From Marinobacterium litorale DSM 23545 (GTDB lineage Bacteria; Pseudomonadota; Gammaproteobacteria; Pseudomonadales; Balneatricaceae): a stretch of DNA of 64,000 nucleotides. The stretch is taken from the NCBI RefSeq assembly GCF_000428985.1, contig NZ_AUAZ01000002.1, forward strand, positions 248,001-312,000, read 5' to 3'. A program made the position numbers and the translations under genes. Positions within the stretch are counted from its first letter, which is position 1; each line of letters begins with the position of its first letter. The notes beneath the pieces were generated by a model. The model did not search any database. It saw nothing but the letters and a program-made list of their open reading frames with translations, and had not been told where the DNA came from. Shown one piece after another: positions 1 through 64,000 of the stretch.

Positions 1-51
1 GAGCCAGGCCATTAACTTTGAGTGCTGGCCGCGGGGTTCAAGTTTGATCAT
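1..51 (-). CDS. ABC transporter permease, N-terminal fragment (runs off left edge)
   Basis: Only the first 17 codons lie in the window. The reverse strand reads MIKLEPRGQHSKLMAWL from an ATG at position 51, preceded by a GAGGAAAA ribosome binding site at a good distance. It follows the ABC ATPase gene by 16 bases in the same direction. A basic, Pro-containing N-terminus of this kind is typical of the first permease in nucleoside/BMP-type ABC importers, which carry the order ATPase-permease-permease. Assignment is by position and the short N-terminus only. Confidence 0.6.
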   Translation of the reverse strand, partial: MIKLEPRGQHSKLMAWL

Positions 52-67
52 GGATTTTCCTCGAGGC

Positions 68-1600
68 TCAGGCGGCAGGGGACTGGAATTCACCAGCCAT
101 CCAGCGACCGACTTCGTTGATGCTGGTTTCCGGTGTCGGTTTAATCGGTGAAAGCCGGCCGTGACACAGCGCCCCGATCCGGTCGGATATCTGGAACAGC
201 TCATCGATATCTTCCGAAACCACCAGAATCGCGGCACCCTTGTCACGCAGCTCAATCAACGCCTTGTGAATGGCGGTGGCGGCGCCAATATCCACCCCCC
301 AGGTGGGGTGGGCCGCAATCAGCAACCGGGGGTTCTGCATAATCTCGCGGCCGATAATGAACTTCTGTAAATTACCGCCGGACAGGCTGGCAGCGTGGGT
401 TTCCGAACTCGGCGTTTTGACCCGATACCGCTCGATGATCTGTTCGGCAAAATGCCGTGTTTTACCGTGCGCAATCAAACCACGACTCACCAGCCCGGAG
501 AGAAAGCCGGTCAGCAGTGCATTATCCTTCAAGCTCATATCGGGCACCGCACCGCGACCCAGGCGCTCCTCCGGAACAAACGCCATACCGGCAGCGCGAC
601 GTTCGCGGGGCGAGAAGTTACCAACCGGCCCTTCCGGGAAGTGGATCGCATCATGGTTTTCTACCTGATCCTCACCACTGAGGGCTCCCAGCAGCTCCTC
701 CTGGCCGTTACCGGCCACGCCGGCGATACCGAGTATTTCGCCACAGCGGACATCAAAACTGATGCCCTGCAGATCCACCCCAAAAGGGTCCTCACTGGTC
801 CGTGTTAAACCACGAACCTGCAAGAACGGCGCTTTGCCGTCTACTTTCGGGTAATCGGTGCTGATGGCGGTTTCATCACCGACCATCATCCGAGCGATGC
901 TCTCCGAGCTTTCCTGTTCAGGCAAACACTCACCTGAGACTTTACCGGCGCGCAGGATTGTGGCTTTGTGACAGAGCGCTCGCACTTCGTTGAGCTTGTG
1001 GCTGATAAAGAGGATTGAGCATCCCTCCCGGGCCAGCTGACGCAGCGTCACAAACAGTGTTTCCACCTCCTGAGGCGTCAGCACCGAGGTGGGCTCATCA
1101 AGAATCAGCAGTTTGATGGGTTGCACCAAACAGCGCACAATTTCTACGCGCTGGCGTTCACCCACTGACAGGGTATGAACCTCCCGATCTGGATTCAGTG
1201 CCATCCCATATTTTTGCGAAACGTCACGAATCCGCTCAGCCAGCGATTCCAGGTCACCCGCTTCATCACCCAGGGCCAGCGCGATGTTCTCGGTAACTGT
1301 CAGCGTCTCAAACAGGGAAAAGTGCTGGAATACCATCCCGATCCCCAGTTTGCGGGCATGGGCCGGGTCTTTTATATCGATTGGCAGGCCATCCCAGAGC
1401 ACCTCTCCCTGATCCGGTCGAACCAGACCATAAATCACTTTCATCAGTGTGCTTTTACCGGCACCGTTTTCACCCAGCAGGGCGTGGATCTCGGCGGGTT
1501 CTATATTGAGGTCAATGGAATCGTTGGCAACGCAGCCGGGGTAGATCTTGGTGATGCCCCGCAATGTCAGGCGAGGTGGCGTGATATGTGGTTCAGCCAT
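68..1600 (-). CDS. Nucleoside/purine-type ABC importer, duplicated ATP-binding protein
   Basis: 510 residues with two fused ABC ATPase domains, the architecture of sugar and nucleoside importers (RbsA, YufO/NupO class). The N-terminal half has Walker A GENGAGKST (about residue 43), signature LSVGERQR and Walker B LLILDEPT. The C-terminal half has a degenerate Walker A (GIAGVAGNGQEE) and signature LSGGNLQK, and its Walker B region reads LLIAAHPTWGVD, so the usual Asp-Glu is replaced. This asymmetry is normal for the family. It is divergent from the xdh operon and is followed by a permease, so purine or nucleoside uptake is the likely job; substrate is inferred from context. Two RutR-like palindromes lie in the shared control region. 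The ATG at 1600 has an AAAGAG motif upstream. Confidence 0.88.
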   Translation of the reverse strand: MAEPHITPPRLTLRGITKIYPGCVANDSIDLNIEPAEIHALLGENGAGKSTLMKVIYGLVRPDQGEVLWDGLPIDIKDPAHARKLGIGMVFQHFSLFETLTVTENIALALGDEAGDLESLAERIRDVSQKYGMALNPDREVHTLSVGERQRVEIVRCLVQPIKLLILDEPTSVLTPQEVETLFVTLRQLAREGCSILFISHKLNEVRALCHKATILRAGKVSGECLPEQESSESIARMMVGDETAISTDYPKVDGKAPFLQVRGLTRTSEDPFGVDLQGISFDVRCGEILGIAGVAGNGQEELLGALSGEDQVENHDAIHFPEGPVGNFSPRERRAAGMAFVPEERLGRGAVPDMSLKDNALLTGFLSGLVSRGLIAHGKTRHFAEQIIERYRVKTPSSETHAASLSGGNLQKFIIGREIMQNPRLLIAAHPTWGVDIGAATAIHKALIELRDKGAAILVVSEDIDELFQISDRIGALCHGRLSPIKPTPETSINEVGRWMAGEFQSPAA

Positions 1601-1679
1601 GGGCTCAGCTCTTTCAGTTGATTCGGCCGCAGAAACAGACTGCGGAAGGTCAGATCGTTCGTTGTAGTATGCAAAAACC

Positions 1680-1693
1680 TGACCAATCGGTTA
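1680..1693. promoter_or_regulatory. RutR-like operator, site 1
   Basis: TGACCAATCGGTTA, an imperfect dyad close to the known RutR pattern TGACCA-N2-TGGTCA. Its centre is 28 bp from site 2, so the two sites are nearly on the same helical face (about 2.7 turns). It lies in the shared region between the ABC importer and xdhA. The RutR-like regulator encoded at 11164-11811 is the likely binder; this is inference. Confidence 0.55.
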
Positions 1694-1706
1694 TATTTAT
1701 TTGAAC

Positions 1707-1722
1707 TTGACTGTTCGGTCAG
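1707..1722. promoter_or_regulatory. RutR-like operator, site 2
   Basis: TTGACTGTTCGGTCAG, with outer arms TGAC and GTCA matching the RutR-type dyad and one mismatch in the inner arm. It is paired with the site at 1680-1693. Confidence 0.55.
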
Positions 1723-1936
1723 ATTTGGCAAGCTTCCTGCAATTATCCGGGAGCTGACTGAGCGGACAGTTTTTAGAGGCACCGATTATAACGAGGATCC
1801 TCCCTCATTACCTCTAGCAGAACAAACCGGGCTCGGCCATATATGCGCACAATCAAACTACAATACAAACAGCGCCTTAGATAACAGTATTCGACCGGTT
1901 GCAGAATTGACCGGCAGACAATCAGGGGTTCGGCGA

Positions 1937-3379
1937 ATGATCCGATTTTTATTAAATGACAGGCTGGTCAGTGTAGAAGAGTGCTCCCCATCTTTGACCA
2001 TTCTGGAGTATCTGCGCACTACTGAGGTGCAACGAGGCACCAAAGAAGGGTGTGCATCCGGCGACTGTGGAGCCTGCACTGTGGTCGTGGCCGAACCTGA
2101 CGGCGACCAACTGCGCTACACCAGCCTGAATAGCTGCATTACTTTTGTTGGCACCCTGCATGGTAAACAGCTTCTGACCGTGGAGCACCTTGAAAGCGCC
2201 GGTGAACTGCATCCAGTCCAGCAGGCGATGGTTGACTGGCATGGTTCTCAGTGCGGGTTTTGCACGCCTGGCTTCATCATGTCCATGTTTGCCCTTTACA
2301 AGAGTGGCGACGCCGTGAATCGCGCCTCTATTGAACGTGCGTTGGCGGGCAATCTCTGCCGATGCACAGGCTATCGCCCAATAATTGATGCCGCGCTCAG
2401 CCTTGCAGGGAAGGGGGCGGAGGACTGTTTTTCCGAGCGTGAGGTCGACATATACGCCCGGTTACAGAAAATCAGGGAAGAGTGGCCCAGCGGGTCGCTC
2501 AAGCAGGGCGACCGGCTCTTTTTCAGCCCCACCAATAGTGACGAGCTGGCCGCGCTGCTTCAGTCCCATGACAGCGCGCAACTGGTAGCCGGCGGCACCG
2601 ACCTAGCACTTGGCGTGACCCAGCAACTCAAACAACCCGGCGTGTTGATCTATACAGGGCTGGTTAAAGAACTGACAGATATAGAGGTTTATGATGATCA
2701 CCTGTTGGTCGGTGGTGGCGTCAGCTACGCCAGGCTGGAGCCGGTTCTTGAGGCGCATCTGCCGGCGTTCTCACAGCTGCTGGAGCGGCTCGGGTCGCTG
2801 CAGATTCGTAATCAGGGCACCCTGGCCGGAAACGTAGCCAACGCATCCCCGATAGGAGACACGCCGCCGGTGCTGTTAGCGCTCGCCGCCAGAGTCCATG
2901 TTCGCAGCGGCAACCGTTGCGAGGTAATCGATATCGATCAGTTCTTCACCGGTTATCGCCAGACCGCCTTACCGGATGCCGGGTTCATCGAGCAGATCGA
3001 GATCCCCCTCAAAGCCGATTACAGACTACACGTGTTTAAAGTTTCCAAGCGCCTTGATGATGATATCTCCGCCGTTTGCGCCGCGTTCAGTCTCAAGGTT
3101 GAGGCGGGCATAGTCACTGATGCCCGTCTTGGTTTCGGCGGCATGGCGGCGACCCCAGCGCGGGCCTTAAAAGCCGAGCAGGCCCTGATCGGCCAGCGTT
3201 TTGACGAGGCCGGTATAGCAGCCGCCCAGGCCGCACTTGAAAACGACTTCAGCCCCATTGACGATGTTCGAGCCACCGGAAGCTACAGGATGCAGGTGGC
3301 ACGTAACCTCCTCCTGCGTGCGGTTCTGGAGCAGAATAACGATCAGGCGGAGCCCCTGGAGGTGGTGCAATATGCGTAA
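1937..3379 (+). CDS. xdhA: Xanthine dehydrogenase small subunit (2Fe-2S and FAD domains)
   Basis: 480 residues. The N-terminal third carries the two [2Fe-2S] clusters: CASGDCGACTVVV near residue 43, then CGFCTPG and NLCRCTGYRP. A CO-dehydrogenase-type FAD domain follows, with VAGGTDLALG near residue 220 and a C-terminal FAD-binding tail. It passes electrons from the Mo centre of XdhB to FAD/NAD during hypoxanthine to xanthine to urate oxidation in the cytoplasm. ATG 1937 is chosen over an upstream in-frame codon at 1907 because homologues begin at this MIRFLLNDR segment and an AGGGG motif precedes it. It is the first gene of the xdhABC-uraD-uraH-allA-guaD-puuD operon and overlaps xdhB by 8 bases. 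Confidence 0.96.
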   Translation: MIRFLLNDRLVSVEECSPSLTILEYLRTTEVQRGTKEGCASGDCGACTVVVAEPDGDQLRYTSLNSCITFVGTLHGKQLLTVEHLESAGELHPVQQAMVDWHGSQCGFCTPGFIMSMFALYKSGDAVNRASIERALAGNLCRCTGYRPIIDAALSLAGKGAEDCFSEREVDIYARLQKIREEWPSGSLKQGDRLFFSPTNSDELAALLQSHDSAQLVAGGTDLALGVTQQLKQPGVLIYTGLVKELTDIEVYDDHLLVGGGVSYARLEPVLEAHLPAFSQLLERLGSLQIRNQGTLAGNVANASPIGDTPPVLLALAARVHVRSGNRCEVIDIDQFFTGYRQTALPDAGFIEQIEIPLKADYRLHVFKVSKRLDDDISAVCAAFSLKVEAGIVTDARLGFGGMAATPARALKAEQALIGQRFDEAGIAAAQAALENDFSPIDDVRATGSYRMQVARNLLLRAVLEQNNDQAEPLEVVQYA

Positions 3380-5729
3380 TCTAAAGCTGGTCCCCAAATC
3401 AGGGCCGGACACTCCAGCCAGCACTGTGACCGGCAGCGCTCGCAAACATGAGAGTTCCGACAAGCATGTATCGGGCAGAGCCACCTACGTTGACGATATC
3501 GTCGAGCCTCTCGGCACGCTGTATGCGGCCTGCGGATACAGCACCATCGCCAAGGGGCATATCCGCAGGCTGGATCTGAGTGGTGTCTATGCCAGCGAGG
3601 GCGTGATAGCCGTGCTGGAGGTAGACGACATTCCCGGTCATGTGGATATCGGGCCGGTGTTTCCCGGCGATCCGCTGCTGACATCAGATGAGATCAAATA
3701 TGCCGGTCAGCCGATCTTCGCCGTAGCCGCCCAATCAGAAATACAGGCACGCCGGGCCGTGCAGAAAGCGGTGATCGAATACGAATCCCGCGAGCCCATG
3801 CTGGATGTTACCCGGGCACTGCGTGAGCGGTCCTTTGTACGGCCATCCCACCATATGCAGCGGGGCGATCATAAAAGCGCCATAGAGCAAGCGCCACTGA
3901 CACTGAGCGCGGAGCAGCACGTAGGCGGCCAGGAGCACTTCTATCTGGAGGGGCAGGCGGCACTGGCCATCCCTGCTGAAGATGGCGGCATGCTGGTTTA
4001 CAGCTCCACCCAACACCCCAGTGAGGTTCAGAAAGTTGTGGCGGAGGTGCTTAATGTGCCCGCCAACCGCATCACCGTGGATATGCGCCGCATGGGTGGC
4101 GGTTTCGGGGGCAAAGAGAGCCAGGGCGCACCCTGGGCCTGTATGGCGGCGCTACTTGCCAGTAAAACCGGACGCGCGGTCAAAATGCGCCTGCCACGCT
4201 GTGACGATATGCCGATGACCGGCAAACGCCACCCGTTTTACAACCAGTATCAGATCGGCTTTGACCTTCAGGGCCGTTTGCTCGGCGCTCAGATCAGCGT
4301 CACCGGTGATTGCGGGCACTCGCCGGACCTGTCCGATGCCATCGTCGACCGAGCGATGTTTCACGCCGATAATGCCTATTTTATCCCCGATGTGAGTATC
4401 GACGGTCACCGCTGCATGACGAATACCGTGTCCCACACCGCATTCCGGGGGTTTGGGGGGCCGCAGGGAATGATGATTATCGAGCGCGCCATGGATGATA
4501 TCGCCCGTGTGGTCGGGCGAGACCCACTCGATGTGCGTAAGCTCAACCTGTACGGCGGTGCCGGACGAGACATGACGCCCTATCATCAGCAGGTGGAACA
4601 TAATCTTCTGCCCGAGCTGATCAACCAGCTGGAGGAGAGCTCCAATTACCGGACCCGCCGGGCCGAAATTGCCGAATGGAACAGCAACAGTCGCGTCCTC
4701 AAACGGGGACTAGCGCTGACACCGGTGAAGTTTGGCATCTCCTTCACTCTGCAGCACCTGAATCAGGCCGGAGCCCTGGTCCATATCTATACCGATGGCA
4801 GCATTCAGCTCAATCACGGCGGTACAGAGATGGGGCAGGGCTTGCATACCAAGGTGATTCAGATTGTTGCCGAAGCGCTGTCGGTCAGCCCGGAAGCTAT
4901 ACAGATCACGGCAACTCGCACCGATAAGGTACCCAACACCTCACCCACGGCAGCGTCCAGCGGCACCGATCTGAATGGTCAGGCTGCCCGCGATGCTGCA
5001 TTAACCTTGAAAAAGCGGATCAGCGAATGCGTGGCGGAGCAGAAAGGTGTTTCTATCGAACAGGTGCGCTTCGAATCCGACCGGGTCTTCTGGAGTGATG
5101 CCGACTCATTCAGCTTCGCCGAAGCGGCTCAGCTGGCCTATGTGAACCGGGTTTCTCTGTCCGCCACCGGCTACTACCGCACACCTAAAATCTGGTACGA
5201 CCGGGAGCAGGCCAAAGGGCGTCCATTCTTCTACTTTGCCAACGGCGCTGCTGTATCCGAGGTCGTGATCGATACGCTCACAGGTGAATACCGGGTACTG
5301 GCCGTGGATATCCTGCACGATGTGGGACGCAGCCTGAATCCGGCCGTGGATCTGGGCCAGATTGAGGGTGGCTTTATTCAGGGGATGGGCTGGCTCACTA
5401 CCGAGGAGCTGAAGTGGAACGCCGAAGGGCAGTTGATCAGCAACAGCCCGGCCAACTATAAAATCCCTGCGATCAGCGATACACCGCCCCGGTTTAACGT
5501 CAACCTGTTCACGCGGGACAACGAGGAGGAGACGGTCTACCGTTCAAAAGCGGTGGGCGAACCCCCGTTTATGCTGGCGATCTCGGTCTGGTCCGCACTG
5601 CGTGACGCCATCTCCAGCCTGTCCAGTTACCGCGTCAGCCCGGCGTTAGATACACCGGCGACACCTGAGCGGGTGTTGAAAGCGGTGATGGAAACCCGGG
5701 AAAAAGCAGCGCAGGGAGGTGCACAATGA
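3372..5729 (+). CDS. xdhB: Xanthine dehydrogenase large subunit (molybdopterin-binding)
   Basis: 785 residues, the molybdenum catalytic subunit of two-component bacterial xanthine dehydrogenase. Diagnostic segments are MGGGFGGKES (Mo-cofactor contact), AFRGFGGPQG with the substrate-binding Arg, GRSLNPAVDLGQIEGGF, and VGEPPFML near the C-terminus with the catalytic Glu. The open frame extends upstream to 3237, but the true start is ATG 3372: it begins MRNLKLVPKSG, has a GGAGG about 12 bases upstream, and gives the short overlap with xdhA expected for translational coupling. It ends in an ATGA overlap with xdhC. Confidence 0.96.
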   Translation: MRNLKLVPKSGPDTPASTVTGSARKHESSDKHVSGRATYVDDIVEPLGTLYAACGYSTIAKGHIRRLDLSGVYASEGVIAVLEVDDIPGHVDIGPVFPGDPLLTSDEIKYAGQPIFAVAAQSEIQARRAVQKAVIEYESREPMLDVTRALRERSFVRPSHHMQRGDHKSAIEQAPLTLSAEQHVGGQEHFYLEGQAALAIPAEDGGMLVYSSTQHPSEVQKVVAEVLNVPANRITVDMRRMGGGFGGKESQGAPWACMAALLASKTGRAVKMRLPRCDDMPMTGKRHPFYNQYQIGFDLQGRLLGAQISVTGDCGHSPDLSDAIVDRAMFHADNAYFIPDVSIDGHRCMTNTVSHTAFRGFGGPQGMMIIERAMDDIARVVGRDPLDVRKLNLYGGAGRDMTPYHQQVEHNLLPELINQLEESSNYRTRRAEIAEWNSNSRVLKRGLALTPVKFGISFTLQHLNQAGALVHIYTDGSIQLNHGGTEMGQGLHTKVIQIVAEALSVSPEAIQITATRTDKVPNTSPTAASSGTDLNGQAARDAALTLKKRISECVAEQKGVSIEQVRFESDRVFWSDADSFSFAEAAQLAYVNRVSLSATGYYRTPKIWYDREQAKGRPFFYFANGAAVSEVVIDTLTGEYRVLAVDILHDVGRSLNPAVDLGQIEGGFIQGMGWLTTEELKWNAEGQLISNSPANYKIPAISDTPPRFNVNLFTRDNEEETVYRSKAVGEPPFMLAISVWSALRDAISSLSSYRVSPALDTPATPERVLKAVMETREKAAQGGAQ

Positions 5730-6634
5730 TTCGCTGGGGAGAGGCGCTCGCTGATATTCAGCGCCGGGGCGAGGCCTATGTGATTGTCACCGTCATTGGC
5801 ACCCGGGGATCGACGCCCAGAGAGAGCGGGAGCAAGATGATCGTCACCGCTGAGGAGAGTTTTGACACCATCGGCGGCGGGCATCTTGAGTTTCAGGCCA
5901 TCGCCCATGCCCGCACATTGCTGTGCCAGGACCACGACACACAGAGCTTTGAGCAGTATCCGCTGGGGGCATCGCTAGGCCAATGCTGTGGGGGCCAGGT
6001 TTCCGTGCTCTATGAGCATTTTGCAGCGCAGGGGCAGGCGCTGCTTGTGTTTGGCGCAGGCCATGTGGCCAAGACACTGATTCCGGTGCTGGCTGAACTT
6101 CCACTGCGTATTACCTGGATCGACAGTCGCCCCGATCAATTCCCGCAGCAGATACCGAACGGGGTCACGGTCTCCTGCACGGAGGATCCGATCGAGTTTA
6201 TCGATCGGGCCCACCCCGGCAGCTACGCATTGGTTCTGACCCATAATCATCAGCTTGATTATGAACTCAGCGAAGCGGTGCTTAAGCGGGGCGATTTCGG
6301 CTTTCTCGGCGTCATCGGCTCCCAAACCAAGGCGCGTCGGTTTCGCCAGCGCCTGACCCATCGCGGTTTTAGCCAGGAGCAGATTGAGCGGTTTATCTGC
6401 CCGGTTGGACTGGGTGAGGTATCAGGTAAACGCCCGATGGAAGTGGCGATCTCGATAGCGGCGCAGCTGATTACGCTTTATCAGCAACATCAGCCCAGCC
6501 CGTCGACAGCGCCGGGCATCGATTGGCGCGAGATGCAGAAACTTCTCATCAGCAATGAACGCTCAAACTCCCATTCAGCCGCCGAAACCGGAGCGATTAA
6601 ACCGGTGTTTTCAGGACCGAATAATGACACTTGA
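5726..6634 (+). CDS. xdhC: XdhC molybdenum-cofactor insertion factor for xanthine dehydrogenase
   Basis: 302 residues, XdhC/CoxI family. The N-terminal domain contains GTRGSTPRESGSKM, then GGGHLEF and LGQCCGG with its conserved Cys pair. The C-terminal part is a Rossmann-like domain starting at VFGAGHVAKT and containing the segment FLGVIGSQTKARRF. The family binds and sulfurates molybdopterin and delivers it to XdhB; it is not part of the final enzyme. It overlaps xdhB by four bases (ATGA) and uraD by 11. Confidence 0.94.
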   Translation: MIRWGEALADIQRRGEAYVIVTVIGTRGSTPRESGSKMIVTAEESFDTIGGGHLEFQAIAHARTLLCQDHDTQSFEQYPLGASLGQCCGGQVSVLYEHFAAQGQALLVFGAGHVAKTLIPVLAELPLRITWIDSRPDQFPQQIPNGVTVSCTEDPIEFIDRAHPGSYALVLTHNHQLDYELSEAVLKRGDFGFLGVIGSQTKARRFRQRLTHRGFSQEQIERFICPVGLGEVSGKRPMEVAISIAAQLITLYQQHQPSPSTAPGIDWREMQKLLISNERSNSHSAAETGAIKPVFSGPNNDT

Positions 6635-7139
6635 TCAGTTCAATAATTTAACGCGCCCCGAGTGCGAGGAAGCACTGCGCCAGTGCTGTGTATCAACCCG
6701 CTGGATTGAGGGAATGATTTCAGCGCGCCCGTTTATTGATGAAAACACGCTCTACCAGGCTGCCGACCAGATCTGGGCAGGCCTGGATATGCCGGACTAT
6801 CTGGAGGCATTTGAAGGGCACCCAAAAATTGGCGATATCAATTCACTGAAAGCCAAGTATGCCAATACAAAGGCGCTGGCCGCCGGAGAGCAGTCGGGCG
6901 CGAGCGAGGCGAATGCAGCGGTGCTGGAAGGCCTGGCAGCCGGAAACGCGGAATATGAAAAGCGTTTTGGCTTTATTTTTATCGTCTGTGCCACCGGAAA
7001 AAGCGCTGAAGAGATGTTGGCGCTGCTCAACGCCCGGCTGGACAACGACATGGTCACGGAGCTGGCTATTGCCGCCGGAGAGCAGGCAAAAATTACCCGT
7101 CTGCGCCTGCAGAAAATGTTAAACACGAAGGAGGGCTGA
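6624..7139 (+). CDS. uraD: OHCU decarboxylase (2-oxo-4-hydroxy-4-carboxy-5-ureidoimidazoline)
   Basis: 171 residues, the usual size. The signature FEGHPKIGD near residue 66 includes the catalytic His. It converts OHCU to S-allantoin, the third step of urate breakdown after PuuD and UraH. The open frame begins at 6555, but ATG 6624 is chosen because it gives the normal family N-terminus (MTLDQFNNL) and an 11-base overlap with xdhC. The stop codon directly abuts the uraH start. Confidence 0.95.
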   Translation: MTLDQFNNLTRPECEEALRQCCVSTRWIEGMISARPFIDENTLYQAADQIWAGLDMPDYLEAFEGHPKIGDINSLKAKYANTKALAAGEQSGASEANAAVLEGLAAGNAEYEKRFGFIFIVCATGKSAEEMLALLNARLDNDMVTELAIAAGEQAKITRLRLQKMLNTKEG

Positions 7140-7481
7140 ATGAGCCAGATCACAACCCATATTCTTGATACGGCACAGGGAAGCCCGGCAGAGGGTGTTC
7201 AGCTCGAACTGGCCATGCTGATTGATGGCACCTGGCAAACCTTAGCGAAAGGCACCACCAACACCGATGGCCGTGTCGCCGACCTGCTGCCCTCCGATCA
7301 GGTGCTGCCAGCTGGGCGTTACCGTATGCGTTTCGAGCTTGAGCTCTATCTGCTGCGCGAAGGAGCACCGGTGTTCTACCCGCGCGCCGATATCGAATTC
7401 ATGGTTGCGGATGGGGGCGAGCACTATCACATCCCCCTGCTTTTGAGCCCCTTTGGCTACTCCACCTACCGCGGCAGTTAA
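7140..7481 (+). CDS. uraH: 5-hydroxyisourate hydrolase (transthyretin-like)
   Basis: 113 residues, a transthyretin-related protein that hydrolyses 5-hydroxyisourate to OHCU. The hallmark C-terminal tetrapeptide YRGS is present (SPFGYSTYRGS), as are the N-terminal ITTHILDTAQG with the active-site His and the internal RYRMRFELE strand. No signal peptide, so cytoplasmic. The ATG follows the uraD stop without a gap, with AAGGAGG eight bases upstream, so the two are translated together. Confidence 0.96.
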   Translation: MSQITTHILDTAQGSPAEGVQLELAMLIDGTWQTLAKGTTNTDGRVADLLPSDQVLPAGRYRMRFELELYLLREGAPVFYPRADIEFMVADGGEHYHIPLLLSPFGYSTYRGS

Positions 7482-7500
7482 TCGAACACCGGACAAAAAT

Positions 7501-8007
7501 ATGAAACTGAAACCCCAGGCGATTACCGCCGAGAACTTTTCGCCTTTTGGTGACCTGATTCAAACCGGATCAGATCCGATGATCATCAACTACGGCAATA
7601 CCGAGCGTCACCATGACCTGGCGCGGCTCGACCTGACAGAGCAGGGCGGAACTCCCCTGGTCAGCATCTTTCGCTCCAAGCCACTGCCGCTGCCGCTGAC
7701 ACTTGAAGTGATGGAGCGCCACCCACTGGCTTCCCAGGCCTTTATTCCGATGGGTAGCGAACCCTATCTGGTAGCAGTAGCCCCGGCCGGCGAATTCGAT
7801 CTAAAAGCCCTGAAGCTGTTTATTGTACAGCCGGGCCAAGGCGTCAATTACCACCGCGGAACCTGGCACCACTACTGTCTGGCCCTGAACAGCGTCAGTG
7901 ACTTCATCGTTATCGACCGCGGCGGTGATGGCCATAACTGTGACGAAATCCCGCTACCGCAACCGATCGAGGTTGATTTAAGTGACTGTGCGGAGCTTCA
8001 GGACTGA
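7501..8007 (+). CDS. allA: Ureidoglycolate lyase
   Basis: 168 residues, AllA cupin family. It contains the family's FIPMGSEPYLVAVAP and GVNYHRGTWHHYCL metal/substrate segments. It splits ureidoglycolate into glyoxylate and urea, the last carbon-skeleton step of allantoin use. The frame opens at 7453, but ATG 7501 (MKLKPQAITAENFSPFG) matches the family start. The stop overlaps the guaD start as TGATG. The genes between allantoin and ureidoglycolate (allantoinase, allantoicase) are not in this window. Confidence 0.93.
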   Translation: MKLKPQAITAENFSPFGDLIQTGSDPMIINYGNTERHHDLARLDLTEQGGTPLVSIFRSKPLPLPLTLEVMERHPLASQAFIPMGSEPYLVAVAPAGEFDLKALKLFIVQPGQGVNYHRGTWHHYCLALNSVSDFIVIDRGGDGHNCDEIPLPQPIEVDLSDCAELQD

Positions 8008-9311
8008 TGGCAGAACAAAAAGCCCTGCGCGGCCAAATTCTCTATTTCGTCGATGACCCCGCCACCTCCGGTGAGAGCGCCTGGCGCTATCATACTGATG
8101 GTGTGCTCTGGCTTGAGGATGGCCGGATCAGACTGGCAGACGATGCGGGCAAGGTGTTGCCCCAGCTACCAGCCGGGCTGGATGTGGAGGTGTTTAAACA
8201 CCACCTGCTGATCCCGGGTTTTATCGATACCCACGTCCATTATCCGCAGACGGAGATGGTAGCGGCCTACGGCGAGCGCTTACTGGAGTGGCTGGAGACC
8301 TACACCTTCCCGGTGGAGAGCAAGTTTGCTGACGAGGCTTACGGCCGCGAGATAGCGGCGCGCTTTCTGGATGAACTGTTGCGCAACGGCACGACAACAG
8401 CCCTGGTGTTCGGCAGCGTGCATCCCCAGTCGGTGGACGCGTTCTTCACCGAAGCTCAACAACGCCGCCTCAGAATGATCGCCGGCAAGGTGATGATGGA
8501 TCGCAACGCGCCCGACTACCTCTGCGACACCGCTGAAAGCAGTTATCGAGACAGCAAAATGCTGATCGAGCGCTGGCACGGGGTAGACCGGCTCCAGTAT
8601 GCGGTCACACCGCGTTTCGCGCCCACAAGCAGCGACGCGCAGCTGAACTACGCAGGACAACTGCTTAAAGAATATCCCGGGGTCTACCTGCATACTCATC
8701 TGGCGGAAAACCCGGAGGAGTGTGACTGGGTTAACGCGCTGTTCCCGGACAGCGAACACTACCTGGATGCCTACGACCAGGCGGGCTTACTCTCCCGGCG
8801 CAGCGTTTTTGCCCACGGTATCCACCTGTGTGACGACAGCTGCGAAAGGCTCGGTACAAGCGGCTCAGCCATCGCGCACTGCCCCAGCTCCAACCTGTTT
8901 CTTGGCTCCGGTCTGTTTGAACTGGATCGGATGACCGAGCACGGTGTTCATGTGGGCATCGGTACCGACATCGGCGGCGGAACCAGCTTCTCCATGCTGC
9001 AAACGCTGGCCGATGCCTACAAGGTTCAGGCCCTGCGCGGGCAAAAGCTCGACCCGTTCCGAGCGCTGTATCTGGCTACCCTGGGCGGCGCACGTGCGCT
9101 GGACCTGGAAGACCGCATCGGCAGCTTCCGCCCCGGATGCGAGGCGGACCTGGTCGCGCTGGATCTCCACGCCACGCCGTTTCTCCAGTTCCGCACCCAG
9201 CAGTGCCAAAACCTTTTCGAAGTACTCTTTGTGCTCAACACCCTGGGGGATGACCGTGTCATCGATAGAACCTGGGTCATGGGAGACGTCGCCTACAGGA
9301 GGGACGCTTAA
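8007..9311 (+). CDS. guaD: Guanine deaminase
   Basis: 434 residues, amidohydrolase superfamily. Metal-site motifs are visible in order: HVHYPQTEM near residue 74 (HxH), HLAENPEE, HGIHL, and GTDIGGGTSFSM with the catalytic Asp. The segment PQTEMVAAYGE is characteristic of guanine deaminase rather than other deaminases. It turns guanine into xanthine, the substrate of the XdhAB enzyme encoded upstream. Its start overlaps the allA stop and its stop abuts the puuD start, so it is firmly inside the operon. Confidence 0.95.
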   Translation: MAEQKALRGQILYFVDDPATSGESAWRYHTDGVLWLEDGRIRLADDAGKVLPQLPAGLDVEVFKHHLLIPGFIDTHVHYPQTEMVAAYGERLLEWLETYTFPVESKFADEAYGREIAARFLDELLRNGTTTALVFGSVHPQSVDAFFTEAQQRRLRMIAGKVMMDRNAPDYLCDTAESSYRDSKMLIERWHGVDRLQYAVTPRFAPTSSDAQLNYAGQLLKEYPGVYLHTHLAENPEECDWVNALFPDSEHYLDAYDQAGLLSRRSVFAHGIHLCDDSCERLGTSGSAIAHCPSSNLFLGSGLFELDRMTEHGVHVGIGTDIGGGTSFSMLQTLADAYKVQALRGQKLDPFRALYLATLGGARALDLEDRIGSFRPGCEADLVALDLHATPFLQFRTQQCQNLFEVLFVLNTLGDDRVIDRTWVMGDVAYRRDA

Positions 9312-10520
9312 GTGTTAGATCCTCAATTCACTGCCTATCTATCAGATTGGCTCCATCTGCTGCTGCGCTTCCTGCACGTGGTTACGGCCATCGCCTGGAT
9401 CGGGGCATCGTTTTACTTCGTCTGGCTGGACAACTCGCTGGAGGAGCCGCCGGAATGGAAAAAGCAAAAGGGGATCCGGGGCGATCTCTGGTCGATTCAC
9501 GGTGGCGGCTTCTACGAGATTGCCAAGTACCAGCTCGCACCGGAATCGATGCCCAAGCATCTGCACTGGTTCAAGTGGGAGGCCTACTCCACCTGGATTA
9601 CCGGCGCTCTGCTGCTGACACTGCTGTATTACGTGGGTGCCAGCAGCTACCTGATCGATCCCATCAAAGCAGCGCTTTCCGAGTGGCAGGCGATCGGTAT
9701 CGGTGTGGCCACCTTACTCGGTGGGTTTCTGATCTACGAAGCCGCCTGCCGCTCGCCGTTGGTGAACCATGGACTCGCCTTCGGTATGGTGATGCTGGTG
9801 CTGATTACGCTGATCGCTTTTGGTCTGAGTCAGGTGTTTGGTGACCGAGCCGCCTATATCCATGTGGGCGCACTGATCGGCACCTGCATGGCAGGCAATG
9901 TCATGCTGGGCATCATGCCCGCCCAGCGGGGGCTGGTGGATGCGGTTAAGCGCGGTGTCCAACCCGACCCTAAACCGGCACTGATGGCAAAGCTGCGCTC
10001 TACGCACAACAACTACGCGACTCTGCCGGTGTTGTTCATCATGCTCAGCAACCATTACCCGATGACCTACGGGCATGAATATGGCTGGCTGATCCTCGGG
10101 GCGCTGGCATTGATCGGTGCCTGGGCACGGCACTTTTTTAACCTGCGCCACCGTGGAATCGTCAAACCCTGGGTCCTGATCTCAGCATTCCTGGCATTCT
10201 GTGTATTGATTCTTGTCGTGCGTCCAGCGCCACGCGTATTGCCTGCGCAGACCGGAAGCTTGATCAGCGACGCTCAGGCCGTTGCGCTGGTGCAGACCCG
10301 GTGCAGCAGCTGCCACAGCGCCACACCGTCAGATGATGTCTTTACCGCCGCACCATCGGGTGTGATGTTCGATAGTGCGGAGCAGATCATGCGTATGATG
10401 GACCGCATCGAAGCGAGGGCGATCATGACCCACGATATGCCGTTTTTGAACAAAACTGGCATGACCGATGAGGAGAGGGCGCAACTGGGTGCATGGATCG
10501 TATCGAAAAGAGAGGAGTAG
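9312..10520 (+). CDS. puuD: PuuD membrane-bound urate hydroxylase with C-terminal cytochrome c domain
   Basis: 402 residues. Residues 1-300 form the urate-hydroxylase membrane domain with about eight helices and the motif RFLHVVTAIAWIGASFYFVW. The C-terminal 90 residues are a cytochrome c domain with heme site CSSCH near residue 334 and a later Met in THDMPF as candidate axial ligand. The known family oxidises urate to 5-hydroxyisourate and passes electrons to the respiratory chain instead of making hydrogen peroxide. No soluble uricase gene is nearby, so this is the urate-oxidising step of the operon. The start is GTG, directly after the guaD stop; it is the last gene of the operon. Confidence 0.94.
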   Translation: MLDPQFTAYLSDWLHLLLRFLHVVTAIAWIGASFYFVWLDNSLEEPPEWKKQKGIRGDLWSIHGGGFYEIAKYQLAPESMPKHLHWFKWEAYSTWITGALLLTLLYYVGASSYLIDPIKAALSEWQAIGIGVATLLGGFLIYEAACRSPLVNHGLAFGMVMLVLITLIAFGLSQVFGDRAAYIHVGALIGTCMAGNVMLGIMPAQRGLVDAVKRGVQPDPKPALMAKLRSTHNNYATLPVLFIMLSNHYPMTYGHEYGWLILGALALIGAWARHFFNLRHRGIVKPWVLISAFLAFCVLILVVRPAPRVLPAQTGSLISDAQAVALVQTRCSSCHSATPSDDVFTAAPSGVMFDSAEQIMRMMDRIEARAIMTHDMPFLNKTGMTDEERAQLGAWIVSKREE

Positions 10521-10544
10521 CATCCGGGCCACAGGCTCCCGTAG

Positions 10545-10573
10545 CCCGGCAGATGCCAAAGGCGGATGCCGGG
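10545..10573. repeat. REP-like hairpin, copy A
   Basis: A 29-base palindromic unit with outer arms CCCGGCA/TGCCGGG and inner arms GCC/GGC around AAA. It lies between the convergent ends of puuD and the deoxyribosyltransferase gene, a usual place for REP elements. Related copies are at 33077-33105 and 39671-39699. Confidence 0.75.
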
Positions 10574-10615
10574 AACCTTGCCAGATCCGGTTAAAAACTC
10601 AAAAGGGAGGGGGAG

Positions 10616-11152
10616 TCAGGCACGAGCCAGCGCTTCAACAACTTTCCGAAACGCCCTGAGGTGATCTTCCGCATTGGCCGAATCGCCGGGTACGCGCAAA
10701 AGCTGACCACCACTTGCGTCGATGGCGCCCACCATCATCAGATTGTCGGCCATGCCAAAGACCTCTACATGCTGATCTTCGATATCCCAGCCCTCTGCAT
10801 CTTTCTCAACGCGGTCGCCGTAATCGCGCTCATCCAACGTATAGCCCCATACCGCTTTGCCCTGAGCGCGCATATAACCCATTTCAAAAGCGGTTCCGCC
10901 ATCCAGGCCGGGGCCGCGAAAGGGGGTCATATTGGCGATGATCAAATCACAGCGGTTCATCAGATCGATATCGGCCTGATAGATCGCAAGGCCCGACTGA
11001 TAGGGGCTCAAGCCGGTCAGGTCCACATTGCTATCAAGCGGGAACAGACCTTCAAAGCCGTATTCGGCACAAATAATGGCCTTGGCCTGACCGAGCTGCT
11101 TGGCATCACGCCGGAACACGTCCGGCCCGGCCAGATAGATCTTAAGGCTCAT
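10616..11152 (-). CDS. Nucleoside 2-deoxyribosyltransferase
   Basis: 178 residues. The signature IYLAGPDVF opens the protein, followed by DLIIANMTPFRGPG and DGGTAFEMGYM, which carries the nucleophilic Glu of the family. It swaps bases between deoxynucleosides, feeding free purines to the catabolic enzymes encoded alongside. An in-frame codon at 11179 would overlap the regulator gene. ATG 11152 is preferred because the preceding AGGGA sits six bases upstream and it starts 11 bases after the tetR stop. Same strand as tetR, so probably co-transcribed with it. Confidence 0.9.
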   Translation of the reverse strand: MSLKIYLAGPDVFRRDAKQLGQAKAIICAEYGFEGLFPLDSNVDLTGLSPYQSGLAIYQADIDLMNRCDLIIANMTPFRGPGLDGGTAFEMGYMRAQGKAVWGYTLDERDYGDRVEKDAEGWDIEDQHVEVFGMADNLMMVGAIDASGGQLLRVPGDSANAEDHLRAFRKVVEALARA

Positions 11153-11163
11153 CACATTCCCTG

Positions 11164-11811
11164 TTACTTGATCCCGCAACCCTTGAGAATAATGTGGGTC
11201 AGCGTATTGGTGGCGTCTTCGTAGTCCTGCTCGGTGAGCTCACTACGGCCCAGCGCTGCCTTGATCTGAACAGCAAAATCGGCGTAATGCTGCGTCGCTG
11301 ACCAGAGGAGGAAAATCAGGTGCTCAGGGGTCACCTCTTTGTCTATCTTGCCCTGTTCGGCCCAGGCGCGGAATATGCCGGCCCGATCTCCGAACCATAC
11401 GCTGTAATCGTCCCGGAGATAGTCTTTCAAGTTCGGTGCGCCACTGACCAGCTCGGTAGCAAAAATTCTCGAAGCCAAGGGGTTCTCGGCAGAGAACTGA
11501 ATCTTGCGAGCGATGTAGGCGGTGAGGATCTGTTCAGGGTCGTCTTGCTCGGTAATCGTATTGAAGGTGCTGTCCCACATATCGATGATGTCGGCAATAA
11601 CCGCGATATAAAGGCCCAGTTTGTTCTTGAAGTAGTAATGGATATTAGCTTTCGGTAACCCGGCACGCTGCGCAATGTCATTCATACTGGCACCCTTGAA
11701 ACCGGAGCTGGCAAACTCCACTTCCGCAGCCCTGAGTATGATTGATTCATTTTTCTGGCGAATACGGCCAGCCGGCCGGGACTTGGTTTCGGGATCGATT
11801 TTAAACAGCAT
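11164..11811 (-). CDS. TetR-family regulator, RutR-like (purine/pyrimidine sensing)
   Basis: 215 residues. The N-terminal TetR helix-turn-helix is clear at about residues 20-65 (ASMNDIAQRAGLPKANIHYY, then FKNKLGLY). The C-terminal ligand domain resembles the YcdC/RutR type, with LIFLLWSATQHYADFAVQ near residue 155. E. coli RutR responds to uracil/thymine and binds TTGACCA-N2-TGGTCAA. Palindromes of this pattern occur here at 1680, 1707 and 14193, upstream of the purine operons. I infer that this protein controls them, with a purine or its breakdown product as effector; the ligand cannot be read from sequence. Confidence 0.85.
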   Translation of the reverse strand: MLFKIDPETKSRPAGRIRQKNESIILRAAEVEFASSGFKGASMNDIAQRAGLPKANIHYYFKNKLGLYIAVIADIIDMWDSTFNTITEQDDPEQILTAYIARKIQFSAENPLASRIFATELVSGAPNLKDYLRDDYSVWFGDRAGIFRAWAEQGKIDKEVTPEHLIFLLWSATQHYADFAVQIKAALGRSELTEQDYEDATNTLTHIILKGCGIK

Positions 11812-11921
11812 TGATCAAAGTACTCCGAGTGACCGAAAGGGAAGAGCGGGGCGATCCGTCTCCCCTGCACTGCATAATAACCCTACTAAGGATATGCGCT
11901 TTGTTTTCGTCATTATACGCA

Positions 11922-11948
11922 AAATGGCCACCCGTTGGGTGGCCATTT
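11922..11948 (-). terminator. Rho-independent terminator of the permease gene
   Basis: A perfect 12-bp stem (AAATGGCCACCC with GGGTGGCCATTT) around a three-base loop, ending in TTTT on the minus strand just past the permease stop. It would end the porin-permease transcript and insulate tetR. Confidence 0.85.
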
Positions 11949-11958
11949 CGTTATGAGC

Positions 11959-13341
11959 TTATGACTGTGCGGCCTCCTTGGTTGGAGCCTCCGGTATCGA
12001 ATCTGCCTGGGCATCCCGCTCTGGCATGAGCAGCGTCAGGATGATGGCGGCCAGGCCGCCCGAGGTAATGGCGGACCCGAATATGTTCTGTACCAGCTTT
12101 GGCATCTGAGCGAGCAAATCGGGAACCATCGTCACACCCAGACCGATACCAAAGGAAACGGCCATGATCAGCATCTTACGGCGGTCCAGGTTCTCAGTGG
12201 CCAGAATTTTGACCCCGGCCGCCGCGACCGTACCAAACATCACCAGCGTCGCACCACCCAGTACCGGTTTCGGTATCTGCTGCAGCACGGCGCCAATAAT
12301 CGGAAACAGACCCAGGATGACCAGAATCGCTCCAATATAGTAACCCACATAACGGCTGGCCACGCCGGTCAGCTGAATCACGCCGTTGTTCTGGCTGAAC
12401 GTGGTGTTCGGGAAGGTATTAAATACGGCAGCCAGGGCAGAGTTGATACCGTCACCCAGCACACCGCCGCGGATTCGGGAAATGTAGACCGGGCCCTTCA
12501 CCGGCTGACGAGAGATCATCGAGTTAGCGGTCAGATCGCCTGTCGACTCAATCGCTGTAATCAGATAGATCAGCGCAATGGGGACAAATGCACCCCAATC
12601 GAAATCAAAGCCATACTTGAAAGGCACCGGGATACTGATGAGCGGTGCATCGATGCCGGCAAAGCTTACCTTGCCCAGCATCATTGCCACGATGTAACCG
12701 CCCGCCAAGCCGATAATGATCGATGAAAGGCGAATCCAGTCATTGCCGAAGCGGTTCAGGATAATAATGGTGACCAGCACGCCCAGACCCAGCGCCAGAT
12801 TGACCGGCGACCCGAAATCCGGCGCCTTGAACCCGCCGGCCAGATCGGTCATACCCACTTTAATCAGACTGACACCAATAATGGTAATGACGATACCGGT
12901 GACCAGCGGCGTGACGATCCGCTGCAGTTTGTGCAAAAACTGACTCAGGAAAATTTCGACGAAAGCGCCGAGGAAACAGACACCATAGATCAGCGCGAGA
13001 ATCTCTTCAGGACCGCCGCCTTTGCTCTTTGCGATAAATCCTGCGGCCAGAACCGAGCTCAAAAACGCAAAGCTCGTGCCCTGTACACAGATCATACCAG
13101 CACCAATCCCGAAGGGGCGGCGTGCCTGAATAAACGTGCCGACACCGGATACCACCAACGCCATGCTGATCAGGTAGGGGATCTCGGATCCCAGCCCCAG
13201 AACACCGCCAATAATCAGGGTTGGCGTGATGATGCCAACAAAACTCGCCAGCACATGCTGAAGCGCGGCAAACGTTGACTCAAGAACCCCCGGACGCGCA
13301 TCCAGCGGATAGAGCAGGTCGCTCTCTTGTTGATTAGACAT
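11959..13341 (-). CDS. NCS2-family purine (xanthine/urate) permease
   Basis: 460 residues with about 14 predicted membrane segments, nucleobase:cation symporter-2 family (XanP/XanQ/UacT type). The transport-site motifs are present: the helix-8 segment TAIESTGDLTANSMISR with its essential Glu, and FPNTTFSQNNGVIQLTG on helix 10. It imports xanthine or urate with a proton. Exact specificity is not decided by these motifs, though the xdh and puuD genes support xanthine or urate. It lies 51 bases after the porin gene on the same strand, with a strong GGAGG before ATG 13341, and ends at a terminator. Confidence 0.92.
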   Translation of the reverse strand: MSNQQESDLLYPLDARPGVLESTFAALQHVLASFVGIITPTLIIGGVLGLGSEIPYLISMALVVSGVGTFIQARRPFGIGAGMICVQGTSFAFLSSVLAAGFIAKSKGGGPEEILALIYGVCFLGAFVEIFLSQFLHKLQRIVTPLVTGIVITIIGVSLIKVGMTDLAGGFKAPDFGSPVNLALGLGVLVTIIILNRFGNDWIRLSSIIIGLAGGYIVAMMLGKVSFAGIDAPLISIPVPFKYGFDFDWGAFVPIALIYLITAIESTGDLTANSMISRQPVKGPVYISRIRGGVLGDGINSALAAVFNTFPNTTFSQNNGVIQLTGVASRYVGYYIGAILVILGLFPIIGAVLQQIPKPVLGGATLVMFGTVAAAGVKILATENLDRRKMLIMAVSFGIGLGVTMVPDLLAQMPKLVQNIFGSAITSGGLAAIILTLLMPERDAQADSIPEAPTKEAAQS

Positions 13342-13360
13342 GATGTATAGACCTCCTGTC

Positions 13361-13379
13361 CCGGGCGCATGACGCCCGG
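13361..13379 (-). other. Short hairpin in the porin-permease gap
   Basis: CCGGGCG and CGCCCGG form a 7-bp stem with a five-base loop, between the porin stop and the permease ribosome binding site. No T-run follows, so it is more likely to set relative expression or 3' stability of the porin message than to terminate. Confidence 0.5.
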
Positions 13380-13392
13380 AGGTTATTCAGGG

Positions 13393-14109
13393 TTAGAAGT
13401 GCCACTTCACCAGCAGTGCGGGGTTGTGCTCATCAACGCCATCAATCCCGAACTTATTGGTCCAGTGGGCATATTCCATGCCCACATACAGCGGAGACTT
13501 CAGCCCCATGTGCTTGCCTGCGTTCCACTTCAGCTGCGAGGTGAAATTACGCTCCGATTCATTGGTATCGGATTTAGTGGACCAGTCCAGAAAACCGTCA
13601 TACAGGAAATCGGCCTGACCAATAGAGAAAGGATAGCCCCAGGTCAGCGTAAGCTGCTCATCATCATCCCAGTTTTCATTGTTCGCCTGATAAAGGTTGA
13701 TGTTGAAGTAGCGAAACCCCGGCAGATCCAGCGCTAAGCCAACACCGTACAGGAAATTATCGAAACCTTCTCCAGACTCCCAGGTCGTTGAGATCAGCAC
13801 ATCTTTTATGGGGCCCCAGGACAGTTCATTACCGCTGACCTTACCCAGGCTCAGGCGGGGAGAGAACTCCATGTAATTTTCCGTGTATCCGTTATCCGAC
13901 TTCAGTCGGTCCATAAAGAAGAAGGTATCACCCCAGCTGTGACCGCTGGCATGTTCAACCGTGATCACCTGGCGGTCGTCGTCGCCCACCTCATATTCGC
14001 TGCCGTTCAGGTAGCTGAGACTGAAGTCCTGCCAAATCAGCTCAGCTGATGCAGTGGAGGAGAGTGTTAAACCGAGCGCGATGGCAACAGCTGTATTTCT
14101 TGATTTCAT
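13393..14109 (-). CDS. Tsx-like nucleoside-specific outer-membrane porin
   Basis: 238 residues. It starts with a signal peptide (MKSRNTAVAIALGLTL, cleaved near ASA-E), followed by an alternating aromatic beta-strand pattern and a terminal Phe (LLVKWHF) typical of outer-membrane barrels. Segments such as WQDFSLSYLNGSEYE and VITVEHASGHSWGDTFFFMD match the Tsx channel family, which passes nucleosides. It is first in the porin-permease operon, so substrates cross the outer and then the inner membrane through neighbouring gene products. A RutR-like palindrome lies 84 bases upstream of its start. Confidence 0.9.
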   Translation of the reverse strand: MKSRNTAVAIALGLTLSSTASAELIWQDFSLSYLNGSEYEVGDDDRQVITVEHASGHSWGDTFFFMDRLKSDNGYTENYMEFSPRLSLGKVSGNELSWGPIKDVLISTTWESGEGFDNFLYGVGLALDLPGFRYFNINLYQANNENWDDDEQLTLTWGYPFSIGQADFLYDGFLDWSTKSDTNESERNFTSQLKWNAGKHMGLKSPLYVGMEYAHWTNKFGIDGVDEHNPALLVKWHF

Positions 14110-14192
14110 CCATTCATACCTTTGGTCAGTAGGATCAGGATAATCCTGTCCGTTCGATCAACATTAAAAGCCAATCGACTGATAGCAATAAA

Positions 14193-14208
14193 CTGACCAA
14201 TTAGTCAG
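14193..14208. promoter_or_regulatory. RutR-like operator, site 3
   Basis: CTGACCAATTAGTCAG: relative to TGACCA-N2-TGGTCA there is a single mismatch. It lies in the control region of the Tsx-like porin and purine permease genes, about 12 kb from the two similar sites. Confidence 0.65.
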
Positions 14209-14443
14209 ATACAAATAAAATTAATATTTTATTTCTTATATATAAATAACTTAAACAAATATTAAGAAGTGATTTATCAAGTATAAATCTTACCTCCCCG
14301 ACAACCTATTTGGTGCGTTTTCGTACCTAAAGCACATTTATGGAGCCATTAACCAAAATTAAAACAAAGAAATGGTATTATTAATACGTATTACGTATCT
14401 TAATTGTTTTATATCGCTCCGATGCGGCCTGCGAATTGCAGTG

Positions 14444-14470
14444 GCCTCCCCAACTCATATCCGGGGAGGC
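14444..14470 (+). promoter_or_regulatory. Hairpin sequestering the ribosome binding site of the NifX-like gene
   Basis: GCCTCCCC (14444-14451) pairs perfectly with GGGGAGGC (14463-14470) around an 11-base loop. The second arm is the Shine-Dalgarno sequence, four bases before ATG 14475. When folded in the mRNA the ribosome site would be masked, so this may be a translational switch. Confidence 0.6.
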
Positions 14471-14474
14471 TTTC

Positions 14475-14837
14475 ATGACAAAAAAGGTTGCCGTTGCCTC
14501 AAAAGGAGGCCTGGCCGTCGACGAACACTTTGGCCATGCACGTTACTTTCGCATCTATCAGATCGATCCTGATGGGATCACGTTCGTTGAAAACCGGGAT
14601 GTCGAGCACTACTGCCTGGGCGGGCACGGAGATCGTTCTGCACTGATGAAAATTCTCGACACCATCGAGGACTGCGATGCCGTCCTGGTCGCCCGGGTGG
14701 GGGATGGACCTGCAGATAAGTTACTTGCACGCGGCATAGAGCCGGTCATGGACTACCCCTGGGAAGAGATTGATACGGCGCTCAAGCAATGGGCCCAGAA
14801 CCAAAGCGACTGCACAGAGGAGCGCGCCGGATGCTGA
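14475..14837 (+). CDS. NifX/NifB-C-terminal-like (dinitrogenase Fe-Mo cofactor family) protein
   Basis: 120 residues, a single domain of the family that includes NifX, NafY and the NifB C-terminus. It opens VAVASKGGLAVDEHFGHARY, where the HFGHA segment is the family hallmark, and carries DCDAVLVARVGDGPADKLL later. Members bind Fe-S or Fe-Mo cofactor precursors. No nif gene is in the window, so the role here is unknown. ATG 14475 is preferred over an upstream in-frame codon at 14436 because of the very strong GGGGAGG. That binding site is inside a hairpin. The 3' end overlaps the next gene by 7 bases. Confidence 0.85.
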   Translation: MTKKVAVASKGGLAVDEHFGHARYFRIYQIDPDGITFVENRDVEHYCLGGHGDRSALMKILDTIEDCDAVLVARVGDGPADKLLARGIEPVMDYPWEEIDTALKQWAQNQSDCTEERAGC

Positions 14838-15454
14838 CTTTCTATATGACCCCTGGTTCCTGTACCACGGGAATTCATATCCTGCTGGAGGAGGTTGATG
14901 AGCTGTTCGCCGTCGAGCTCGTTAACCTCCTCGAGGGTGACAATAGATCCGATACTTATCTGGCGCTGAATCCTAAAGGCACGATTCCCATGCTCAAGTT
15001 GGAGGATGGCTCGGTATTGACCGAATTTCAGGCCATCGCCTGCTGGCTGGCCTGGCAGCACGCCCGGCTCAAGCTGATTCCATCCGACGCACTGGGCGCA
15101 GCCCGCGCCATCGAGATGATGAGTTACGCGGTGGGAACCATCCACTTGCAGGCCTTTGCCCGCATCTTTACGCCCGAAAAGTTTGCCGCGGATGCCAACG
15201 ACATCGAAGCGGTGAAAAAAGAGGGGCGACGCAGGGTTGCTGAGTGCTTTGATGTCGTCAGCCAGCTCCTCGACCGCAACGACGGTTACGTGTGTAGCGA
15301 ATTCTCAGTGGCCGATGCCGCTCTGTTCTATGTGGAGTTCTGGGCCGACCGGAGCGACATACCGCTACCGGAGCGGGTGCGCGCCCACTATAACTTGATG
15401 CTTACCCGGCCAAAGGTGCGCCAGGTATTGATGGAAGAGGGGTACAGGCTTTAA
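14831..15454 (+). CDS. Glutathione S-transferase family protein
   Basis: 207 residues. The N-terminal thioredoxin-fold domain reads MLTFYMTPGSCTTGIHILLE, followed by the cis-Pro motif NPKGTIPML and LTEFQAIACWLA, the usual glutathione-contact Glu-Phe-Gln-Ala stretch. The C-terminal helical domain ends with EFSVADAALFYVEFW, the standard N-capping motif region. Translationally coupled to the NifX-like gene (7-base overlap). I recall GST genes near NifX-type genes in some nif clusters, so a thiol-related role for that partner is possible, but substrate is unknown. Confidence 0.88.
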   Translation: MLTFYMTPGSCTTGIHILLEEVDELFAVELVNLLEGDNRSDTYLALNPKGTIPMLKLEDGSVLTEFQAIACWLAWQHARLKLIPSDALGAARAIEMMSYAVGTIHLQAFARIFTPEKFAADANDIEAVKKEGRRRVAECFDVVSQLLDRNDGYVCSEFSVADAALFYVEFWADRSDIPLPERVRAHYNLMLTRPKVRQVLMEEGYRL

Positions 15455-15653
15455 ATCACCTGTTCTGATTGGGCTGTTTTTTGCACAAACGGTTCACCGC
15501 CGGTGCCGGATACGCGGCCAGCCACTGTCACATCCAGGTGCAGCAGGGATGGCTGTCGGCTTTGCAACGAGCAATGTTGGAGTTCCTACACCCACTCCGG
15601 CATCGGCGGCACCGGTTTTAACACGCCAGCCGTTATTAGAATGAGAGGACCCC

Positions 15654-15950
15654 ATGAACAGCCCCGAGCATTACGACCGTTACTACCTCACTTACTCCGG
15701 TATTTCACTGCCCCTGCAGCTGGTAACGCCCATGGAAAAAGCCGACACCGAAAACCGAAACACCTATTTTGGCGCGCTGTATGATGATCAGGAGCGCACC
15801 ACGCTTATCCATAAGGTGGTGTACGGCGAGGTGGAGCTCGAACATCGCTACGGGTACCACGATAATGGCACACTGCAGTGGGCTGAGATCAGGGATGACG
15901 ATGACGAAGTCCAACGGCTGGAGTTCGATACCAACGGCCAGCGAATCTAA
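15654..15950 (+). CDS. Uncharacterised small acidic protein
   Basis: 98 residues, no signal peptide or membrane segment. It is rich in Tyr, Asp and Glu and reads as alternating strands (YDRYYLTYSGISLPLQLV, ALYDDQERTTLIHKVVYGEV, LEHRYGYHDNGTLQWAEI). The C-terminal RLEFDTNGQRI resembles short beta-hairpin repeats of the RHS/MORN-like type. The ATG follows a GAGAGGA motif by seven bases. It lies 200 bases after the NifX-GST pair in the same direction and may belong with it. I do not recognise a named family with confidence. Confidence 0.7.
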   Translation: MNSPEHYDRYYLTYSGISLPLQLVTPMEKADTENRNTYFGALYDDQERTTLIHKVVYGEVELEHRYGYHDNGTLQWAEIRDDDDEVQRLEFDTNGQRI

Positions 15951-16047
15951 CTAATCCAATCAACAGTTTATCCGGCGCGGCGACGGTACAACCAAGGCCT
16001 AATCTGCTCTATCATCGCAGTTTAACGTCGCCGCCCGGATATGACTG

Positions 16048-17649
16048 ATGCTGCAAAACCCAGCCTTACCGCTGATCCTTACAGCCCTCCTGACCCTCAC
16101 GCTCACCTGGCTGGTTGTTGCTCTTGGCGCGCAACGCCGACTCCAAGCCGAGCAACACCGAGCTGCTAATGCCGAAGAACAAGCTTCGCGACTTGAATCA
16201 CGGCTCGTGGAACAAACCCAGACACTTGAACAAACCGAGTCGGCACGGGCCGCTCTCGATGTGCGCTGCGGCCGGCTTGAGGTCCGGCTTGAAGCGCTGG
16301 AGGAGCAGCTTGATCGCCAATCTGACGAGCTTGAACACTCCAAAGCCCTGGCTAATGAGCGCTCAGACCGGCTCCAGCAGCTGCGAGAAGATCTGGCGGC
16401 GACCCAGGAGCGGCGCGATCAGCTCGCCGAGCGCCTGTACAGCGCGGAAGCACAGCTTGCCGAACGCGAGCAGCAACTCGATAGCGCGAGACGGGCTTAC
16501 GCTGAACTCGAATCCACCCATACTGCGCTACGAACCACGCTGACCGAAAAAGAGCACCACTTTGGCGAGCAAATTCAGCAGCTCAAGGAGAGCCGGGAGC
16601 TGCTGAAGCGTGAGTTCGAACTACTGGCTAACGAAATATTCGAACGCAAGGGCAAAGCCTTTACAGAGCTAAACCAAAATAGCCTTAGCGCACTGCTCAA
16701 CCCGATTCATTCCGAGATGAAAGGCTTCAAGGAGAAGGTAGAACGAATTCACGAGCAGGAGACCGCGCAACGGATCCAACTGAAGACTGAGCTGGAAAAC
16801 CTGCAGAAACTCAATCGCGATATCACCGATCAGGCTCATAAGCTTACGACCGCCTTGCAGGGTCAGAAAAAGATGCAGGGCAACTGGGGTGAACTGATGC
16901 TGGAGAATGTGCTGGAAAAGTCAGGCCTGCGCCCGGGTGAGGACTATCAGCGCGAATTCAGCGTCACTACCGAGGAGGGGCGCCTGAGGCCTGATGCGGT
17001 TATTTTTCTGCCGCAGAACAAGCATCTGATTATCGACGCAAAGACATCATTGATAGCCTACACGCGGTTCGTGAACGCTGAAGATGAAGGCGAGCGGATG
17101 ACCGCGTTGCGCGAACACACCGAAGCAGTTAAGGCACGTATTAACGAGCTGGCCGATAAGGACTATTACCGGTTGCCCGGCTTGAACTCGCCAGAGATCG
17201 TAGTCATGTTCATACCGATTGAGTCCGCCTATGTGGAAGCGCTGCGCTACGACGAGACCCTCTATCAGCGCGCGATCGAGCGTCAAGTACTGGTCGCGAC
17301 GCCCACCACTTTGCTTACCAGCCTCAACATCGTTCGCCAGCTCTGGCGCTTTGAAGATCAAAGCCGGCATACTGCTGAGCTCGCCAGGAGAGCTGAGCGT
17401 TTTTACAGCAAACTCAATAACTTCCTTTCGACACTTCAGGATGTAGGTAAAAAGATCGACCAGGCTCGAAGCAGCTTTGACCGGGCGGTCGGACAGCTTG
17501 CCGATGGCCGGGGAAATTTGATCAAGCAGGCATCCGAGTTCAAGGAGCTGGGCGTATCAGTCCAGAAAGAGCTGCCGGCAGAACTGGTGGACCGCGCACG
17601 ACTGGAGCTGGATACGCACCTGGAGCGAGGCCATGCGCAGGATGAGTAG
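16048..17649 (+). CDS. rmuC: DNA recombination protein RmuC
   Basis: 533 residues. It has an N-terminal membrane anchor (PLILTALLTLTLTWLVVALG, residues about 8-27), then a long coiled coil to about residue 200 rich in Glu, Gln, Leu and Arg. The conserved RmuC domain follows, with QGNWGELMLENVLEKSGL, PDAVIFLPQNKHLIIDAKTS and VVMFIPIESAY. The IDAKTS stretch fits the PD-(D/E)XK-like nuclease core proposed for the family. RmuC limits recombination at inverted repeats. Monocistronic by spacing on both sides. Confidence 0.93.
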   Translation: MLQNPALPLILTALLTLTLTWLVVALGAQRRLQAEQHRAANAEEQASRLESRLVEQTQTLEQTESARAALDVRCGRLEVRLEALEEQLDRQSDELEHSKALANERSDRLQQLREDLAATQERRDQLAERLYSAEAQLAEREQQLDSARRAYAELESTHTALRTTLTEKEHHFGEQIQQLKESRELLKREFELLANEIFERKGKAFTELNQNSLSALLNPIHSEMKGFKEKVERIHEQETAQRIQLKTELENLQKLNRDITDQAHKLTTALQGQKKMQGNWGELMLENVLEKSGLRPGEDYQREFSVTTEEGRLRPDAVIFLPQNKHLIIDAKTSLIAYTRFVNAEDEGERMTALREHTEAVKARINELADKDYYRLPGLNSPEIVVMFIPIESAYVEALRYDETLYQRAIERQVLVATPTTLLTSLNIVRQLWRFEDQSRHTAELARRAERFYSKLNNFLSTLQDVGKKIDQARSSFDRAVGQLADGRGNLIKQASEFKELGVSVQKELPAELVDRARLELDTHLERGHAQDE

Positions 17650-17729
17650 TTGCACTTCAGTACAGTTGGTCTTATCGGTGCGTTCTGTTAAAAGATGAAG
17701 TAATAACTCACCCGCGGCTGCACCACTAG

Positions 17730-20700
17730 ATGAATCGGCGCTCATCACCGCACACGCACGCAACATTGGAGCCATGTAGTCCCTTGAGCAGCAGAACCCC
17801 CAGCCCGCCGACAGGCCTTATACAGCGATTACAGAGCCGCATTCGAATGCTGAGCCTGTTCGCCCTGACCGGCGTTCTGATCGTCGTGTTGGGGGCCTCG
17901 GCCATGGCCTGGCAGCAGGTCGAGCAACGCATGCAGGAAGCCCATGAAAGCGCAGCGCTGATTGTTGAGGAGTTCGTATCTGCGCGGCTTGATCAGCTCA
18001 AGACAGTGGCGGGCTTTCTGGTCGTTGCGGAACAAACCCAGCCGATATTGCGAACCGCTCTGGCGCAGGACCCGTCGCTGCAGAGCCTCTACCTGCTGGA
18101 CTCTGAAGGCACCGTACTTGAACAGCAGCATCGGGCGGGCCATAAGCCGCGCAGTGTGCTTGCCGATGAAGGCTGGATCGACAGCTTTCGCAACTCAGGT
18201 TCTTTTATCGGCACACCTCACCAGGGTACCGGCATTGTGCAGGTCGTTAACGTCGGCCAACCGATACCCCACCAGACCGGCATGCCCGCCCATGCACTGC
18301 TTGCGACGCTTGATCTGACCCGCCTTTGGACCCGAATTAACCGAATCCGGGTAGGGGAGTCGGGAGCTGTTTTCCTGACCGACAACGACAATCGGCTGCT
18401 CACTCACCGAAATATCGGACTTCTCGCGCAACGCCCGCCTCTGAATACCCTGTATAACGCACCGATTGAAAGCGACCAGCGTATCAATCTGGTCAATGCA
18501 TCGCCCGGTGGATGGATGCTCGTCAGTCGTACACCGTTGAACGTGGGCGGGTGGAGCCTGCTGGTGCAGATTCCCGCCGCCAGTCTCGCCGGCTGGCTAT
18601 TTGGCGGCGTATGCGTGGTTGTTTTCACCTTGGGTGCCTGTTGGCTGGTCATCCGTCGCACCGACCACTTTGTAGACGCTGAAATCGTGCAACCGCTGAC
18701 GACGCTGGAACAACGCGTTGACGAGCTCAAGGAGAGTCGCCAGGCGCTGGCGGTTTCGCAGGATATGATCTCCCTGGTTGACCGGCACTATATCTATCGA
18801 CTGGTTAACGAGTCTTACCTGACAACCTTCGGTAAAACGTATCACCAGATAGTGGGCCAATCGGTGCCGGCGCTGCTGGGCGAGGCGTCATTCCAGGAAA
18901 CCGTCAAACCTAAATTTGATCGCTGCCTGGCAGGCGAAACCCTGCGCTACCAGCAATGGTTCGATACGGCACAGGGGCGGCGTTACCTGGATGTTATTTA
19001 CAACCCTTACCGGGCTGAGAACGGCTGGATAGAGGGAGTGCTTGTCAGCACCCGTGATGTCACCGATACGTACCGCGCACAGGAGCAGCTCCGGCTCGCC
19101 GCCAGTGTGTTCACCAGTGCCCGCGAAGGGATCTTGATTACCGATGCCTGGGGTCGTATCCGAGAGGTTAACCAGGCGTTCTGCCGGATCACCGGCTTAC
19201 CGCCCGAATCCGTTGACGGCCAGGATGCATTCGAACTATCCGGGCTGCCAGATTCCAAGCGTGTACGCATTCAGGAGAACCTGCGAGCCTGCGGACACTG
19301 GAGCGGAGAGGTGGAAAACTGTCACGCCGATGGCACCGGCTACGTGGCAATGCTCACTATCACAGCGGTCCAGAACGAAGCCGGCGATATATCCCACTAT
19401 GTGGTGCTGTTCTCGGATATCACCGAGCAGAAACGCTACCAGCAGCAGCTTGAGCTGATCGCCAATTACGATGCCCTGACCAATCTGCCCAACCGCCGGC
19501 TGCTGGCCGATAAACTACACCAGGCGATGGCGCTGGCCGACAGAACACAGGGGCGTCTCGCCGTGGTTTACCTGGATCTGGATGGTTTTAAGGCGATCAA
19601 CGACCAACTCGGGCACGATATTGGTGACCGCCTGCTATTGACGCTGGCCTCCCGGATGAAAGAGGCGCTTCGGCCCGGCGATACCATCGCCCGGCTCGGT
19701 GGCGATGAGTTTGTCGCCGTGCTCGTCGGGCTTGATGATGACCCGCGCTCCTGCGAACCGATGATCACAGCGCTCCTGGATGCGGCCTCACGACCGGTGG
19801 AGCTTGACGACAAAACGCTGGAGGTGACCGCCAGCCTGGGTGTGACCTTCTATCCGCAAGAAGAGGGGCAGGACGCCGACCAGCTCCTGCGCCAGTCTGA
19901 CCAGGCGATGTATCAGGCGAAACTTGCCGGCAAGAACCGGTTCCACCTGTTCGATACCGAGCATGATCGCTCCATGCGTGGCTATAACGAAAATATCGGA
20001 CGCATGCGCGAAGCGCTGGAAAACGATGAATTTGTGCTCCACTTCCAGCCCAAGGTCAACATGCACACCGGCGAAATTTTAGGCGCTGAAGCACTGATTC
20101 GTTGGCAGCATCCCGAGCGAGGTCTGCTGCCGCCGGGCGCGTTTCTGCCTGACGTAGAGAACCACCCGTTAGCGATTGAGCTGGGCGAGTGGGTTATCGA
20201 GTCCGCCCTGACCCAGCTTGAATACTGGCATCGTCACGGGCTCGATATCTCGGTCAGCATCAACGTTGGTGCTCTGGAGCTGCAACAGAAAGATTTTGTA
20301 GAACGCGTCCAGTGCCACCTGATCCGCCATCCGGGGGTGCCTGCTCGCTCTCTGGAGATCGAAGTGCTGGAAACCACGGCGCTGGAGGATATGGACCATG
20401 TCTCCAATATCATGAAACAGTGCCGCGCTCTGGATATCCACTTTGCTCTGGATGACTTTGGTACCGGCTACTCCACACTGGCTTATCTGAAAAATCTGCC
20501 GGCTCGCTCGCTGAAAATCGACCGCTCCTTTGTCCGTGACATCCTTGATGATCCGGAGGATTTGACCATTCTGGACGGTGTGCTTGGACTGTCGCGGGCG
20601 TTCCGACGGCGAGCGATCGCAGAAGGGGTCGAAACCGAACAGCAGGGCCTTCTGCTGCTACAGCTGGGCTGTGAGCTGGGGCAGGGCTATGGCATCGCAC

Positions 20701-21140
20701 GACCGATGTCGGCCAAGGAGTTTGAACTCTGGACCCGTAAATGGCGTCCCTTTGCCAGCTGGACCCGTCAAAAACCGATTAACCGGGATCGCATGCCATT
20801 GATTTTCGCGTCGGTGGAGCACCGCGCCTGGGTTAACAACGCCAAGCGACTCCTGGCCGGCGAGAAAAATGTAGAGCTGGTACTGGAAAACACCGAGTGT
20901 CGTCTCGGCCGATGGCTCCATAGCGACGGGGTAGAACGTTACGGTGAACATCCGGCTTTCCGGTCAATCCATAAGGTCCATGACGAGTTGCACCGCCATG
21001 TCATTATGGAAATGGCTAACGCGCCAGTGAGCGACGACTGCATTCGCCAGCTCGATTTAAGCAGTGAGAATCTGCTGACCTTATTGCGCGCACTGCTGGA
21101 CGACGGCGCCTACCAAAAGAGGCATCCAGCCAAAGCCTGA
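17730..21140 (+). CDS. Membrane PAS-PAS-GGDEF-EAL protein with C-terminal zinc-binding CZB domain
   Basis: 1136 residues as the longest frame. Layout: membrane helix about 37-62, periplasmic sensor domain to about 285, second helix 287-310, PAS domains from about 340 and 455, GGDEF from about 577 (RLGGDEF at 653-659), EAL from about 760 (EALIRWQHP near 786), and DDFGTGYSTLAYLK. An RxxD product-inhibition site precedes GGDEF (RPGD). From residue 1027 it has the CZB pattern: H-x2-W, then CRLGRW, then HDELH, as in zinc-sensing chemoreceptors and E. coli DgcZ. So zinc may tune c-di-GMP turnover. Start uncertain: TTG 17784, with GGAG twelve bases upstream, is equally good and gives 1118 residues. 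Confidence 0.92.
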   Translation: MNRRSSPHTHATLEPCSPLSSRTPSPPTGLIQRLQSRIRMLSLFALTGVLIVVLGASAMAWQQVEQRMQEAHESAALIVEEFVSARLDQLKTVAGFLVVAEQTQPILRTALAQDPSLQSLYLLDSEGTVLEQQHRAGHKPRSVLADEGWIDSFRNSGSFIGTPHQGTGIVQVVNVGQPIPHQTGMPAHALLATLDLTRLWTRINRIRVGESGAVFLTDNDNRLLTHRNIGLLAQRPPLNTLYNAPIESDQRINLVNASPGGWMLVSRTPLNVGGWSLLVQIPAASLAGWLFGGVCVVVFTLGACWLVIRRTDHFVDAEIVQPLTTLEQRVDELKESRQALAVSQDMISLVDRHYIYRLVNESYLTTFGKTYHQIVGQSVPALLGEASFQETVKPKFDRCLAGETLRYQQWFDTAQGRRYLDVIYNPYRAENGWIEGVLVSTRDVTDTYRAQEQLRLAASVFTSAREGILITDAWGRIREVNQAFCRITGLPPESVDGQDAFELSGLPDSKRVRIQENLRACGHWSGEVENCHADGTGYVAMLTITAVQNEAGDISHYVVLFSDITEQKRYQQQLELIANYDALTNLPNRRLLADKLHQAMALADRTQGRLAVVYLDLDGFKAINDQLGHDIGDRLLLTLASRMKEALRPGDTIARLGGDEFVAVLVGLDDDPRSCEPMITALLDAASRPVELDDKTLEVTASLGVTFYPQEEGQDADQLLRQSDQAMYQAKLAGKNRFHLFDTEHDRSMRGYNENIGRMREALENDEFVLHFQPKVNMHTGEILGAEALIRWQHPERGLLPPGAFLPDVENHPLAIELGEWVIESALTQLEYWHRHGLDISVSINVGALELQQKDFVERVQCHLIRHPGVPARSLEIEVLETTALEDMDHVSNIMKQCRALDIHFALDDFGTGYSTLAYLKNLPARSLKIDRSFVRDILDDPEDLTILDGVLGLSRAFRRRAIAEGVETEQQGLLLLQLGCELGQGYGIARPMSAKEFELWTRKWRPFASWTRQKPINRDRMPLIFASVEHRAWVNNAKRLLAGEKNVELVLENTECRLGRWLHSDGVERYGEHPAFRSIHKVHDELHRHVIMEMANAPVSDDCIRQLDLSSENLLTLLRALLDDGAYQKRHPAKA

Positions 21141-21187
21141 GGCCGGTTTTCTGGACCGTGTTCGGGAGAGCACGTATCCTTGGCGAC

Positions 21188-21694
21188 ATGATTAATATCG
21201 AATCACTTACCTTTAAATTCGATCCGGTGGAAGACCGCATCCGGCTGGTGGGCAACCTGGATAACGGCCAGACCCGTATCGATTTCTGGCTCACGCGGCG
21301 TCTCGCCCTGCGGATGCTTGATGCAGGTAACGAGATGGTTCAGCGCACCTCGGTTCGAGTCAGTAAGGTACCTTCCCAGTACCGGGAAGCCACGGCGCAG
21401 TTCGAGCATCAACAGGCGCAGGAACGCATGGAGGTCTCGCACCAACCGGTCGAGGAAACCGAGGAGCGTGAACCCGGGCTGCTGCAGCGTATTGACGTAA
21501 GCCATAAGGATGGCCGCTACCAGTTACGCCTCTTTAACCAGGATGAGCCCAACGAAGTGGCCGCCGTGAGCGTACTCAACTACGATGAGCTGCACCAGAT
21601 CCTCCATCTAATTCACAGCGGCTGCGAATCTCTGGACTGGGGCGCACCGGCACTTTTTGCAGGCCCCGCAGGGGAGGATCGTGTATTACAGTGA
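21188..21694 (+). CDS. Uncharacterised conserved-looking protein
   Basis: 168 residues from ATG 21188 (MINIESLTFKF); an in-frame codon at 21158 has no better support. No signal peptide or helix. The first 90 residues look like a beta/alpha domain (RLVGNLDNGQTRIDFWLTRR), followed by a Glu/Gln-rich linker (EHQQAQERMEV) and a C-terminal strand-rich part (RYQLRLFNQDEPNEVAAVSV). It begins 48 bases after the c-di-GMP gene and converges on the CofD-like gene with a gap of four bases. I do not recognise the family. Confidence 0.65.
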   Translation: MINIESLTFKFDPVEDRIRLVGNLDNGQTRIDFWLTRRLALRMLDAGNEMVQRTSVRVSKVPSQYREATAQFEHQQAQERMEVSHQPVEETEEREPGLLQRIDVSHKDGRYQLRLFNQDEPNEVAAVSVLNYDELHQILHLIHSGCESLDWGAPALFAGPAGEDRVLQ

Positions 21695-21698
21695 GGGG

Positions 21699-22889
21699 TC
21701 AGGCCAACGAAAGTAGCGCCTGAACCAGCGCTTCCGGGTCATATCGCTCTGGTTTATCGGGATTGATCAGCGACATATCAATCACCTCAATGCCCAGCGT
21801 TTTGCAAAGTTTATCCGGCACACCGCCCGGATAGGCACCCGCTTTACTGTCGAGCAGGATAAAGTCCAGAAAAGCCGTGGCCGGTGTTTCCTGATTGCCG
21901 GCGCTCAGATAACCCAATAAACGCTGCAAACTCATCTCCAGCGTCATGCCCAACTGCTCCGGATCATGCCCCAGGTTTGGTACATAGACCTTCGGCGACG
22001 GATTCTTCGCTATCGCCTCACTCACCCCATCGGGCAGCAGATTGGCCACCAGGCTGGAGTAAAAGCTACCGGGCGGGTAACAGATCAGATCGGCGTTCTG
22101 AATCAGTTTCCGATTACGTTTGCGCAGTTCAGCGCGGGCAGGGCGCGGATCATCCAGCCCCCGGCACAGGGATAAGGATTCAATCGACGACTGCAGCGGA
22201 TCGACCTCTTTCCCGGTCAGGCGATGCTGCCCCAGAATCTCCTCACCATCCGACAGCCGCGCTTTCAGGTGGTAATCATCGTCCACAATCGCGCGCACCG
22301 TGCCCTGCACGTTCACCAGCTTGGAAAACAGGAACAGGATCGGTTCCAGGTCGTTGTGGTTATTGATATAGCCACCGGCCAAAATCAAGTTGCCAATGCT
22401 GGCGCCGCTGAGATCAAAACCTTTGGGCATCGCCTCCATAAAGAAGCCCAAATGGTTGCAGATCAACTGCCGCATGGGGTTTGCGATATCATCAACGAGT
22501 GGATCCTTGCCGTCGACCATCGCCTCCAGCCGCGCCTTCAACACTTTATTGGGCTGATCCTTGGGAAAGCGAAAGGTGAACAGCCGATAGATCTCTGGAT
22601 GCCCGGTGACGCTTTCATCGGCCAGCGCCATCAATCGGCTGCGCAGATCGCCGATGGCAGGCATATCAAATGCCTGCCGGAGAATCGCCGAGCTACCGCC
22701 TGAATCGAACGGAGTCACCAAGTGGATTGAGTTGTGTGTGTATTCCTTGAGCGTCCGGGAGATCCCAGTGAGCGCTGTACCACCGCTGAAAAACAACAGG
22801 TTCGGTCCCAGTTCGGGCAACTTGCGATAGCGGCTCACTTTTAACGGATCGGGTAAACGGACGCTATGGGTGACGCGCACTCTGGTCAT
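21699..22889 (-). CDS. CofD/YvcK-like protein of the GAK-type cluster
   Basis: 396 residues. The nucleotide-binding start LLFFSGGTALTGISRTLKE (about residue 31) and the GGSSAILRQAF, AIGDLRSRLMALAD and ASIGNLILAGGYI segments are those of the CofD/YvcK fold. YvcK relatives bind nucleotide sugars and affect metabolism and the cell wall, while CofD transfers phospholactyl groups. This version has a 30-residue N-terminal extension and a longer middle than YvcK. It is divergent from the PhoU-APH/ATP-grasp/kinase operon, which is the arrangement I recall for the computationally defined GAK system. Its own substrate is unknown. Confidence 0.88.
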   Translation of the reverse strand: MTRVRVTHSVRLPDPLKVSRYRKLPELGPNLLFFSGGTALTGISRTLKEYTHNSIHLVTPFDSGGSSAILRQAFDMPAIGDLRSRLMALADESVTGHPEIYRLFTFRFPKDQPNKVLKARLEAMVDGKDPLVDDIANPMRQLICNHLGFFMEAMPKGFDLSGASIGNLILAGGYINNHNDLEPILFLFSKLVNVQGTVRAIVDDDYHLKARLSDGEEILGQHRLTGKEVDPLQSSIESLSLCRGLDDPRPARAELRKRNRKLIQNADLICYPPGSFYSSLVANLLPDGVSEAIAKNPSPKVYVPNLGHDPEQLGMTLEMSLQRLLGYLSAGNQETPATAFLDFILLDSKAGAYPGGVPDKLCKTLGIEVIDMSLINPDKPERYDPEALVQALLSLA

Positions 22890-23055
22890 CGACTATCCTG
22901 TCGTCTGGCGGGTGAAAACACAGAGTGTATCCAAAAAAGACTTACAGCCCAATGTATTACAGAATACACGAAATGTTGTATGTCATAATCCTGCAATGTC
23001 GAAACCGGGTCGAGTTCGGTATCCTTGACCCTGATTTTTCCTGTTGGCCAGCCAA
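22890..23055. promoter_or_regulatory. Divergent promoter region of the GAK-type cluster with an inverted repeat
   Basis: The only divergent control region of the cluster. It contains the 16-base inverted repeat TGTATT-ACAG-AATACA at 22953-22968 and a CATAAT sequence at 22984-22989 that could be a -10 element for the rightward operon. No clear -35 hexamer pairs with it. A regulator binding this repeat would control both arms; which one is not evident. Confidence 0.5.
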
Positions 23056-24693
23056 ATGATCAAACTGCCCAAGACCATTCGTGAAAACCTGCACTTTCTC
23101 AGTGTGGAGGTCGATTCTCAGGTCGCCAGCCTGCAGAGCTTCTTCGAGGAGCCCGGCAACCCGAGAATGCGCCGCATTCTGGACCGGGCCGGCTACGCCT
23201 ACAACCTGAAAACCCGTATCCATAACAGCACGGTACAAAAGCTCAGAGCGGGCAAGCGCAGGGCTCAGCGTGACATCAGTCTGCGCAGTGTTGAATTTAT
23301 CGCAACAGACCTGGAACGCATCGCCGAAATCAGCCGCAATTGCGTAAAACAGCTTGAGTACGTTGAGCACTATGCGCTCCTGCAGAACAAACGCCACCTG
23401 AAGATGCTCAAGCGTGTTCGACGCGGACTCAATGCACTAGAGGACGCGCTGGAAGCGCGCGATTCGGCGCCGGCCATTCAAATCGGCCAGCTTAACGACC
23501 GCCTGCTGGATGACTACAAAAAACTGCTACGCGGCTACGCTGCGGGACTCAAGGCACACCCTGAACACAGCGAAGAGCTGATCGCACTCCTGTTTGTTGC
23601 CTATGAGTTTCGTCAGATGGGCGATGCCCTCCTGCACATCAGTGAATCGATCATCTCAGCCAACCTGGGTCAGCCTGTCAGTTTCGAGCGCTATTTTTCG
23701 CTTCAGTCCCTGGTGGCTGAACTCGACGAAGACGAAGATGACCTGAAGATTCATACCATTGCTGAAACACGCTCCGGCAGTGCTATTTCCGGCATCTCCG
23801 GTAAGGAAGAGGAGAGTGGCTACCTGGCGATTTTTAAGGATGGGGAAAAGCGCAAACTCAAGGAGGAGCGTCAGGGCGTACGCAGCTGGCACGAAATCTA
23901 CCCGGGCCTGGCACCCAGAATTCTCTCCTACAAAAAGCGCGGACAGTCCGCCGCACTGTTGATCGAGCACCTGCCGGGCCACACATTCGAGCAGATTGTC
24001 CTCAACGAATCCGATGCCCTGGTGGATGAAACGCTGAAACGCCTGGGCAAGACACTGAAGTCGATCTGGAGCCAGACCCGCACGCTGGAGCCGGTATCGG
24101 CCAACTTTATGCAGCAGATGCAGAAACGGCTACCGGAGGTGTATCGCATACATCCGGAGTTCGATCAGGGTGACGGTTTTATCTGTGGCGTACCGGTCAC
24201 CTCGTTCACAACGCTGGTGGAACGCCTGCAGGAGCGGGAGAAAGGCTGGCCCGCACCGTTTTCTGTGTATATCCACGGTGATTTTAACGTGGACAATATT
24301 ATTTATGATCCGCTCGAGAAGCGTATCAACTTTATCGATCTGCACCGGTCGCGCTACATGGACTATGTTCAGGACGTTTCAGTCTTCATGGTCTCGAACT
24401 ACCGGCTGCAGATACTGGATGTGGAGACCCGCGCCCGTATCATGTCGCTGGCACAGGCGTTCTACAAACGGGCGTACCGTTATGCGCGGAAACAGCAGGA
24501 TGAACTGTTCGAAATCCGCCTGGCGCTGGGCCTGGCCCGTTCCTTTGCCACCTCAACCCGTTTTATCCATGACAAATCTCTGGCCCGGCGCATGTTTTTA
24601 CGAGCGCGCTATCTGCTTGAGCAGGTGGACCGTCTGCAGCCCGGCGAAGAAAAAAGCTACCGTATTCCGATGAAGGAGATCTTCGTTGACTGA
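23056..24693 (+). CDS. PhoU-like helical domain fused to an APH-type phosphotransferase
   Basis: 545 residues. Residues 1-220 are all-helical with PhoU/DUF47-like repeats (SVEFIATDLERIAEISRNCV, EYVEHYALLQN, FRQMGDALLHISESII). Residues from about 235 form an aminoglycoside-phosphotransferase/choline-kinase-like fold: YLAIFKDGEKRKLKEE, then catalytic loop YIHGDFNVDNIIYD (about residue 412) with Asp and Asn, and metal Asp in INFIDLHRSRYMDYVQDV. So it should bind ATP and phosphorylate a small molecule or protein. ATG 23056 is chosen; TTG 23044 is possible, and neither has a strong ribosome site. Overlaps the ATP-grasp gene by 8 bases. Confidence 0.85.
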   Translation: MIKLPKTIRENLHFLSVEVDSQVASLQSFFEEPGNPRMRRILDRAGYAYNLKTRIHNSTVQKLRAGKRRAQRDISLRSVEFIATDLERIAEISRNCVKQLEYVEHYALLQNKRHLKMLKRVRRGLNALEDALEARDSAPAIQIGQLNDRLLDDYKKLLRGYAAGLKAHPEHSEELIALLFVAYEFRQMGDALLHISESIISANLGQPVSFERYFSLQSLVAELDEDEDDLKIHTIAETRSGSAISGISGKEEESGYLAIFKDGEKRKLKEERQGVRSWHEIYPGLAPRILSYKKRGQSAALLIEHLPGHTFEQIVLNESDALVDETLKRLGKTLKSIWSQTRTLEPVSANFMQQMQKRLPEVYRIHPEFDQGDGFICGVPVTSFTTLVERLQEREKGWPAPFSVYIHGDFNVDNIIYDPLEKRINFIDLHRSRYMDYVQDVSVFMVSNYRLQILDVETRARIMSLAQAFYKRAYRYARKQQDELFEIRLALGLARSFATSTRFIHDKSLARRMFLRARYLLEQVDRLQPGEEKSYRIPMKEIFVD

Positions 24694-25582
24694 GCCCAAG
24701 ATTGCAGTTGTCGGCGTTCCGGGTAAATGGTCCACCGAGGTCCTTGCCGACGCGCTCGAGGACAGAACCGGCTATCGCCAGGTCATCGATATGGCAAACG
24801 TCGCCCTGGATCTGGGCACAGGGCAGCTCAAACAGGGTGATCTTGACCTGTGTGAGCTGGATGCACTGATCGTCAAAAAGATCAGTGGTGAATACAGCCC
24901 CACAACCATGGACCGCCTGGAGCTGCTGCGTTTTGCCGAAGCCAAAGGCGTGCGCGTATTCAGCTCTGCCGATCGCATGCTGAAGCTGATCGACCGCGCC
25001 AGCTGCACGCTAACCCTGGCTAACCAAGACATACCGATGCCGCCCACGCTCCTTACCGAAGATATCGATGCGGCGCTGTCAGCTATCCAGCGGTACCAAG
25101 AGGCGATACTCAAGCCCCTGTTTTCCACCAAAGCCCGGGGCATGATTGTGCTGGACGCATCGCAGGGCAGGGAGAAACTGCGCCGTCGCCTGGAGCGATT
25201 CCAGGAAAGCAACCCCATGCTCTATATTCAGAAGAAGCTGAACCTGAATGGACAGGACCTGGGCATGATCTTCCTCGGTGGACGTTATCTGGGTGCCTAC
25301 GCCCGCGTTTCCCGCGACGGTGCCTGGGATACCACCATCAACAGTGGCGGGCGTTACGCACCGTTTGAGGCTGATGACGCGCTGATCGAGCTTGCCCAGC
25401 GGGCTCAGGCACCGTTCGGGCTCGATTTCACCACCGTCGATGTGGCCATTACCGATCAGGGCCCCGTGGTTTTTGAAGTGTCCGCGTTCGGTGGTTTTAA
25501 AGGTGCGCTTAAGGGCGCCAATATTGATGCCGCAAAACTCTACAGTAACTACGTTCTGGAACAGCTTCACAATGGCCAATGA
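24686..25582 (+). CDS. ATP-grasp ligase of the GAK-type cluster
   Basis: 298 residues with RimK/glutathione-synthetase-like ATP-grasp layout: N-terminal domain to about 90, ATP-binding core with AILKPLFSTKARGMIVLD (about 138), YIQKKLNLNGQDLGMIFLGG, and a metal-binding end VAITDQGPVVFEVSAFGGFK, where Glu and the expected Asn position (here Ser) lie. Such enzymes join a carboxylate to an amine or thiol using ATP. Substrates are unknown. The start is TTG 24686, with an excellent AAGGAGA seven bases upstream. Overlaps its neighbours on both sides (8 and 11 bases), so it is strictly coupled to the two kinases. Confidence 0.88.
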   Translation: MTEPKIAVVGVPGKWSTEVLADALEDRTGYRQVIDMANVALDLGTGQLKQGDLDLCELDALIVKKISGEYSPTTMDRLELLRFAEAKGVRVFSSADRMLKLIDRASCTLTLANQDIPMPPTLLTEDIDAALSAIQRYQEAILKPLFSTKARGMIVLDASQGREKLRRRLERFQESNPMLYIQKKLNLNGQDLGMIFLGGRYLGAYARVSRDGAWDTTINSGGRYAPFEADDALIELAQRAQAPFGLDFTTVDVAITDQGPVVFEVSAFGGFKGALKGANIDAAKLYSNYVLEQLHNGQ

Positions 25583-26669
25583 TTCACCGGATTTCGTCGC
25601 ACAACACCTGATTGGAGGCGCTGAACTCAATCACGACCTGCGCCTGCAAAGCGGCGGGTGCGGTATTCATCTGCGTTCCAACAGTGCCGAGCTAATTGCC
25701 CGGCTCAGACAGTATTTTGCCCATATTGTGCGGGCACAGCTGGATACAGCCATCGAAGTGATCGCCGTGGAGCGCGATGCAGTCGAGCTGCCCTTTGAGC
25801 TGGTGGACTGGAAGCGGGAACCCGGCAAGAGCGGGCGTAAGGACGCAATTTTTAATCTCCCCGGCGCTCGGCTGATCCATAAAGTGCGAACCGGCATGAA
25901 CTTCCTGCAGAGCCCGCAGCTGCGCATCGCGGCGGGGCCCTGTGTCGCCCATGACAACCAGGTGATCAACTTCATCAACAACCAGCTCATGACCGAGCTG
26001 CAGAATGACGGCTGGCTGAACTGTCACGCAGCCGCCTTTGAGTACCAGGGGCAGGCGCTGGCCATCGCCGGTTTTTCCGGGGGTGGTAAATCCACATTGA
26101 TGCTGCATCTGCTTGAAGACCCGGCGACACGGTTCATGACCAATGATCGCCTCTTTATCAAACGCGAAGGAGAGGACACCCAGGCCACCGGCATTCCCAA
26201 ACTGCCGCGAATCAATCCCGGCACCATTCTCAACAACCCGCGTTTACAGCCACTGATTGACCCGGAACGGCGCGACCAGCTGGCGAAAATGGATCGCGCA
26301 GAGCTGTGGGAGCTGGAGGAAAAGTTCGACGCCGATATTGAATCCCTCTATGGGCCGGACCGCATTCAACCGGAATCCCGACCACTTAAAGCGTTTCTGG
26401 TACTGAACTGGAAACGGGACAGCGATGCGCCGCTCACGCTGAACCGCGTACAACTGGATCAACGCCCGGACCTGCTGGCCGCCATCATGAAATCCCCCGG
26501 CCCATTTTATCAACGCCAGGATGGCAGCTTTCTCAGTGACGATAACACAATTGATCCTGCCCCCTATCTCAGCTATCTGCGCGGTGTTACCGTCTATGAA
26601 GCCAGCGGTGGAATCGACTTTGACGCGCTGGCAGAGCGTTTCAAAGCCCAGGTAGAGCAACATGATTGA
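25572..26669 (+). CDS. HprK-related serine kinase (type B) of the GAK-type cluster
   Basis: 365 residues from ATG 25572, chosen because the upstream extension of the frame is antisense-like sequence overlapping the ATP-grasp gene. A Walker A P-loop GFSGGGKST sits at about residue 169, preceded by NCHAAAFEYQGQALAIA, and followed by MTNDRLFIKREG, the position of the second HPr-kinase motif. The fold is that of the C-terminal domain of HPr kinase/phosphorylase. There is no HPr gene nearby, so the target is something else. The 3' end overlaps the SixA-Nudix gene by 8 bases. Confidence 0.87.
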   Translation: MANDSPDFVAQHLIGGAELNHDLRLQSGGCGIHLRSNSAELIARLRQYFAHIVRAQLDTAIEVIAVERDAVELPFELVDWKREPGKSGRKDAIFNLPGARLIHKVRTGMNFLQSPQLRIAAGPCVAHDNQVINFINNQLMTELQNDGWLNCHAAAFEYQGQALAIAGFSGGGKSTLMLHLLEDPATRFMTNDRLFIKREGEDTQATGIPKLPRINPGTILNNPRLQPLIDPERRDQLAKMDRAELWELEEKFDADIESLYGPDRIQPESRPLKAFLVLNWKRDSDAPLTLNRVQLDQRPDLLAAIMKSPGPFYQRQDGSFLSDDNTIDPAPYLSYLRGVTVYEASGGIDFDALAERFKAQVEQHD

Positions 26670-27630
26670 AGTAATGCTGTTGCGCCACGGCAAGGCGAAA
26701 AAGAGCAGCGACGGACACGACTTTGACAGACCGCTGAAAGAGCGGGGTAAGCGGGGTGCCCAACGCACCGGTGCCTGGCTCGCGCAAACCGGCAACCTGC
26801 CAGCGCGGGTTATCTGCTCGCCGGCTCGCCGGGCGCGGGAGAGCGCTGAGAAATGTGTTAAGGCGATGGGCGCAACCGTAGAACGGATCGAGAATGACGA
26901 CCGGCTTTACTGCGCCAGCGCCAGCAGCCTGTTCGATCGTCTGATTGAAGCCGCCTCTCAAACATCACCGGTAATGCTGGTGGGTCACAACCCGGGACTT
27001 GAGCAGCTCGCCCGACAGCTGCTTCCGGAATCCGTCTGCAATCAGTACGACACACTGATGCCGGCAGGCACCTTGCTGCGCCTTGCACTGCCGGAGACCC
27101 AGGCGTTTCCGCTCGATGGCGGCGCTGCGCTGCTGGAGCGGATAACCCCGGATGAGCTTCCCGACGGTTTCCCCTGGCCGGCACCCGACGGTCGGGAGCG
27201 CCGGGAGCGCCCCGCCTATTACTACACACAATCGGCGGCGATACCTTATCGGATTCAATCCGGCGAAGTGGAAGTTTTGCTGATCACCTCCAGCAGCGGA
27301 CGGTATTGGGTTCTCCCCAAGGGGATTGTTGAACCCGGGCTTTCGCCTCAGGCATCCGCAGCCAAGGAGGCGCGCGAAGAGGCCGGCATTGAAGGTAATG
27401 TGCAGGAACAAGCTCTGGGTCAGTACCGCCAGGCGAAATGGGGCGCCCATTGCGATATTCAGGTTTACCCCATGCAGGTTACGCGCGAGCTGCCCGACAA
27501 GGAGTGGGAAGAAACCCACCGCGAGCGTCGCTGGCTACCGTTAAAGCAGGCGTGCAGCTTCCTCAAAAACCCTGATCTGGCCGACATTGTCAGAACCCTG
27601 CCTGAACACCTCCAGGGGACAAACCCGTGA
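26662..27630 (+). CDS. SixA-type phosphohistidine phosphatase fused to a Nudix hydrolase
   Basis: 322 residues. Residues 1-150 are a SixA-like histidine phosphatase: catalytic LRHGKAKKSS (residue 7 onward), then ICSPARRARESAEK and VGHNPGLEQLARQL with the second His. From about residue 185 a Nudix domain follows with Nudix box GIVEPGLSPQASAAKEAREE; it keeps the EE pair but has Leu for the first Glu and Lys for the Arg, as in some diphosphoinositol/ApnA-type enzymes. Nudix enzymes split nucleoside-diphosphate links. The fusion suggests one protein that clears both a phosphorylated side chain and a nucleotide-linked intermediate. Overlaps the neighbouring genes on both sides. Confidence 0.9.
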   Translation: MIEVMLLRHGKAKKSSDGHDFDRPLKERGKRGAQRTGAWLAQTGNLPARVICSPARRARESAEKCVKAMGATVERIENDDRLYCASASSLFDRLIEAASQTSPVMLVGHNPGLEQLARQLLPESVCNQYDTLMPAGTLLRLALPETQAFPLDGGAALLERITPDELPDGFPWPAPDGRERRERPAYYYTQSAAIPYRIQSGEVEVLLITSSSGRYWVLPKGIVEPGLSPQASAAKEAREEAGIEGNVQEQALGQYRQAKWGAHCDIQVYPMQVTRELPDKEWEETHRERRWLPLKQACSFLKNPDLADIVRTLPEHLQGTNP

Positions 27631-28325
27631 CCAGACGGATAGCCGCACTTGTGCGCCACGGCGATTATCATCAACTTGCGGGAACACCGAGTGCCCACCA
27701 GCCGTTTGGCCTCAATGAGCGTGGCCATGAGCAGGCACGACGCGGTGCGGAGCTGATGAAAAGTCAGTTAGCCGAAAACGGCTGGATACTGGACGCTCAG
27801 GTTGTCAGTTCCACGCTATTACGGGCCTGGCAAACCGCCGAGCTTTTCATCGACACGCTGAGCACGACCTGCTCAGAACCGATACAACACCGCAGCGAGA
27901 GCGCCCTGTGTGAGCGCTGTGTCGGCAGCGCCGCCAATCTGACCAGCGACCAGATCTACCGGATTGTTGAATCCGATCCCCGGTTTGAAACGCCACCGGC
28001 GGATTGGAAGTCCAACAGCCATTATCGTCTACCCTTGGAGGGAGCGGAGTCATTAATGGAGGCAGGAGAGCGCGTTGCCGCGTGCCTGCGCCGTGAACTC
28101 GAAGCGCTGGAGGAATCAGCGCAGCCGGGTGTGCGCCTGTTTGTGGGCCATGGTGCTGCATTCCGGCACGCGGCGCACCGACTCGGCGTTTTACCTTTTG
28201 AACGGATCGCCGAGCTGAGTATGTACCACGCTCATCCGGTGTATCTGGAGCTCTGTTCCGACGGCCAGTGGCGCCACGTGGGCGGGGACTGGAAGGAGCG
28301 CAAGCGCGAAGGGTTTACAGACTGA
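27627..28325 (+). CDS. Second histidine phosphatase superfamily protein
   Basis: 232 residues. The catalytic motif ALVRHGDYH (about residue 7) is followed by GLNERGHEQARRGAELM, VVSSTLLRAWQTAEL and FVGHGAAFRHAAHRLG with the second active-site His, all typical of phosphoglycerate-mutase-like phosphatases. It is larger and more distant than the SixA domain encoded just before it, so the two are not a simple recent duplication. ATGA overlap with that gene shows co-translation. Substrate unknown. Confidence 0.88.
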   Translation: MTRRIAALVRHGDYHQLAGTPSAHQPFGLNERGHEQARRGAELMKSQLAENGWILDAQVVSSTLLRAWQTAELFIDTLSTTCSEPIQHRSESALCERCVGSAANLTSDQIYRIVESDPRFETPPADWKSNSHYRLPLEGAESLMEAGERVAACLRRELEALEESAQPGVRLFVGHGAAFRHAAHRLGVLPFERIAELSMYHAHPVYLELCSDGQWRHVGGDWKERKREGFTD

Positions 28326-28391
28326 CATATAGTCGACACATTGGCTCACTAGAATATCGGCCCACTCTTATAACTCAAATGTCTCAGGTCC

Positions 28392-29729
28392 ATGCGCGCA
28401 CTAAAATCCCTACCCGACATCAAGCCGATTCCGACCCACCGAGCCATCATCGATCGGCTGCCGACCCATGTGGAGCCCTGGGACCTGAGCCATACCCATT
28501 CGGCCAACCGTAATGCCATCGACCCGATCATTTTCCAGCAGTCATTGGGCGGTGATATCAACGGTGCTTGGCGCTGGCCGCGGCGGCCGATCTACTTCAT
28601 CGCCGACCCCCACGCCGATGCGCAGGCCTTTATCGACTCTCTGGTGGCCACCGGTACCGTGGTAAAGCGGGGCGACAAACCCACCGAGTTCGAGCTGAAT
28701 CGGGCAGGGAAGGACGCCATCTACGTGATTGGGGGTGACTGCCTGGACAAGGGGCCCAGTAACTTGGAGTTACTGCGTGCGATTCGCCACCTCATGGGAC
28801 TTAGCAAACGCGTCAAGCTGCTGGCCGGCAACCACGATGTGCGGCTGTTGATGGGAATCCGAACCGTTACCGGCGACTGCGATACCACCACCGAACATCT
28901 TTTTGTTCGCATGGGCGACAAGGTGATACCGCTGTTCAAGGAGATCCACCGGGTTTACCTGGCCGGCAAAAAGATCCCCAAGAAAATACCGGATGAGGCG
29001 ACCTGTCGGGCAAAGCTGTTTCCCTCGGAGGACTGGTTCGAACAGTTCCCCCGGGAAGCCGCTGATTTTATGAGCGAAGCCGCCATCGAGCGCGAACTCA
29101 AGCGCATGCGCAAGAAGGTAAACGGCTTTGAGACCTCCTGCCACAAAGCCGGTTTTACGCTGCGAGAGATCTACCATATCGCGCTAACCTGTCGTGCCCT
29201 GTTTCTCAAGCCCAAAGGTGAGTTCAGCTGGTTTTACCGGGAGATGCGCCTGGCCTACCGTAACGGGGCTTTCCTGTTCGTACACGCAGGGCTGGATGAT
29301 GCCATCAGCGAAGCTCTGCGGGACAAGGGGGTCAAACATCTGAACCGTCAGTTCCGTAAGCAGATCAAAAACGACCTGTTCCATTTCTACTTCGGTCCAC
29401 TGGCCAATACCATGCGCACCAAATATCGCCCGGCGGACCTCTCCCTGACTGAGACTGGGTTAACCGCGTTGCGGGAAACGGGAATCCGTACACTGGTCCA
29501 CGGCCATATCAACCGGTTGCACGGTCAACGTCTGGCGGTTAAAGAGGGGATGCTGCATATCGAAGGCGATATCACGCTGGACCGAAATTCACGCCGTAAA
29601 GAGGGGCTTCATGGGGTCGGTGCCGGTGTAACCGTAATCCATCCGGATCGGCATATCCTGGGAATCAGCGTAGACTACCCCAAAGCCAAACTGTTTCGCC
29701 CGGAAGCTTGCGAGTATCAAACATGCTAG
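28392..29729 (+). CDS. Calcineurin-type metallophosphoesterase of the GAK-type cluster
   Basis: 445 residues. Metal-binding motifs appear in order: FIADPHADAQAF (DxH variant, about residue 72), VIGGDCLDKGPSN (GDxxD), LLAGNHDVRLLMG (GNHD), FLFVHAGLDDA and LVHGHINRLHG. This is a full two-metal phosphoesterase site. A large insert between GNHD and the last motifs (about 150-310) contains a basic helical stretch. It lies 66 bases after the second phosphatase gene, with a weak AGG before the ATG, and overlaps the amphi-Trp gene by 7 bases. Probable role: removing the phosphate put on by the kinases encoded upstream; inference. Confidence 0.88.
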   Translation: MRALKSLPDIKPIPTHRAIIDRLPTHVEPWDLSHTHSANRNAIDPIIFQQSLGGDINGAWRWPRRPIYFIADPHADAQAFIDSLVATGTVVKRGDKPTEFELNRAGKDAIYVIGGDCLDKGPSNLELLRAIRHLMGLSKRVKLLAGNHDVRLLMGIRTVTGDCDTTTEHLFVRMGDKVIPLFKEIHRVYLAGKKIPKKIPDEATCRAKLFPSEDWFEQFPREAADFMSEAAIERELKRMRKKVNGFETSCHKAGFTLREIYHIALTCRALFLKPKGEFSWFYREMRLAYRNGAFLFVHAGLDDAISEALRDKGVKHLNRQFRKQIKNDLFHFYFGPLANTMRTKYRPADLSLTETGLTALRETGIRTLVHGHINRLHGQRLAVKEGMLHIEGDITLDRNSRRKEGLHGVGAGVTVIHPDRHILGISVDYPKAKLFRPEACEYQTC

Positions 29730-29986
29730 AGAACAAAAACCGCTTCAGACACCAGTCCCTGCAGGATAGCGAGAGCATTCAGGAGCTTCTGAACTCGATT
29801 GCGGCGGGCATCAAGAAAGGGGAGATCACCTTCAGCGACCAGGATGGTGAGATCCGGCTGGAGCCCAAGGGCCTGCTTGACCTTAAAGTGACCGCCAGCG
29901 AAGAGGAATCGCGTCACCGCCTGGAGCTTCGTATCAGCTGGCAGAGTGATCAGCCGCTCAAGAGCAACAGCCTGTCGGTTAAGTAA
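29723..29986 (+). CDS. Small amphi-Trp-type protein
   Basis: 87 residues from ATG 29723. It matches the amphi-Trp domain pattern I recall: FRHQSLQDSESIQELLNSIA, then GIKKGEITFSDQDGEIRLEP, then KGLLDLKVTASEEESRHRLE and ELRISWQ, ending in the domain's Trp. Such proteins are small, highly charged and tied to GAK-type clusters. As the only non-enzyme of the cluster it is a natural candidate for the carrier or target of the modifying enzymes; this is inference. It is the last gene of the operon and nearly meets the convergent EAL gene, with 7 bases between. Confidence 0.8.
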   Translation: MLENKNRFRHQSLQDSESIQELLNSIAAGIKKGEITFSDQDGEIRLEPKGLLDLKVTASEEESRHRLELRISWQSDQPLKSNSLSVK

Positions 29987-29993
29987 CGCTGGT

Positions 29994-31514
29994 CTATACA
30001 GACTGGCGGGACAGGCTGATCATCTCCAGAAGCTTATCGAACGGCATCGGTTTGCCATACATATAGCCCTGGCCGTAGCGCACGCCCACATCGATTAACG
30101 CCCGATTCTGCATATTGTTCTCAATACCCTCAGCCACGATCGAGGCATCGATCTTATGGGCGATATCGACAATATGCGGTATCAGGGTGGAACGCACGGA
30201 TCCACCCTCCATTTCACTGATAAAGCTGCGATCGATCTTTAACGTATCGCATTTAAAATCGCGGATCTGGCGAAGGTTGGAATACCCGGTACCAAAATCA
30301 TCGATAGCCACCTGAAAACCGCCCGCCACCAGCTTTTCGAGATTGATCCGGGCCGCTTCGCTATTCAGTTTTTCGTCCTCAGTCACTTCGATAACAAACT
30401 GCAGGCCGGGTTGACTAAAGCGACCGTTTTCCAATAGCGCCAAGACAGCACCGCTCTCGATATCCTGCGCAAAGAAGTTGATATTAACCTTGAAGCCCTC
30501 GGGTAGAGCGGACGCCTGACTCACGGCGGCGAGGGCCTTGTCAATAATCAACCGGGTAAAAGGCCAGGTTTTACGACAGCGACTGATCACTGGAATAAAG
30601 CTGTCAGGATAGATCGGGCCCAGTACATCTTCATAGCGGGCCAGCACCTCACATCCGATAACCCGACCGGTACGAAGCTCAACCAACGGTTGATACAGGC
30701 AGTAAAATGCATCGTTTTTAAGCCCACGGAGAACCCGGGACTGTTGCGACCGATAGCGCCGCAACCACCTTCGCTGGCCAATAAAACCAAACCCGGCGAC
30801 CAGTACGGCGATAATAAGCCATCCAGCTAATGTAGACCGATACCGCTGATGAAAAACCTCCGAACCGGCACCTATCGTTATACAGTAGGGAACACTATCA
30901 CTGCACTGATGCACATAGAGATCGGCGTTTTGCAAAGACGCAGCGGATGAGCCCGCGATGTATTCCTTTACACCTTCAGCTGAGAAGATTAATTGCCACT
31001 CCACACCGGGAATGAAAATCAGGTCACCCAGAAACGTTTTATCGATAACGGCATCATACGCTCCGAGGCGCACCAATATCCCGCGCACCGCGTTTTCAGT
31101 CAGCAGAACCGGCATATCCAGCCAGACTTTCGCGCCTAAACGGCCAATATAGTTGGGGTGACGGATTTCGTAGGGGAACGATAAGCGACCAACGCCTGCG
31201 CTACACAGCAGCCTATCGCCTTCAAGACGGCCGATATCCTTAATGTACTCCGATAAAAAGACCTCCCGGCGCAACTCAAGCAGTGAGGCATCACTGCAAT
31301 CTCGGGGACCCGATGCATTCAAGCGGTTTAACGTGGTGAGAAGATCACCGGAGATAAGGTTTATCTGATTGAAGCTCTTCTGAATCTGCGCCTGCAACTG
31401 CTTCTCAAAACTGCTTTCAAGAACGCTATAGGCGGCGAACAGCCCAAAACCGAGGAGCAAAGCAATTCCGGTAACGACGAGGCGATCAATAATGATCCGG
31501 GTTATCTTTCTCAC
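29994..31514 (-). CDS. CSS-type membrane EAL phosphodiesterase (c-di-GMP)
   Basis: About 506 residues. One N-terminal membrane helix, a periplasmic domain of roughly 200 residues, a second helix (LAGWLIIAVLVAGFGFIGQ), then an EAL domain with GCEVLARYED (EVL in place of EAL), KVNINFFAQD, EVTEDEK, DDFGTGYSNLRQIRDF and VAEGIEN. The periplasmic part has Cys residues at CSDASLL and LLCSAGVG, close to the CSS motif of redox-sensitive EAL proteins such as E. coli YjcC, whose activity depends on disulfide state. GTG 31514 after GGGGAAA is preferred over TTG 31574, which has no well-placed ribosome site. Confidence 0.87.
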   Translation of the reverse strand: MRKITRIIIDRLVVTGIALLLGFGLFAAYSVLESSFEKQLQAQIQKSFNQINLISGDLLTTLNRLNASGPRDCSDASLLELRREVFLSEYIKDIGRLEGDRLLCSAGVGRLSFPYEIRHPNYIGRLGAKVWLDMPVLLTENAVRGILVRLGAYDAVIDKTFLGDLIFIPGVEWQLIFSAEGVKEYIAGSSAASLQNADLYVHQCSDSVPYCITIGAGSEVFHQRYRSTLAGWLIIAVLVAGFGFIGQRRWLRRYRSQQSRVLRGLKNDAFYCLYQPLVELRTGRVIGCEVLARYEDVLGPIYPDSFIPVISRCRKTWPFTRLIIDKALAAVSQASALPEGFKVNINFFAQDIESGAVLALLENGRFSQPGLQFVIEVTEDEKLNSEAARINLEKLVAGGFQVAIDDFGTGYSNLRQIRDFKCDTLKIDRSFISEMEGGSVRSTLIPHIVDIAHKIDASIVAEGIENNMQNRALIDVGVRYGQGYMYGKPMPFDKLLEMISLSRQSV

Positions 31515-31767
31515 AGTTTCCCCGTTAACCGGCGCTCCATACCTGCACCCGGAAGTAGCAATAATGAGAATCAATCTCCAGCAAGCTTAGCATAGAGCGC
31601 TCCCGACGCCACGTCGCAGATACGATCCATGAGCTCGCTATAAACCAATGCCTTGATTCCCTAAAATATTTGGCTGCGTTCAGCACAGCCGTCTACGCTG
31701 AGAGACACGGCAACCCGGAGCCCAAAGGCGCTTTGGCAACGAAAGTGGATTGATCAAGGAGGCGGGC

Positions 31768-33132
31768 ATGAGAGTTCCATCCAGTACGAGCTTTGCGATT
31801 CTGGGCGCCGCTCTGATCGCCATAAGCTTCGGCCTGGCCCGGTTCGCGTTCGGTCTGTTTGTACCGCCGATCCGCGATGAGCTCGAACTTACGCCCTACG
31901 TGATTGGTCTGATCGGCTCGCTTCCCCTGATCAGCTTTATGCTCGCAACGCTTGTGGCGCCATCAACCGCCAAGCGACTCGGGGCACGCAACACGGCGGT
32001 GCTCTCCGGTATTTTCGGCGTCATCGGACTGGGGCTGATCAGCCAGGCTGATGGCCCCGTAACACTGGGGGGAGGGGTCTTTGCCTGTGGTATCTGTACC
32101 GGCCTGATGATGCCCGCACTTACGGCAGCCATGCAGGCGCTGGTTAAACGCTCGGTGCATGGCCGTGTCAGTGCAGTAATGAACGCCGGGACCAGTGTGG
32201 GGGTCGCGGTGGCAGTACCGGCGGTTCTGTTCATGGCCGGCGCCTGGCGATACGCCTATCTGTCGTTTGCCGTTCTGGCGGCTATCGGTGTGTTAGCCAC
32301 TTGGTTTCTGCTGCCATCGGTATCGCGTGTTACACCCTCAGAAGCGGCTCCGCCACCACCGGTCAGCGCACTGCAGTGGGTGAGCCTCTCACGACTGGGG
32401 GTGTTCGCCTTCATCATGGGGTTTGTATCCTCCGCCTACTGGATATTTGCGCCGGACCTGGTTGCCACGCTTGGAGCACTGCCCCCGGGTTCCTCCGGTT
32501 GGCTGTGGCTGGCGGTCGGTATCGCCGGCCTGGGCGGGGCCGTGATTGCAGACCTGGCCGACCGTAATAACCCACCGATCACCCATGCACTGATGCTGAT
32601 GATGCTCTCTGCCAGCGTCGCACTGCTCGCGGCCAGCCCCGGACAACTGCCCGTCGCGATATTCTCGGCCCTCGTGTTCGGCCTGGCGTACATGAGCCTG
32701 ACAGGACTCTACCTGATGAGCGGCATACGGCTTTTACCCGGTCGTCTCTCCATGGGCCCGGTCCTGCCGTTTTTGGCCGTCTCACTGGGCCAGGCGACCG
32801 GCTCGCCCGCTGCCGGCTTTTTAGTGGCGGAATTCGGTTACGCAGACGGCTTCGCCATGTTCGCGGCACTGGGCATCCTGGTCGCCATACTTTCACCCAT
32901 GTATCCAAGAGATGGCGGTGCCCAGGCGGACGAAGAGGAAGAAAGCGGCTTGCAGGCCGCCTACGACTACCAGCTGCAAGACGAGGAGGGCGAGCCTTAC
33001 GAACCCGCAGAACTGGAAGGTTATGAAGATGAAGGACACACTGAGCCGGAACCAGACCCAGACTCTGAGCCCGCAGCCCGGCAGGAGCCGAAGGCGGATG
33101 CCGGGAAACCGCCTCAACGCCCCGTCCCGTAG
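31768..33132 (+). CDS. YbfB/YjiJ-like MFS transporter with acidic C-terminal tail
   Basis: 454 residues from ATG 31768 (AAGGAGG six bases upstream; the frame extends back to a TTG at 31750). Twelve membrane segments are visible to about residue 395, beginning FAILGAALIAISFGLARFAF, a start typical of the YbfB/YjiJ MFS group. The substrate is unknown. After the last helix comes a 65-residue tail very rich in Glu, Asp and Pro (for example DEEEESGLQAAYDYQLQDEE). The final 20 or so codons are read from a REP-like hairpin, so the native stop has probably been displaced. It has a loose gap upstream and downstream and is probably transcribed alone. Confidence 0.85.
   Translation: MRVPSSTSFAILGAALIAISFGLARFAFGLFVPPIRDELELTPYVIGLIGSLPLISFMLATLVAPSTAKRLGARNTAVLSGIFGVIGLGLISQADGPVTLGGGVFACGICTGLMMPALTAAMQALVKRSVHGRVSAVMNAGTSVGVAVAVPAVLFMAGAWRYAYLSFAVLAAIGVLATWFLLPSVSRVTPSEAAPPPPVSALQWVSLSRLGVFAFIMGFVSSAYWIFAPDLVATLGALPPGSSGWLWLAVGIAGLGGAVIADLADRNNPPITHALMLMMLSASVALLAASPGQLPVAIFSALVFGLAYMSLTGLYLMSGIRLLPGRLSMGPVLPFLAVSLGQATGSPAAGFLVAEFGYADGFAMFAALGILVAILSPMYPRDGGAQADEEEESGLQAAYDYQLQDEEGEPYEPAELEGYEDEGHTEPEPDPDSEPAARQEPKADAGKPPQRPVP
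33077..33105. repeat. REP-like hairpin, copy B (inside the MFS coding tail)
   Basis: Same unit as copies A and C: outer arms CCCGGCA/TGCCGGG, inner GCC/GGC, here around GAA. It is in frame and encodes part of the last residues of the MFS carrier, up to about 27 bases before its stop. Confidence 0.75.
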
Positions 33133-33255
33133 CTCGATAAGATGGCACAAACCGCAAGGCGGATCGGACTTGCAGACCGGAAGCAAAGCCGATTACCTTA
33201 AAGCCTTATCAGAATTTGAAAACGAACTTTATGCATACAAGGGCAAAAACACGGA

Positions 33256-34227
33256 ATGTACGCCTACATCTATGATCAGCCGCATCCGTCAGCATCAGAA
33301 ACCGCTTTAAGAATTGGTGATAACAGAGTCGCCTTCTTTATCGCCCCCATACTGGAAAACGCTCGGTTTAGGCAGTCTCACTGTGGCAACTACTGGGAAA
33401 TTACGTTTTTCAAGAACTCTTGCTTTCAGCAGATCCTGGGTGTGCAGCTTACCGAGTCCGAGCAGGATAAAAAATGCGAAGCGAAAGCTGTCTGGGCTGA
33501 TAATAAGCACGATGTCGCCATGAACGCGCAGTTGTTGCCACCAGTGTCGTGGTTTATCCGCAAATCCACCACCCTGCAAGCCGACAAGATCGTGCCGCTG
33601 ACAAGCACCCGCGGTTTGATCGTGGATCGCGATGCAGTTGCCTACTTCTCGGATAAAGCAGATCAGTTTAAACGCATAGTGCTTGAGCTCTGCCTTGCGG
33701 TCGCTTATCGTCGCGTGCTCGAAGAGAGCATGGCCAGACTCACCGCATCCGTTAAAGCCCGGGATTCGGAAAAAACACTGGCACTTTATGAAGATATTTT
33801 GCACTTCAACGCCGGGGATTTCTTCCAGCACCCGGTGATAATCAAGAACCATGAGCTCTTCCCGGTATGGGACTTGCTCGCAGAGCATCACAAATTACAG
33901 GTGTTCAATACAGAGCTGACCGCCCAGCTTGCCAACGTGTCACTGCTTTTGCATGAGCAGCGTGAGCGGGCGCGAGCGCAGCAAGTGCTGGAAGAGCAGG
34001 AACAGCGCAGAGCACAGGCCCGGTTGCGGGATGAGCAGGAGCAAAAACGTGAAAAAGCGTTCAGCCGACGCTCTACCTGGTTAGGGATCGTATTGGCCGG
34101 ACTATCGCTATTTTCACTGCTTTCATTGGTTGAGCTGACACCACAGCATTTCGAGTCAGCTTACCGTAATTGGGTCGAACCCTATGTACCCAAAATTTCA
34201 GCAGATGCAGAGATCAGGACGCAGTAA
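33256..34227 (+). CDS. Uncharacterised coiled-coil protein with a C-terminal membrane segment
   Basis: 323 residues. The first 220 residues look globular and cytoplasmic (for example RVAFFIAPILENARFRQSHC and ITFFKNSCFQQILGVQL). Residues about 235-275 are a charged coiled coil rich in Gln, Arg and Glu (EQRERARAQQVLEEQEQRRA). One hydrophobic helix follows (WLGIVLAGLSLFSLLSLVE, about 279-297), and the end would be outside the membrane. The ATG at 33256 has only a weak GGA in front. It lies upstream of two helicase genes in the same direction and may be their membrane partner. Family not recognised. Confidence 0.7.
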   Translation: MYAYIYDQPHPSASETALRIGDNRVAFFIAPILENARFRQSHCGNYWEITFFKNSCFQQILGVQLTESEQDKKCEAKAVWADNKHDVAMNAQLLPPVSWFIRKSTTLQADKIVPLTSTRGLIVDRDAVAYFSDKADQFKRIVLELCLAVAYRRVLEESMARLTASVKARDSEKTLALYEDILHFNAGDFFQHPVIIKNHELFPVWDLLAEHHKLQVFNTELTAQLANVSLLLHEQRERARAQQVLEEQEQRRAQARLRDEQEQKREKAFSRRSTWLGIVLAGLSLFSLLSLVELTPQHFESAYRNWVEPYVPKISADAEIRTQ

Positions 34228-34332
34228 ATGAGTATATCCCGCCATCAAATCCATTCAGGGCATCAGCATTGGGTTTGGTTCGCTGCGTGATATACAGAAA
34301 CCCGATCAGGTTAGGTTTACAGGGATAGTCAT

Positions 34333-36072
34333 ATGAGTCAGGCGATGATGTCTGAATTACGCCAGTTTGTTGAAGATGAAATGGAGGCGACCCGGTCTCA
34401 GTTGTTTGATACCTGGGAACGGTCGTTGCCAGAAAAGCTCCTTACCGGCCATAGTCAGTCCTTTACCAAGCTCGAAGAGGGACCATCCCGCGATACTGTT
34501 TGGGCCTATCCAGACCCGGAGCAGGAATCGCGTTTTCGTGAAGGTGATTTGCTGCGCCTGCATTTGGGAGACCCCTTCGAGGAGGTAGCCGCCCAGTTGG
34601 TCCTGGAAGAGGAAGCCGACGACTGCTGGTTGTTAAGCGGCCATAATTTACCCGGCTCTGCCTGGGAACGTGTGGCAAACCAGCTCACTTATGCGGACCC
34701 CGACATGATAGACCTCAGCGGTATGTATCAGCAGGCGCTGGATGATATCGCGCGCTCTCCGGTCGGACGGCAGTTAGTGTTACCGCTACTGAGCGGAGCC
34801 CTTCCGGCCGACCAGCTTAACAGCGCCGACTATGACGCCGCCGCCGACATCGCAGAGTCCGGTTACGGATTTAATGAGGATCAGGTTGATGCGGTGGGGT
34901 GGGCTTGCGGTGCGCGTTATCTGGCTTGTATCCAAGGTCCACCTGGCACAGGGAAAACCCGCGTCTTGGCACTGATCGCCAAGTTGTTGGTGACGCGTGG
35001 TGAGCGGATTCTCGTTACTTCTCACACGCATATGGCAATTAATAACGCTCTGAATCGTATCTACGAGGAAGGCGTAGAAACAATCAAAGTCGGTAAACAT
35101 ACCTCGTTAAAAGGATTGCGCCCTGAAGTGGAGTGCTATGAGACATTTCGCGAATGGGAGGACTGCCCCAAAGACGCGGGCTATGTGATAGGCGCAACGC
35201 CCTTTGCCACCTGCACCTCAAGACTTGAAGAGCACCTTTTCGATACCGTTATTTTTGACGAAGCCAGCCAGGTCACATCGCCCTTGGCGCTGATGGCGAT
35301 GCGACGGGCGAAGCGTTTCGTTTTTATCGGCGATCACAGGCAGCTCCCGCCAGTGGTTAGTTCGCTCTCGGTATTGGATATCGGTTCTGCTTCCGTCTTC
35401 GCTCGGTTATTGAGCGCCGAACGGGAGAATGTGGTCACGCTCAATACCACCTACCGCATGAACGCATCGCTGAGCGCTTGGCCCAGCGAACAGTTCTATG
35501 CCGGTTTACTGCAATCTGATGGGGCTAACAAAAACCGCCGCTTTTCGTTGCCCAATACCCCTGGGGAGTATCAGCCGATACTTAACGGTGATCACAGTCT
35601 GGTGTTTATAGAAAGCACAGGGCGGAATTCGCGTAGTATCAATCAGGACGATGCTGTACTCATTGCGAAACTCTGCAAAACCTGCATCGATTCCGGGCTC
35701 TCGCCCAAAGAGATAGGAGTTGTTGTTCCTTTCAGGAACCAAGGACGGCGTATACGCACCATGCTGCGGCGTTATCTGGGCCCGGCTATCGCGAAGCTGA
35801 TCGTCGCCGATACGGTGGAGCGTATGCAGGGCCAGGAAAAAGAGCTCGTTATTCTCAATATGACAGCGACAGATCCGCAATACCTCTGTTCGTTAGCCGG
35901 CTTCCTTTTCCAGCCGCAGCGCATGAATGTGGCTGTAACTCGCGCTAAAACCAAGACAATCGTCATAGGGCCAGAGGTCGACGACGAGTTCTTTCATGAA
36001 GAGCCCGAGATTGGCGAGTGGGTCGATATGTATCGCAGCTTGATCGCAAGTTGCCATCGCACAACCATCTAA
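34333..36072 (+). CDS. SF1 helicase, Upf1-like (AAA_11/AAA_12 type)
   Basis: 579 residues. A 190-residue N-terminal region without recognised motifs is followed by a complete helicase set: QGPPGTGKTRVLALIAKLL (motif I, about 200), VIFDEASQVTSPLAL (II), FIGDHRQLPPV (III), LNTTYRMN (IV), VERMQGQEKELVILNMT (V) and RMNVAVTRAKTKTIVIGP (VI). The DEAS box and GDHRQLPP are those of Upf1/DNA2-type enzymes acting on single strands. It sits 13 bases before a second SF1 helicase gene on the same strand. Family members occur in both repair and phage defence; the neighbours suggest the latter. Confidence 0.9.
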   Translation: MSQAMMSELRQFVEDEMEATRSQLFDTWERSLPEKLLTGHSQSFTKLEEGPSRDTVWAYPDPEQESRFREGDLLRLHLGDPFEEVAAQLVLEEEADDCWLLSGHNLPGSAWERVANQLTYADPDMIDLSGMYQQALDDIARSPVGRQLVLPLLSGALPADQLNSADYDAAADIAESGYGFNEDQVDAVGWACGARYLACIQGPPGTGKTRVLALIAKLLVTRGERILVTSHTHMAINNALNRIYEEGVETIKVGKHTSLKGLRPEVECYETFREWEDCPKDAGYVIGATPFATCTSRLEEHLFDTVIFDEASQVTSPLALMAMRRAKRFVFIGDHRQLPPVVSSLSVLDIGSASVFARLLSAERENVVTLNTTYRMNASLSAWPSEQFYAGLLQSDGANKNRRFSLPNTPGEYQPILNGDHSLVFIESTGRNSRSINQDDAVLIAKLCKTCIDSGLSPKEIGVVVPFRNQGRRIRTMLRRYLGPAIAKLIVADTVERMQGQEKELVILNMTATDPQYLCSLAGFLFQPQRMNVAVTRAKTKTIVIGPEVDDEFFHEEPEIGEWVDMYRSLIASCHRTTI

Positions 36073-36085
36073 AAGACAACGAAAC

Positions 36086-38065
36086 ATGGCACTACTGATA
36101 CCCGAAACGCTGGATACTTTGCCCAATGCCCATCGGCGTCATCTGGCCAAGGCACTGCGCGAGCTGGCCGATGACTATAGCGTACGAATCCCGTTTAGCA
36201 TTCCTGATGTTTTCGATCTGGTTATCACCAAAACTGGTGGTACTTGGTTGGGTCTCGCTTTTGTCGAAACGATCGAAGAGGTAAAGGACAAAGCCAAGGC
36301 ATTATTCAGCGCGGTAAAAAACTGGTCTCAAAGATGTATGGAGGCCACCGGGAGTTCCGCTCAGCTAGAGCTGCTTATCGTGGTCTTAAAAGCGAAAGGT
36401 AGTGAGCCTAAGGATAAAAGCTGGAGTGAACTCAGACTTCGGATAGTGAGTAAACCGTATTTTCTGGAGAACACAGCCACATTGCTCGAAGATTCCAGGC
36501 CGCTTCCGCGGGCCGGGTTCGATTGGCTGTTTCATGAGTTCTTCCCGGAGCGCGAGGTGCCGGCGGCGTGCACGACCCGGACAGTTATCGAAAGAGATAA
36601 CTCGGCTCAGCTCTCCCGGTTTTTCCTCGATTACGATCAGGAGCTGGCTGCCAAGCTGGACCTCCTCAAAGCCAATAGTGATTCAGGAGATCTGTCCGTT
36701 CGACTGATCAATGGCGTGGCCGGCAGTGGTAAAACGCTGATCATTGTCAGCCGGATTTTGATGTACTGCCAGCAACACCCGGATCACAAGGTTTTATTGC
36801 TGATTCACAACAAGCCGGTGACAGCTGATATCCGATACAAAATCAATAAGTATTGGGGGGGTGAGCCGCCGAATCTTACGATCAAGACTTTCTGGTCCTG
36901 GTGTCGTGGTCAATGGGATGAGGCTTTTGGAAAGGGGTACCTGAAGCTCCTGTTTAATACCGATAAAACTGTTGGCGGCTATATCAAGGATCAGCAGGGA
37001 CGTTACGGTGTCGGTAAGCGCCTTACCGCTAATCAGATACGTGATGAAATTGAGTTTCTAAACGACAACTTTATCTCCGATGAAACCGCATACCTAGATA
37101 CAAATCGGGCAGGGCGCGGCTTTGCATTACGTTCGGAAGAGCGGGCGGAGCTTTGGCAGCTGAGAAACGAAGTTGTGGCAAAGTTCGGCGAGAAGTCGGG
37201 ACTACTCTCTAGCCTGATGCCAAACCGATTATGTTCCGCCACCGCAACTGAAAAACTGGAGCGCTATGACCATATTATCGTTGATGAAGCTCAGTTTTTC
37301 GCGCCAAGCTGGTTTGAGCTGGTGAAAAGAAGCTTGCAGCCATCGGGCAGCCTCTTTCTCTGCGCTGACCCCAATCAGGGGTTTCTGAAGTCGCGCCTGA
37401 GCTGGAAAAGTGCAGGGATTAATGTGCGGGGGCGTACTAAGCGTCTGCATAAAAGTTATCGTACCACTCGGCAGATACTGCATGCTGCCAACAGCTTTTT
37501 ATCCGAGTTTGCGCCGGAGCTTGATGAAGACTACTTAAAGCCCGAATACGAGGGCATGAGTCAGGGCGTTAAGCCGATGCTTCTGTATAAGCAGTCGCCC
37601 CAGGATGCACTGGAGCAGCTTGTTAACGAAGTGCGCGATCTGATCGATAACGGCCGCCCACCTGGGCAAATACTGGTGCTTTACACAACGGGTGTTTACC
37701 CCTCTACCGTCCAGCAGCGCCTTGAGACTGTCGTGGCTGCCGATGAGATATGGAACTTCTCCAATAAAAACGGCGATAAAGCTCCTGCTGACGACAAACC
37801 GGGGTTCCTGAAAATCGCAAAGCTCGATGCCGCAACCGGCCTCGAGGCGGGTGTTGTGTTTATTCTTGGAGTGGATCAGCTTTTCTCAGAATATGAATCG
37901 TTGGATTTGAACGAAGAGGAGCGAACAGAAAAACGTCAGGAATGCGCCCGTAAACTCTATATGGGGATGACCCGAGCCGGACAAAGGCTCGTCCTGTTTT
38001 CGACGACCAAATTGCCCGATGCGCTCGAACAGTGTGTTGAGACTAAAGGTACACCCGGCCTATAA
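36086..38065 (+). CDS. SF1 helicase, UvrD-like
   Basis: 659 residues. The N-terminal 200 residues are of unknown type and could hold a restriction-like domain, though I see no clear catalytic set. Motif I INGVAGSGKTLIIVSRILMY is at about 210, Walker B HIIVDEAQFFAPSWF at about 395, motif III LCADPNQGFL, motif IV RLHKSYRTTRQILHAAN, and motif VI KLYMGMTRAGQRLVLFS at the end, as in UvrD_C_2-type helicases. It begins 13 bases after the Upf1-like gene with the same orientation, so the two are likely made together. Confidence 0.9.
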   Translation: MALLIPETLDTLPNAHRRHLAKALRELADDYSVRIPFSIPDVFDLVITKTGGTWLGLAFVETIEEVKDKAKALFSAVKNWSQRCMEATGSSAQLELLIVVLKAKGSEPKDKSWSELRLRIVSKPYFLENTATLLEDSRPLPRAGFDWLFHEFFPEREVPAACTTRTVIERDNSAQLSRFFLDYDQELAAKLDLLKANSDSGDLSVRLINGVAGSGKTLIIVSRILMYCQQHPDHKVLLLIHNKPVTADIRYKINKYWGGEPPNLTIKTFWSWCRGQWDEAFGKGYLKLLFNTDKTVGGYIKDQQGRYGVGKRLTANQIRDEIEFLNDNFISDETAYLDTNRAGRGFALRSEERAELWQLRNEVVAKFGEKSGLLSSLMPNRLCSATATEKLERYDHIIVDEAQFFAPSWFELVKRSLQPSGSLFLCADPNQGFLKSRLSWKSAGINVRGRTKRLHKSYRTTRQILHAANSFLSEFAPELDEDYLKPEYEGMSQGVKPMLLYKQSPQDALEQLVNEVRDLIDNGRPPGQILVLYTTGVYPSTVQQRLETVVAADEIWNFSNKNGDKAPADDKPGFLKIAKLDAATGLEAGVVFILGVDQLFSEYESLDLNEEERTEKRQECARKLYMGMTRAGQRLVLFSTTKLPDALEQCVETKGTPGL

Positions 38066-38540
38066 CTCGAGTGGTCTAGCATCGCCTTCTGGGGCAAGAG
38101 GTAACCCTGATCCTTAACCTTGGCGGGCATGCTGGTCAGCCAGGCGCCTGCCCGGTAGCCCGTCATCTCTTCAGCGTCACGAGAGCCAGAACAGATTGTG
38201 TGAAGTGCTCCCACAGGTAACACGCCACACGAATATATTTTCCGTTGGGCGATGCCGAGTCCCGTCCCAACACGCAGAAAATCTTTCCAAAAATCATTTT
38301 TTATAAAAAAAGCTCCCCGGGAGGAAGAAAATCTCTCCGAGAAGCGATTACCTATCACGGTCAACACGCGAATTCAATATCAACTGTGGCATGAATGCTT
38401 ATACAACCTCGTCCAACAGGCTGATCTGAAGCGCGTCGAGATGTTCGCGAGTGCGTGCGAAAGGGCAGTCAGCAGAGTTCTAAGGAATAAACCCGTCGTA
38501 TAGAATGGGGATCCGCTTATAACAACGACACGGAGATGTC
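38066..38540. other. Gap after the helicase pair, mostly non-coding
   Basis: A 475-base stretch. It contains a TTTTTTATAAAAAA palindrome at 38297-38310, unusual in this GC-rich setting, and a possible 83-codon frame listed separately. The left part has an antisense open frame (37957-38367) whose residues do not look like a real protein. No RNA gene seen. Confidence 0.5.
38252..38503 (+). CDS. Possible small protein upstream of the NERD gene
   Basis: 83 codons. The first third is basic (RRKSFQKSFFIKKAPREEEN) and may be spurious, being read through an A/T palindrome. The second half has a helical, protein-like composition (YQLWHECLYNLVQQADLKRV, then EMFASACERAVSRVL). It ends 37 bases before the NERD-domain gene in the same direction. 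No good ribosome binding site stands before the ATG, and a shorter product starting at an internal GTG is possible. Family not recognised; weak call. Confidence 0.3.
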   Translation: MPSPVPTRRKSFQKSFFIKKAPREEENLSEKRLPITVNTRIQYQLWHECLYNLVQQADLKRVEMFASACERAVSRVLRNKPVV

Positions 38541-39530
38541 ATGCCCATCGTCACCACGAAACACCAACAGGAGCTTTCGGATGTCCGCCAAATCGCAGGC
38601 GATAAGCAAGAACGTGATGTGGCGTTTTATCTACGCCGTGCTTTTAAGGACAGTGATGATATCTATGTCTTTAACGACTACGCGTTTAGCTATGATGATG
38701 AACGTGCGCAGATCGACCATCTGATCGTTCACAAGTACGGCTTTCTGATTCTCGAGTCCAAAAGCATTTATGGTGAGGTGAAGGTCAACGGTGCGGGTGA
38801 GTGGGCACGCAGCTATAACGGCAACTGGGCCGGCATTCCGTCCCCGATCAGACAGGCTGAGCTGCAACAAAAACTACTGAAAAAAATGCTCGTTGAGAAC
38901 GCGGCTGATTTCCTGGGTAAAATCTTGGGTCTTCAACAGAACGTCGGCGGCCGTAAATGGGAGGCTTTGTGTGTGGTCTCCAACACCTGCATTTTGCATC
39001 GCGAAGACATCCCGGCGGATATCAACAAGCGAATCATCAAAAGTGAGGCGGTCGCCGATGCGGTTGACAAAATCGGCGGTAAAGGACGGCTTAAAGCCTT
39101 TATCGAAACCAGCCCGGCGTTTTCGGCTGACGAGTTGCGCAGCATAGCGGACTATCTGCTCACGAGGGCATCCCTTGCAGCCGCGCCGGATCCAGAGCCT
39201 TCCGCCGCCGCTCCGGCATCGACCCCGGTAGCAGAGCCTGTCACTGAGGTGAGAGAGCCTACCACGAAGCCAGCGCCAGTCGCTGAACCAGCACCTTCGG
39301 CCCAAATCAGCTGCAAAAAATGTGGCGAGGCCCAGCGTCTTACCGGTTCCTACGGAAAATATGGCTATTACGTGAAGTGCGAGGCGTGCGGTGCCAACAC
39401 CTCCATGCGTCAGCCTTGCATCCGCTGCGGTAGCAAGGACGTCAAAGTCATGAAGAAGCGGCAGGAGTATTGGGCAACCTGTTCCTGTTCCGATCCTTAT
39501 CTGCTGTTTACTCAGCCACGCTCGAGCTAG
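38541..39530 (+). CDS. NERD-domain (nuclease-related) protein with C-terminal zinc ribbons
   Basis: 329 residues. Residues about 20-135 are a NERD domain: the core AQIDHLIVHKYGFLILESKS gives the conserved Asp and the Glu-x-Lys of a PD-(D/E)XK-like nuclease fold. A Pro/Ala/Glu linker (about 210-255) follows, then two Cys4 zinc ribbons: CKKCGEAQRLTGSYGKYGYY with CEAC, and CIRCGSKDVKVM with CSC. Zinc ribbons of this topoisomerase-like kind bind DNA. It follows two helicase genes, consistent with a nuclease partner. GGAG precedes the ATG by about six bases. Confidence 0.88.
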   Translation: MPIVTTKHQQELSDVRQIAGDKQERDVAFYLRRAFKDSDDIYVFNDYAFSYDDERAQIDHLIVHKYGFLILESKSIYGEVKVNGAGEWARSYNGNWAGIPSPIRQAELQQKLLKKMLVENAADFLGKILGLQQNVGGRKWEALCVVSNTCILHREDIPADINKRIIKSEAVADAVDKIGGKGRLKAFIETSPAFSADELRSIADYLLTRASLAAAPDPEPSAAAPASTPVAEPVTEVREPTTKPAPVAEPAPSAQISCKKCGEAQRLTGSYGKYGYYVKCEACGANTSMRQPCIRCGSKDVKVMKKRQEYWATCSCSDPYLLFTQPRSS

Positions 39531-39928
39531 ACCGGATGACCGGGCCGGGCCGGGCCTCGGGCGCGGCCACTTAACCGGCTGCTCCCAGTCCTTTTCAGCA
39601 TGGCCTATCTCTTGGCGACTTAGCACAAGCCCGAAAAGGTCAAGACGATAAGAAACCTCACACCCCGTAACCCGGCAGAAGCCGCAGGCGTTTGCCCGGA
39701 AAAACACACCTGCGACTCGGACTCAACAACACCCTGTAGTACACTGATTTCCAATCAGAATTGCGCGGGCGCCCCCATCTAATTGCTGGGCCGCATTAAT
39801 AACCTAAAGCACGCGAACTCCATGGAACCCGAGTACCGAAACATCTATTTTGCCTTCCGAATAGTACTTCCGAAACTGGGGACCTTCGCATGGTATTCTC
39901 CGGAGAAGCGAAAGGAAAACCCATAGCA
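39531..39928. other. Non-coding gap at the edge of host-like sequence
   Basis: 398 bases without a credible gene. It begins with a short CGGGC-rich repeat tract (about 39540-39570), contains REP-like copy C, and then drops in GC content towards the next gene. This is the last place where the host-type REP unit is seen. Confidence 0.55.
39671..39699. repeat. REP-like hairpin, copy C
   Basis: Outer arms CCCGGCA/TGCCCGG (one mismatch), inner GCC/GGC around GCA. Intergenic, 140 bases after the NERD gene. It is the most diverged of the three copies. Confidence 0.7.
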
Positions 39929-41368
39929 ATGTTGGTTTACAGCTCTACAAAACAACAATTTATTGACGACGTACGCGCCAACGTCATTTCCGATATCATT
40001 ACGAACGAAGTTGCTCGAAAAATGAATCGGAATTCACCTCGTGGTGAAATTGTTTCTTGGGAGAACTCTCTCCGATTCATGATGAGCGTTTTGTTAGATG
40101 AAGCCATCCCTCCCTCAGCTGGAGTGGCTGTTGAATACAATATCCCACTAACAAACCGTCGTGTTGACTTCATTCTTACCGGTAAAAACCATCAACGAAA
40201 CGATGCCGCGGTCATCGTGGAGCTCAAGCAGTGGCAGTCTGTCGAAGTTACGAACAAAGATGCCATCGTGCGCACTCAGCTGGGTGGCGCGGTAAGGGAA
40301 ACCAACCACCCATCGTATCAGGCATGGTCTTATGCAGCGCTAATCGAGGATTACAACGAAACGGTACGATCAGAGTCAATTAGCCTCTTACCCTGCGCCT
40401 ATCTTCACAATATGAAGCAGGCAGATGCTATCAATGATCCTTTCTACGAAAATCACACCGAACGCGCTCCCGTCTTTATCTCTCCTGATGCACTGAAGCT
40501 CTCGAAGTTTTTAAGCCAACACATAAAATTTGGTGACAGTAACCACATCATGTATCGAATCGAGCATGGTGTAATCAAACCGAGCAAGAATCTTGCCGAC
40601 GCGCTCGTATCAATGATGCAGGGTAATGCCGAGTTTCTGATGATTGACGAGCAGAAGCTGGTGTATGAAACCGCCATCGATCTCGCTCATAAAGCAACAG
40701 ACCGTAACAAGCAATGCTTGGTGGTCAAGGGAGGGCCAGGAACCGGTAAGTCAGTGGTAGCAATAAATTTGTTGGTAGAGCTCACGAACCGTGGAATGAT
40801 GACACAATATGTATCACGGAACTCAGCTCCGCGAGAGGTGTTTAAGAAAAAGCTAACAGGCACTCGCAAGAAGACCCATATCGACAACCTATTTAAAGGC
40901 TCGGGGAGCTACACCGATACCGAGCCAAATACCTTTCATGCACTGATCGTCGATGAAGCACACCGCCTCAATGAAAAGTCTGGCATGTACCAGAATCTCG
41001 GTGAAAGCCAGATCAAAGAGCTGATAAGTGCATCACGATTTTCGGTTTTCTTTATCGATGAAGCGCAACGCGTCACCTTAAAAGATGTCGGCACAGTAGA
41101 AGAGATCAAAAGAAGGGCACACGAGTGTGGAGCTGACATTCAGGAGCTTGAGCTTGCGTCACAGTTTCGCTGTAACGGATCAGATGGATACCTGGCTTGG
41201 CTTGATCACGCGCTCCAGATTCGCACTACAGCTAACACTGATCTAAACGACATAGACTACGACCTCCAGGTTTTTGATAACCCCTGTGCGATGCGCGAGG
41301 CTATTGTCGATAAAAACCGTAAGGTGCGTATTCCGGCGAAGATGAACAGTGATTCCGGACGAACGTGA
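39929..41368 (+). pseudogene. DUF2075-type nuclease-helicase, C-terminally truncated
   Basis: 479 codons remain, where family members I know run past 600. The N-terminal third carries a PD-(D/E)XK nuclease core (RRVDFILTG, then AAVIVELKQWQ). A helicase half follows: KGGPGTGKSVVAINLLVEL (Walker A, about 268), ALIVDEAHRLNEKS, and FFIDEAQRVTLKDVG. The family alignment breaks off after the NPCAMREAIVDKNR segment; the last 14 or so codons are read from transposon-end repeats, and the remaining helicase motifs are lost. Base composition is more AT-rich than its neighbours. ATG 39929 is chosen, with AAAGGA about 11 bases upstream. Confidence 0.8.
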
Positions 41369-41371
41369 ACA
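41330..41371. mobile_element. IS21-like terminal direct repeats (element remnant)
   Basis: Two direct repeats with a 22-base period: ATTCCGGCGAAGATGAACA at 41330-41348 and ATTCCGGACGAACGTGAACA at 41352-41371. Short tandem repeats of this ATTCCGG...GAACA type are, as I recall, transposase-binding sites at the ends of IS21-family elements. No istA or istB gene is present, so only the end survives. It marks the point where the DUF2075 gene is cut. Confidence 0.55.
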
Positions 41372-41421
41372 CCGGATTTCTCAACGCATCACGCCCCCGG
41401 ATTATTAACCCAGCTGTTCAT

Positions 41422-41459
41422 GGGGTTTGGGGAGCAATGGAACAGAAAGTGCACTTAAG
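41422..41459. mobile_element. Candidate Tn3-family 38-bp terminal inverted repeat
   Basis: Exactly 38 bases beginning GGGG and ending TTAAG, with the internal AACAGAAAGTG expected of Tn3-type ends. It lies just left of a frameshifted gene and a resolvase gene. The matching right end was not found, although GTGCACTT recurs at 42477-42484, so the element is probably incomplete. Confidence 0.45.
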
Positions 41460-41461
41460 CC

Positions 41462-41736
41462 CTACCACCTGCGCTCGGTGCCTACTTCCCAGGCATCGGC
41501 CTCGATGAAACAGTTGCGCATGTAGGCTTCCTGGCTAATCTCGGTGAGCAGGTCGTACACGGTCTTGTCCAGCTCGGTGTCGCTCCGATAAGGAATGGTC
41601 AGCTCGTAGTGGCCCGCTTCCGGTCGCGCACGAACTTGCTGCTGTTCACCACCGTGAGGCGCAGGGTGGCGGTGGCCACCCGCTCGGCAGCGTCCACTGT
41701 GTTGAGCTTCGCTTTGTCCTTTCGGTCGGCTGTCAT
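41462..41736 (-). pseudogene. Frameshifted small transposon-associated gene
   Basis: From ATG 41736 the frame reads MTADRKDKAKLNTVDAAERV and continues protein-like to SSKFVRDRKRATTS, then hits a stop near 41599. In a second frame the sequence continues as HYELTIPYRSDTELDKTVYD to EADAWEVGTERRW at 41462. The two halves join at the GGAAGCGGGCC stretch, so one indel or a small internal deletion breaks the gene. Function unknown. It is divergent from the resolvase gene, with a res-like gap between them. Confidence 0.55.
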
Positions 41737-41883
41737 TGGGGACTACCCTGTCCGATAGAGGATCATTAAACGGACGCTCTGCCGCCTGTTCTTTGGAGCG
41801 CGCCAATGCGGCATATGCCGTGTCTCATTTAGATGGTACTATATTTTTTTCAGTGAAGGGGCCTCTTGCGTTACAAATCACCC

Positions 41884-42468
41884 ATGACACATACACTAAT
41901 TGGTTACGCCCGCTGCTCAACCGACAAACAAGACCTCGCTGCACAGCAGGAAGCCCTATTGAAACTCGGCGTCGCGCCAGATCGCATCTACACTGATCGA
42001 GGCTTCACCGGCACGAACCGGGCAAGGCCCGGCCTCGACCAGGCGCTGGCGGCCGTGCGCAGTGGCGATACCTTCGTAGTTCCGAAGCTTGACCGGCTGG
42101 CGCGCTCTGTTCCTGATGCACGCGCAATCGGCGACAGCCTGGCCGAGCGCGGCGTGAGGCTACAAATCGGCGCCAGCGTTCATGATCCGAACGACCCGAT
42201 GGGCAAGCTGTTCTTCAACATCCTCGCCACCTTTGCCGAGTTCGAGGCGGACCTCATCAAGCTCCGTACGCGCGAGGGGATGGCGATCGCCCGCGCCAAA
42301 GGGAAACTGCGCGGAAAGAAGCCGAAGCTGTCGGATCGCCAGCAAAAGGAATTGCGCCGCATGTACGACACTGGAAACTACTCGATCAGCGACCTGGCTG
42401 AGCTGTTTTCGATCTCACGACCGACGGTCTACCGGACGCTTGACCGTCAAGCTCGCGACACCGTGTAA
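41884..42468 (+). CDS. tnpR: Tn3-type resolvase (serine recombinase)
   Basis: 194 residues. The catalytic domain opens LIGYARCSTDKQDLAAQQEA with the active Ser in ARCSTD, followed by DRGFTGTNRARPGLDQALAA, LDRLARSVPDARAI and FAEFEADLIKLRTREG. The C-terminal helix-turn-helix is LSDRQQKELRRMYD, then SISDLAELFSISRPTVYRTL. ATG 41884 is chosen over 41866 because the family starts at this Met. Length is normal, so the protein may be active. No tnpA transposase accompanies it, making it an orphan of a degraded Tn3-like element. The AT-rich 140 bases upstream would be the place for its res site. Confidence 0.9.
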   Translation: MTHTLIGYARCSTDKQDLAAQQEALLKLGVAPDRIYTDRGFTGTNRARPGLDQALAAVRSGDTFVVPKLDRLARSVPDARAIGDSLAERGVRLQIGASVHDPNDPMGKLFFNILATFAEFEADLIKLRTREGMAIARAKGKLRGKKPKLSDRQQKELRRMYDTGNYSISDLAELFSISRPTVYRTLDRQARDTV

Positions 42469-42539
42469 AAGGTGACGTGCACTTCCAGAATCGCCTCTTA
42501 CATAAAGCTGTACATAACCCAATTATTCTCCCCCCGACC

Positions 42540-43225
42540 GCCTTTTCCTTGCCAGCAGGTATGCGAGGTTCTTCAGCAAAGAGGCGCCCCGTGACGGGCA
42601 CCCGGATTTCCGGGATCGACTCTTCATTTGTTTGAATGACGATATGGCCATGAATGGCGCCGAGACTGGCACGCCCAGGTAACAGCGACACGGTCAGCTG
42701 GTAGCGATCCCCTGCCGGGCCCCGCTCAGTGTCAATCTGAATGCTATCCAGGTCAGTACTGACGGCAATCTTGAAATCCGATGTTCCCTTGCGGTACACC
42801 ATGAGAGTTTGCGACAACCGCTCAGCATTTGCCGCCTGTGTCACCACATCGAGGGGCAGGCGGCCCATGTCCAGGGTTTCTGGGAAGGTATAGACTCGAT
42901 CGTGAACCAAGGTGTAAGCCGGGATCACCAAACGGCCGCCCATTGTGTCATCAGTCACCAGGTGGATCGGCTCCGCCAGTCGCCCGCCCGCTTCATCCCC
43001 CGTCAATGTCAGCACCAGCTGATAGTGCTGTCCCGGAGTCAACGTCTTCAGTTCGAGCGTAAACCGTTCGCTTTGGTGCTCGGCCCGCACAATAGTTAAC
43101 GACGTTGCCTGATGATTGATAATGTCGAGCGTTGCCTGTCGCGGCGAGCCAAGGTCAGCAGCCACAAAGAATGCCGGCCGAGGCTGAAACTCGATCGGTG
43201 GTACGTTGAGGCCTAGACCACGCAC
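42540..43225 (-). pseudogene. Fragment of a DUF1573/ASH-like repeat protein
   Basis: The frame gives beta-sandwich sequence of the kind in DUF1573 or ASH-domain proteins: GLNVPPIEFQPRPAFFVAAD, RQATLDIINHQATSLTIV, IHGHIVIQTNEESIPEIRVP, then VTGRLFAEEP. Both ends are cut. Upstream the same frame continues to an in-frame stop at 43256-43258 without a start of its own, and downstream of about 42550 the residues become antisense of the resolvase gene. It is therefore a remnant left between the transposon fragment and lspA. Original function unknown; such domains often occur in exported proteins. Confidence 0.5.
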
Positions 43226-43297
43226 AGGACATGTCAGTGAAAGCGGGAATCGACCCTAGTCTAACGCACGAGGTCATCGGCCTGACGCCTGGCTGAG

Positions 43298-43813
43298 CTA
43301 TAGGTCACCTTGACAATTTGTTGGGCGCCTTTGCACTCGTTGCACCAAAACTACCGCGAACAGGCAAGCTGTCCCGGAAACAATGGCCACATCGGCGAGA
43401 TTGAATGCGGGCCAATGCGCGTGCAGCCAATGAAAATCAAGGAAATCCACAACTTGGCCACGCAGCACGCGATCCGCGACATTGCCAAGCGCGCCCCCCA
43501 ATACCAGGCTGTACCCTAGCGCTTCCAGGCGCGGCGGGCGTTGATACAGCGTGTGCATTAACCAGGCCGAGACTACCAGGCCCATCAGGATCAAGAAGCC
43601 GCGCTGCCAACCGCCCGCATCAGCCAAGAAGCTGAAGGCCGCGCCCGGATTCAGTACGTAAACGAGGTTGAAGAAAGACGTGATCTCGACTTGTTCGCCA
43701 TAGGTAAAGGTGTGGACGATAGTCAGCTTTACCAGTTGGTCAGTCATCAAGACGAATATGGCCACCATATACCAAAATAAGGCCTGGCTACTGCGAATCG
43801 CTCGCCAGATCAT
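43298..43813 (-). CDS. lspA: Lipoprotein signal peptidase (island paralogue)
   Basis: 171 residues from ATG 43813; an upstream in-frame codon at 43852 adds an unlikely hydrophilic lead. Four membrane helices are visible. Family motifs: DQLVKLTIV, LNPGAAFSFLAD, GGALGNVADRVLRGQVVDF with the first catalytic Asp, and AFNLADVAIVSG with the second. It removes signal peptides from diacylglycerylated lipoproteins in the inner membrane. lspA paralogues are often carried with metal-resistance genes, as CadA is here. Same strand as the ccoNOQ genes upstream. Confidence 0.92.
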   Translation of the reverse strand: MIWRAIRSSQALFWYMVAIFVLMTDQLVKLTIVHTFTYGEQVEITSFFNLVYVLNPGAAFSFLADAGGWQRGFLILMGLVVSAWLMHTLYQRPPRLEALGYSLVLGGALGNVADRVLRGQVVDFLDFHWLHAHWPAFNLADVAIVSGTACLFAVVLVQRVQRRPTNCQGDL

Positions 43814-43907
43814 GGTGGCGCATCCGCGCTCTCTTGAACCGCATTCGCTCATTGGTGTCCCTCAAGTCGCTCAACTGATGTCGCCTATCGCGATTCCCAT
43901 CGCAGCT

Positions 43908-44063
43908 TTACAGACGATTGTTTTTATCTTCGTCGGCAAAGGGAAGGTTGGCTGCATCCTCAAACTTCTTTTTGTGTCCTGGAAGCAGCACCCAGATGAA
44001 CAAAGCGATAAAGGTGATGAGCATGATGACAGGCAGATAGGGACCGTACACTTCGTAGTTCAT
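43908..44063 (-). CDS. ccoQ: cbb3 oxidase subunit CcoQ
   Basis: 51 residues from ATG 44063: MNYEVYGPYLPVIMLITFIA, then LFIWVLLPGHKKKFEDAANL and PFADEDKNNR. One membrane helix followed by the K-K-x-F-E/D-D-A-A-N-L-P-F tail, which is diagnostic of CcoQ. It lies six bases after ccoO, in the standard N-O-Q order. CcoQ stabilises the cbb3 complex. The ccoP gene that should follow is missing. Confidence 0.9.
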   Translation of the reverse strand: MNYEVYGPYLPVIMLITFIALFIWVLLPGHKKKFEDAANLPFADEDKNNRL

Positions 44064-44069
44064 GGTTAA

Positions 44070-44690
44070 TTACCGCTTGTTGGTGTATTGGGAATGGGTT
44101 TTTCCGAGCGACTGGAGGTAAGCGACCAGCGCATCGATCTCGTACTTGCCATTCACCTGATCGGCAGCCTCTTCGATATGCTCGTCGGTGTAGGGCACGC
44201 CCATCTTGCGCATGACTGCCATCTTCTTGGCGGTATCGGCACCGCTGACGCGGTTGGTGAACAGCCAGGGGTAGGCCGGCATCTTGGACTTCGGCACCAC
44301 ATCACGCGGGTTGTACAGGTGCGCGCGGTGCCAGTCGTCGGAGTAGCGGCCGCCGACACGGTCGAGGTCTGGGCCGGTACGCTTGGAGCCCCAGAGGAAC
44401 GGATGCTCCCAGACGTCCTCGTTGGCGGTGGAGTAGTGGCCGTAGCGCTCGGTTTCAGCACGGAACGGGCGGACCATCTGAGTGTGGCAGACAGTGCAGC
44501 CTTCCCTGATATAGATATCGCGGCCTTCCAGCTCCAGTGCCGAGTAGGGGCGCATGCCCTCGATCGGCTGGGTCGTCGAGCTGGCGAAAAACAATGGCAC
44601 GATTTCCGCCAAGCCGCCGCCGCTGATCACGATAATGATCAGCAGCACCATCAGGCCGATGTTCTTCTCAATCACTTCGTGCTTGATCAT
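44070..44690 (-). CDS. ccoO: cbb3 oxidase subunit II (monoheme cytochrome c)
   Basis: 206 residues, full length. One N-terminal membrane anchor ([20 protein letters not shown]), then a periplasmic cytochrome c domain with heme site [15 protein letters not shown] (Cys-x2-Cys-His) near residue 66, and a Met ligand in [11 protein letters not shown]. It passes electrons to CcoN. It starts 19 bases after ccoN on the same strand. Confidence 0.95.
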
Positions 44691-44709
44691 GGCATCATTC
44701 CGATTGCCC

Positions 44710-46140
44710 TCAGGCTACCCGGGGAGCTGTATCAGCGACCGGCGCACGGCTACCTTTACGAACGGTCTGCCAAGTGTTGTAGGCCATCAGCAACATGCCG
44801 GTCAGGAAGAAGGCGCCGCCCATCCAACGGACGAAGTAACCCGGGTGGCTAGCCGCCAGGGCTTCGACGAAGCTGTAGGTCAGGGTGCCGTCTTCGTTGA
44901 CGGCGCGCCACATCAGGCCCTGCAGGATGCCGTTCACCCACATCGCGCAGATGTAGAGCACGGTGCCGATGGTGGCGAGCCAGAAGTGGGCGTTGATCAG
45001 GCCCACGGAGTACATCTGGGTCTTGCCCCAGAGGCGCGGGATCATGTGATAAAGCGCGCCAATGCTGATCATGGCCACCCAGCCCAAGGCACCGGCATGT
45101 ACGTGGCCGATGGTCCAGTCAGTATCATGGGACAGGGCGTTGACGGTCTTGATCGACATCATCGGGCCTTCGAAGGTGGACATGCCGTAGAAGGACAGCG
45201 ACACCACCAGGAAGCGCAGGATCGGATCGGTGCGCAGCTTGTGCCAAGCACCTGACAGGGTCATCATGCCGTTGATCATGCCGCCCCAGGACGGCGCCAG
45301 CAGGATCAGCGACATCACCATGCCCACAGACTGGGTCCAGTCCGGCAGCGCGGAGTAGTGCAGATGATGCCCACCGGCCCAGACATAGGTGGCGATCAGG
45401 GCCCAGAAGTGGACGATGGACAGTCGGTAGGAGTAGATCGGACGCTCGGCCTGCTTCGGCACGAAGTAGTACATCATGCCGAGGAAACCGGCGGTCAGGA
45501 AGAAGCCGACGGCGTTATGGCCGTACCACCATTGCACCATGGCATCGACGGCACCCGGGTAGACTGAGTAGGACTTGAATGCCGAGACCGGAATCGCCAG
45601 GCTGTTGACGACATGCAACACGCCAACGGTAATGATGAACGCCATGAAGAACCAGTTGCCGACATAGATGTGCGAGGTCTTGCGCAGCTTGACGGTGCCG
45701 AGGAAGACGATGCCGTAGGCGATCCAGACCAGCGCGATCAGGATGTCGATCGGCCACTCGAGCTCGGCGTACTCCTTGGAGGTGGTCAGCCCCAGCGGCA
45801 GGGTGATGGCCGCGGCGACGATGACGGCCTGCCAACCCCAGAAGGTGAAGGAAGCGAGGGCATCAGAAAACAGCCGTACCTGACAGGTGCGTTGCACGAT
45901 GTAGTAAGAGGTCGCAAACAGGGCGCAACCGCCGAAAGCGAAAATGACCGCATTGGTGTGCAACGGACGGATGCGTCCGTAGGTCAGCCAGGGCGTATCG
46001 AAATTCAGTGCCGGCCAGACCAACTGGGCGGCGATCAGGACACCGACGGCCATACCGACGATCCCCCACACCACCGTCATAATGGCGAACTGGCGGACCA
46101 CCCTGTAGTTGTAAGTCGGATGTTCGGCTGCTGTATTCAT
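44710..46140 (-). CDS. ccoN: cbb3 oxidase subunit I (catalytic)
   Basis: 476 residues with 12 membrane helices. Heme and copper ligands are in expected segments: [13 protein letters not shown] (low-spin heme His), [20 protein letters not shown] (Cu-B His), [16 protein letters not shown] (His pair) and [20 protein letters not shown] (high- and low-spin heme His). It reduces oxygen to water and pumps protons. ATG 46140 is chosen over 46155 because GAGGAGG lies directly before it and the upstream codon overlaps that site. No FNR/ANR box (TTGAT-N4-ATCAA) is seen in the 90 bases upstream, unusual for this operon. Confidence 0.96.
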
Positions 46141-46230
46141 GTCAGTCCTCCTCATTGCCGGCTAATCGATATTCGTACCGGCCCAGGCACTTTCGTATGC
46201 TTTTCCAAATGGCTGAATTGTCGCACCCGC

Positions 46231-47442
46231 TTAGCCCATCTCACTGTCCGCTAGCAGCGTCGGGAACAGGAAACGATAGGTTTGTAGCTTGTTGCGATCA
46301 TCATCGTTCGGTTGCCTGTCCTTGGAGGCGATTTCGCGGCTGCTGCTCAGGGGGTCGACCGGTTGCCCGTCGAGGCGGACTTCATAGTGGAGATTGGGCC
46401 CCGTCGCCGTCCCACTGGCACCGACCCTGCCAATAACAGAGCCTGCGATCACTGATCGACCGGTGGCAAGTTCGGCCGCGAATCCAGCCAGGTGCGCATA
46501 CCGTGTGATGGTGCCGTTGCCGTGGTCGATGTCGACCACGCGCCCGTAACCGCGTAGACGTCCCATAAAAGCGATGCGACCGGAGGACGTCGCTCTGACG
46601 GGGGTTCCGCGCGAGGCCGCATAGTCGACCCCGGTGTGCATGCGCATCGTGCCGAAGACCGGATGCAGGCGCTTGCCGAACACCGATGACAGACGCGCAC
46701 CGGTCACCGGTTTGGCCAGGCGTCGAACCGGTTTGCCGTTCTGATAGATGAGCGCTGCCGTCGCCTCGTCGGCATCGAGCACGATTTCCAGTACCCTATC
46801 GGTCAGCTCGAGCCGGACATATCGCAACAGCTGATCGCCCATGCGCACGCCGTCCGGACTTTGCTGCTCACGCCACACCAGCGCGATCGGTTCGCCACCG
46901 CGCAGGTCTCTGTTGAAGGCGACGAGGTTACCAAGCATTTCCGGCAGATCGACGGCGAAACGCTGCGGTGCATCCAGTTTCGCCAGGGTATCGTAGAGTG
47001 ATCCGTCGATGCGTCCGATGGCCGTCCTGTCATAGTTCTCCAGTTCCGGCTCCAGCCGGCGCGCGGTAACGGTGTCGCTGAAGTCGATCGCGATTTTCGC
47101 GCCACCCTCGACCGTCATCTCGATGCGTTCGAGGCGCGGACTGGAGAACGGGTGCCAATAGAACCTCAGTGTCTGCCCGGGGCTCAGTTTCGTCACGTCA
47201 TAGTGTGCCTCGATGGCGAGCGTCGCCTCGCGCCGGAGTTCCGGGGACAGCCCCGCCTGATCGAGCAGACTTTCCAGGGTGTCTCCGGCGCTAACGGTAA
47301 GGGTGTTGGTCGCCGGGGAGCCGTGGGTTTCCGCATCCGCAGGCACCTCCGATTGGGAGGCGAGTGCCTTTGTTGTCAGTGCGGCTGCAAGCAACAGTGG
47401 CAGCAGATGCGTTGCACCGGTATTTTTCCTGATGTTTGCCAT
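46231..47442 (-). CDS. Exported M23 metallopeptidase (murein endopeptidase type)
   Basis: 403 residues. A signal peptide (MANIRKNTGATHLLPLLLAA) is followed by a LysM-like or OapA-like segment (TLTVSAGDTLESLLDQAGL), a middle domain, and a C-terminal M23 domain with RMHTGVDYAASRGTPVRATS (HxxxD zinc site, about residue 270), YAHLAGFA and NLHYEVRLDG (HxH). This is the MepM/ShyA-like layout for cutting peptidoglycan cross-links in the periplasm. It lies 90 bases before ccoN on the same strand, and 46 bases after the DsbA-like gene. Confidence 0.92.
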   Translation of the reverse strand: MANIRKNTGATHLLPLLLAAALTTKALASQSEVPADAETHGSPATNTLTVSAGDTLESLLDQAGLSPELRREATLAIEAHYDVTKLSPGQTLRFYWHPFSSPRLERIEMTVEGGAKIAIDFSDTVTARRLEPELENYDRTAIGRIDGSLYDTLAKLDAPQRFAVDLPEMLGNLVAFNRDLRGGEPIALVWREQQSPDGVRMGDQLLRYVRLELTDRVLEIVLDADEATAALIYQNGKPVRRLAKPVTGARLSSVFGKRLHPVFGTMRMHTGVDYAASRGTPVRATSSGRIAFMGRLRGYGRVVDIDHGNGTITRYAHLAGFAAELATGRSVIAGSVIGRVGASGTATGPNLHYEVRLDGQPVDPLSSSREIASKDRQPNDDDRNKLQTYRFLFPTLLADSEMG

Positions 47443-47488
47443 ATCGTTTGAAGCTGTGATTCCGTTGTCCTAACCGCCTGCGCGGTCA

Positions 47489-48133
47489 TCAAGAGCTTTC
47501 CACCGCGTCCTGGACGAGTTTGAGCAATCCCTGGGGGCCGAAGTCGACCAGCGGCTTGCCATTGACGAAGAAGGTGGGGGTCTTGGTGATGTTGAGCGCT
47601 TGCAGGTCCTCGGCGTCCTGATCGAGTGTCGCCAGGATGCCAGGGCTATTCCGGTCGCGCTTGGCTTGTTCGGTATCGAGACCGGCTCCGGCGGCAGCTT
47701 CCCACGCCCGGTCCAGTTTCGGGCCCTCATGCAGTGCCCAGGCTGGCTGGGCATCCAGCAAGGCTTCCAGCACAGGCTCGAATACGTTCTGTAACCGCGC
47801 AGCCTCGAGGATCTTAACCGCTTCATCCGAGCCCTTGTGCAAAGCGGCATAGCGCAGCACGACGCGAACCTGGCCGGGGAAACGCCACATGATCTGCTTC
47901 ACGAAAGGATAAAAAGCGCGGCAGGCCTCGCAGGAGGGGTCGAAGAACTCGACGATGGTCACAGGTGCATGCTCTGGCCCCAGAATCGGGGAGTGAGGGC
48001 GCAGGAGCAAGTCGCCGCTGGCTTCGGTAGCCACCAACTCGGACCGCCGCTTATGGTTCATGATATAGGCGCCGCCAGCGAAGGCAACAGCGGCAAGCAC
48101 GGCGGTGCCGGCGACGAGGGTGCGTCTTTTCAT
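47489..48133 (-). CDS. DsbA-family thiol oxidoreductase with CEAC active site
   Basis: 214 residues. The N-terminus is a membrane anchor or signal (RRTLVAGTAVLAAVAFAGG). The thioredoxin fold starts at PVTIVEFFDPSCEACRAFYP, so the active site is CEAC rather than the CPHC of E. coli DsbA. The cis-Pro strand is ITKTPTFFVNGKP. It resembles the TrbB/ScsC/BdbD-like group used for disulfide formation. It overlaps the dsbB gene by four bases (ATGA), so the two form an oxidant-partner pair. Confidence 0.9.
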   Translation of the reverse strand: MKRRTLVAGTAVLAAVAFAGGAYIMNHKRRSELVATEASGDLLLRPHSPILGPEHAPVTIVEFFDPSCEACRAFYPFVKQIMWRFPGQVRVVLRYAALHKGSDEAVKILEAARLQNVFEPVLEALLDAQPAWALHEGPKLDRAWEAAAGAGLDTEQAKRDRNSPGILATLDQDAEDLQALNITKTPTFFVNGKPLVDFGPQGLLKLVQDAVESS

Positions 48134-48570
48134 GATGTTGTCTTGAGTCTAATGTTGAATAGCAGGAAAAAAATGATCGCGAACGCCGCGAGTGACAAGA
48201 GCGGTAAGGGCAGCCCGCCTAGAATGGTCATATCGGCGCTGCTGCATGAGGGACCCTGCCCACAGGGCTGGATGGCTGCGGGGATAACCCCGAAAAACAG
48301 CAGGTTGTGCCAGAGCGCGACAGCAGCGCCCGCACCGGCCAAAGGCACGGCGTAGCGATGGACCGAGGGATCCTCTGTTGCGCAGGCAACGCCCAGAATA
48401 AGCGCCAACGGGAACATGGCGATCCGCTGATACCAGCACAACTGACAGGGCACCTGTCCCATGATCTCACCAATGAACAGGGCGCCGAGTGTCGCGGCGA
48501 GTGCAACCAGCCAGGCGATAAAAAGGCTGTTCCAGCTGTGCTGACCGACCGCCAGGCTGGGTGAATTCAT
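48130..48570 (-). CDS. dsbB: DsbB-type disulfide bond formation protein
   Basis: 146 residues with four membrane helices. The quinone-side cysteines are in PCQLCWYQRIAMFPLA (CxxC before helix 2) and the periplasmic pair in PCGQGPSCSSADM. It re-oxidises the DsbA-like partner encoded next, passing electrons to quinone. Start at ATG 48570 with GGAGG eight bases upstream; an in-frame codon at 48612 only adds hydrophilic residues. It lies about 250 bases after the CadA gene in the same direction. Confidence 0.92.
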   Translation of the reverse strand: MNSPSLAVGQHSWNSLFIAWLVALAATLGALFIGEIMGQVPCQLCWYQRIAMFPLALILGVACATEDPSVHRYAVPLAGAGAAVALWHNLLFFGVIPAAIQPCGQGPSCSSADMTILGGLPLPLLSLAAFAIIFFLLFNIRLKTTS

Positions 48571-48818
48571 ATCGGGTCCTCCATTCCGTAGCCCAACTGG
48601 CGCCCACATCACGCAGACCGGTCACGCCCGGCCGATAAGGCCTGCAGGGGGCTCCTGGTCCTGTCAGTTCTGCGAAAAATCGCGATAAGGTTTCCGAGTA
48701 TCGGCAACCTTCGCGGCCTGTGACCCGCCCCTTCGGGGGCACCCAGATCGAAAGGCGCCCGGCAAAGGACCACTGAGGTCAATCAAAGTTCCGATCATCG
48801 CCTCGAGTAGACTGAACT

Positions 48819-51062
48819 TCACTCTGCTGCCTGCCTGCAGTGTCCGAAGCGCAACAGTCTCAGAGCGTTCAGGGTCACCAACACCGTGGCGCCGGTATCG
48901 GCCAGTACCGCGATCCAGAGTCCGGTGATGCCGAGAATGCTGGTCACCAGGAACACCGCCTTGAGCCCCAGCGCCAGCGCCACGTTTTGACGGATGTTGA
49001 CCATGGTGGCCCGGGCCAGGCGGATTTTGGCCACCACGTCATTGACGTAGTTTCGCAGCAGAGCGCCATCCGCCGTTTCCAGCGCAACGTCGGTACCGGA
49101 GCCCATGGCAATACCGACATGGGCCGTCGCCAGTGCCGGCGCGTCGTTGATGCCATCACCCACCATCATAACCGGCCCCTGGGCGGCGATCTCGCGGATA
49201 GCGCCGACCTTGTCATCCGGCAGCAGCCCGGCGCGGAAGTCCAGTCCTAGGGTATCGGCGATGGCCTGCGCCGTGCGCGCGTTGTCGCCGGTCAGCATGA
49301 CCGGACGGACGCCCAGCCTCTTGAGCTGTCGTATCGCCTCGCCCGCATCCTGGCGCGGCTCATCCCGCAGTGCGATCAGGCCCAGCAGACTGTTCCCGCG
49401 AAACACCATCACCACCGTCTTGCCGGCGTTTTCCAGTGTGGCGACGGCGTTCTGGACCGCCTCGGTCATCAGGCCCCGTTCGGTAACGAAGCGGGTCGAG
49501 CCGACGCCGACCTCATGGCCGTCGATCTCGGCGGTCATGCCGCGGCCGGGCAGGGCCCGGGTGTTCGCCGCGGCCACGACCGGTATGCCGGCCGACCGGG
49601 CCTGTGCCAGGACGGCCTCGGCAAGCGGATGGGTGGAGCTTGCTTCGACCGCGACCGCCAGTCGCAACACCTCGGTGTCACTGGCACCCAGTGGCACAAT
49701 GTCGGTTACCGTCGGACGGCCCTGGGTGAGGGTTCCGGTCTTGTCGAAGGCGATGTGGCGGATCTTGGCGATGGCTTCGATGACGACGCCGCCTTTCATC
49801 AGCAGGCCGCGTTTGGTGCCGGCGCAGAGCGCCGACGCAATGGAGGCCGGAACCGAGATCACCAGGGCACAGGGACAACCGATGAGCAGTAGTGCCAAGG
49901 CACGGTAGCTCCAGGTTTCCCAAGGCTGGCCGAACAGCAGAGGCGGCACCAGTGCGACCAGTACGGCGATGCCGACGATGAACGGCATGTAATAGCGGCT
50001 GAAGCGGTCGATAAACCGCTCCGTGGGCGATCGGCTGGCTTCCGCCTCCTCGACCAGCCGGATGATGCGGGCGATGGTGTTGTCCCGGGCTTCGCGGGTG
50101 ACGCGCACGCGCAATGCGCTTTCGGTATTGATCGAGGCCGCGAACACCTGATCGCCGGGCCCCTTGGTCACCGGCACCGATTCGCCGGTCACGGGACTCT
50201 CGTCGATGCCGGAGGTGCCCTCGATAATCTCACCATCGACCGGGATCCGGTCGCCGGGACGCACCAGCACGACCTGCTGCACCTTCAGGCGGCTGACATC
50301 CACCTTTTGCGTGGTGCCGTCGATTTCCAGTAGTGCCGACGTCGGCATCAGCTTGGCCAGGGCCTGAATGCCGGCACGGGCGCGGTCGGCGGCGACGCCC
50401 TCCAGCGCTTCGCCTACGGCGAACAGGAACACGACCAGCGAGGCTTCCTCGACGGCCCCGATCACCAGGGCACCACCGGTGGCGATCGTCATCAGTGTTT
50501 CGATCGTAAACGGCATGCCAGCGCGCAGGGCCGCGAAGGCGCGTCGGGCGATCGGTGCGACGCCAATCAGGCTGGCCAGGGAAAAGGCCCAGAAAGCGGC
50601 GGTCTCGGAGACGGCCAGCTTCGTGGTCCAGGCCAGTGCCAGCAGCAATCCCGTCCCCAGTACAAAACGACCCTTCGCTGTCCGGTACCAGTGTCGCCCG
50701 CCTTCGGCAGAGGCGTGTCTGTGCTTGTGGGGCTCAGCGGGGCTTGCGGTTCCCGGTGTCTGTCGGGTATCCGCGTGGCAGCACGCGCGCTGCCGGCACG
50801 CCGCAGCCGGTTCAGCCCGGTCGGTCACGGCCGGGACCAGGCTGTAGCCCAGTTTTCTAACCGAAGCTTCGACCCTGTCGCGCGATGTTCGAGATTCCTC
50901 CAGTTGCAAGTTCAGCGTTTCGGAGATGACCGAGACTCTGACGTCGCTGACGCCCGGTAGCCGCTCCAGGGCATTGCGAATCTTGGCCGCGCAGCCGGCA
51001 CAGTCCATGCCGCCGACGCTCCAGCAGAGTTCCGTGGTCGAGTCCGTACCGATGTCATTCAT
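48819..51062 (-). CDS. cadA: P1B-type Cd/Zn/Pb-translocating ATPase
   Basis: 747 residues. An N-terminal metal-binding domain with GMDCAGC (about residue 18) is followed by a Cys/His-rich linker (ACRQRACCHADTRQ and EPHKHRHASAEGG). The ion channel motif is LLIGCPCALVISVPAS, where CPC is typical of soft-metal pumps. Phosphorylation site DKTGTLTQGRPT and hinge MVGDGINDAPALATAHVGIA are intact. It exports Cd, Zn or Pb from the cytoplasm. It is divergent from a MerR gene, with a long-spacer promoter between them. Confidence 0.95.
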   Translation of the reverse strand: MNDIGTDSTTELCWSVGGMDCAGCAAKIRNALERLPGVSDVRVSVISETLNLQLEESRTSRDRVEASVRKLGYSLVPAVTDRAEPAAACRQRACCHADTRQTPGTASPAEPHKHRHASAEGGRHWYRTAKGRFVLGTGLLLALAWTTKLAVSETAAFWAFSLASLIGVAPIARRAFAALRAGMPFTIETLMTIATGGALVIGAVEEASLVVFLFAVGEALEGVAADRARAGIQALAKLMPTSALLEIDGTTQKVDVSRLKVQQVVLVRPGDRIPVDGEIIEGTSGIDESPVTGESVPVTKGPGDQVFAASINTESALRVRVTREARDNTIARIIRLVEEAEASRSPTERFIDRFSRYYMPFIVGIAVLVALVPPLLFGQPWETWSYRALALLLIGCPCALVISVPASIASALCAGTKRGLLMKGGVVIEAIAKIRHIAFDKTGTLTQGRPTVTDIVPLGASDTEVLRLAVAVEASSTHPLAEAVLAQARSAGIPVVAAANTRALPGRGMTAEIDGHEVGVGSTRFVTERGLMTEAVQNAVATLENAGKTVVMVFRGNSLLGLIALRDEPRQDAGEAIRQLKRLGVRPVMLTGDNARTAQAIADTLGLDFRAGLLPDDKVGAIREIAAQGPVMMVGDGINDAPALATAHVGIAMGSGTDVALETADGALLRNYVNDVVAKIRLARATMVNIRQNVALALGLKAVFLVTSILGITGLWIAVLADTGATVLVTLNALRLLRFGHCRQAAE

Positions 51063-51127
51063 TCAATGTGCTCTCCCGACATAACAGGGCGCCGCCGTCG
51101 GACGCCCTTGTCACAGTATTCGCCTAC

Positions 51128-51158
51128 ACCCTAATATCTATAGCGACTATAGGTTCAA
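51128..51158 (-). promoter_or_regulatory. MerR-type promoter and operator of cadA
   Basis: On the minus strand: -35 TTGAAC, a 19-base spacer containing the dyad CTATAGTCGCTATAG, then -10 TAGGGT. The overlong spacer with a central dyad is the hallmark of promoters untwisted by MerR-family activators. It lies 66 bases from the cadA start and 10 bases from the regulator's start. Confidence 0.8.
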
Positions 51159-51168
51159 GGGCTTTTTT

Positions 51169-51618
51169 ATGCTTTCAATTGGAGAACTGGCTCGGAAAAC
51201 CGGCGTCAAGGTACCAACGGTGCGCTATTACGAGAAGATCGGCCTGTTACCGGAACCGGCGCGTAGCGCCGGGAATCAGAGGCTCTACCCCGCAACCATG
51301 ATCGAGCGATTGGCATTCATCCATCACGCCCGCTTGCTGGGTTTTTCGCTCGACGCGATCCGCGATCTGCTGAGCCTGTCCGACCATCCGGAACAATCCT
51401 GCGGAGCCGCCGATGCGATCGCCCGCGCACAGCTGGAGTCGGTCGAAGGCCGGATCGAGCAACTGCAATCGCTGCGGCATGAGTTGCAACGCATGCTGAT
51501 ACAGTGCCAAAGCGGGCGAATCGCCGACTGCCGCGTGATCGAAGTCCTGAGCGATCATTCGCAATGCCTGAACGATCATCTAAAAGTGCAGTCAGGTGAC
51601 ATAAGCGACCATAGCTGA
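51169..51618 (+). CDS. MerR-family metal-responsive regulator (CadR/ZntR-like)
   Basis: 149 residues. The winged helix is MLSIGELARKTGVKVPTVRY, then YEKIGLLPEPARS. A dimerisation helix (AQLESVEGRIEQLQSLRHEL) and a C-terminal loop with Cys follow: SCGAADAIARA, then CQSGRIADCRVIE. The Cys near residue 84 and the two C-terminal Cys fit Cd/Pb/Zn-sensing members. It would bind the dyad between itself and cadA and activate the pump when metal is present. The last ten residues (HLKVQSGDISDHS) are variable. Confidence 0.92.
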   Translation: MLSIGELARKTGVKVPTVRYYEKIGLLPEPARSAGNQRLYPATMIERLAFIHHARLLGFSLDAIRDLLSLSDHPEQSCGAADAIARAQLESVEGRIEQLQSLRHELQRMLIQCQSGRIADCRVIEVLSDHSQCLNDHLKVQSGDISDHS

Positions 51619-51635
51619 CAAGACGGGAGGTGGAG

Positions 51636-53174
51636 ATGCAAGCTATCGGACATTCAAAAGAAGCCGGTAAAAACGTGCCCCTGATCTCGCCGTCTCATTG
51701 GGCTCGGATGGCCATGTTGGGCCTGCTGGTTACGCTGTCGGCCAGCGCACTGTCGGCGCCCGACGCAGGGCCGGCGGTCACGCCGCCGGACGAATCGGTA
51801 TCCACCGACCCGCCCTTGGCCGTTGCCGAAACCTTTGTTCTGGACAACGGCTTGCAGGTGGTTGTCATCCCCCGCCGCGACAGCGAAAGCGTGCTGCATA
51901 TGGTCTGGTACAAAACCGGTGCGGCTGATGATCCGCCAGGCCAATCGGGGCTTGCCCATTTTGTCGAACACCTGACGTTTGGCAGCATGGAGGTCGGCAG
52001 CGACTATCCGGACTTTCATAAGCTGGAGCGGCAGGCCGTTCAGTTGGAGGCCTATACCTCGTACGACCAAACCGTTTACTACCAGGACGTGTCACTGGAA
52101 GCCTTGCCGTTGGCCATGAGCGTCGAGGCCAGGCGCATGCGTGACCTGGACCTTACGCCAGAAGCGATGGCCTCCGAGCGCAGGGAGATCCGGCAAGAAC
52201 GCTCCGACGAGCAGTTCGAAGACGAACGGGATCAGCACCAGAAGCTTCACTCAGCACTGTATCCAGGTCATCCCTATAGCCGGTCCGTTCTGGGTGGGGT
52301 CCAGGAGCTTGCAGGCGTTACAGCAGAGGATGCAAAGGCCTACCATCGACAATGGTACGCGCCAAACAATGCCGTTTTGATCATGACTGGGCCGGTGCGG
52401 GCGCAATCGCTTCGGCCCCTCATTCAACAACATTACGGCGATATACCAGCCCGCCCCCTGGCGGATCGGCGACAGGCAACAGCGATCTCTCCCAAGCCGG
52501 GCCTGTCGGCTACCCGGTTGTATCAGCATTGGAGCGAGACCCTTTGGATACGTGAATACCTCGCCCCGAGCTACGTCACCGGGCCGACCGAGCATACTGC
52601 CGCGCTGCAGGTTCTGGCCGCGCTGTTGGGCGGCGATCCGGACAGTCGCCTGCATCGCAGAATCGTCGGTGAACTGGGGCTTGCCCGAGATATTTCAGTG
52701 ACCTACGAACCTGCCAGTTTGGGCATGACGCCTCTCACAATAGAGGTGACCTTGTCATCCCGAGAGGACGTGGCGCGAGTGGTTGAAACCATCGACCTGG
52801 AGCTGAACAGGATTCGACTGGAGGGCCCGTTCGAAGCAGAACTGGAACGGGCCAAGCGCGCGCTGCTGGCCGAAACAGTGCATTCGCAACAGGACCGTTA
52901 CGCCTGGGCGCAGTGGATCGGAACGGCCCTGACATCGGGGCTTGAGTTCGAGGAGCTAAGTGCCTGGCCAGAACGCATCAGCAAGGTGACGCAAGACGAT
53001 GTGCGCAGGTCCGTCAACGTCCTTCTACCGCCACACTTTAGGGTTACGGCCGTGCCTGACCCCGGATCAGGGTGCCGGCAGCCCGCTGAATGTCGACTGG
53101 ATAACCCAGATCCAGACCGTAGCGCGATCGACATAACGACTATTGCTGACGGCGCGGTGCAAGCGCCATTGTAA
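51636..53174 (+). CDS. Exported M16-family zinc peptidase
   Basis: 512 residues from ATG 51636, preceded by GGGAGG; the GTG at 51630 is too close to it. It has a signal segment (MAMLGLLVTLSASALSA), then an M16 domain with zinc site LAHFVEHLTFGS (HxxEH, about residue 107) and a second, inactive M16 domain to the end. Family members in the periplasm degrade misfolded or signal-type peptides. Usually two M16 genes stand in tandem; only one is present here. The C-terminus (CRQPAECRLDNPDPDRSAID) is not family-like. It starts 17 bases after the merR stop. Confidence 0.9.
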   Translation: MQAIGHSKEAGKNVPLISPSHWARMAMLGLLVTLSASALSAPDAGPAVTPPDESVSTDPPLAVAETFVLDNGLQVVVIPRRDSESVLHMVWYKTGAADDPPGQSGLAHFVEHLTFGSMEVGSDYPDFHKLERQAVQLEAYTSYDQTVYYQDVSLEALPLAMSVEARRMRDLDLTPEAMASERREIRQERSDEQFEDERDQHQKLHSALYPGHPYSRSVLGGVQELAGVTAEDAKAYHRQWYAPNNAVLIMTGPVRAQSLRPLIQQHYGDIPARPLADRRQATAISPKPGLSATRLYQHWSETLWIREYLAPSYVTGPTEHTAALQVLAALLGGDPDSRLHRRIVGELGLARDISVTYEPASLGMTPLTIEVTLSSREDVARVVETIDLELNRIRLEGPFEAELERAKRALLAETVHSQQDRYAWAQWIGTALTSGLEFEELSAWPERISKVTQDDVRRSVNVLLPPHFRVTAVPDPGSGCRQPAECRLDNPDPDRSAIDITTIADGAVQAPL

Positions 53175-53298
53175 CGTCCATTCGAGATCGGCAAGCACAA
53201 CCCGATTCGCACTCGGGCACCGCTGGTACTAGAGTTTGTGCAGACCGCCGGATCTGCGAACCATTCCGGTCCGAATGTATGCAGGCATGGAGCGCACA

Positions 53299-54198
53299 AT
53301 GCAGACGATCGATTGGGGATACCTGCTGACGCCCTATCAGTTTTCGCCCGTCATTGTCGGTGTAACCGTTGTGGTGCTCGCGCTGTACATCCGTGGTGCC
53401 CGCGCAGCAGCACAGCAGCAGTTGCCGGTCGGGTTCGGGCGTCACCTGGCGTTCTTCGCCGGCCTAACGCTCTGCTACGCAGTGCTGCACACCCGCTTCG
53501 ATTATTACGCCCAGTACATGTTCTTCATGCACCGCTTGCAGCATCTGGTGCTGCATCACCTCGGCGCCTTCCTGATCGCGTTGTCCGCGCCCTGGTCGGT
53601 ACTCGCGCTCGGCGTGCCGGTCGGTATTCGCAAGCGAGGGTTGCGACCGCTGCTTTGTAACCCGATGGCCAGGGGCCTTTATCGGGTGTTGCAGCATCCG
53701 GTTGTGGCGCCCACCCTCTTTGTCGGCCTTATTTACTTCTGGTTGACTCCCAGCGTGCACTTCGACGCCATGCTGAACCTGAGGCTGTATCACTTGATGA
53801 ATGCCAGCATGCTGGTCGACGGTATCCTGTTCTGGTGGCTGATGCTGAATCCGAGCGTCCAGCATGCGGCGGTGCGGCTCGGCTACGGGCGGCGCATTCT
53901 GATACTGGTGCTGATCACGCTACCGCAGGTGGTACTGGGGGCCTACATCGCTTTGTCGAAACAGGAGCTATTCGATATCTACGCGCTTTGCGGCCGTGCC
54001 TGGCCGGTTCCGCCCGAAGTCGACCAGCAGCTGGGCGGCCTGCTGACCTGGATTCCGGCCGCGATGATGAGCGTTCTGGGCATACTGGTGGTGCTCCGAA
54101 TGCTATTGCATCAGGAGCAGGCCCAGAGTGAGGCGCCGAACCCGACAGCCGCAGAGGTCGATGACGGCGACTCAGGTCGTATCCGCTCAACGCCATGA
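53299..54198 (+). CDS. CtaG-like (caa3-type) cytochrome oxidase assembly protein
   Basis: 299 residues with seven or eight membrane helices, COG3336-type CtaG. Conserved His-containing segments are FFMHRLQHLVLHHLGAFLIA and LRLYHLMNASMLVDGILFWW. These proteins help build the copper site of oxidases. ATG 53299 is preferred, with GGAG seven bases upstream; in-frame codons at 53236, 53275 and 53287 are possible. It is followed by a copper chaperone and an SCO protein, which supports a copper-delivery role. Confidence 0.85.
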   Translation: MQTIDWGYLLTPYQFSPVIVGVTVVVLALYIRGARAAAQQQLPVGFGRHLAFFAGLTLCYAVLHTRFDYYAQYMFFMHRLQHLVLHHLGAFLIALSAPWSVLALGVPVGIRKRGLRPLLCNPMARGLYRVLQHPVVAPTLFVGLIYFWLTPSVHFDAMLNLRLYHLMNASMLVDGILFWWLMLNPSVQHAAVRLGYGRRILILVLITLPQVVLGAYIALSKQELFDIYALCGRAWPVPPEVDQQLGGLLTWIPAAMMSVLGILVVLRMLLHQEQAQSEAPNPTAAEVDDGDSGRIRSTP

Positions 54199-54215
54199 GA
54201 AGAGGACGTAACATC

Positions 54216-54644
54216 ATGATCAGGATATGCATCGCAACCGTTATGCTACTGTCCACGACACTGGCCAGCGCCGGGTCGGCGCTGGCCATCCGGAATGCCT
54301 GGATCGGTTTTCTGCCGGGCGACCGCCCGTCGGGAGGTTTTTTCGTGCTGGACAACAACAGCGATCGCGAGCAGACACTTGTGGCCGTGTCCAGCGATGC
54401 CTTCGACGACGTGAGCATGCACCGAACGGTTGACCGGGGGGAGGCTGTCAGCATGACGCCGGTGGCGTCTCTGAATGTACCCGCACAGGGGCAGGTGAAA
54501 TTTGCGCCAGGCAGCTACCATCTGATGCTCATCGGGCCGCAGAGGGCGCTGCAACTGGGTGACCAGGTTGCGGTGCAGTTCCGCTTCGCCAGTGGCGAGG
54601 AGACGACCGTCCCGTTCAGCATCAAGCCACTATGGCAGGAGTAG
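54216..54644 (+). CDS. Periplasmic copper chaperone, PCu(A)C family
   Basis: 142 residues from ATG 54216 (GAGGA upstream). It has a signal peptide (MIRICIATVMLLSTTLASAG). The copper motif is present as SMHRTVDRGEAVSMTPV and, further on, GSYHLMLIGPQ, fitting H(M)-x10-M-x21-HxM. It carries Cu(I) to the oxidase Cu-A site or to SCO. It lies 17 bases after ctaG and three before sco. Confidence 0.92.
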   Translation: MIRICIATVMLLSTTLASAGSALAIRNAWIGFLPGDRPSGGFFVLDNNSDREQTLVAVSSDAFDDVSMHRTVDRGEAVSMTPVASLNVPAQGQVKFAPGSYHLMLIGPQRALQLGDQVAVQFRFASGEETTVPFSIKPLWQE

Positions 54645-54647
54645 ACC

Positions 54648-55226
54648 ATGCGACGCATTGTCCTGGCGCTGGCCGCCGTAATACTGTTGGTCGGCTGTGA
54701 CCGTGGACCGGAGTGGCAGACCCGCTACATCGGCGGCCTGATGCCGGAGCTGCAATTCAGGCTCACCGACGAGAACGGCCAAACAGTGACGGCAGCGGCA
54801 TATGCCGATACCGTCAACTTGCTGTTTTTCGGCTACACCAGTTGCCCCGATGTCTGCCCGATCACGCTCGGCCAGATGCGGCAGGTGCTGGACCGGCTGC
54901 CCGAGGGCATGGCGGACCAGATCCGGGTGCTGTTCGTCAGTGTCGACCCTGAGCGGGACGACCCCGAATCGTTGCGCCGCTATGCCGACTTTTTTGGCGA
55001 CCGCTTCGTGGGCCTGACCGGCAGTCGGGAGCAGCTCGATACCCTCACCCGGCGCTATCGTACCACCTACGGCTATGGCGAACCGGATGCGCAAGGCAAC
55101 TATCCGGTCTCCCATGGCAGCGCCGTCTATGCGTTCGATACACAGGGCCGGGCGCAGCTGCTGATCCGCGGCGAAGACACGATCGACGCGATTCTGGCCG
55201 ACCTGATCCGGCTCGTGCAGGGCTAA
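54648..55226 (+). CDS. SCO1/SenC-type copper-binding lipoprotein
   Basis: 192 residues. The N-terminus has a lipoprotein signal (VILLVGCDRGP), so it is probably anchored by the Lgt/LspA pathway, paralogues of which are in the same island. The thioredoxin-like fold has copper motif GYTSCPDVCPIT (CxxxC) and the distant His in PVSHGSAVYAFD. It inserts copper or keeps oxidase cysteines reduced. Last gene of the ctaG-PCuAC-sco group. Confidence 0.94.
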   Translation: MRRIVLALAAVILLVGCDRGPEWQTRYIGGLMPELQFRLTDENGQTVTAAAYADTVNLLFFGYTSCPDVCPITLGQMRQVLDRLPEGMADQIRVLFVSVDPERDDPESLRRYADFFGDRFVGLTGSREQLDTLTRRYRTTYGYGEPDAQGNYPVSHGSAVYAFDTQGRAQLLIRGEDTIDAILADLIRLVQG

Positions 55227-55373
55227 CGCGAGCAATCGGGCTGTTTGTACGCCACTCGCGCCCGCGCCGGCCCCTGCCGTCGGGCGGCTGACCGGCCTTG
55301 GCGCGACAAAGGTCTGGCGTGTCCTTCGGGACCGGAGAATAGGGCCCGACCGGGGAGATTGCGCCTCGCCCCA

Positions 55374-56351
55374 TCAGGTATCGCCCCGAACTGAGCTGTC
55401 ATCTTTGATCAAGAAGCCCGGCACCCACCGCAAGAAGGCCAGCATCCCGAACAATTCCACCAGGGATTGGAAAACGATCACCACAACAGCGACACCCCAG
55501 GCATCGGGCAGGGAGAGGGCCAGTGGCAGCATAACGAAGGAGTTTCGGGTGCCGAGGCTAAAGGTGAGCGTGCGCCCGGCATGGGGCGTCAAGCGGAAAA
55601 TACGGCCGAGATATTTGCCGGTGATCGCGGCGACGGCCAGATAGAGCACAAAAACGACCAACACCGACCACAGCAAGGTGCCATTGTCGATCACAAGGCC
55701 AACCTGGGATCCGGCAATCAGCAAAAGCACCAGTCCGAGCAAGGGTATTGGCAACCAGCCAAGCCGGCCAACTAGGGCCTGAGCCGACGGGTGCTTTTCC
55801 GCCAGCCGCTCGGTAAGCCCGGCCAGAACCAGGGGTGTCACGATCAGCCCGAAGAAGGCGGGCAGCAGATGGCTGCCCAGGGTGAGCTCCAGGGTCACCT
55901 CTCCCATGAACACCCACAGATACACCGGCAGCAGAGCCAGTTGAACGATCAACAGCACCGGGGCCGCGGCGATAGCGCGGGCACCGTCACCGCGGCCCAG
56001 ATGCGTGAAGCTGATGAACCAGTCCGTACAGGGCACCAACAGCACCAACAGCACGCCAAGGCGGACGGCCGGATCATCCGGAAGCAGAAGCAGCAGGGTG
56101 CCAACAGCCAGCGGCATCAGGACGAAATTGCCCAGTAACAGCGCGATCATGAAGCGGCGGTCGCAAAAAGCGGCCGTCAGATGGATCAAGGGCACCTGCG
56201 TAAAGGTGGTGTAGAGCAGCAGGCCCAGAACGGGCCAGAGCCATATCTCCCAAACTCCGGTTTGCTCCGGCGCCACCCAGCCGATTGCCATGCCGGTCAG
56301 GAGGGCAATGAGATAGACCCATACCTGATTTCGCTCCAGTTTGTCACGCAT
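55374..56351 (-). CDS. ACR3/BASS-family carrier, probable arsenite or metalloid exporter
   Basis: 325 residues with ten membrane helices. The segment VPCTDWFISFTHLGRGDGAR is close to the PCTDW motif with the essential Cys of ACR3 arsenite carriers. SLGTRNSFVMLPLAL is the second conserved crossover helix. No ars regulator or arsenate reductase gene is adjacent, so the substrate is open. It is the only minus-strand gene between 51.2 and 64 kb. Confidence 0.82.
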   Translation of the reverse strand: MRDKLERNQVWVYLIALLTGMAIGWVAPEQTGVWEIWLWPVLGLLLYTTFTQVPLIHLTAAFCDRRFMIALLLGNFVLMPLAVGTLLLLLPDDPAVRLGVLLVLLVPCTDWFISFTHLGRGDGARAIAAAPVLLIVQLALLPVYLWVFMGEVTLELTLGSHLLPAFFGLIVTPLVLAGLTERLAEKHPSAQALVGRLGWLPIPLLGLVLLLIAGSQVGLVIDNGTLLWSVLVVFVLYLAVAAITGKYLGRIFRLTPHAGRTLTFSLGTRNSFVMLPLALSLPDAWGVAVVVIVFQSLVELFGMLAFLRWVPGFLIKDDSSVRGDT

Positions 56352-56482
56352 TGCACGCCAAGTCCGTTGAATGGCATCGAGTTGCCGATGATTGTTCAGT
56401 AGCGCGATGGTACCACTACCGGTAGCCCGGGTTCAGCGGGGGCGAGCTTGCACGGGCCCAGACCCCATGCTTTAATCCGCCC

Positions 56483-56839
56483 ATGAGAACCGCCACCCAT
56501 CTTCGCCGACTGTATGCCTGCCTGGCATTGTGCGCTCTGCTTCTGAGCCTGGTCTGGCAGCCTCTTGGGGCCGCTCTGGACGGCGCACAGTCCAGTGGAC
56601 AGGCCGGTGTGGTGGCAATGTCAGAGAGCTGTACAGGATGCGGTGAACTCGAAGCGCTGGACAGTGACTGTATCGATATGGACCTGTTCTGTGTGCACCT
56701 TCCAGCTGCGGCGATAGGGGGTGACAACCTGTTTCCCTGGCCTGCTGCAACGGTGCAATCCGCACTGCAACACGACTTCCACACGGGCCTCTTTTTGCCC
56801 CCCGAGCCCCAGCCTCCGCGCATTACCGTTCCCGCCTGA
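56483..56839 (+). CDS. Small exported Cys-containing protein of unknown function
   Basis: 118 residues. A signal peptide (YACLALCALLLSLVWQPLGA) precedes a short mature part with SCTGCGELEALDSDC and LFCVHLPAAA, suggesting metal or disulfide chemistry. The tail is Pro-rich (LFLPPEPQPPRITVPA). It resembles the small secreted proteins found in copper and mercury loci, but I cannot name a family. An inverted repeat follows its stop. Confidence 0.6.
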   Translation: MRTATHLRRLYACLALCALLLSLVWQPLGAALDGAQSSGQAGVVAMSESCTGCGELEALDSDCIDMDLFCVHLPAAAIGGDNLFPWPAATVQSALQHDFHTGLFLPPEPQPPRITVPA

Positions 56840-57166
56840 AGTTTGCTGGCCCAGTGTTGAGGCCAGCAAGACAGTGTGAGCTGCCGTCGTTACCCGGGGA
56901 AACCGAAGGGGACCTAACAGGCCTGTTATCCGACTGAATTTCGCGCTTGGCGGTGGTGGGTGACAGGCTTCCTGGGCTATCCCCTGGCTTTCCCCAGTTA
57001 AACGAAGTGCTATCCGCTGCCTGAACTTGCCGCCACACCGCTTGATGTTGGAATCCCAGCGCGGCATGCCTCGATAGATCCAGGCACGCCGCGGGCGGCA
57101 GTACCGCGACCCGACTTAGCGTCGATTGAAATCACCTTTAACCGCGATCGAGACGAGAAGTACATC
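56840..57166. other. Non-coding gap with a stem-loop
   Basis: 327 bases. A 9-bp stem TTGCTGGCC/GGCCAGCAA lies at 56843-56851 and 56861-56869, right after the preceding stop. There is no T-run, so if it ends transcription it does so weakly. The rest has no gene or strong promoter that I can see. Confidence 0.5.
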
Positions 57167-57601
57167 ATGAAACGACTGAATGTTTTGGCACTGCTGTTTG
57201 GCCTGATACTGCCGGGGCTCAGCTGGGCCGATGAGCCCCTCAAAGGCAAGCTGTACAAGAACCCGCAGTGCGGCTGCTGTCAGGGGCATGCCGACTATCT
57301 GAGCGAACAGGGCTTCGAACTCGAAGTCATACCGACGAACGATCTTCAGGCTCTCAGACGCCAGCTGGGCGTACCGGAAAAACTGGAGGGGTGCCATACG
57401 ATTCTAATCGACGATTATGTGGTCGAGGGACATGTCTCGGCCGCCTCGATCAAGCGCCTGCTGGCCGAGCGCCCCGATATCAAGGGTATTTCAATGCCGG
57501 GTATGCCGGCCGGCTCGCCGGGAATGGGCGGTGCCAAGGCCGAACCTCTCACGGTCTACGAGATATCCGAAGGCATGCCGAAAGTTTTCGCCGTCGAGTA
57601 A
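57167..57601 (+). CDS. DUF411 metal-binding protein
   Basis: 144 residues. A signal peptide (MKRLNVLALLFGLILPGLSW) is followed by a DUF411 domain: LYKNPQCGCCQGHADYLSEQ, LEGCHTILIDDYVVEGHVSA and KGISMPGMPAGSPGMG. The CGCC motif and a Met-rich loop fit copper binding. Members are common in copper-resistance loci. The role, sensing or storage, is not established. 79 bases separate it from the following dsbA-type gene. Confidence 0.92.
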   Translation: MKRLNVLALLFGLILPGLSWADEPLKGKLYKNPQCGCCQGHADYLSEQGFELEVIPTNDLQALRRQLGVPEKLEGCHTILIDDYVVEGHVSAASIKRLLAERPDIKGISMPGMPAGSPGMGGAKAEPLTVYEISEGMPKVFAVE

Positions 57602-57680
57602 GACAGCGATTCGTCTCAGGACCTGTCCCGGCCCGGGCATCTGTCGCGTGACTAGCCGGGACTGTACTAAGGAGTACCGA

Positions 57681-58469
57681 ATGAAGCCGGACATTTCACG
57701 CATCGTGCAGTCACTGAAAGGCACTATTGTGACGATTGTCATTGCCCTAACCTCGGGCATTGCCCTGGCCGATAGCCATGCGACAGCCTCGTCCGCGCCC
57801 GCCGCATCGGCCCCGCTCGAGGCGGAATTCGAGCAGCGGGTGCGGGACTATATCCTGAGCCATCCGGAAGTGGTGGTCGAAGCCTTCACCCTGTGGCAGG
57901 CGCAGCAGCAGGCGCAGCAACAGGGCCAGATCAAGGCGACCATTGCCGAACACCAGGCGGCCATTTTCGAGGATCCCGACTCCCCGGTCGGCGGCAATCC
58001 CGAGGGGGACGTGACCATCGTCGAGTTCTTCGATTACAACTGCCCCTACTGCAAGAAGGTGGTACCGGTGATGGCCGCGCTCGCAGAGGCCGATTCGCAG
58101 CTGCGCTTCGTCTACAAGGAGTTCCCGATCCTCGGGCCGGCGTCGGACTTCGCCGCCCGGGCCGCGCTGGCGGCGCGCGAGCAGGGGAAATACCTCGAAC
58201 TGCACCAGGCATTGATGACCTCGGATACGCGTCTGACCGAGGACCGGGTGCTCGAGCTTGCCCGTGAAACCGGCCTGGATATTGATGTCTTGAAAACCGA
58301 TATGCAGCACGAGGCGATCGAGGCGCAGTTTGCCCGCAACCGCCAGCTGGCCCGCGCACTCAATATCACCGGGACCCCGGGCTTCGTTATCGGGTCGGAA
58401 GTGCTGGGCGGTGCGGCGGACCGGCGCACCTTCGAGGCACTGATCGAGCGGGCACGACAGGCCCAATGA
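57681..58469 (+). CDS. DsbA-family periplasmic thiol oxidoreductase with CPYC active site
   Basis: 262 residues from ATG 57681, after AAGGAGT. It has a signal peptide (TIVTIVIALTSGIALADSHA), a charged Gln-rich helix (QAQQQAQQQGQIKATIAEHQ) that could mediate oligomerisation as in ScsC, then a thioredoxin fold with FFDYNCPYCKKVVPVMAALA, and a cis-Pro strand ITGTPGFVIGSEVL. Its neighbour is a CcdA-type electron carrier, so it may work as a reductant or isomerase rather than an oxidase. Confidence 0.92.
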   Translation: MKPDISRIVQSLKGTIVTIVIALTSGIALADSHATASSAPAASAPLEAEFEQRVRDYILSHPEVVVEAFTLWQAQQQAQQQGQIKATIAEHQAAIFEDPDSPVGGNPEGDVTIVEFFDYNCPYCKKVVPVMAALAEADSQLRFVYKEFPILGPASDFAARAALAAREQGKYLELHQALMTSDTRLTEDRVLELARETGLDIDVLKTDMQHEAIEAQFARNRQLARALNITGTPGFVIGSEVLGGAADRRTFEALIERARQAQ

Positions 58470-58562
58470 GCAGGGAGACTTTTGTGAGAGCGTTTGCATG
58501 TCGAGCTTGCCAATCGGCCTCGGACCGGACTCGCGCCCTGTACACTCTGTTGGAGGTCTGCC

Positions 58563-59288
58563 GTGCCTGATGCTGCCAATCTCGGCCTGCTGGGCGCCTT
58601 TGCCGGCGGGCTGATCTCCTTTCTGTCGCCCTGCACACTGCCGCTGGTGCCGGGCTATCTGTCGTTCGTCGCCGGCCAGGGCGGCTCGGTGCCGGAGCAG
58701 CAGCGCTGGCCGCACCTGGTGCTGAGTCTGTTCTTCGTGCTGGGTTTTTCGATCATCTTCGTCTCCCTGGGGGCGGGGGCCACCCTGCTGGGCAACATGC
58801 TGCAGGCCTACCGCTACGAGGCCACCTTGATCGGCGGCAGCCTGGTGATACTGTTCGGCATCTTCATGACCGGCCTGCTCAGGATCCGCTGGTTGCAACG
58901 GGAGTTTCGGCTGCAGCTGTCGCTGCCGCCCGGCAATCCGACCACCGCCTTCCTGCTGGGCGTATCCTTCGCCCTGGGCTGGACGCCCTGTATCGGACCG
59001 ATCCTGGCGGCGATCCTGGCCATGAGTTCGCTCAGCGCCGACCCGAGGATGGCCGTGGCGATGCTCTCGGTCTATGCCCTCGGACTGGCGATCCCGTTCT
59101 TGCTGGTCTCGCTGTTCATGGAGACCTTCAAGCGGCGGTTGCGCGCGCTGGGACGCTTCAGCCGCTATCTGCACCTGACCGCCGGGCTGATCATGATCCT
59201 GATGGGCCTCGCCATGGTCACAGGCAAGTTGACACTGTTCGCGATCTGGATGCTGGAGCTGTTTCCGGCCATGGGGGCGATCGGATGA
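58563..59288 (+). CDS. CcdA/DsbD-beta-type transmembrane thiol electron carrier
   Basis: 241 residues with six membrane helices. Start is GTG 58563 with GGAGG eight bases upstream; the frame runs back to 58494. The conserved Cys are in FLSPCTLPLVPGYLSF and WTPCIGPILAAILAM, where each Pro-Cys pair spans the membrane. It brings reducing power from cytoplasmic thioredoxin to periplasmic TlpA/DsbA proteins. It is between a DsbA and a TlpA gene on the same strand, so these three likely form one pathway. Confidence 0.93.
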   Translation: MPDAANLGLLGAFAGGLISFLSPCTLPLVPGYLSFVAGQGGSVPEQQRWPHLVLSLFFVLGFSIIFVSLGAGATLLGNMLQAYRYEATLIGGSLVILFGIFMTGLLRIRWLQREFRLQLSLPPGNPTTAFLLGVSFALGWTPCIGPILAAILAMSSLSADPRMAVAMLSVYALGLAIPFLLVSLFMETFKRRLRALGRFSRYLHLTAGLIMILMGLAMVTGKLTLFAIWMLELFPAMGAIG

Positions 59289-59322
59289 ATGGACACCCAC
59301 ACGGATCAATGGAGGTTGTGAC

Positions 59323-59868
59323 ATGGGGATGAGGAAAGTGCTGTTGTTCGCGCCGTTGCTGGTCGCGTTCGGCTTGGGGTTCTTTCTCTGGCGCGGGCTG
59401 TCGCTGAATCCGCAGGAGCTACCATCGGCGCTGGTCGGGCAACCGGTGCCCGCGTTCGAGTTACCGTCACTTCAGCAGCCCGACCAGGTGTTGACACAGG
59501 ATATCCTGCAAGGCGAGGTGAGCCTGCTCAACGTCTGGGCCACCTGGTGTCCGGCCTGCCGCGACGAACACCCCTTTTTGATGGAGCTGGCCGAGAAGCG
59601 GGGGATCCGCATCATCGGCCTGGATTACAAGGATCAGCGCGACGCGGCGCTGAAGTGGCTCAGCGACCTGGGCAACCCCTATCAGCTGACGTTGTTCGAC
59701 GGTGACGGCCGGCTCGGGCTGGATCTCGGCGTCTATGGCGCCCCGGAAACCTTCCTGGTCGACAGGGACGGCATTATCCGCCTGCGCCACGCCGGCATCG
59801 TCGATGAACAGGTGTGGCAGGACAAATTCCGGCCACTCTTCGAACAATATCAGCAACAGACCCCGTGA
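59323..59868 (+). CDS. TlpA/DsbE-like membrane-anchored thioredoxin
   Basis: 181 residues. One N-terminal helix (LLFAPLLVAFGLGFFLWRGL), then a thioredoxin fold with WATWCPACRDEHPFLMELAE (WCPAC active site, about residue 78) and the cis-Pro region YGAPETFLVDRDG. The GVYGAPE segment is the one used by CcmG/DsbE to recognise apocytochrome c or oxidase cysteines. GGAGG lies eight bases before the ATG. Electron partner: the CcdA-type protein encoded just upstream. Confidence 0.93.
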   Translation: MGMRKVLLFAPLLVAFGLGFFLWRGLSLNPQELPSALVGQPVPAFELPSLQQPDQVLTQDILQGEVSLLNVWATWCPACRDEHPFLMELAEKRGIRIIGLDYKDQRDAALKWLSDLGNPYQLTLFDGDGRLGLDLGVYGAPETFLVDRDGIIRLRHAGIVDEQVWQDKFRPLFEQYQQQTP

Positions 59869-59988
59869 GCGGAACACGGGTAGGGCGTCTTTCCCGTCAG
59901 GCCGGTTCGCGCATGGAAAAGGACACAGACCGGCGCTGTAGTTGGATACTACCATGCCCCTAATATCTGCCACAGGAATGATCCAGGT

Positions 59989-61365
59989 ATGGCGTCCCCG
60001 CTGAATGACCACCGTTACCGGCACCTTTTCCTGGCCCAAGTCATCTCCCTGTTTGGCACCGGCCTTACGACCGTCGCCCTTGCATTGCTGGCGCACGACG
60101 TTGCAGGTGGGAAGGCCGGCGAAGTACTCGGGGTCGCGCTGGCACTGAAGATGGTCGCCTATGTCTTCATAGCACCGATCTTCGGCAGTTACGCCCAGCA
60201 GCTGCCACGCCGCACGCTTCTGGTCTCACTGGATCTGCTACGGGCCGCCGTTGTTCTCGCGCTACCCTTTATCACCGCCGTCTGGCAAATCTATTGCCTG
60301 GTGTTTCTGCTCAATGTGTTTTCGGCCGGCTTTACGCCGGTGTTTCAGGCCACGATCCCCGACATCATCAAGAATGAGCGGCAGTACAGCCGGGCCCTCT
60401 CGCTTTCCCGGCTGGCGTACGATCTCGAAAACCTGTTGAGCCCGACGATCGCCGCGGCGCTGATTGTAGTGATGAGCTTCAATGCGCTGTTTGTGCTGAA
60501 TGCCATGGCCTTTGTCGCCTCTGCGCTCCTCGTGGTATCGGTTGTGCTGCCCGCCAGATCGCAAATTGAGAGCGCGCCCTTTTGGGTTCGGGCGATGAAA
60601 GGCATGAAGATTTACCTCCGGACACCGAGGCTCAAGGGACTGCTGGCGCTTTGCCTGGTGGTTGCCTCGGTTGGTGCGATGCAGATCGTCAACACGGTGG
60701 TCTATGTCCGAACGTACCTGGGCCTCGATGACACCTGGGTGGCGATTGCTCTGGCAGCGGCAGGAACTGGCTCGATGATCGCGGCCCTGCTGATGCCCAG
60801 GGCGCTGCAAAAGGTCTCCGAACGCCCGTTGATGTTGTTTGGCGGAGGTGTAATGGCGGCAGCGGTTCTGCTAGGAACCTTTCTGCCTGACATCGCGGGG
60901 CTGATGATGCTCTGGTTCCTGATCGGCTTTGGCAGCTCCCTGGTGCAGACACCTGTGGGGAGGCTGCTGATTCGTTCCTGTCAAGAGTCGGACCGGCCGG
61001 CCGTATTCGCGGCACAGTTCTCGTTGTCCCATGCCTGCTGGCTGGTTGCCTATCCACTCGCCGGTTGGGTCGGTGCAAACCTCGACCTGGCGGCGGCCTT
61101 CGGCGTGATGGGCGCAATAGCTCTGTTCTCGGCCGCAGTCTCCTGGATTCTCTGGCCCGTAAAAGAGCCGGAATCTCTTGAGCATACACATGAGCCGCTG
61201 GATCACAGCCACCTGCATTGTCATGACGCGCATCACCAGCATGAACACGAAGGCTGGGAAGGTCCTGAACCCCACAGTCATCGCCATCACCACGTATCGC
61301 TGAGACACCGTCATCGGTTAGTCATCGATGAGCACCATCCCTATTGGCCGGCGCGTGAGCGATAG
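59989..61365 (+). CDS. NreB-like MFS metal exporter with His-rich tail
   Basis: 458 residues, with 12 membrane helices to about 395 and the opening HRYRHLFLAQVISLFGTGLT. The last 65 residues are extremely rich in His (HTHEPLDHSHLHCHDAHHQH, EHEG, then SHRHHHVSLRHRHR), about 20 in all. This matches nickel-resistance NreB, whose His tail binds nickel. Substrate by analogy is nickel. AGGA precedes the ATG by about eleven bases. Gaps of about 120 bases upstream and 180 downstream suggest its own unit. Confidence 0.88.
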   Translation: MASPLNDHRYRHLFLAQVISLFGTGLTTVALALLAHDVAGGKAGEVLGVALALKMVAYVFIAPIFGSYAQQLPRRTLLVSLDLLRAAVVLALPFITAVWQIYCLVFLLNVFSAGFTPVFQATIPDIIKNERQYSRALSLSRLAYDLENLLSPTIAAALIVVMSFNALFVLNAMAFVASALLVVSVVLPARSQIESAPFWVRAMKGMKIYLRTPRLKGLLALCLVVASVGAMQIVNTVVYVRTYLGLDDTWVAIALAAAGTGSMIAALLMPRALQKVSERPLMLFGGGVMAAAVLLGTFLPDIAGLMMLWFLIGFGSSLVQTPVGRLLIRSCQESDRPAVFAAQFSLSHACWLVAYPLAGWVGANLDLAAAFGVMGAIALFSAAVSWILWPVKEPESLEHTHEPLDHSHLHCHDAHHQHEHEGWEGPEPHSHRHHHVSLRHRHRLVIDEHHPYWPARER

Positions 61366-61549
61366 TAAGGCACTTAGAACGATGTGCTGAGTGGTGACCT
61401 CAGCCGCCAATCGCACTGATGGGCGCCAGCGCCAAAGTGGTCGACGGCTGTGGGCACGCGGCGTTGGCCGACTGGAGATGGGGAGCCTTTTTGGCACCGG
61501 CGGGGCGGCGGCTCTCGATGGGTAATCTGTTGTGAACGAGGAGGCCCCG

Positions 61550-62335
61550 ATGTGGGTGCATGATATAGACCCGGTGGCCCTGGACCTGGGGGTTATCCAG
61601 ATCCACTGGTACGGCCTGATGTACCTGGTGGGCTTCGCCGCGGCCTGGTGGCTCGGTACCCTCCGCGCCCGCCGTCCCGGCTCGGGCTGGACCGTCCAGC
61701 AGATCTCCGATCTGGTGTTCTGGGGCGCGGTTGGCGTGGTGGTCGGTGGCCGCAGTGGATACGTGCTTTTCTACAATTTCGATAATTTTCTCGATAATCC
61801 GCTCTGGCTGCTCCAGGTTTGGAAGGGCGGCATGTCCTTCCATGGCGGCCTGATCGGCGTGATACTGGTACTCTGGCTGTTCGGGCGTCACCACCGCAAG
61901 CGCTTCTTCGAGATGGGCGACTTCGTCGCCCCGCTGATCCCGATCGGCCTGGGCGCGGGCCGGCTGGGCAACTTCATTGGCGGCGAACTCTGGGGGCGGA
62001 CGACCGATCTGCCCTGGGGGGTGATTTTCCCGCGGGCCGGCGACGGGATGCCGCGGCATCCGTCGCAGCTCTACGAGTTCGCCCTCGAAGGGGTAGTGCT
62101 GTTTATTGTGCTCTGGTGGTTCTCGTCGTGCCCCCGGCCGCCCATGGCGGTATCGGGGCTCTTCCTGCTTTTATATGGCGTGTTCCGTTCGCTGGTCGAG
62201 CTGGTGCGCGAGCCGGACGAGCACCTCGGCTTCATCGCCTTCGACTGGCTGTCGATGGGGCAGCTGTTGTCGCTGCCGATGATCCTGTTCGGCGCGGCGC
62301 TGCTCGCTCTGGCTTACCAGCGGCGGGTAGATTGA
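61550..62335 (+). CDS. lgt: Prolipoprotein diacylglyceryl transferase (island paralogue)
   Basis: 261 residues from ATG 61550 (GAGGAGG upstream; frame open from 61532). Seven membrane helices. Catalytic elements are retained: [14 protein letters not shown] with the essential His, and [20 protein letters not shown] with Arg, Asn, Glu and Gly as in E. coli Lgt, though the second Asn of the usual NFINGE is Gly here. [13 protein letters not shown] is also standard. It attaches diacylglycerol to lipoprotein Cys residues. It complements the lspA copy 18 kb away in the island. Confidence 0.93.
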
Positions 62336-62584
62336 CGGATACCTTGAGCGAACTAAAGGTTTGGCAGCTAAATGTACCGGCTGCAGCAGACGCACAGGGT
62401 CGACGAGATGGAGCGCAGAGGTTGTTGCCGAACTATTTATCATTTCCGCTATCTATTGACGCCCATGAGTTTTTCGATCCGACTAACCCGTTAGACTTTT
62501 TATGATCAGTCCTGGTTTCAGGAGCCGGCCGAGTCTGCACCGCTTCGGGGGCCAGGGCTCGGCCGATGCTGAGGAGAATGAAAA

Positions 62585-63934
62585 ATGAGACGAAAGGCGC
62601 GCTTTCTGGCGCTACTGATGCTGACCACGCTGTCCTTCGGCGCCCTTGCCGCCCTGCCGATGAACGCCCCCCAGGGGCGGGAGCTGCCGTCGCTGGCACC
62701 GATGCTCGAACAGGTCAATTCCGCGGTGGTCAATATCGCCACCTACGCCCGCCAGCCGGAGCAGAACCCGCTGCTCAGCGATCCCTTTTTTCGGCGTTTC
62801 TTCAACATACCCGACGAGGAGGCGCGACCGCACGCGCAACGGCGCCAGACCAGCGCCGGCTCCGGTGTCATCTTCGATGCCGGTAATGGCACCATCGTCA
62901 CCAACTTCCATGTCATCAAGGGGGCCGACGAGATCCAGGTCTCGCTGATCGATGGCCGGACGTTCGAGGCGGAACTGGTCGGTACCGACCCCGAGGTCGA
63001 TATCGCGGTGCTGAAGATCGATGCCGACAACCTGTACGAAGTCGAGCTAGCGGACTCCGACAGCCTGCTGGTCGGCGATTTCGTGGTGGCGATCGGCAAC
63101 CCTTTCGGCCTCGGCCAGACCATCACTACCGGCGTGGTCAGCGCCTTGGGGCGGACCGGCCTCGGTATCGATAGCTACGAGGACTTCATCCAGACCGATG
63201 CGTCGATCAACCCCGGCAACTCCGGTGGCGCCCTGGTCAATCTGCGCGGTGAGCTGGTCGGTATCAACACCGCCATCATCGCCCCAGGCGGCGGCAATGT
63301 CGGCATCGGCTTCGCGATTCCGGTCAATATGGCGCGTGCTAGCGTCGAACAGATTGTCGAGCACGGCGAAGTCAAGCGTGGCCAAATAGGGGTGGCGATC
63401 CAGGACATGAACCCGGCGCTGCGCAAGGCCTTCAAGCTCGACAATGGCATGCGCGGCGTGCTCGTGACCGATGTGCGCAAGGGCTCGGAAGCCGACAAGG
63501 CCGGGCTCCAGGCCGGCGATCTCATCACCGCGGTCAATGGCGATCCGACCCCGACCACCGGTGAGCTGCGCAACAGCATCGCCTTCAGCGATATCGGCGA
63601 AACAGTGACGTTGTCGTTGCTGCGAGACGGCATGGAGATAACGATCAAGGTCAAGGTTGGGGAACCCGAACGCTTGGCCGGCAGTGACATGCATCCGCTG
63701 TTCAAGGGCGTGACCCTGGCGCCGAATCCGGAAGGGGGCGTCAAGATCGTGGATATGGCGCGCGACTCCCAGGCCGCGATCAGCGGGCTGCGCCCGGGCG
63801 ATATCCTGCTCAGCGTCAATCGCGCCGGGGTGTCGACGGTCGAGGATGTCGAACAAGCACTCAAACGTGAGCAGGATCAAGTGTTGCTGCAGGTCCAGCG
63901 AGGAGCCGGGGTCTTCTTCCTGGTACTGCGCTGA
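62585..63934 (+). CDS. DegP/DegQ-type periplasmic serine protease with two PDZ domains
   Basis: 449 residues. A signal peptide (LLMLTTLSFGALAALP) precedes a trypsin-like domain with His in TNFHVIKGADE, Asp in DPEVDIAVLKID and Ser in NPGNSGGALVNLRGE. Two PDZ domains follow at about 265-355 (GVLVTDVRKGSEADKAGLQA) and 370-445. It degrades and refolds misfolded periplasmic proteins. The length and the short Q-loop fit DegQ better than DegP. GGAG is nine bases before the ATG. It is probably a second copy beside a chromosomal one. Confidence 0.94.
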   Translation: MRRKARFLALLMLTTLSFGALAALPMNAPQGRELPSLAPMLEQVNSAVVNIATYARQPEQNPLLSDPFFRRFFNIPDEEARPHAQRRQTSAGSGVIFDAGNGTIVTNFHVIKGADEIQVSLIDGRTFEAELVGTDPEVDIAVLKIDADNLYEVELADSDSLLVGDFVVAIGNPFGLGQTITTGVVSALGRTGLGIDSYEDFIQTDASINPGNSGGALVNLRGELVGINTAIIAPGGGNVGIGFAIPVNMARASVEQIVEHGEVKRGQIGVAIQDMNPALRKAFKLDNGMRGVLVTDVRKGSEADKAGLQAGDLITAVNGDPTPTTGELRNSIAFSDIGETVTLSLLRDGMEITIKVKVGEPERLAGSDMHPLFKGVTLAPNPEGGVKIVDMARDSQAAISGLRPGDILLSVNRAGVSTVEDVEQALKREQDQVLLQVQRGAGVFFLVLR

Positions 63935-64000
63935 TGCGATGGCCGGCACCTGGTCCGCCAAGGGGGCCGGGCGTCGGCCCACTTCAGCGACTCTCCAGTC

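Follow-up and report, generated by a model that had tools for sequence, protein, structure and literature searches.

What would a bacterium use a PhoU-APH kinase, an ATP-grasp ligase, an HprK-related kinase, several phosphatases and a small amphi-Trp protein for, when all of them are encoded at one locus? Such a set lies at positions 21699-29986 of the window analysed here, a 64,000-nucleotide stretch of the Marinobacterium litorale DSM 23545 genome, and belongs to what is named the GAK system. The initial annotation had described GAK as lacking a known function, and this still holds: a literature search that took in few subscription papers and preprints gave no paper dealing by name with GAK, with amphi-Trp, with HprK-related kinase B or with three of the model accessions. 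We propose that GAK is a phosphate-stress phospho-ligation module acting on the amphi-Trp protein, with a substrate and a chemistry that we infer. To the reading that the complete system is a cassette serving phosphate or polyphosphate homeostasis, with the proposed phospho-ligation steps, we give a probability of about 0.45. Phosphate or polyphosphate stress would be a new physiological lead for a system that has so far been a name without a function.

Composition and conservation of the GAK locus

An ORF check and profile searches confirmed eight open reading frames with the domains first assigned to them. All four NCBIfam GAK models exceed their cut-offs in this single locus, which bears out its description as a GAK system that combines kinases and phosphatases with a ligase: CofD_rel_GAK (TIGR04357) scores 535.9 bits against a cut-off of 340, grasp_GAK (TIGR04356) 426.9 against 300, HprK_rel_B (TIGR04355) 341.9 against 200 and amphi-Trp (TIGR04354) 74.2 against 31. 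Pfam matches over gathering were CofD, RimK, Metallophos and Amphi-Trp, APH and PhoU on one protein, NUDIX and His_Phos_1 on another, and His_Phos_1 on a further one, while HprK-B had no Pfam match over gathering.

The CofD-like protein (396 aa, 21699..22889) is encoded on the - strand, divergently from the other seven genes, with which it has an intergenic region in common (22890..23055). On the + strand follow PhoU-APH (23056..24693), the ATP-grasp ligase (24686..25582), the P-loop protein HprK-related kinase B or HprK-B (25572..26669), a SixA-type histidine phosphatase fused to a Nudix domain (26662..27630), a histidine phosphatase family protein (27627..28325; His_Phos_1, 68.2 bits), a calcineurin-type metallophosphoesterase (28392..29729; Metallophos, 28.5 bits) and the amphi-Trp protein (87 aa, 29723..29986). 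The starts at 23056, 25572 and 29723 are the likelier ones for PhoU-APH, HprK-B and amphi-Trp, as chosen by script from profile extents. Neighbours on the + strand overlap (end/next start 24693/24686, 25582/25572, 26669/26662, 27630/27627 and 29729/29723), except for a gap of 66 bases between the histidine phosphatase and metallophosphoesterase genes. The view that eight overlapping or nearly overlapping genes form one transcription unit is thus right for seven of them; since CofD lies on the - strand, the operon is one of seven genes and CofD stands outside it. A sigma-70 promoter scan gave one weak match, fewer than in shuffled sequences.

The gene set occurs in many genomes, and neither of the two outcomes that the initial annotation had named as refuting it, GAK scores under the cut-offs or a set confined to this genome, was seen. 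Related loci were taken as the best 80 of 481, a sample that for this reason leans towards close relatives, and with the window they make 81, of which 52 (window included) are at least 20 kb long and 29 fall short of this length, mostly because their contigs end. By record titles they belong mostly to Gamma- and Alphaproteobacteria, with one from Mariprofundaceae. PhoU-APH, ATP-grasp, HprK-B, phosphoesterase and amphi-Trp are found together in all 52 long loci and the histidine phosphatase in 51, giving a core of six in 51/52. The order of the + strand genes, all on one strand, is the same in 52/52 long loci; four of the 29 shorter loci are rearranged, and two loci of a class sample (L033 and L037) have other gene orders. 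This kept arrangement is more than chance. The additional kinase and phosphatases, first regarded as an expansion of GAK, belong to the locus in its ordinary form among these relatives.

CofD, in turn, had been placed in the core, and it is absent from the locus in 30 of the 52 long loci. Where it is present it is always on the opposite strand (33/33 loci), and DSGGSS is found in 31/31 CofD sequences compared. Among 22 genomes searched for it, some of them MAGs, 18 had been picked because their locus lacks CofD, and nine of these 18 have no GAK CofD at all; the four positive controls with CofD at the locus (L040, L043, L052 and L077) all had it. The SixA-Nudix gene (His_Phos_1 39.5 bits, NUDIX 44.2 bits) is present in 26/52 long loci, its SixA part is without RHG in 6/42, and a separate small Nudix gene occurs in 52/81 loci. 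CofD and SixA-Nudix are optional members of the GAK system. This revises the parts list, since PhoU-APH, the histidine phosphatase and the metallophosphoesterase are as constant in the long loci as the named core, whereas CofD, a named member in the NCBIfam definition, is not.

We read GAK as a self-contained cassette of Proteobacteria with a patchy distribution. HprK-B is found in 5/57 relatives and 4/8 congeners, and GAK is present on five plasmid records, three of which were inspected. Among 274 gammaproteobacterial genomes, PhoU-APH (E 1e-20 or better) occurs in ten, nine with the GAK ATP-grasp and one with a decayed GAK locus, and the phosphoesterase (same threshold) in eight, every one a GAK genome (Fisher 5e-16 and 1e-14, respectively, with relatedness ignored). 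No fusions between GAK families were seen in the 81 loci at 40 bits, SixA-Nudix being counted as one family. The XXXCH protein is part of some GAK systems; its model (TIGR04358) matches nothing in this genome, but nothing in 14 control genomes either.

Phosphate genes and PhoB-box-like sites

Several observations suggest that GAK is probably linked to phosphate. In the window, a direct repeat on the + strand (ATGTCAT-AATC-CTGCAAT, 22980..22997, 76 bases before the PhoU-APH start) agrees with the PhoB box at 11 of 14 positions and has a matrix score of 10.9, and three congeners have a related repeat at the aligned place. On its own this site is weak: scores of 10 or more also turn up in 30 of the 585 intergenic upstream regions chosen arbitrarily. 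Pooled tests on the 62 upstream regions left once near-identical ones were removed took the place of a single-locus scan with mononucleotide shuffles. Upstream of the operon the PhoB matrix stands at z 6.5 (0/400 in the null), the PhoB-box score is not reached by any of 419 permuted heptamers, and among 11 spacings the 11-base period comes out best. Scores of at least 13 are reached by 10/62 operon upstream regions vs 6/585 arbitrary ones (p 1.6e-7); Zhongshania, Thalassospira, Gilvimarinus and Marinomonas are among those with strong sites. The sites are found in 9 of 46 genus-level groups, labelled from record titles with MAGs lacking a genus name as groups of their own, and scores are low (<10) in 14/16 Roseibium upstream regions and in all three each of Halomonas and Onishia. 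The matrix also exceeds the null upstream of the phosphoesterase gene (z 3.2, 0/400) and of further genes in these loci (z 2.6, 1/400), which are partly pstS, phoB, CHAD and Na/Pi genes and come from greedy gene calling that missed genes; the PhoB matrix is therefore not perfectly specific.

The neighbourhood of GAK points the same way in some lineages, where it lies among pstSCAB-phoU-phoBR, ppk1 and CHAD genes. In Ketobacter the cassette sits between pstSCAB-phoU and phoR/phoB, and PstS, PstC, PstA, PstB, PhoU, PhoR and PhoB of this locus (L045) all exceed one curated cut-off or more, PstC by a narrow margin. Altogether, the flanks of GAK (879 kb) gave 37 phosphate or polyphosphate genes, against 4 in arbitrary regions totalling 1456 kb. 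This count is post hoc, since the families were picked after they had been seen beside GAK and the seeds came from GAK flanks; nor do neighbouring genes within an operon count as independent. Clusters of neighbour genes rest on the same greedy gene calling. Counted by locus the difference is modest (13/81 vs 4/73, p 0.03). Two "Pit" permeases are uncertain: one was tested, and its score as a CysP-type sulfate permease is above its PitA score, with neither reaching the cut-off. Such neighbours are missing at the Roseibium loci.

Literature tying these families to phosphate was mostly not found or judged unrelated; one paper places Nudix hydrolase and histidine phosphatase genes among the commonest downstream of ppk, and CHAD, Nudix and histidine phosphatase genes among the neighbours of ppk in other bacteria (PMC8003754). 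In several lineages GAK resembles the Pho regulon and these ppk-CHAD-Nudix clusters, both in the genes next to it and in having PhoB-box-like sites. It differs from them in that 68/81 loci have none of the counted families in the stretch examined and none of twelve Pho/polyphosphate seeds matches in the window at E 1e-5.

The enzymes and what they might make

Within the operon itself, a PhoU-type domain is joined to a kinase. In the predicted model of PhoU-APH (pLDDT 88.7, pTM 0.62) the first part, helical to about residue 204, has a PhoU fold, aligning with 1t72 over about 200 columns (rmsd 1.9-2.0, TMt 0.85-0.86), and the second is an APH/choline-kinase-type kinase, APH(3')-Ia being the top fold match. 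Pfam agrees (PhoU 35.5 bits with a gathering threshold of 23.5, APH 45.9 bits), and the catalytic loop HGDFNxDN is found in 77/77 sequences and DLHRS in 75/77; conservation counts such as these include only proteins covering 75% of the profile without internal stops. Such a fusion of PhoU and kinase would also bear on how PhoU signals.

The metallophosphoesterase has GGDxxD and GNHD in 67/67 sequences and no solved relatives by profile at E 0.001. In PHROGs, SixA-Nudix matches two Nudix families and a third family of unknown function, which the histidine phosphatase also matches; the phosphoesterase match is NinI-like, and the other GAK proteins have none.

The same enzymes can also be read as a small-cofactor pathway comparable to those of F420 or methanopterin, in which PhoU-APH phosphorylates an alcohol, CofD makes a phosphodiester, the ATP-grasp adds glutamate like CofF or MptN and amphi-Trp binds the product. 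CofD is a strong member of its family, APH-type kinases act mostly on small alcohols, and the ATP-grasp has MptN as its next-best model after its own (143.6 bits, residues 12-285), with CofF also matched. Its profile likewise finds LysX, RimK and related chains in the PDB, the best of them from about position 83 and 7qyr among those matched over nearly the whole length. The GAK enzyme differs from these RimK/LysX/MptN ligases, however, in having Ser in place of the Asn of the E-x-N element (FEVSAFGG in 80/81, FEISAFG in 1/81), a residue that binds metal in RimK-like ligases, and CofD does not always accompany the ligase, 9 of 22 GAK genomes, 18 of them picked for a locus without it, having no GAK CofD. 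We consider a cofactor pathway rather unlikely. Still less probable is the turnover of a nucleotide alarm signal of the ApnA or pyrophosphate type, which the phosphoesterase and Nudix enzymes would degrade, the kinases and ligase would use and amphi-Trp would receive. The distant similarity of the phosphoesterase to ApaH and the Nudix domains, fused or separate, would suit such a role, but the best ApaH-type model gives 28.5 bits, far below its cut-off of 176, SixA-Nudix is found in only half of the long loci, and not all loci have the small Nudix gene.

A patchy cassette that is found on plasmids and that in this window has a defence-like helicase cluster about 4 kb downstream might also be a mobile defence or stress-immunity system. 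We regard this as very unlikely, as PADLOC has no match for seven of the eight proteins and only a 16.8-bit Nudix match for the eighth, and none of 33 pattern matches on viral contigs is an ATP-grasp relative; a phage origin was rejected on the same results together with the PHROGs matches. Nor does it seem at all probable that the operon merely groups independent housekeeping enzymes: each enzyme family has housekeeping cousins, but gene order is kept in every long locus, and PhoU-APH and the phosphoesterase were met only with GAK or its relic in the 274 genomes.

Amphi-Trp as the putative target

If GAK is a phosphate-stress module, the amphi-Trp protein is its candidate object. The initial annotation envisaged a cycle in which a phosphate or nucleotide-linked group is put on a carrier, transferred, ligated and removed, a guess from domain names that did not include a link to phosphate supply or stress. 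For amphi-Trp as the target there is indirect support from its FxHxS motif. In the scheme that we propose, phosphate shortage would in some lineages lead PhoB to turn on the operon. The PhoU part of PhoU-APH would sense phosphate status, either by itself or via the Pst/PhoU complex, and steer the kinase part. By analogy with HprK and HPr, HprK-B may phosphorylate the Ser of the FxHxS motif that heads the amphi-Trp helix; alternatively, the kinases might act on the His of this motif. The ATP-grasp could then, via an acyl-phosphate, attach a carboxylate (glutamate, perhaps) either to amphi-Trp itself or to a small molecule bound by it, while the histidine phosphatase, metallophosphoesterase and Nudix enzymes would undo the modification or destroy nucleotide or pyrophosphate by-products, and CofD would add an optional further transfer step. 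That amphi-Trp is the modified carrier is a tentative reading with less than even odds, and any particular reaction we hold with less confidence than that. A more far-reaching version seems somewhat improbable: GAK would be a new kind of phosphate-starvation-induced protein modification, in which amphi-Trp, as carrier or regulator, is phosphorylated on FxHxS by the HprK-related kinase and the PhoU-gated APH kinase, amidated by the ATP-grasp and reset by the phosphatases, so that phosphate or polyphosphate status is linked to a covalent mark.

What GAK shares with HprK/HPr/SixA control is an HprK-related kinase, a SixA-type phosphatase and a small partner protein in which a His and a Ser are conserved. 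The parallel is limited by the similarity of HprK-B to HprK, which is weak (hhalign probability 57, E 1e-4, in one comparison with 13 sequences), and by the predicted fold of amphi-Trp, a helix plus four strands. The alignment does pair the invariant His and the P-loop of HprK-B with those of HprK, and the motifs are well kept (SGGGKST in 71/73, HA[AST] and NDR each in 73/73). HprK-B has no PDB HprK match, and canonical HprK (TIGR00679, E 1e-10) has none in this genome.

The amphi-Trp protein at the locus is the only copy found in the genome. Its best model has pLDDT 85; Foldseek gave no match at E < 0.001, and the highest Z of a second look (3.2, GnsA) is not meaningful. Carriers of the LysW type take their cargo on a conserved C-terminal Glu; this mode was rejected for amphi-Trp, whose tails vary in length and end and in which no column past W73 reaches 90% conservation. 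FxHxS itself (F8, H10 and S12; 29744..29758, + strand) lies directly before the single helix. It is absent from the 12 stand-alone amphi-Trp relatives read by eye and present in 63 of 64 GAK amphi-Trp proteins, all 64 having the Ser, as well as in the seven copies inspected from GAK loci. The motif is a sharp sequence mark for the amphi-Trp proteins that are likely targets.

Composition and distribution of the GAK cassette

All eight open reading frames of the GAK cluster (21699-29986) are present in the window as the initial annotation described, and four of the encoded proteins exceed the cut-offs of the NCBIfam GAK models: CofD_rel_GAK at 535.9 bits (cut-off 340), grasp_GAK at 426.9 (300), HprK_rel_B, here HprK-B, at 341.9 (200), and amphi-Trp at 74.2 (31). 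Pfam places PhoU and APH domains on a single protein (PhoU-APH) and NUDIX and histidine phosphatase domains together on another (SixA-Nudix), and it also recognizes a further histidine phosphatase and one metallophosphoesterase. The cluster is not the single transcription unit that had been proposed, since CofD is encoded on the strand opposite to the other seven genes. The operon proper thus comprises PhoU-APH, ATP-grasp, HprK-B, SixA-Nudix, histidine phosphatase, phosphoesterase and amphi-Trp, in that order. The amphi-Trp gene is the sole copy found in its genome, where the canonical HPr kinase model has no match.

An ATP-grasp profile searched against a species-level genome set returned 481 related places, and the best 80, together with the window, were searched as six-frame translations with profiles of all eight families. 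Among the 52 of these 81 loci that span at least 20 kb, to which the membership tally was restricted, PhoU-APH, ATP-grasp, HprK-B, phosphoesterase and amphi-Trp each occur in all 52, histidine phosphatase in 51, SixA-Nudix in 26 and CofD in 22, with the complete set of eight in 15. The plus-strand genes are collinear in 52/52, so the set recurs in the same order across genomes; the order is rearranged in 4 of the 29 shorter loci, and gene orders differ in two loci of the class sample (L033 and L037). CofD lies on the opposite strand in all 33 of the 81 loci possessing it. A small Nudix gene makes up a ninth family, with matches in 52 of the 81 loci, upstream of PhoU-APH in every one except L076 (the match in L063 is weak), and none in the window. 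A whole-genome search of 22 genomes recovered the GAK CofD in all four that have it at the locus; of the 18 that do not, nine carry it elsewhere and nine, several titled as isolates, have none over the cut-off. Finally, the single-contig 1.9-Mb genome G053 has only HprK-B, ATP-grasp, PhoU-APH and amphi-Trp at its locus (L032), and a genome search found no GAK-type phosphoesterase at E 1e-20. PhoU-APH and the phosphatases therefore belong to the usual form of GAK rather than to an expansion of it, as had been supposed, and CofD does not belong to its irreducible core. The window locus is an ordinary member of the system.

Within a sample of 274 gammaproteobacterial genomes, the GAK ATP-grasp exceeds its cut-off in eight, and a ninth, G265, has the gene in two pieces. 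PhoU-APH occurs in ten (these nine and G196), while phosphoesterase and over-threshold HprK-B occur in eight each, every one a GAK genome; Fisher p values for co-occurrence with GAK, which ignore relatedness, are 5e-16 for PhoU-APH and 1e-14 for phosphoesterase. Amphi-Trp is over its cut-off in 23 genomes, 15 of them without GAK. The G196 locus (L175, contig C7, 1-4581) is a GAK system undergoing piecemeal loss: CofD, small Nudix and SixA-Nudix are whole, PhoU-APH and phosphoesterase are reduced to fragments, and neither ATP-grasp nor HprK-B lies on the 4.6-kb contig. Among 57 relatives of the window's genome HprK-B is found in five, with 4/8 genomes of its genus and 0/28 other members of its family; the three congeners with HprK-B share the full set of eight in unchanged order. 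ATP-grasp also occurs on five plasmid records, each with amphi-Trp, and in the three inspected, all from Rhodobacterales, the operon genes are annotated as neighbours, in surroundings that differ between records; one of the three lacks CofD. The picture is of a self-contained cassette that is mostly gained or lost as one unit.

Phosphate-related neighbours and upstream sites

Seeds for Pho and polyphosphate genes have no match within the window. When the neighbours of the GAK loci are grouped by clustering, CHAD with ParA comes up in six loci, PPK1 in four, and Na/Pi cotransporters also appear. The CHAD-domain protein and ParA-type ATPase form a pair (L112:15404-17799, L093:1043-3321, L081, L086, L056 and L117) that takes at least three different positions relative to GAK and is perhaps a polyphosphate-granule positioning pair. 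In a Ketobacter locus (L045) GAK sits between pstS-pstC-pstA-pstB-phoU and phoR-phoB; all of these products pass one or more curated cut-offs, PstC with a margin of 0.4 bits. In L081, from an Ectothiorhodospiraceae MAG, the GAK flanks carry PstS- and PhoU-like genes, CHAD, PPK1 and a TIGR00153 protein over its cut-off, adjoining a permease of Pit or sulfate type that falls below both cut-offs. Phosphate and polyphosphate genes number 37 in 879 kb of GAK flanks against 4 in 73 arbitrary regions totalling 1456 kb, with families chosen after being sighted beside GAK and genes of one operon not independent; by locus, the count is 13/81 against 4/73 (p 0.03). In PMC8003754, Nudix hydrolase and histidine phosphatase genes are reported among those most often found downstream of ppk, and CHAD is described as a polyphosphate-binding module; both statements fit the GAK neighbourhood.

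Upstream of the operon, an 11-base PhoB repeat outscores all 419 heptamer permutations and peaks at the correct one of 11 spacings; A+T makes up 72% of the unscored spacer in the 29 best sites (at least 10 matches), compared with 49% of the regions. A matrix built from seven E. coli-type sites gives z 6.5 there (0/400 column permutations), values between -1.0 and 0.5 for the regions preceding ATP-grasp, HprK-B or amphi-Trp, and 3.2 upstream of phosphoesterase. Other genes of the same loci give 2.6, a control that consists partly of likely Pho genes, since its best scores include pstS and phoB (L045), CHAD (L093) and Na/Pi-type genes (L113, L104). Scores of at least 13 occur in 10/62 GAK upstream regions against 6/585 arbitrary intergenic regions (p 1.6e-7) and, counted once per genus-level group, in 9/46 groups; scores of at least 10 occur in 16/62 against 30/585. 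Such sites are mostly absent upstream in Roseibium, Halomonas and Onishia. Taken by itself, the score of 10.9 for the site in the window (22980-22997) is unremarkable, but three congeners have a related repeat at the aligned place.

Enzymes, the amphi-Trp protein and a possible function

The predicted PhoU-APH model (pLDDT 88.7, pTM 0.62) has APH(3')-Ia as its top fold-search match and resembles PhoU 1t72 (rmsd 1.9-2.0, TMt 0.85-0.86); HGDFNxDN is kept in 77/77 proteins. Profile comparisons relate the ATP-grasp protein to MptN, RimK and LysX, with Ser replacing Asn of the usual E-x-N (FEVSAFGG in 80/81, FEISAFG in one). HprK-B has a P-loop, and its His152 and Asp192 are invariant among 36 sequences. 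Its HprK label is plausible but not proven, because hhalign against 13 canonical HprK proteins, which pairs His152 with a His of HprK and the two P-loops with each other, gives a probability of 57 (E 1e-4), while in a PDB profile search the matches are confined to the P-loop, in an ABC transporter. The phosphoesterase metal motifs are kept in 67/67; RHG is missing from 6/42 SixA domains and, by a simple motif test of the first 20 residues, from 9/73 histidine phosphatases.

An FxHxS motif near the start occurs in 63/64 GAK amphi-Trp proteins, with Ser in 64/64 (in the exception, L053, His is shifted one residue earlier), and in seven further copies inspected. By eye, it is found in 0/12 stand-alone amphi-Trp proteins inspected (L159-L170; about 75 residues, mostly RDIEK...LRRLADALE...), 11 of which start with an RD(I/V)EK stretch (L161 differs); these look like a different subtype. 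In the predicted fold, a helix and four strands, FxHxS directly precedes helix 16-32; the two best models reach pLDDT 85 and 81, the other three 63, 54 and 53, and a fold search found no structural relative. That this His and Ser are fixed only in proteins encoded next to histidine phosphatases and an HprK-related kinase makes amphi-Trp the likeliest candidate target.

GAK is a named system with a blank function: in the literature that was accessible, searches by its name, amphi-Trp, HprK-related kinase B and three model accessions returned no paper, nor did any paper link its families with the Pho regulon. The main rival reading is that GAK is a cofactor pathway. The parts list comprises two kinases, of which one has a PhoU domain, plus an ATP-grasp enzyme, several phosphate-removing enzymes and a small protein whose motif is private to GAK. 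Taken with the Pho context, it suggests instead a module that would act during phosphate shortage or polyphosphate use, covalently altering either amphi-Trp or something that is bound to it. What is new here is the revised membership and this phosphate lead.

Other features of the window

Four plus-strand genes at 34333-41368 encode two helicases of superfamily-1 type, one protein with a NERD domain and one helicase protein of Schlafen type. Partial PADLOC matches (MkoA, NERD+UvrD, PDC-S41/AbiO/Nhi) exist for three of the four; this could be a defence-type cluster. What looks like a mobile metal-resistance island (41866-56351) holds a resolvase (41866-42468), a heavy-metal P-type ATPase (48819-51062), a CtaG-type gene (53236-54198), an SBF-family transporter (55374-56351) and, by eye, MerR-, LspA-, DsbA- and DsbB-like genes. 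On visual inspection, 1907-9311 resembles a cluster for purine/urate breakdown, with genes like those for xanthine dehydrogenase, OHCU decarboxylase, HIU hydrolase and ureidoglycolate lyase. Convergent with CofD, a gene at 21158-21694 encodes a 178-residue protein with no Pfam or NCBIfam match, confined among the 81 loci (best 80 of 481 plus the window) to the window and Marinobacterium L040 and L041. It adjoins CofD in all three GAK-bearing congeners, at 58-68% identity, and is possibly a genus-specific partner.
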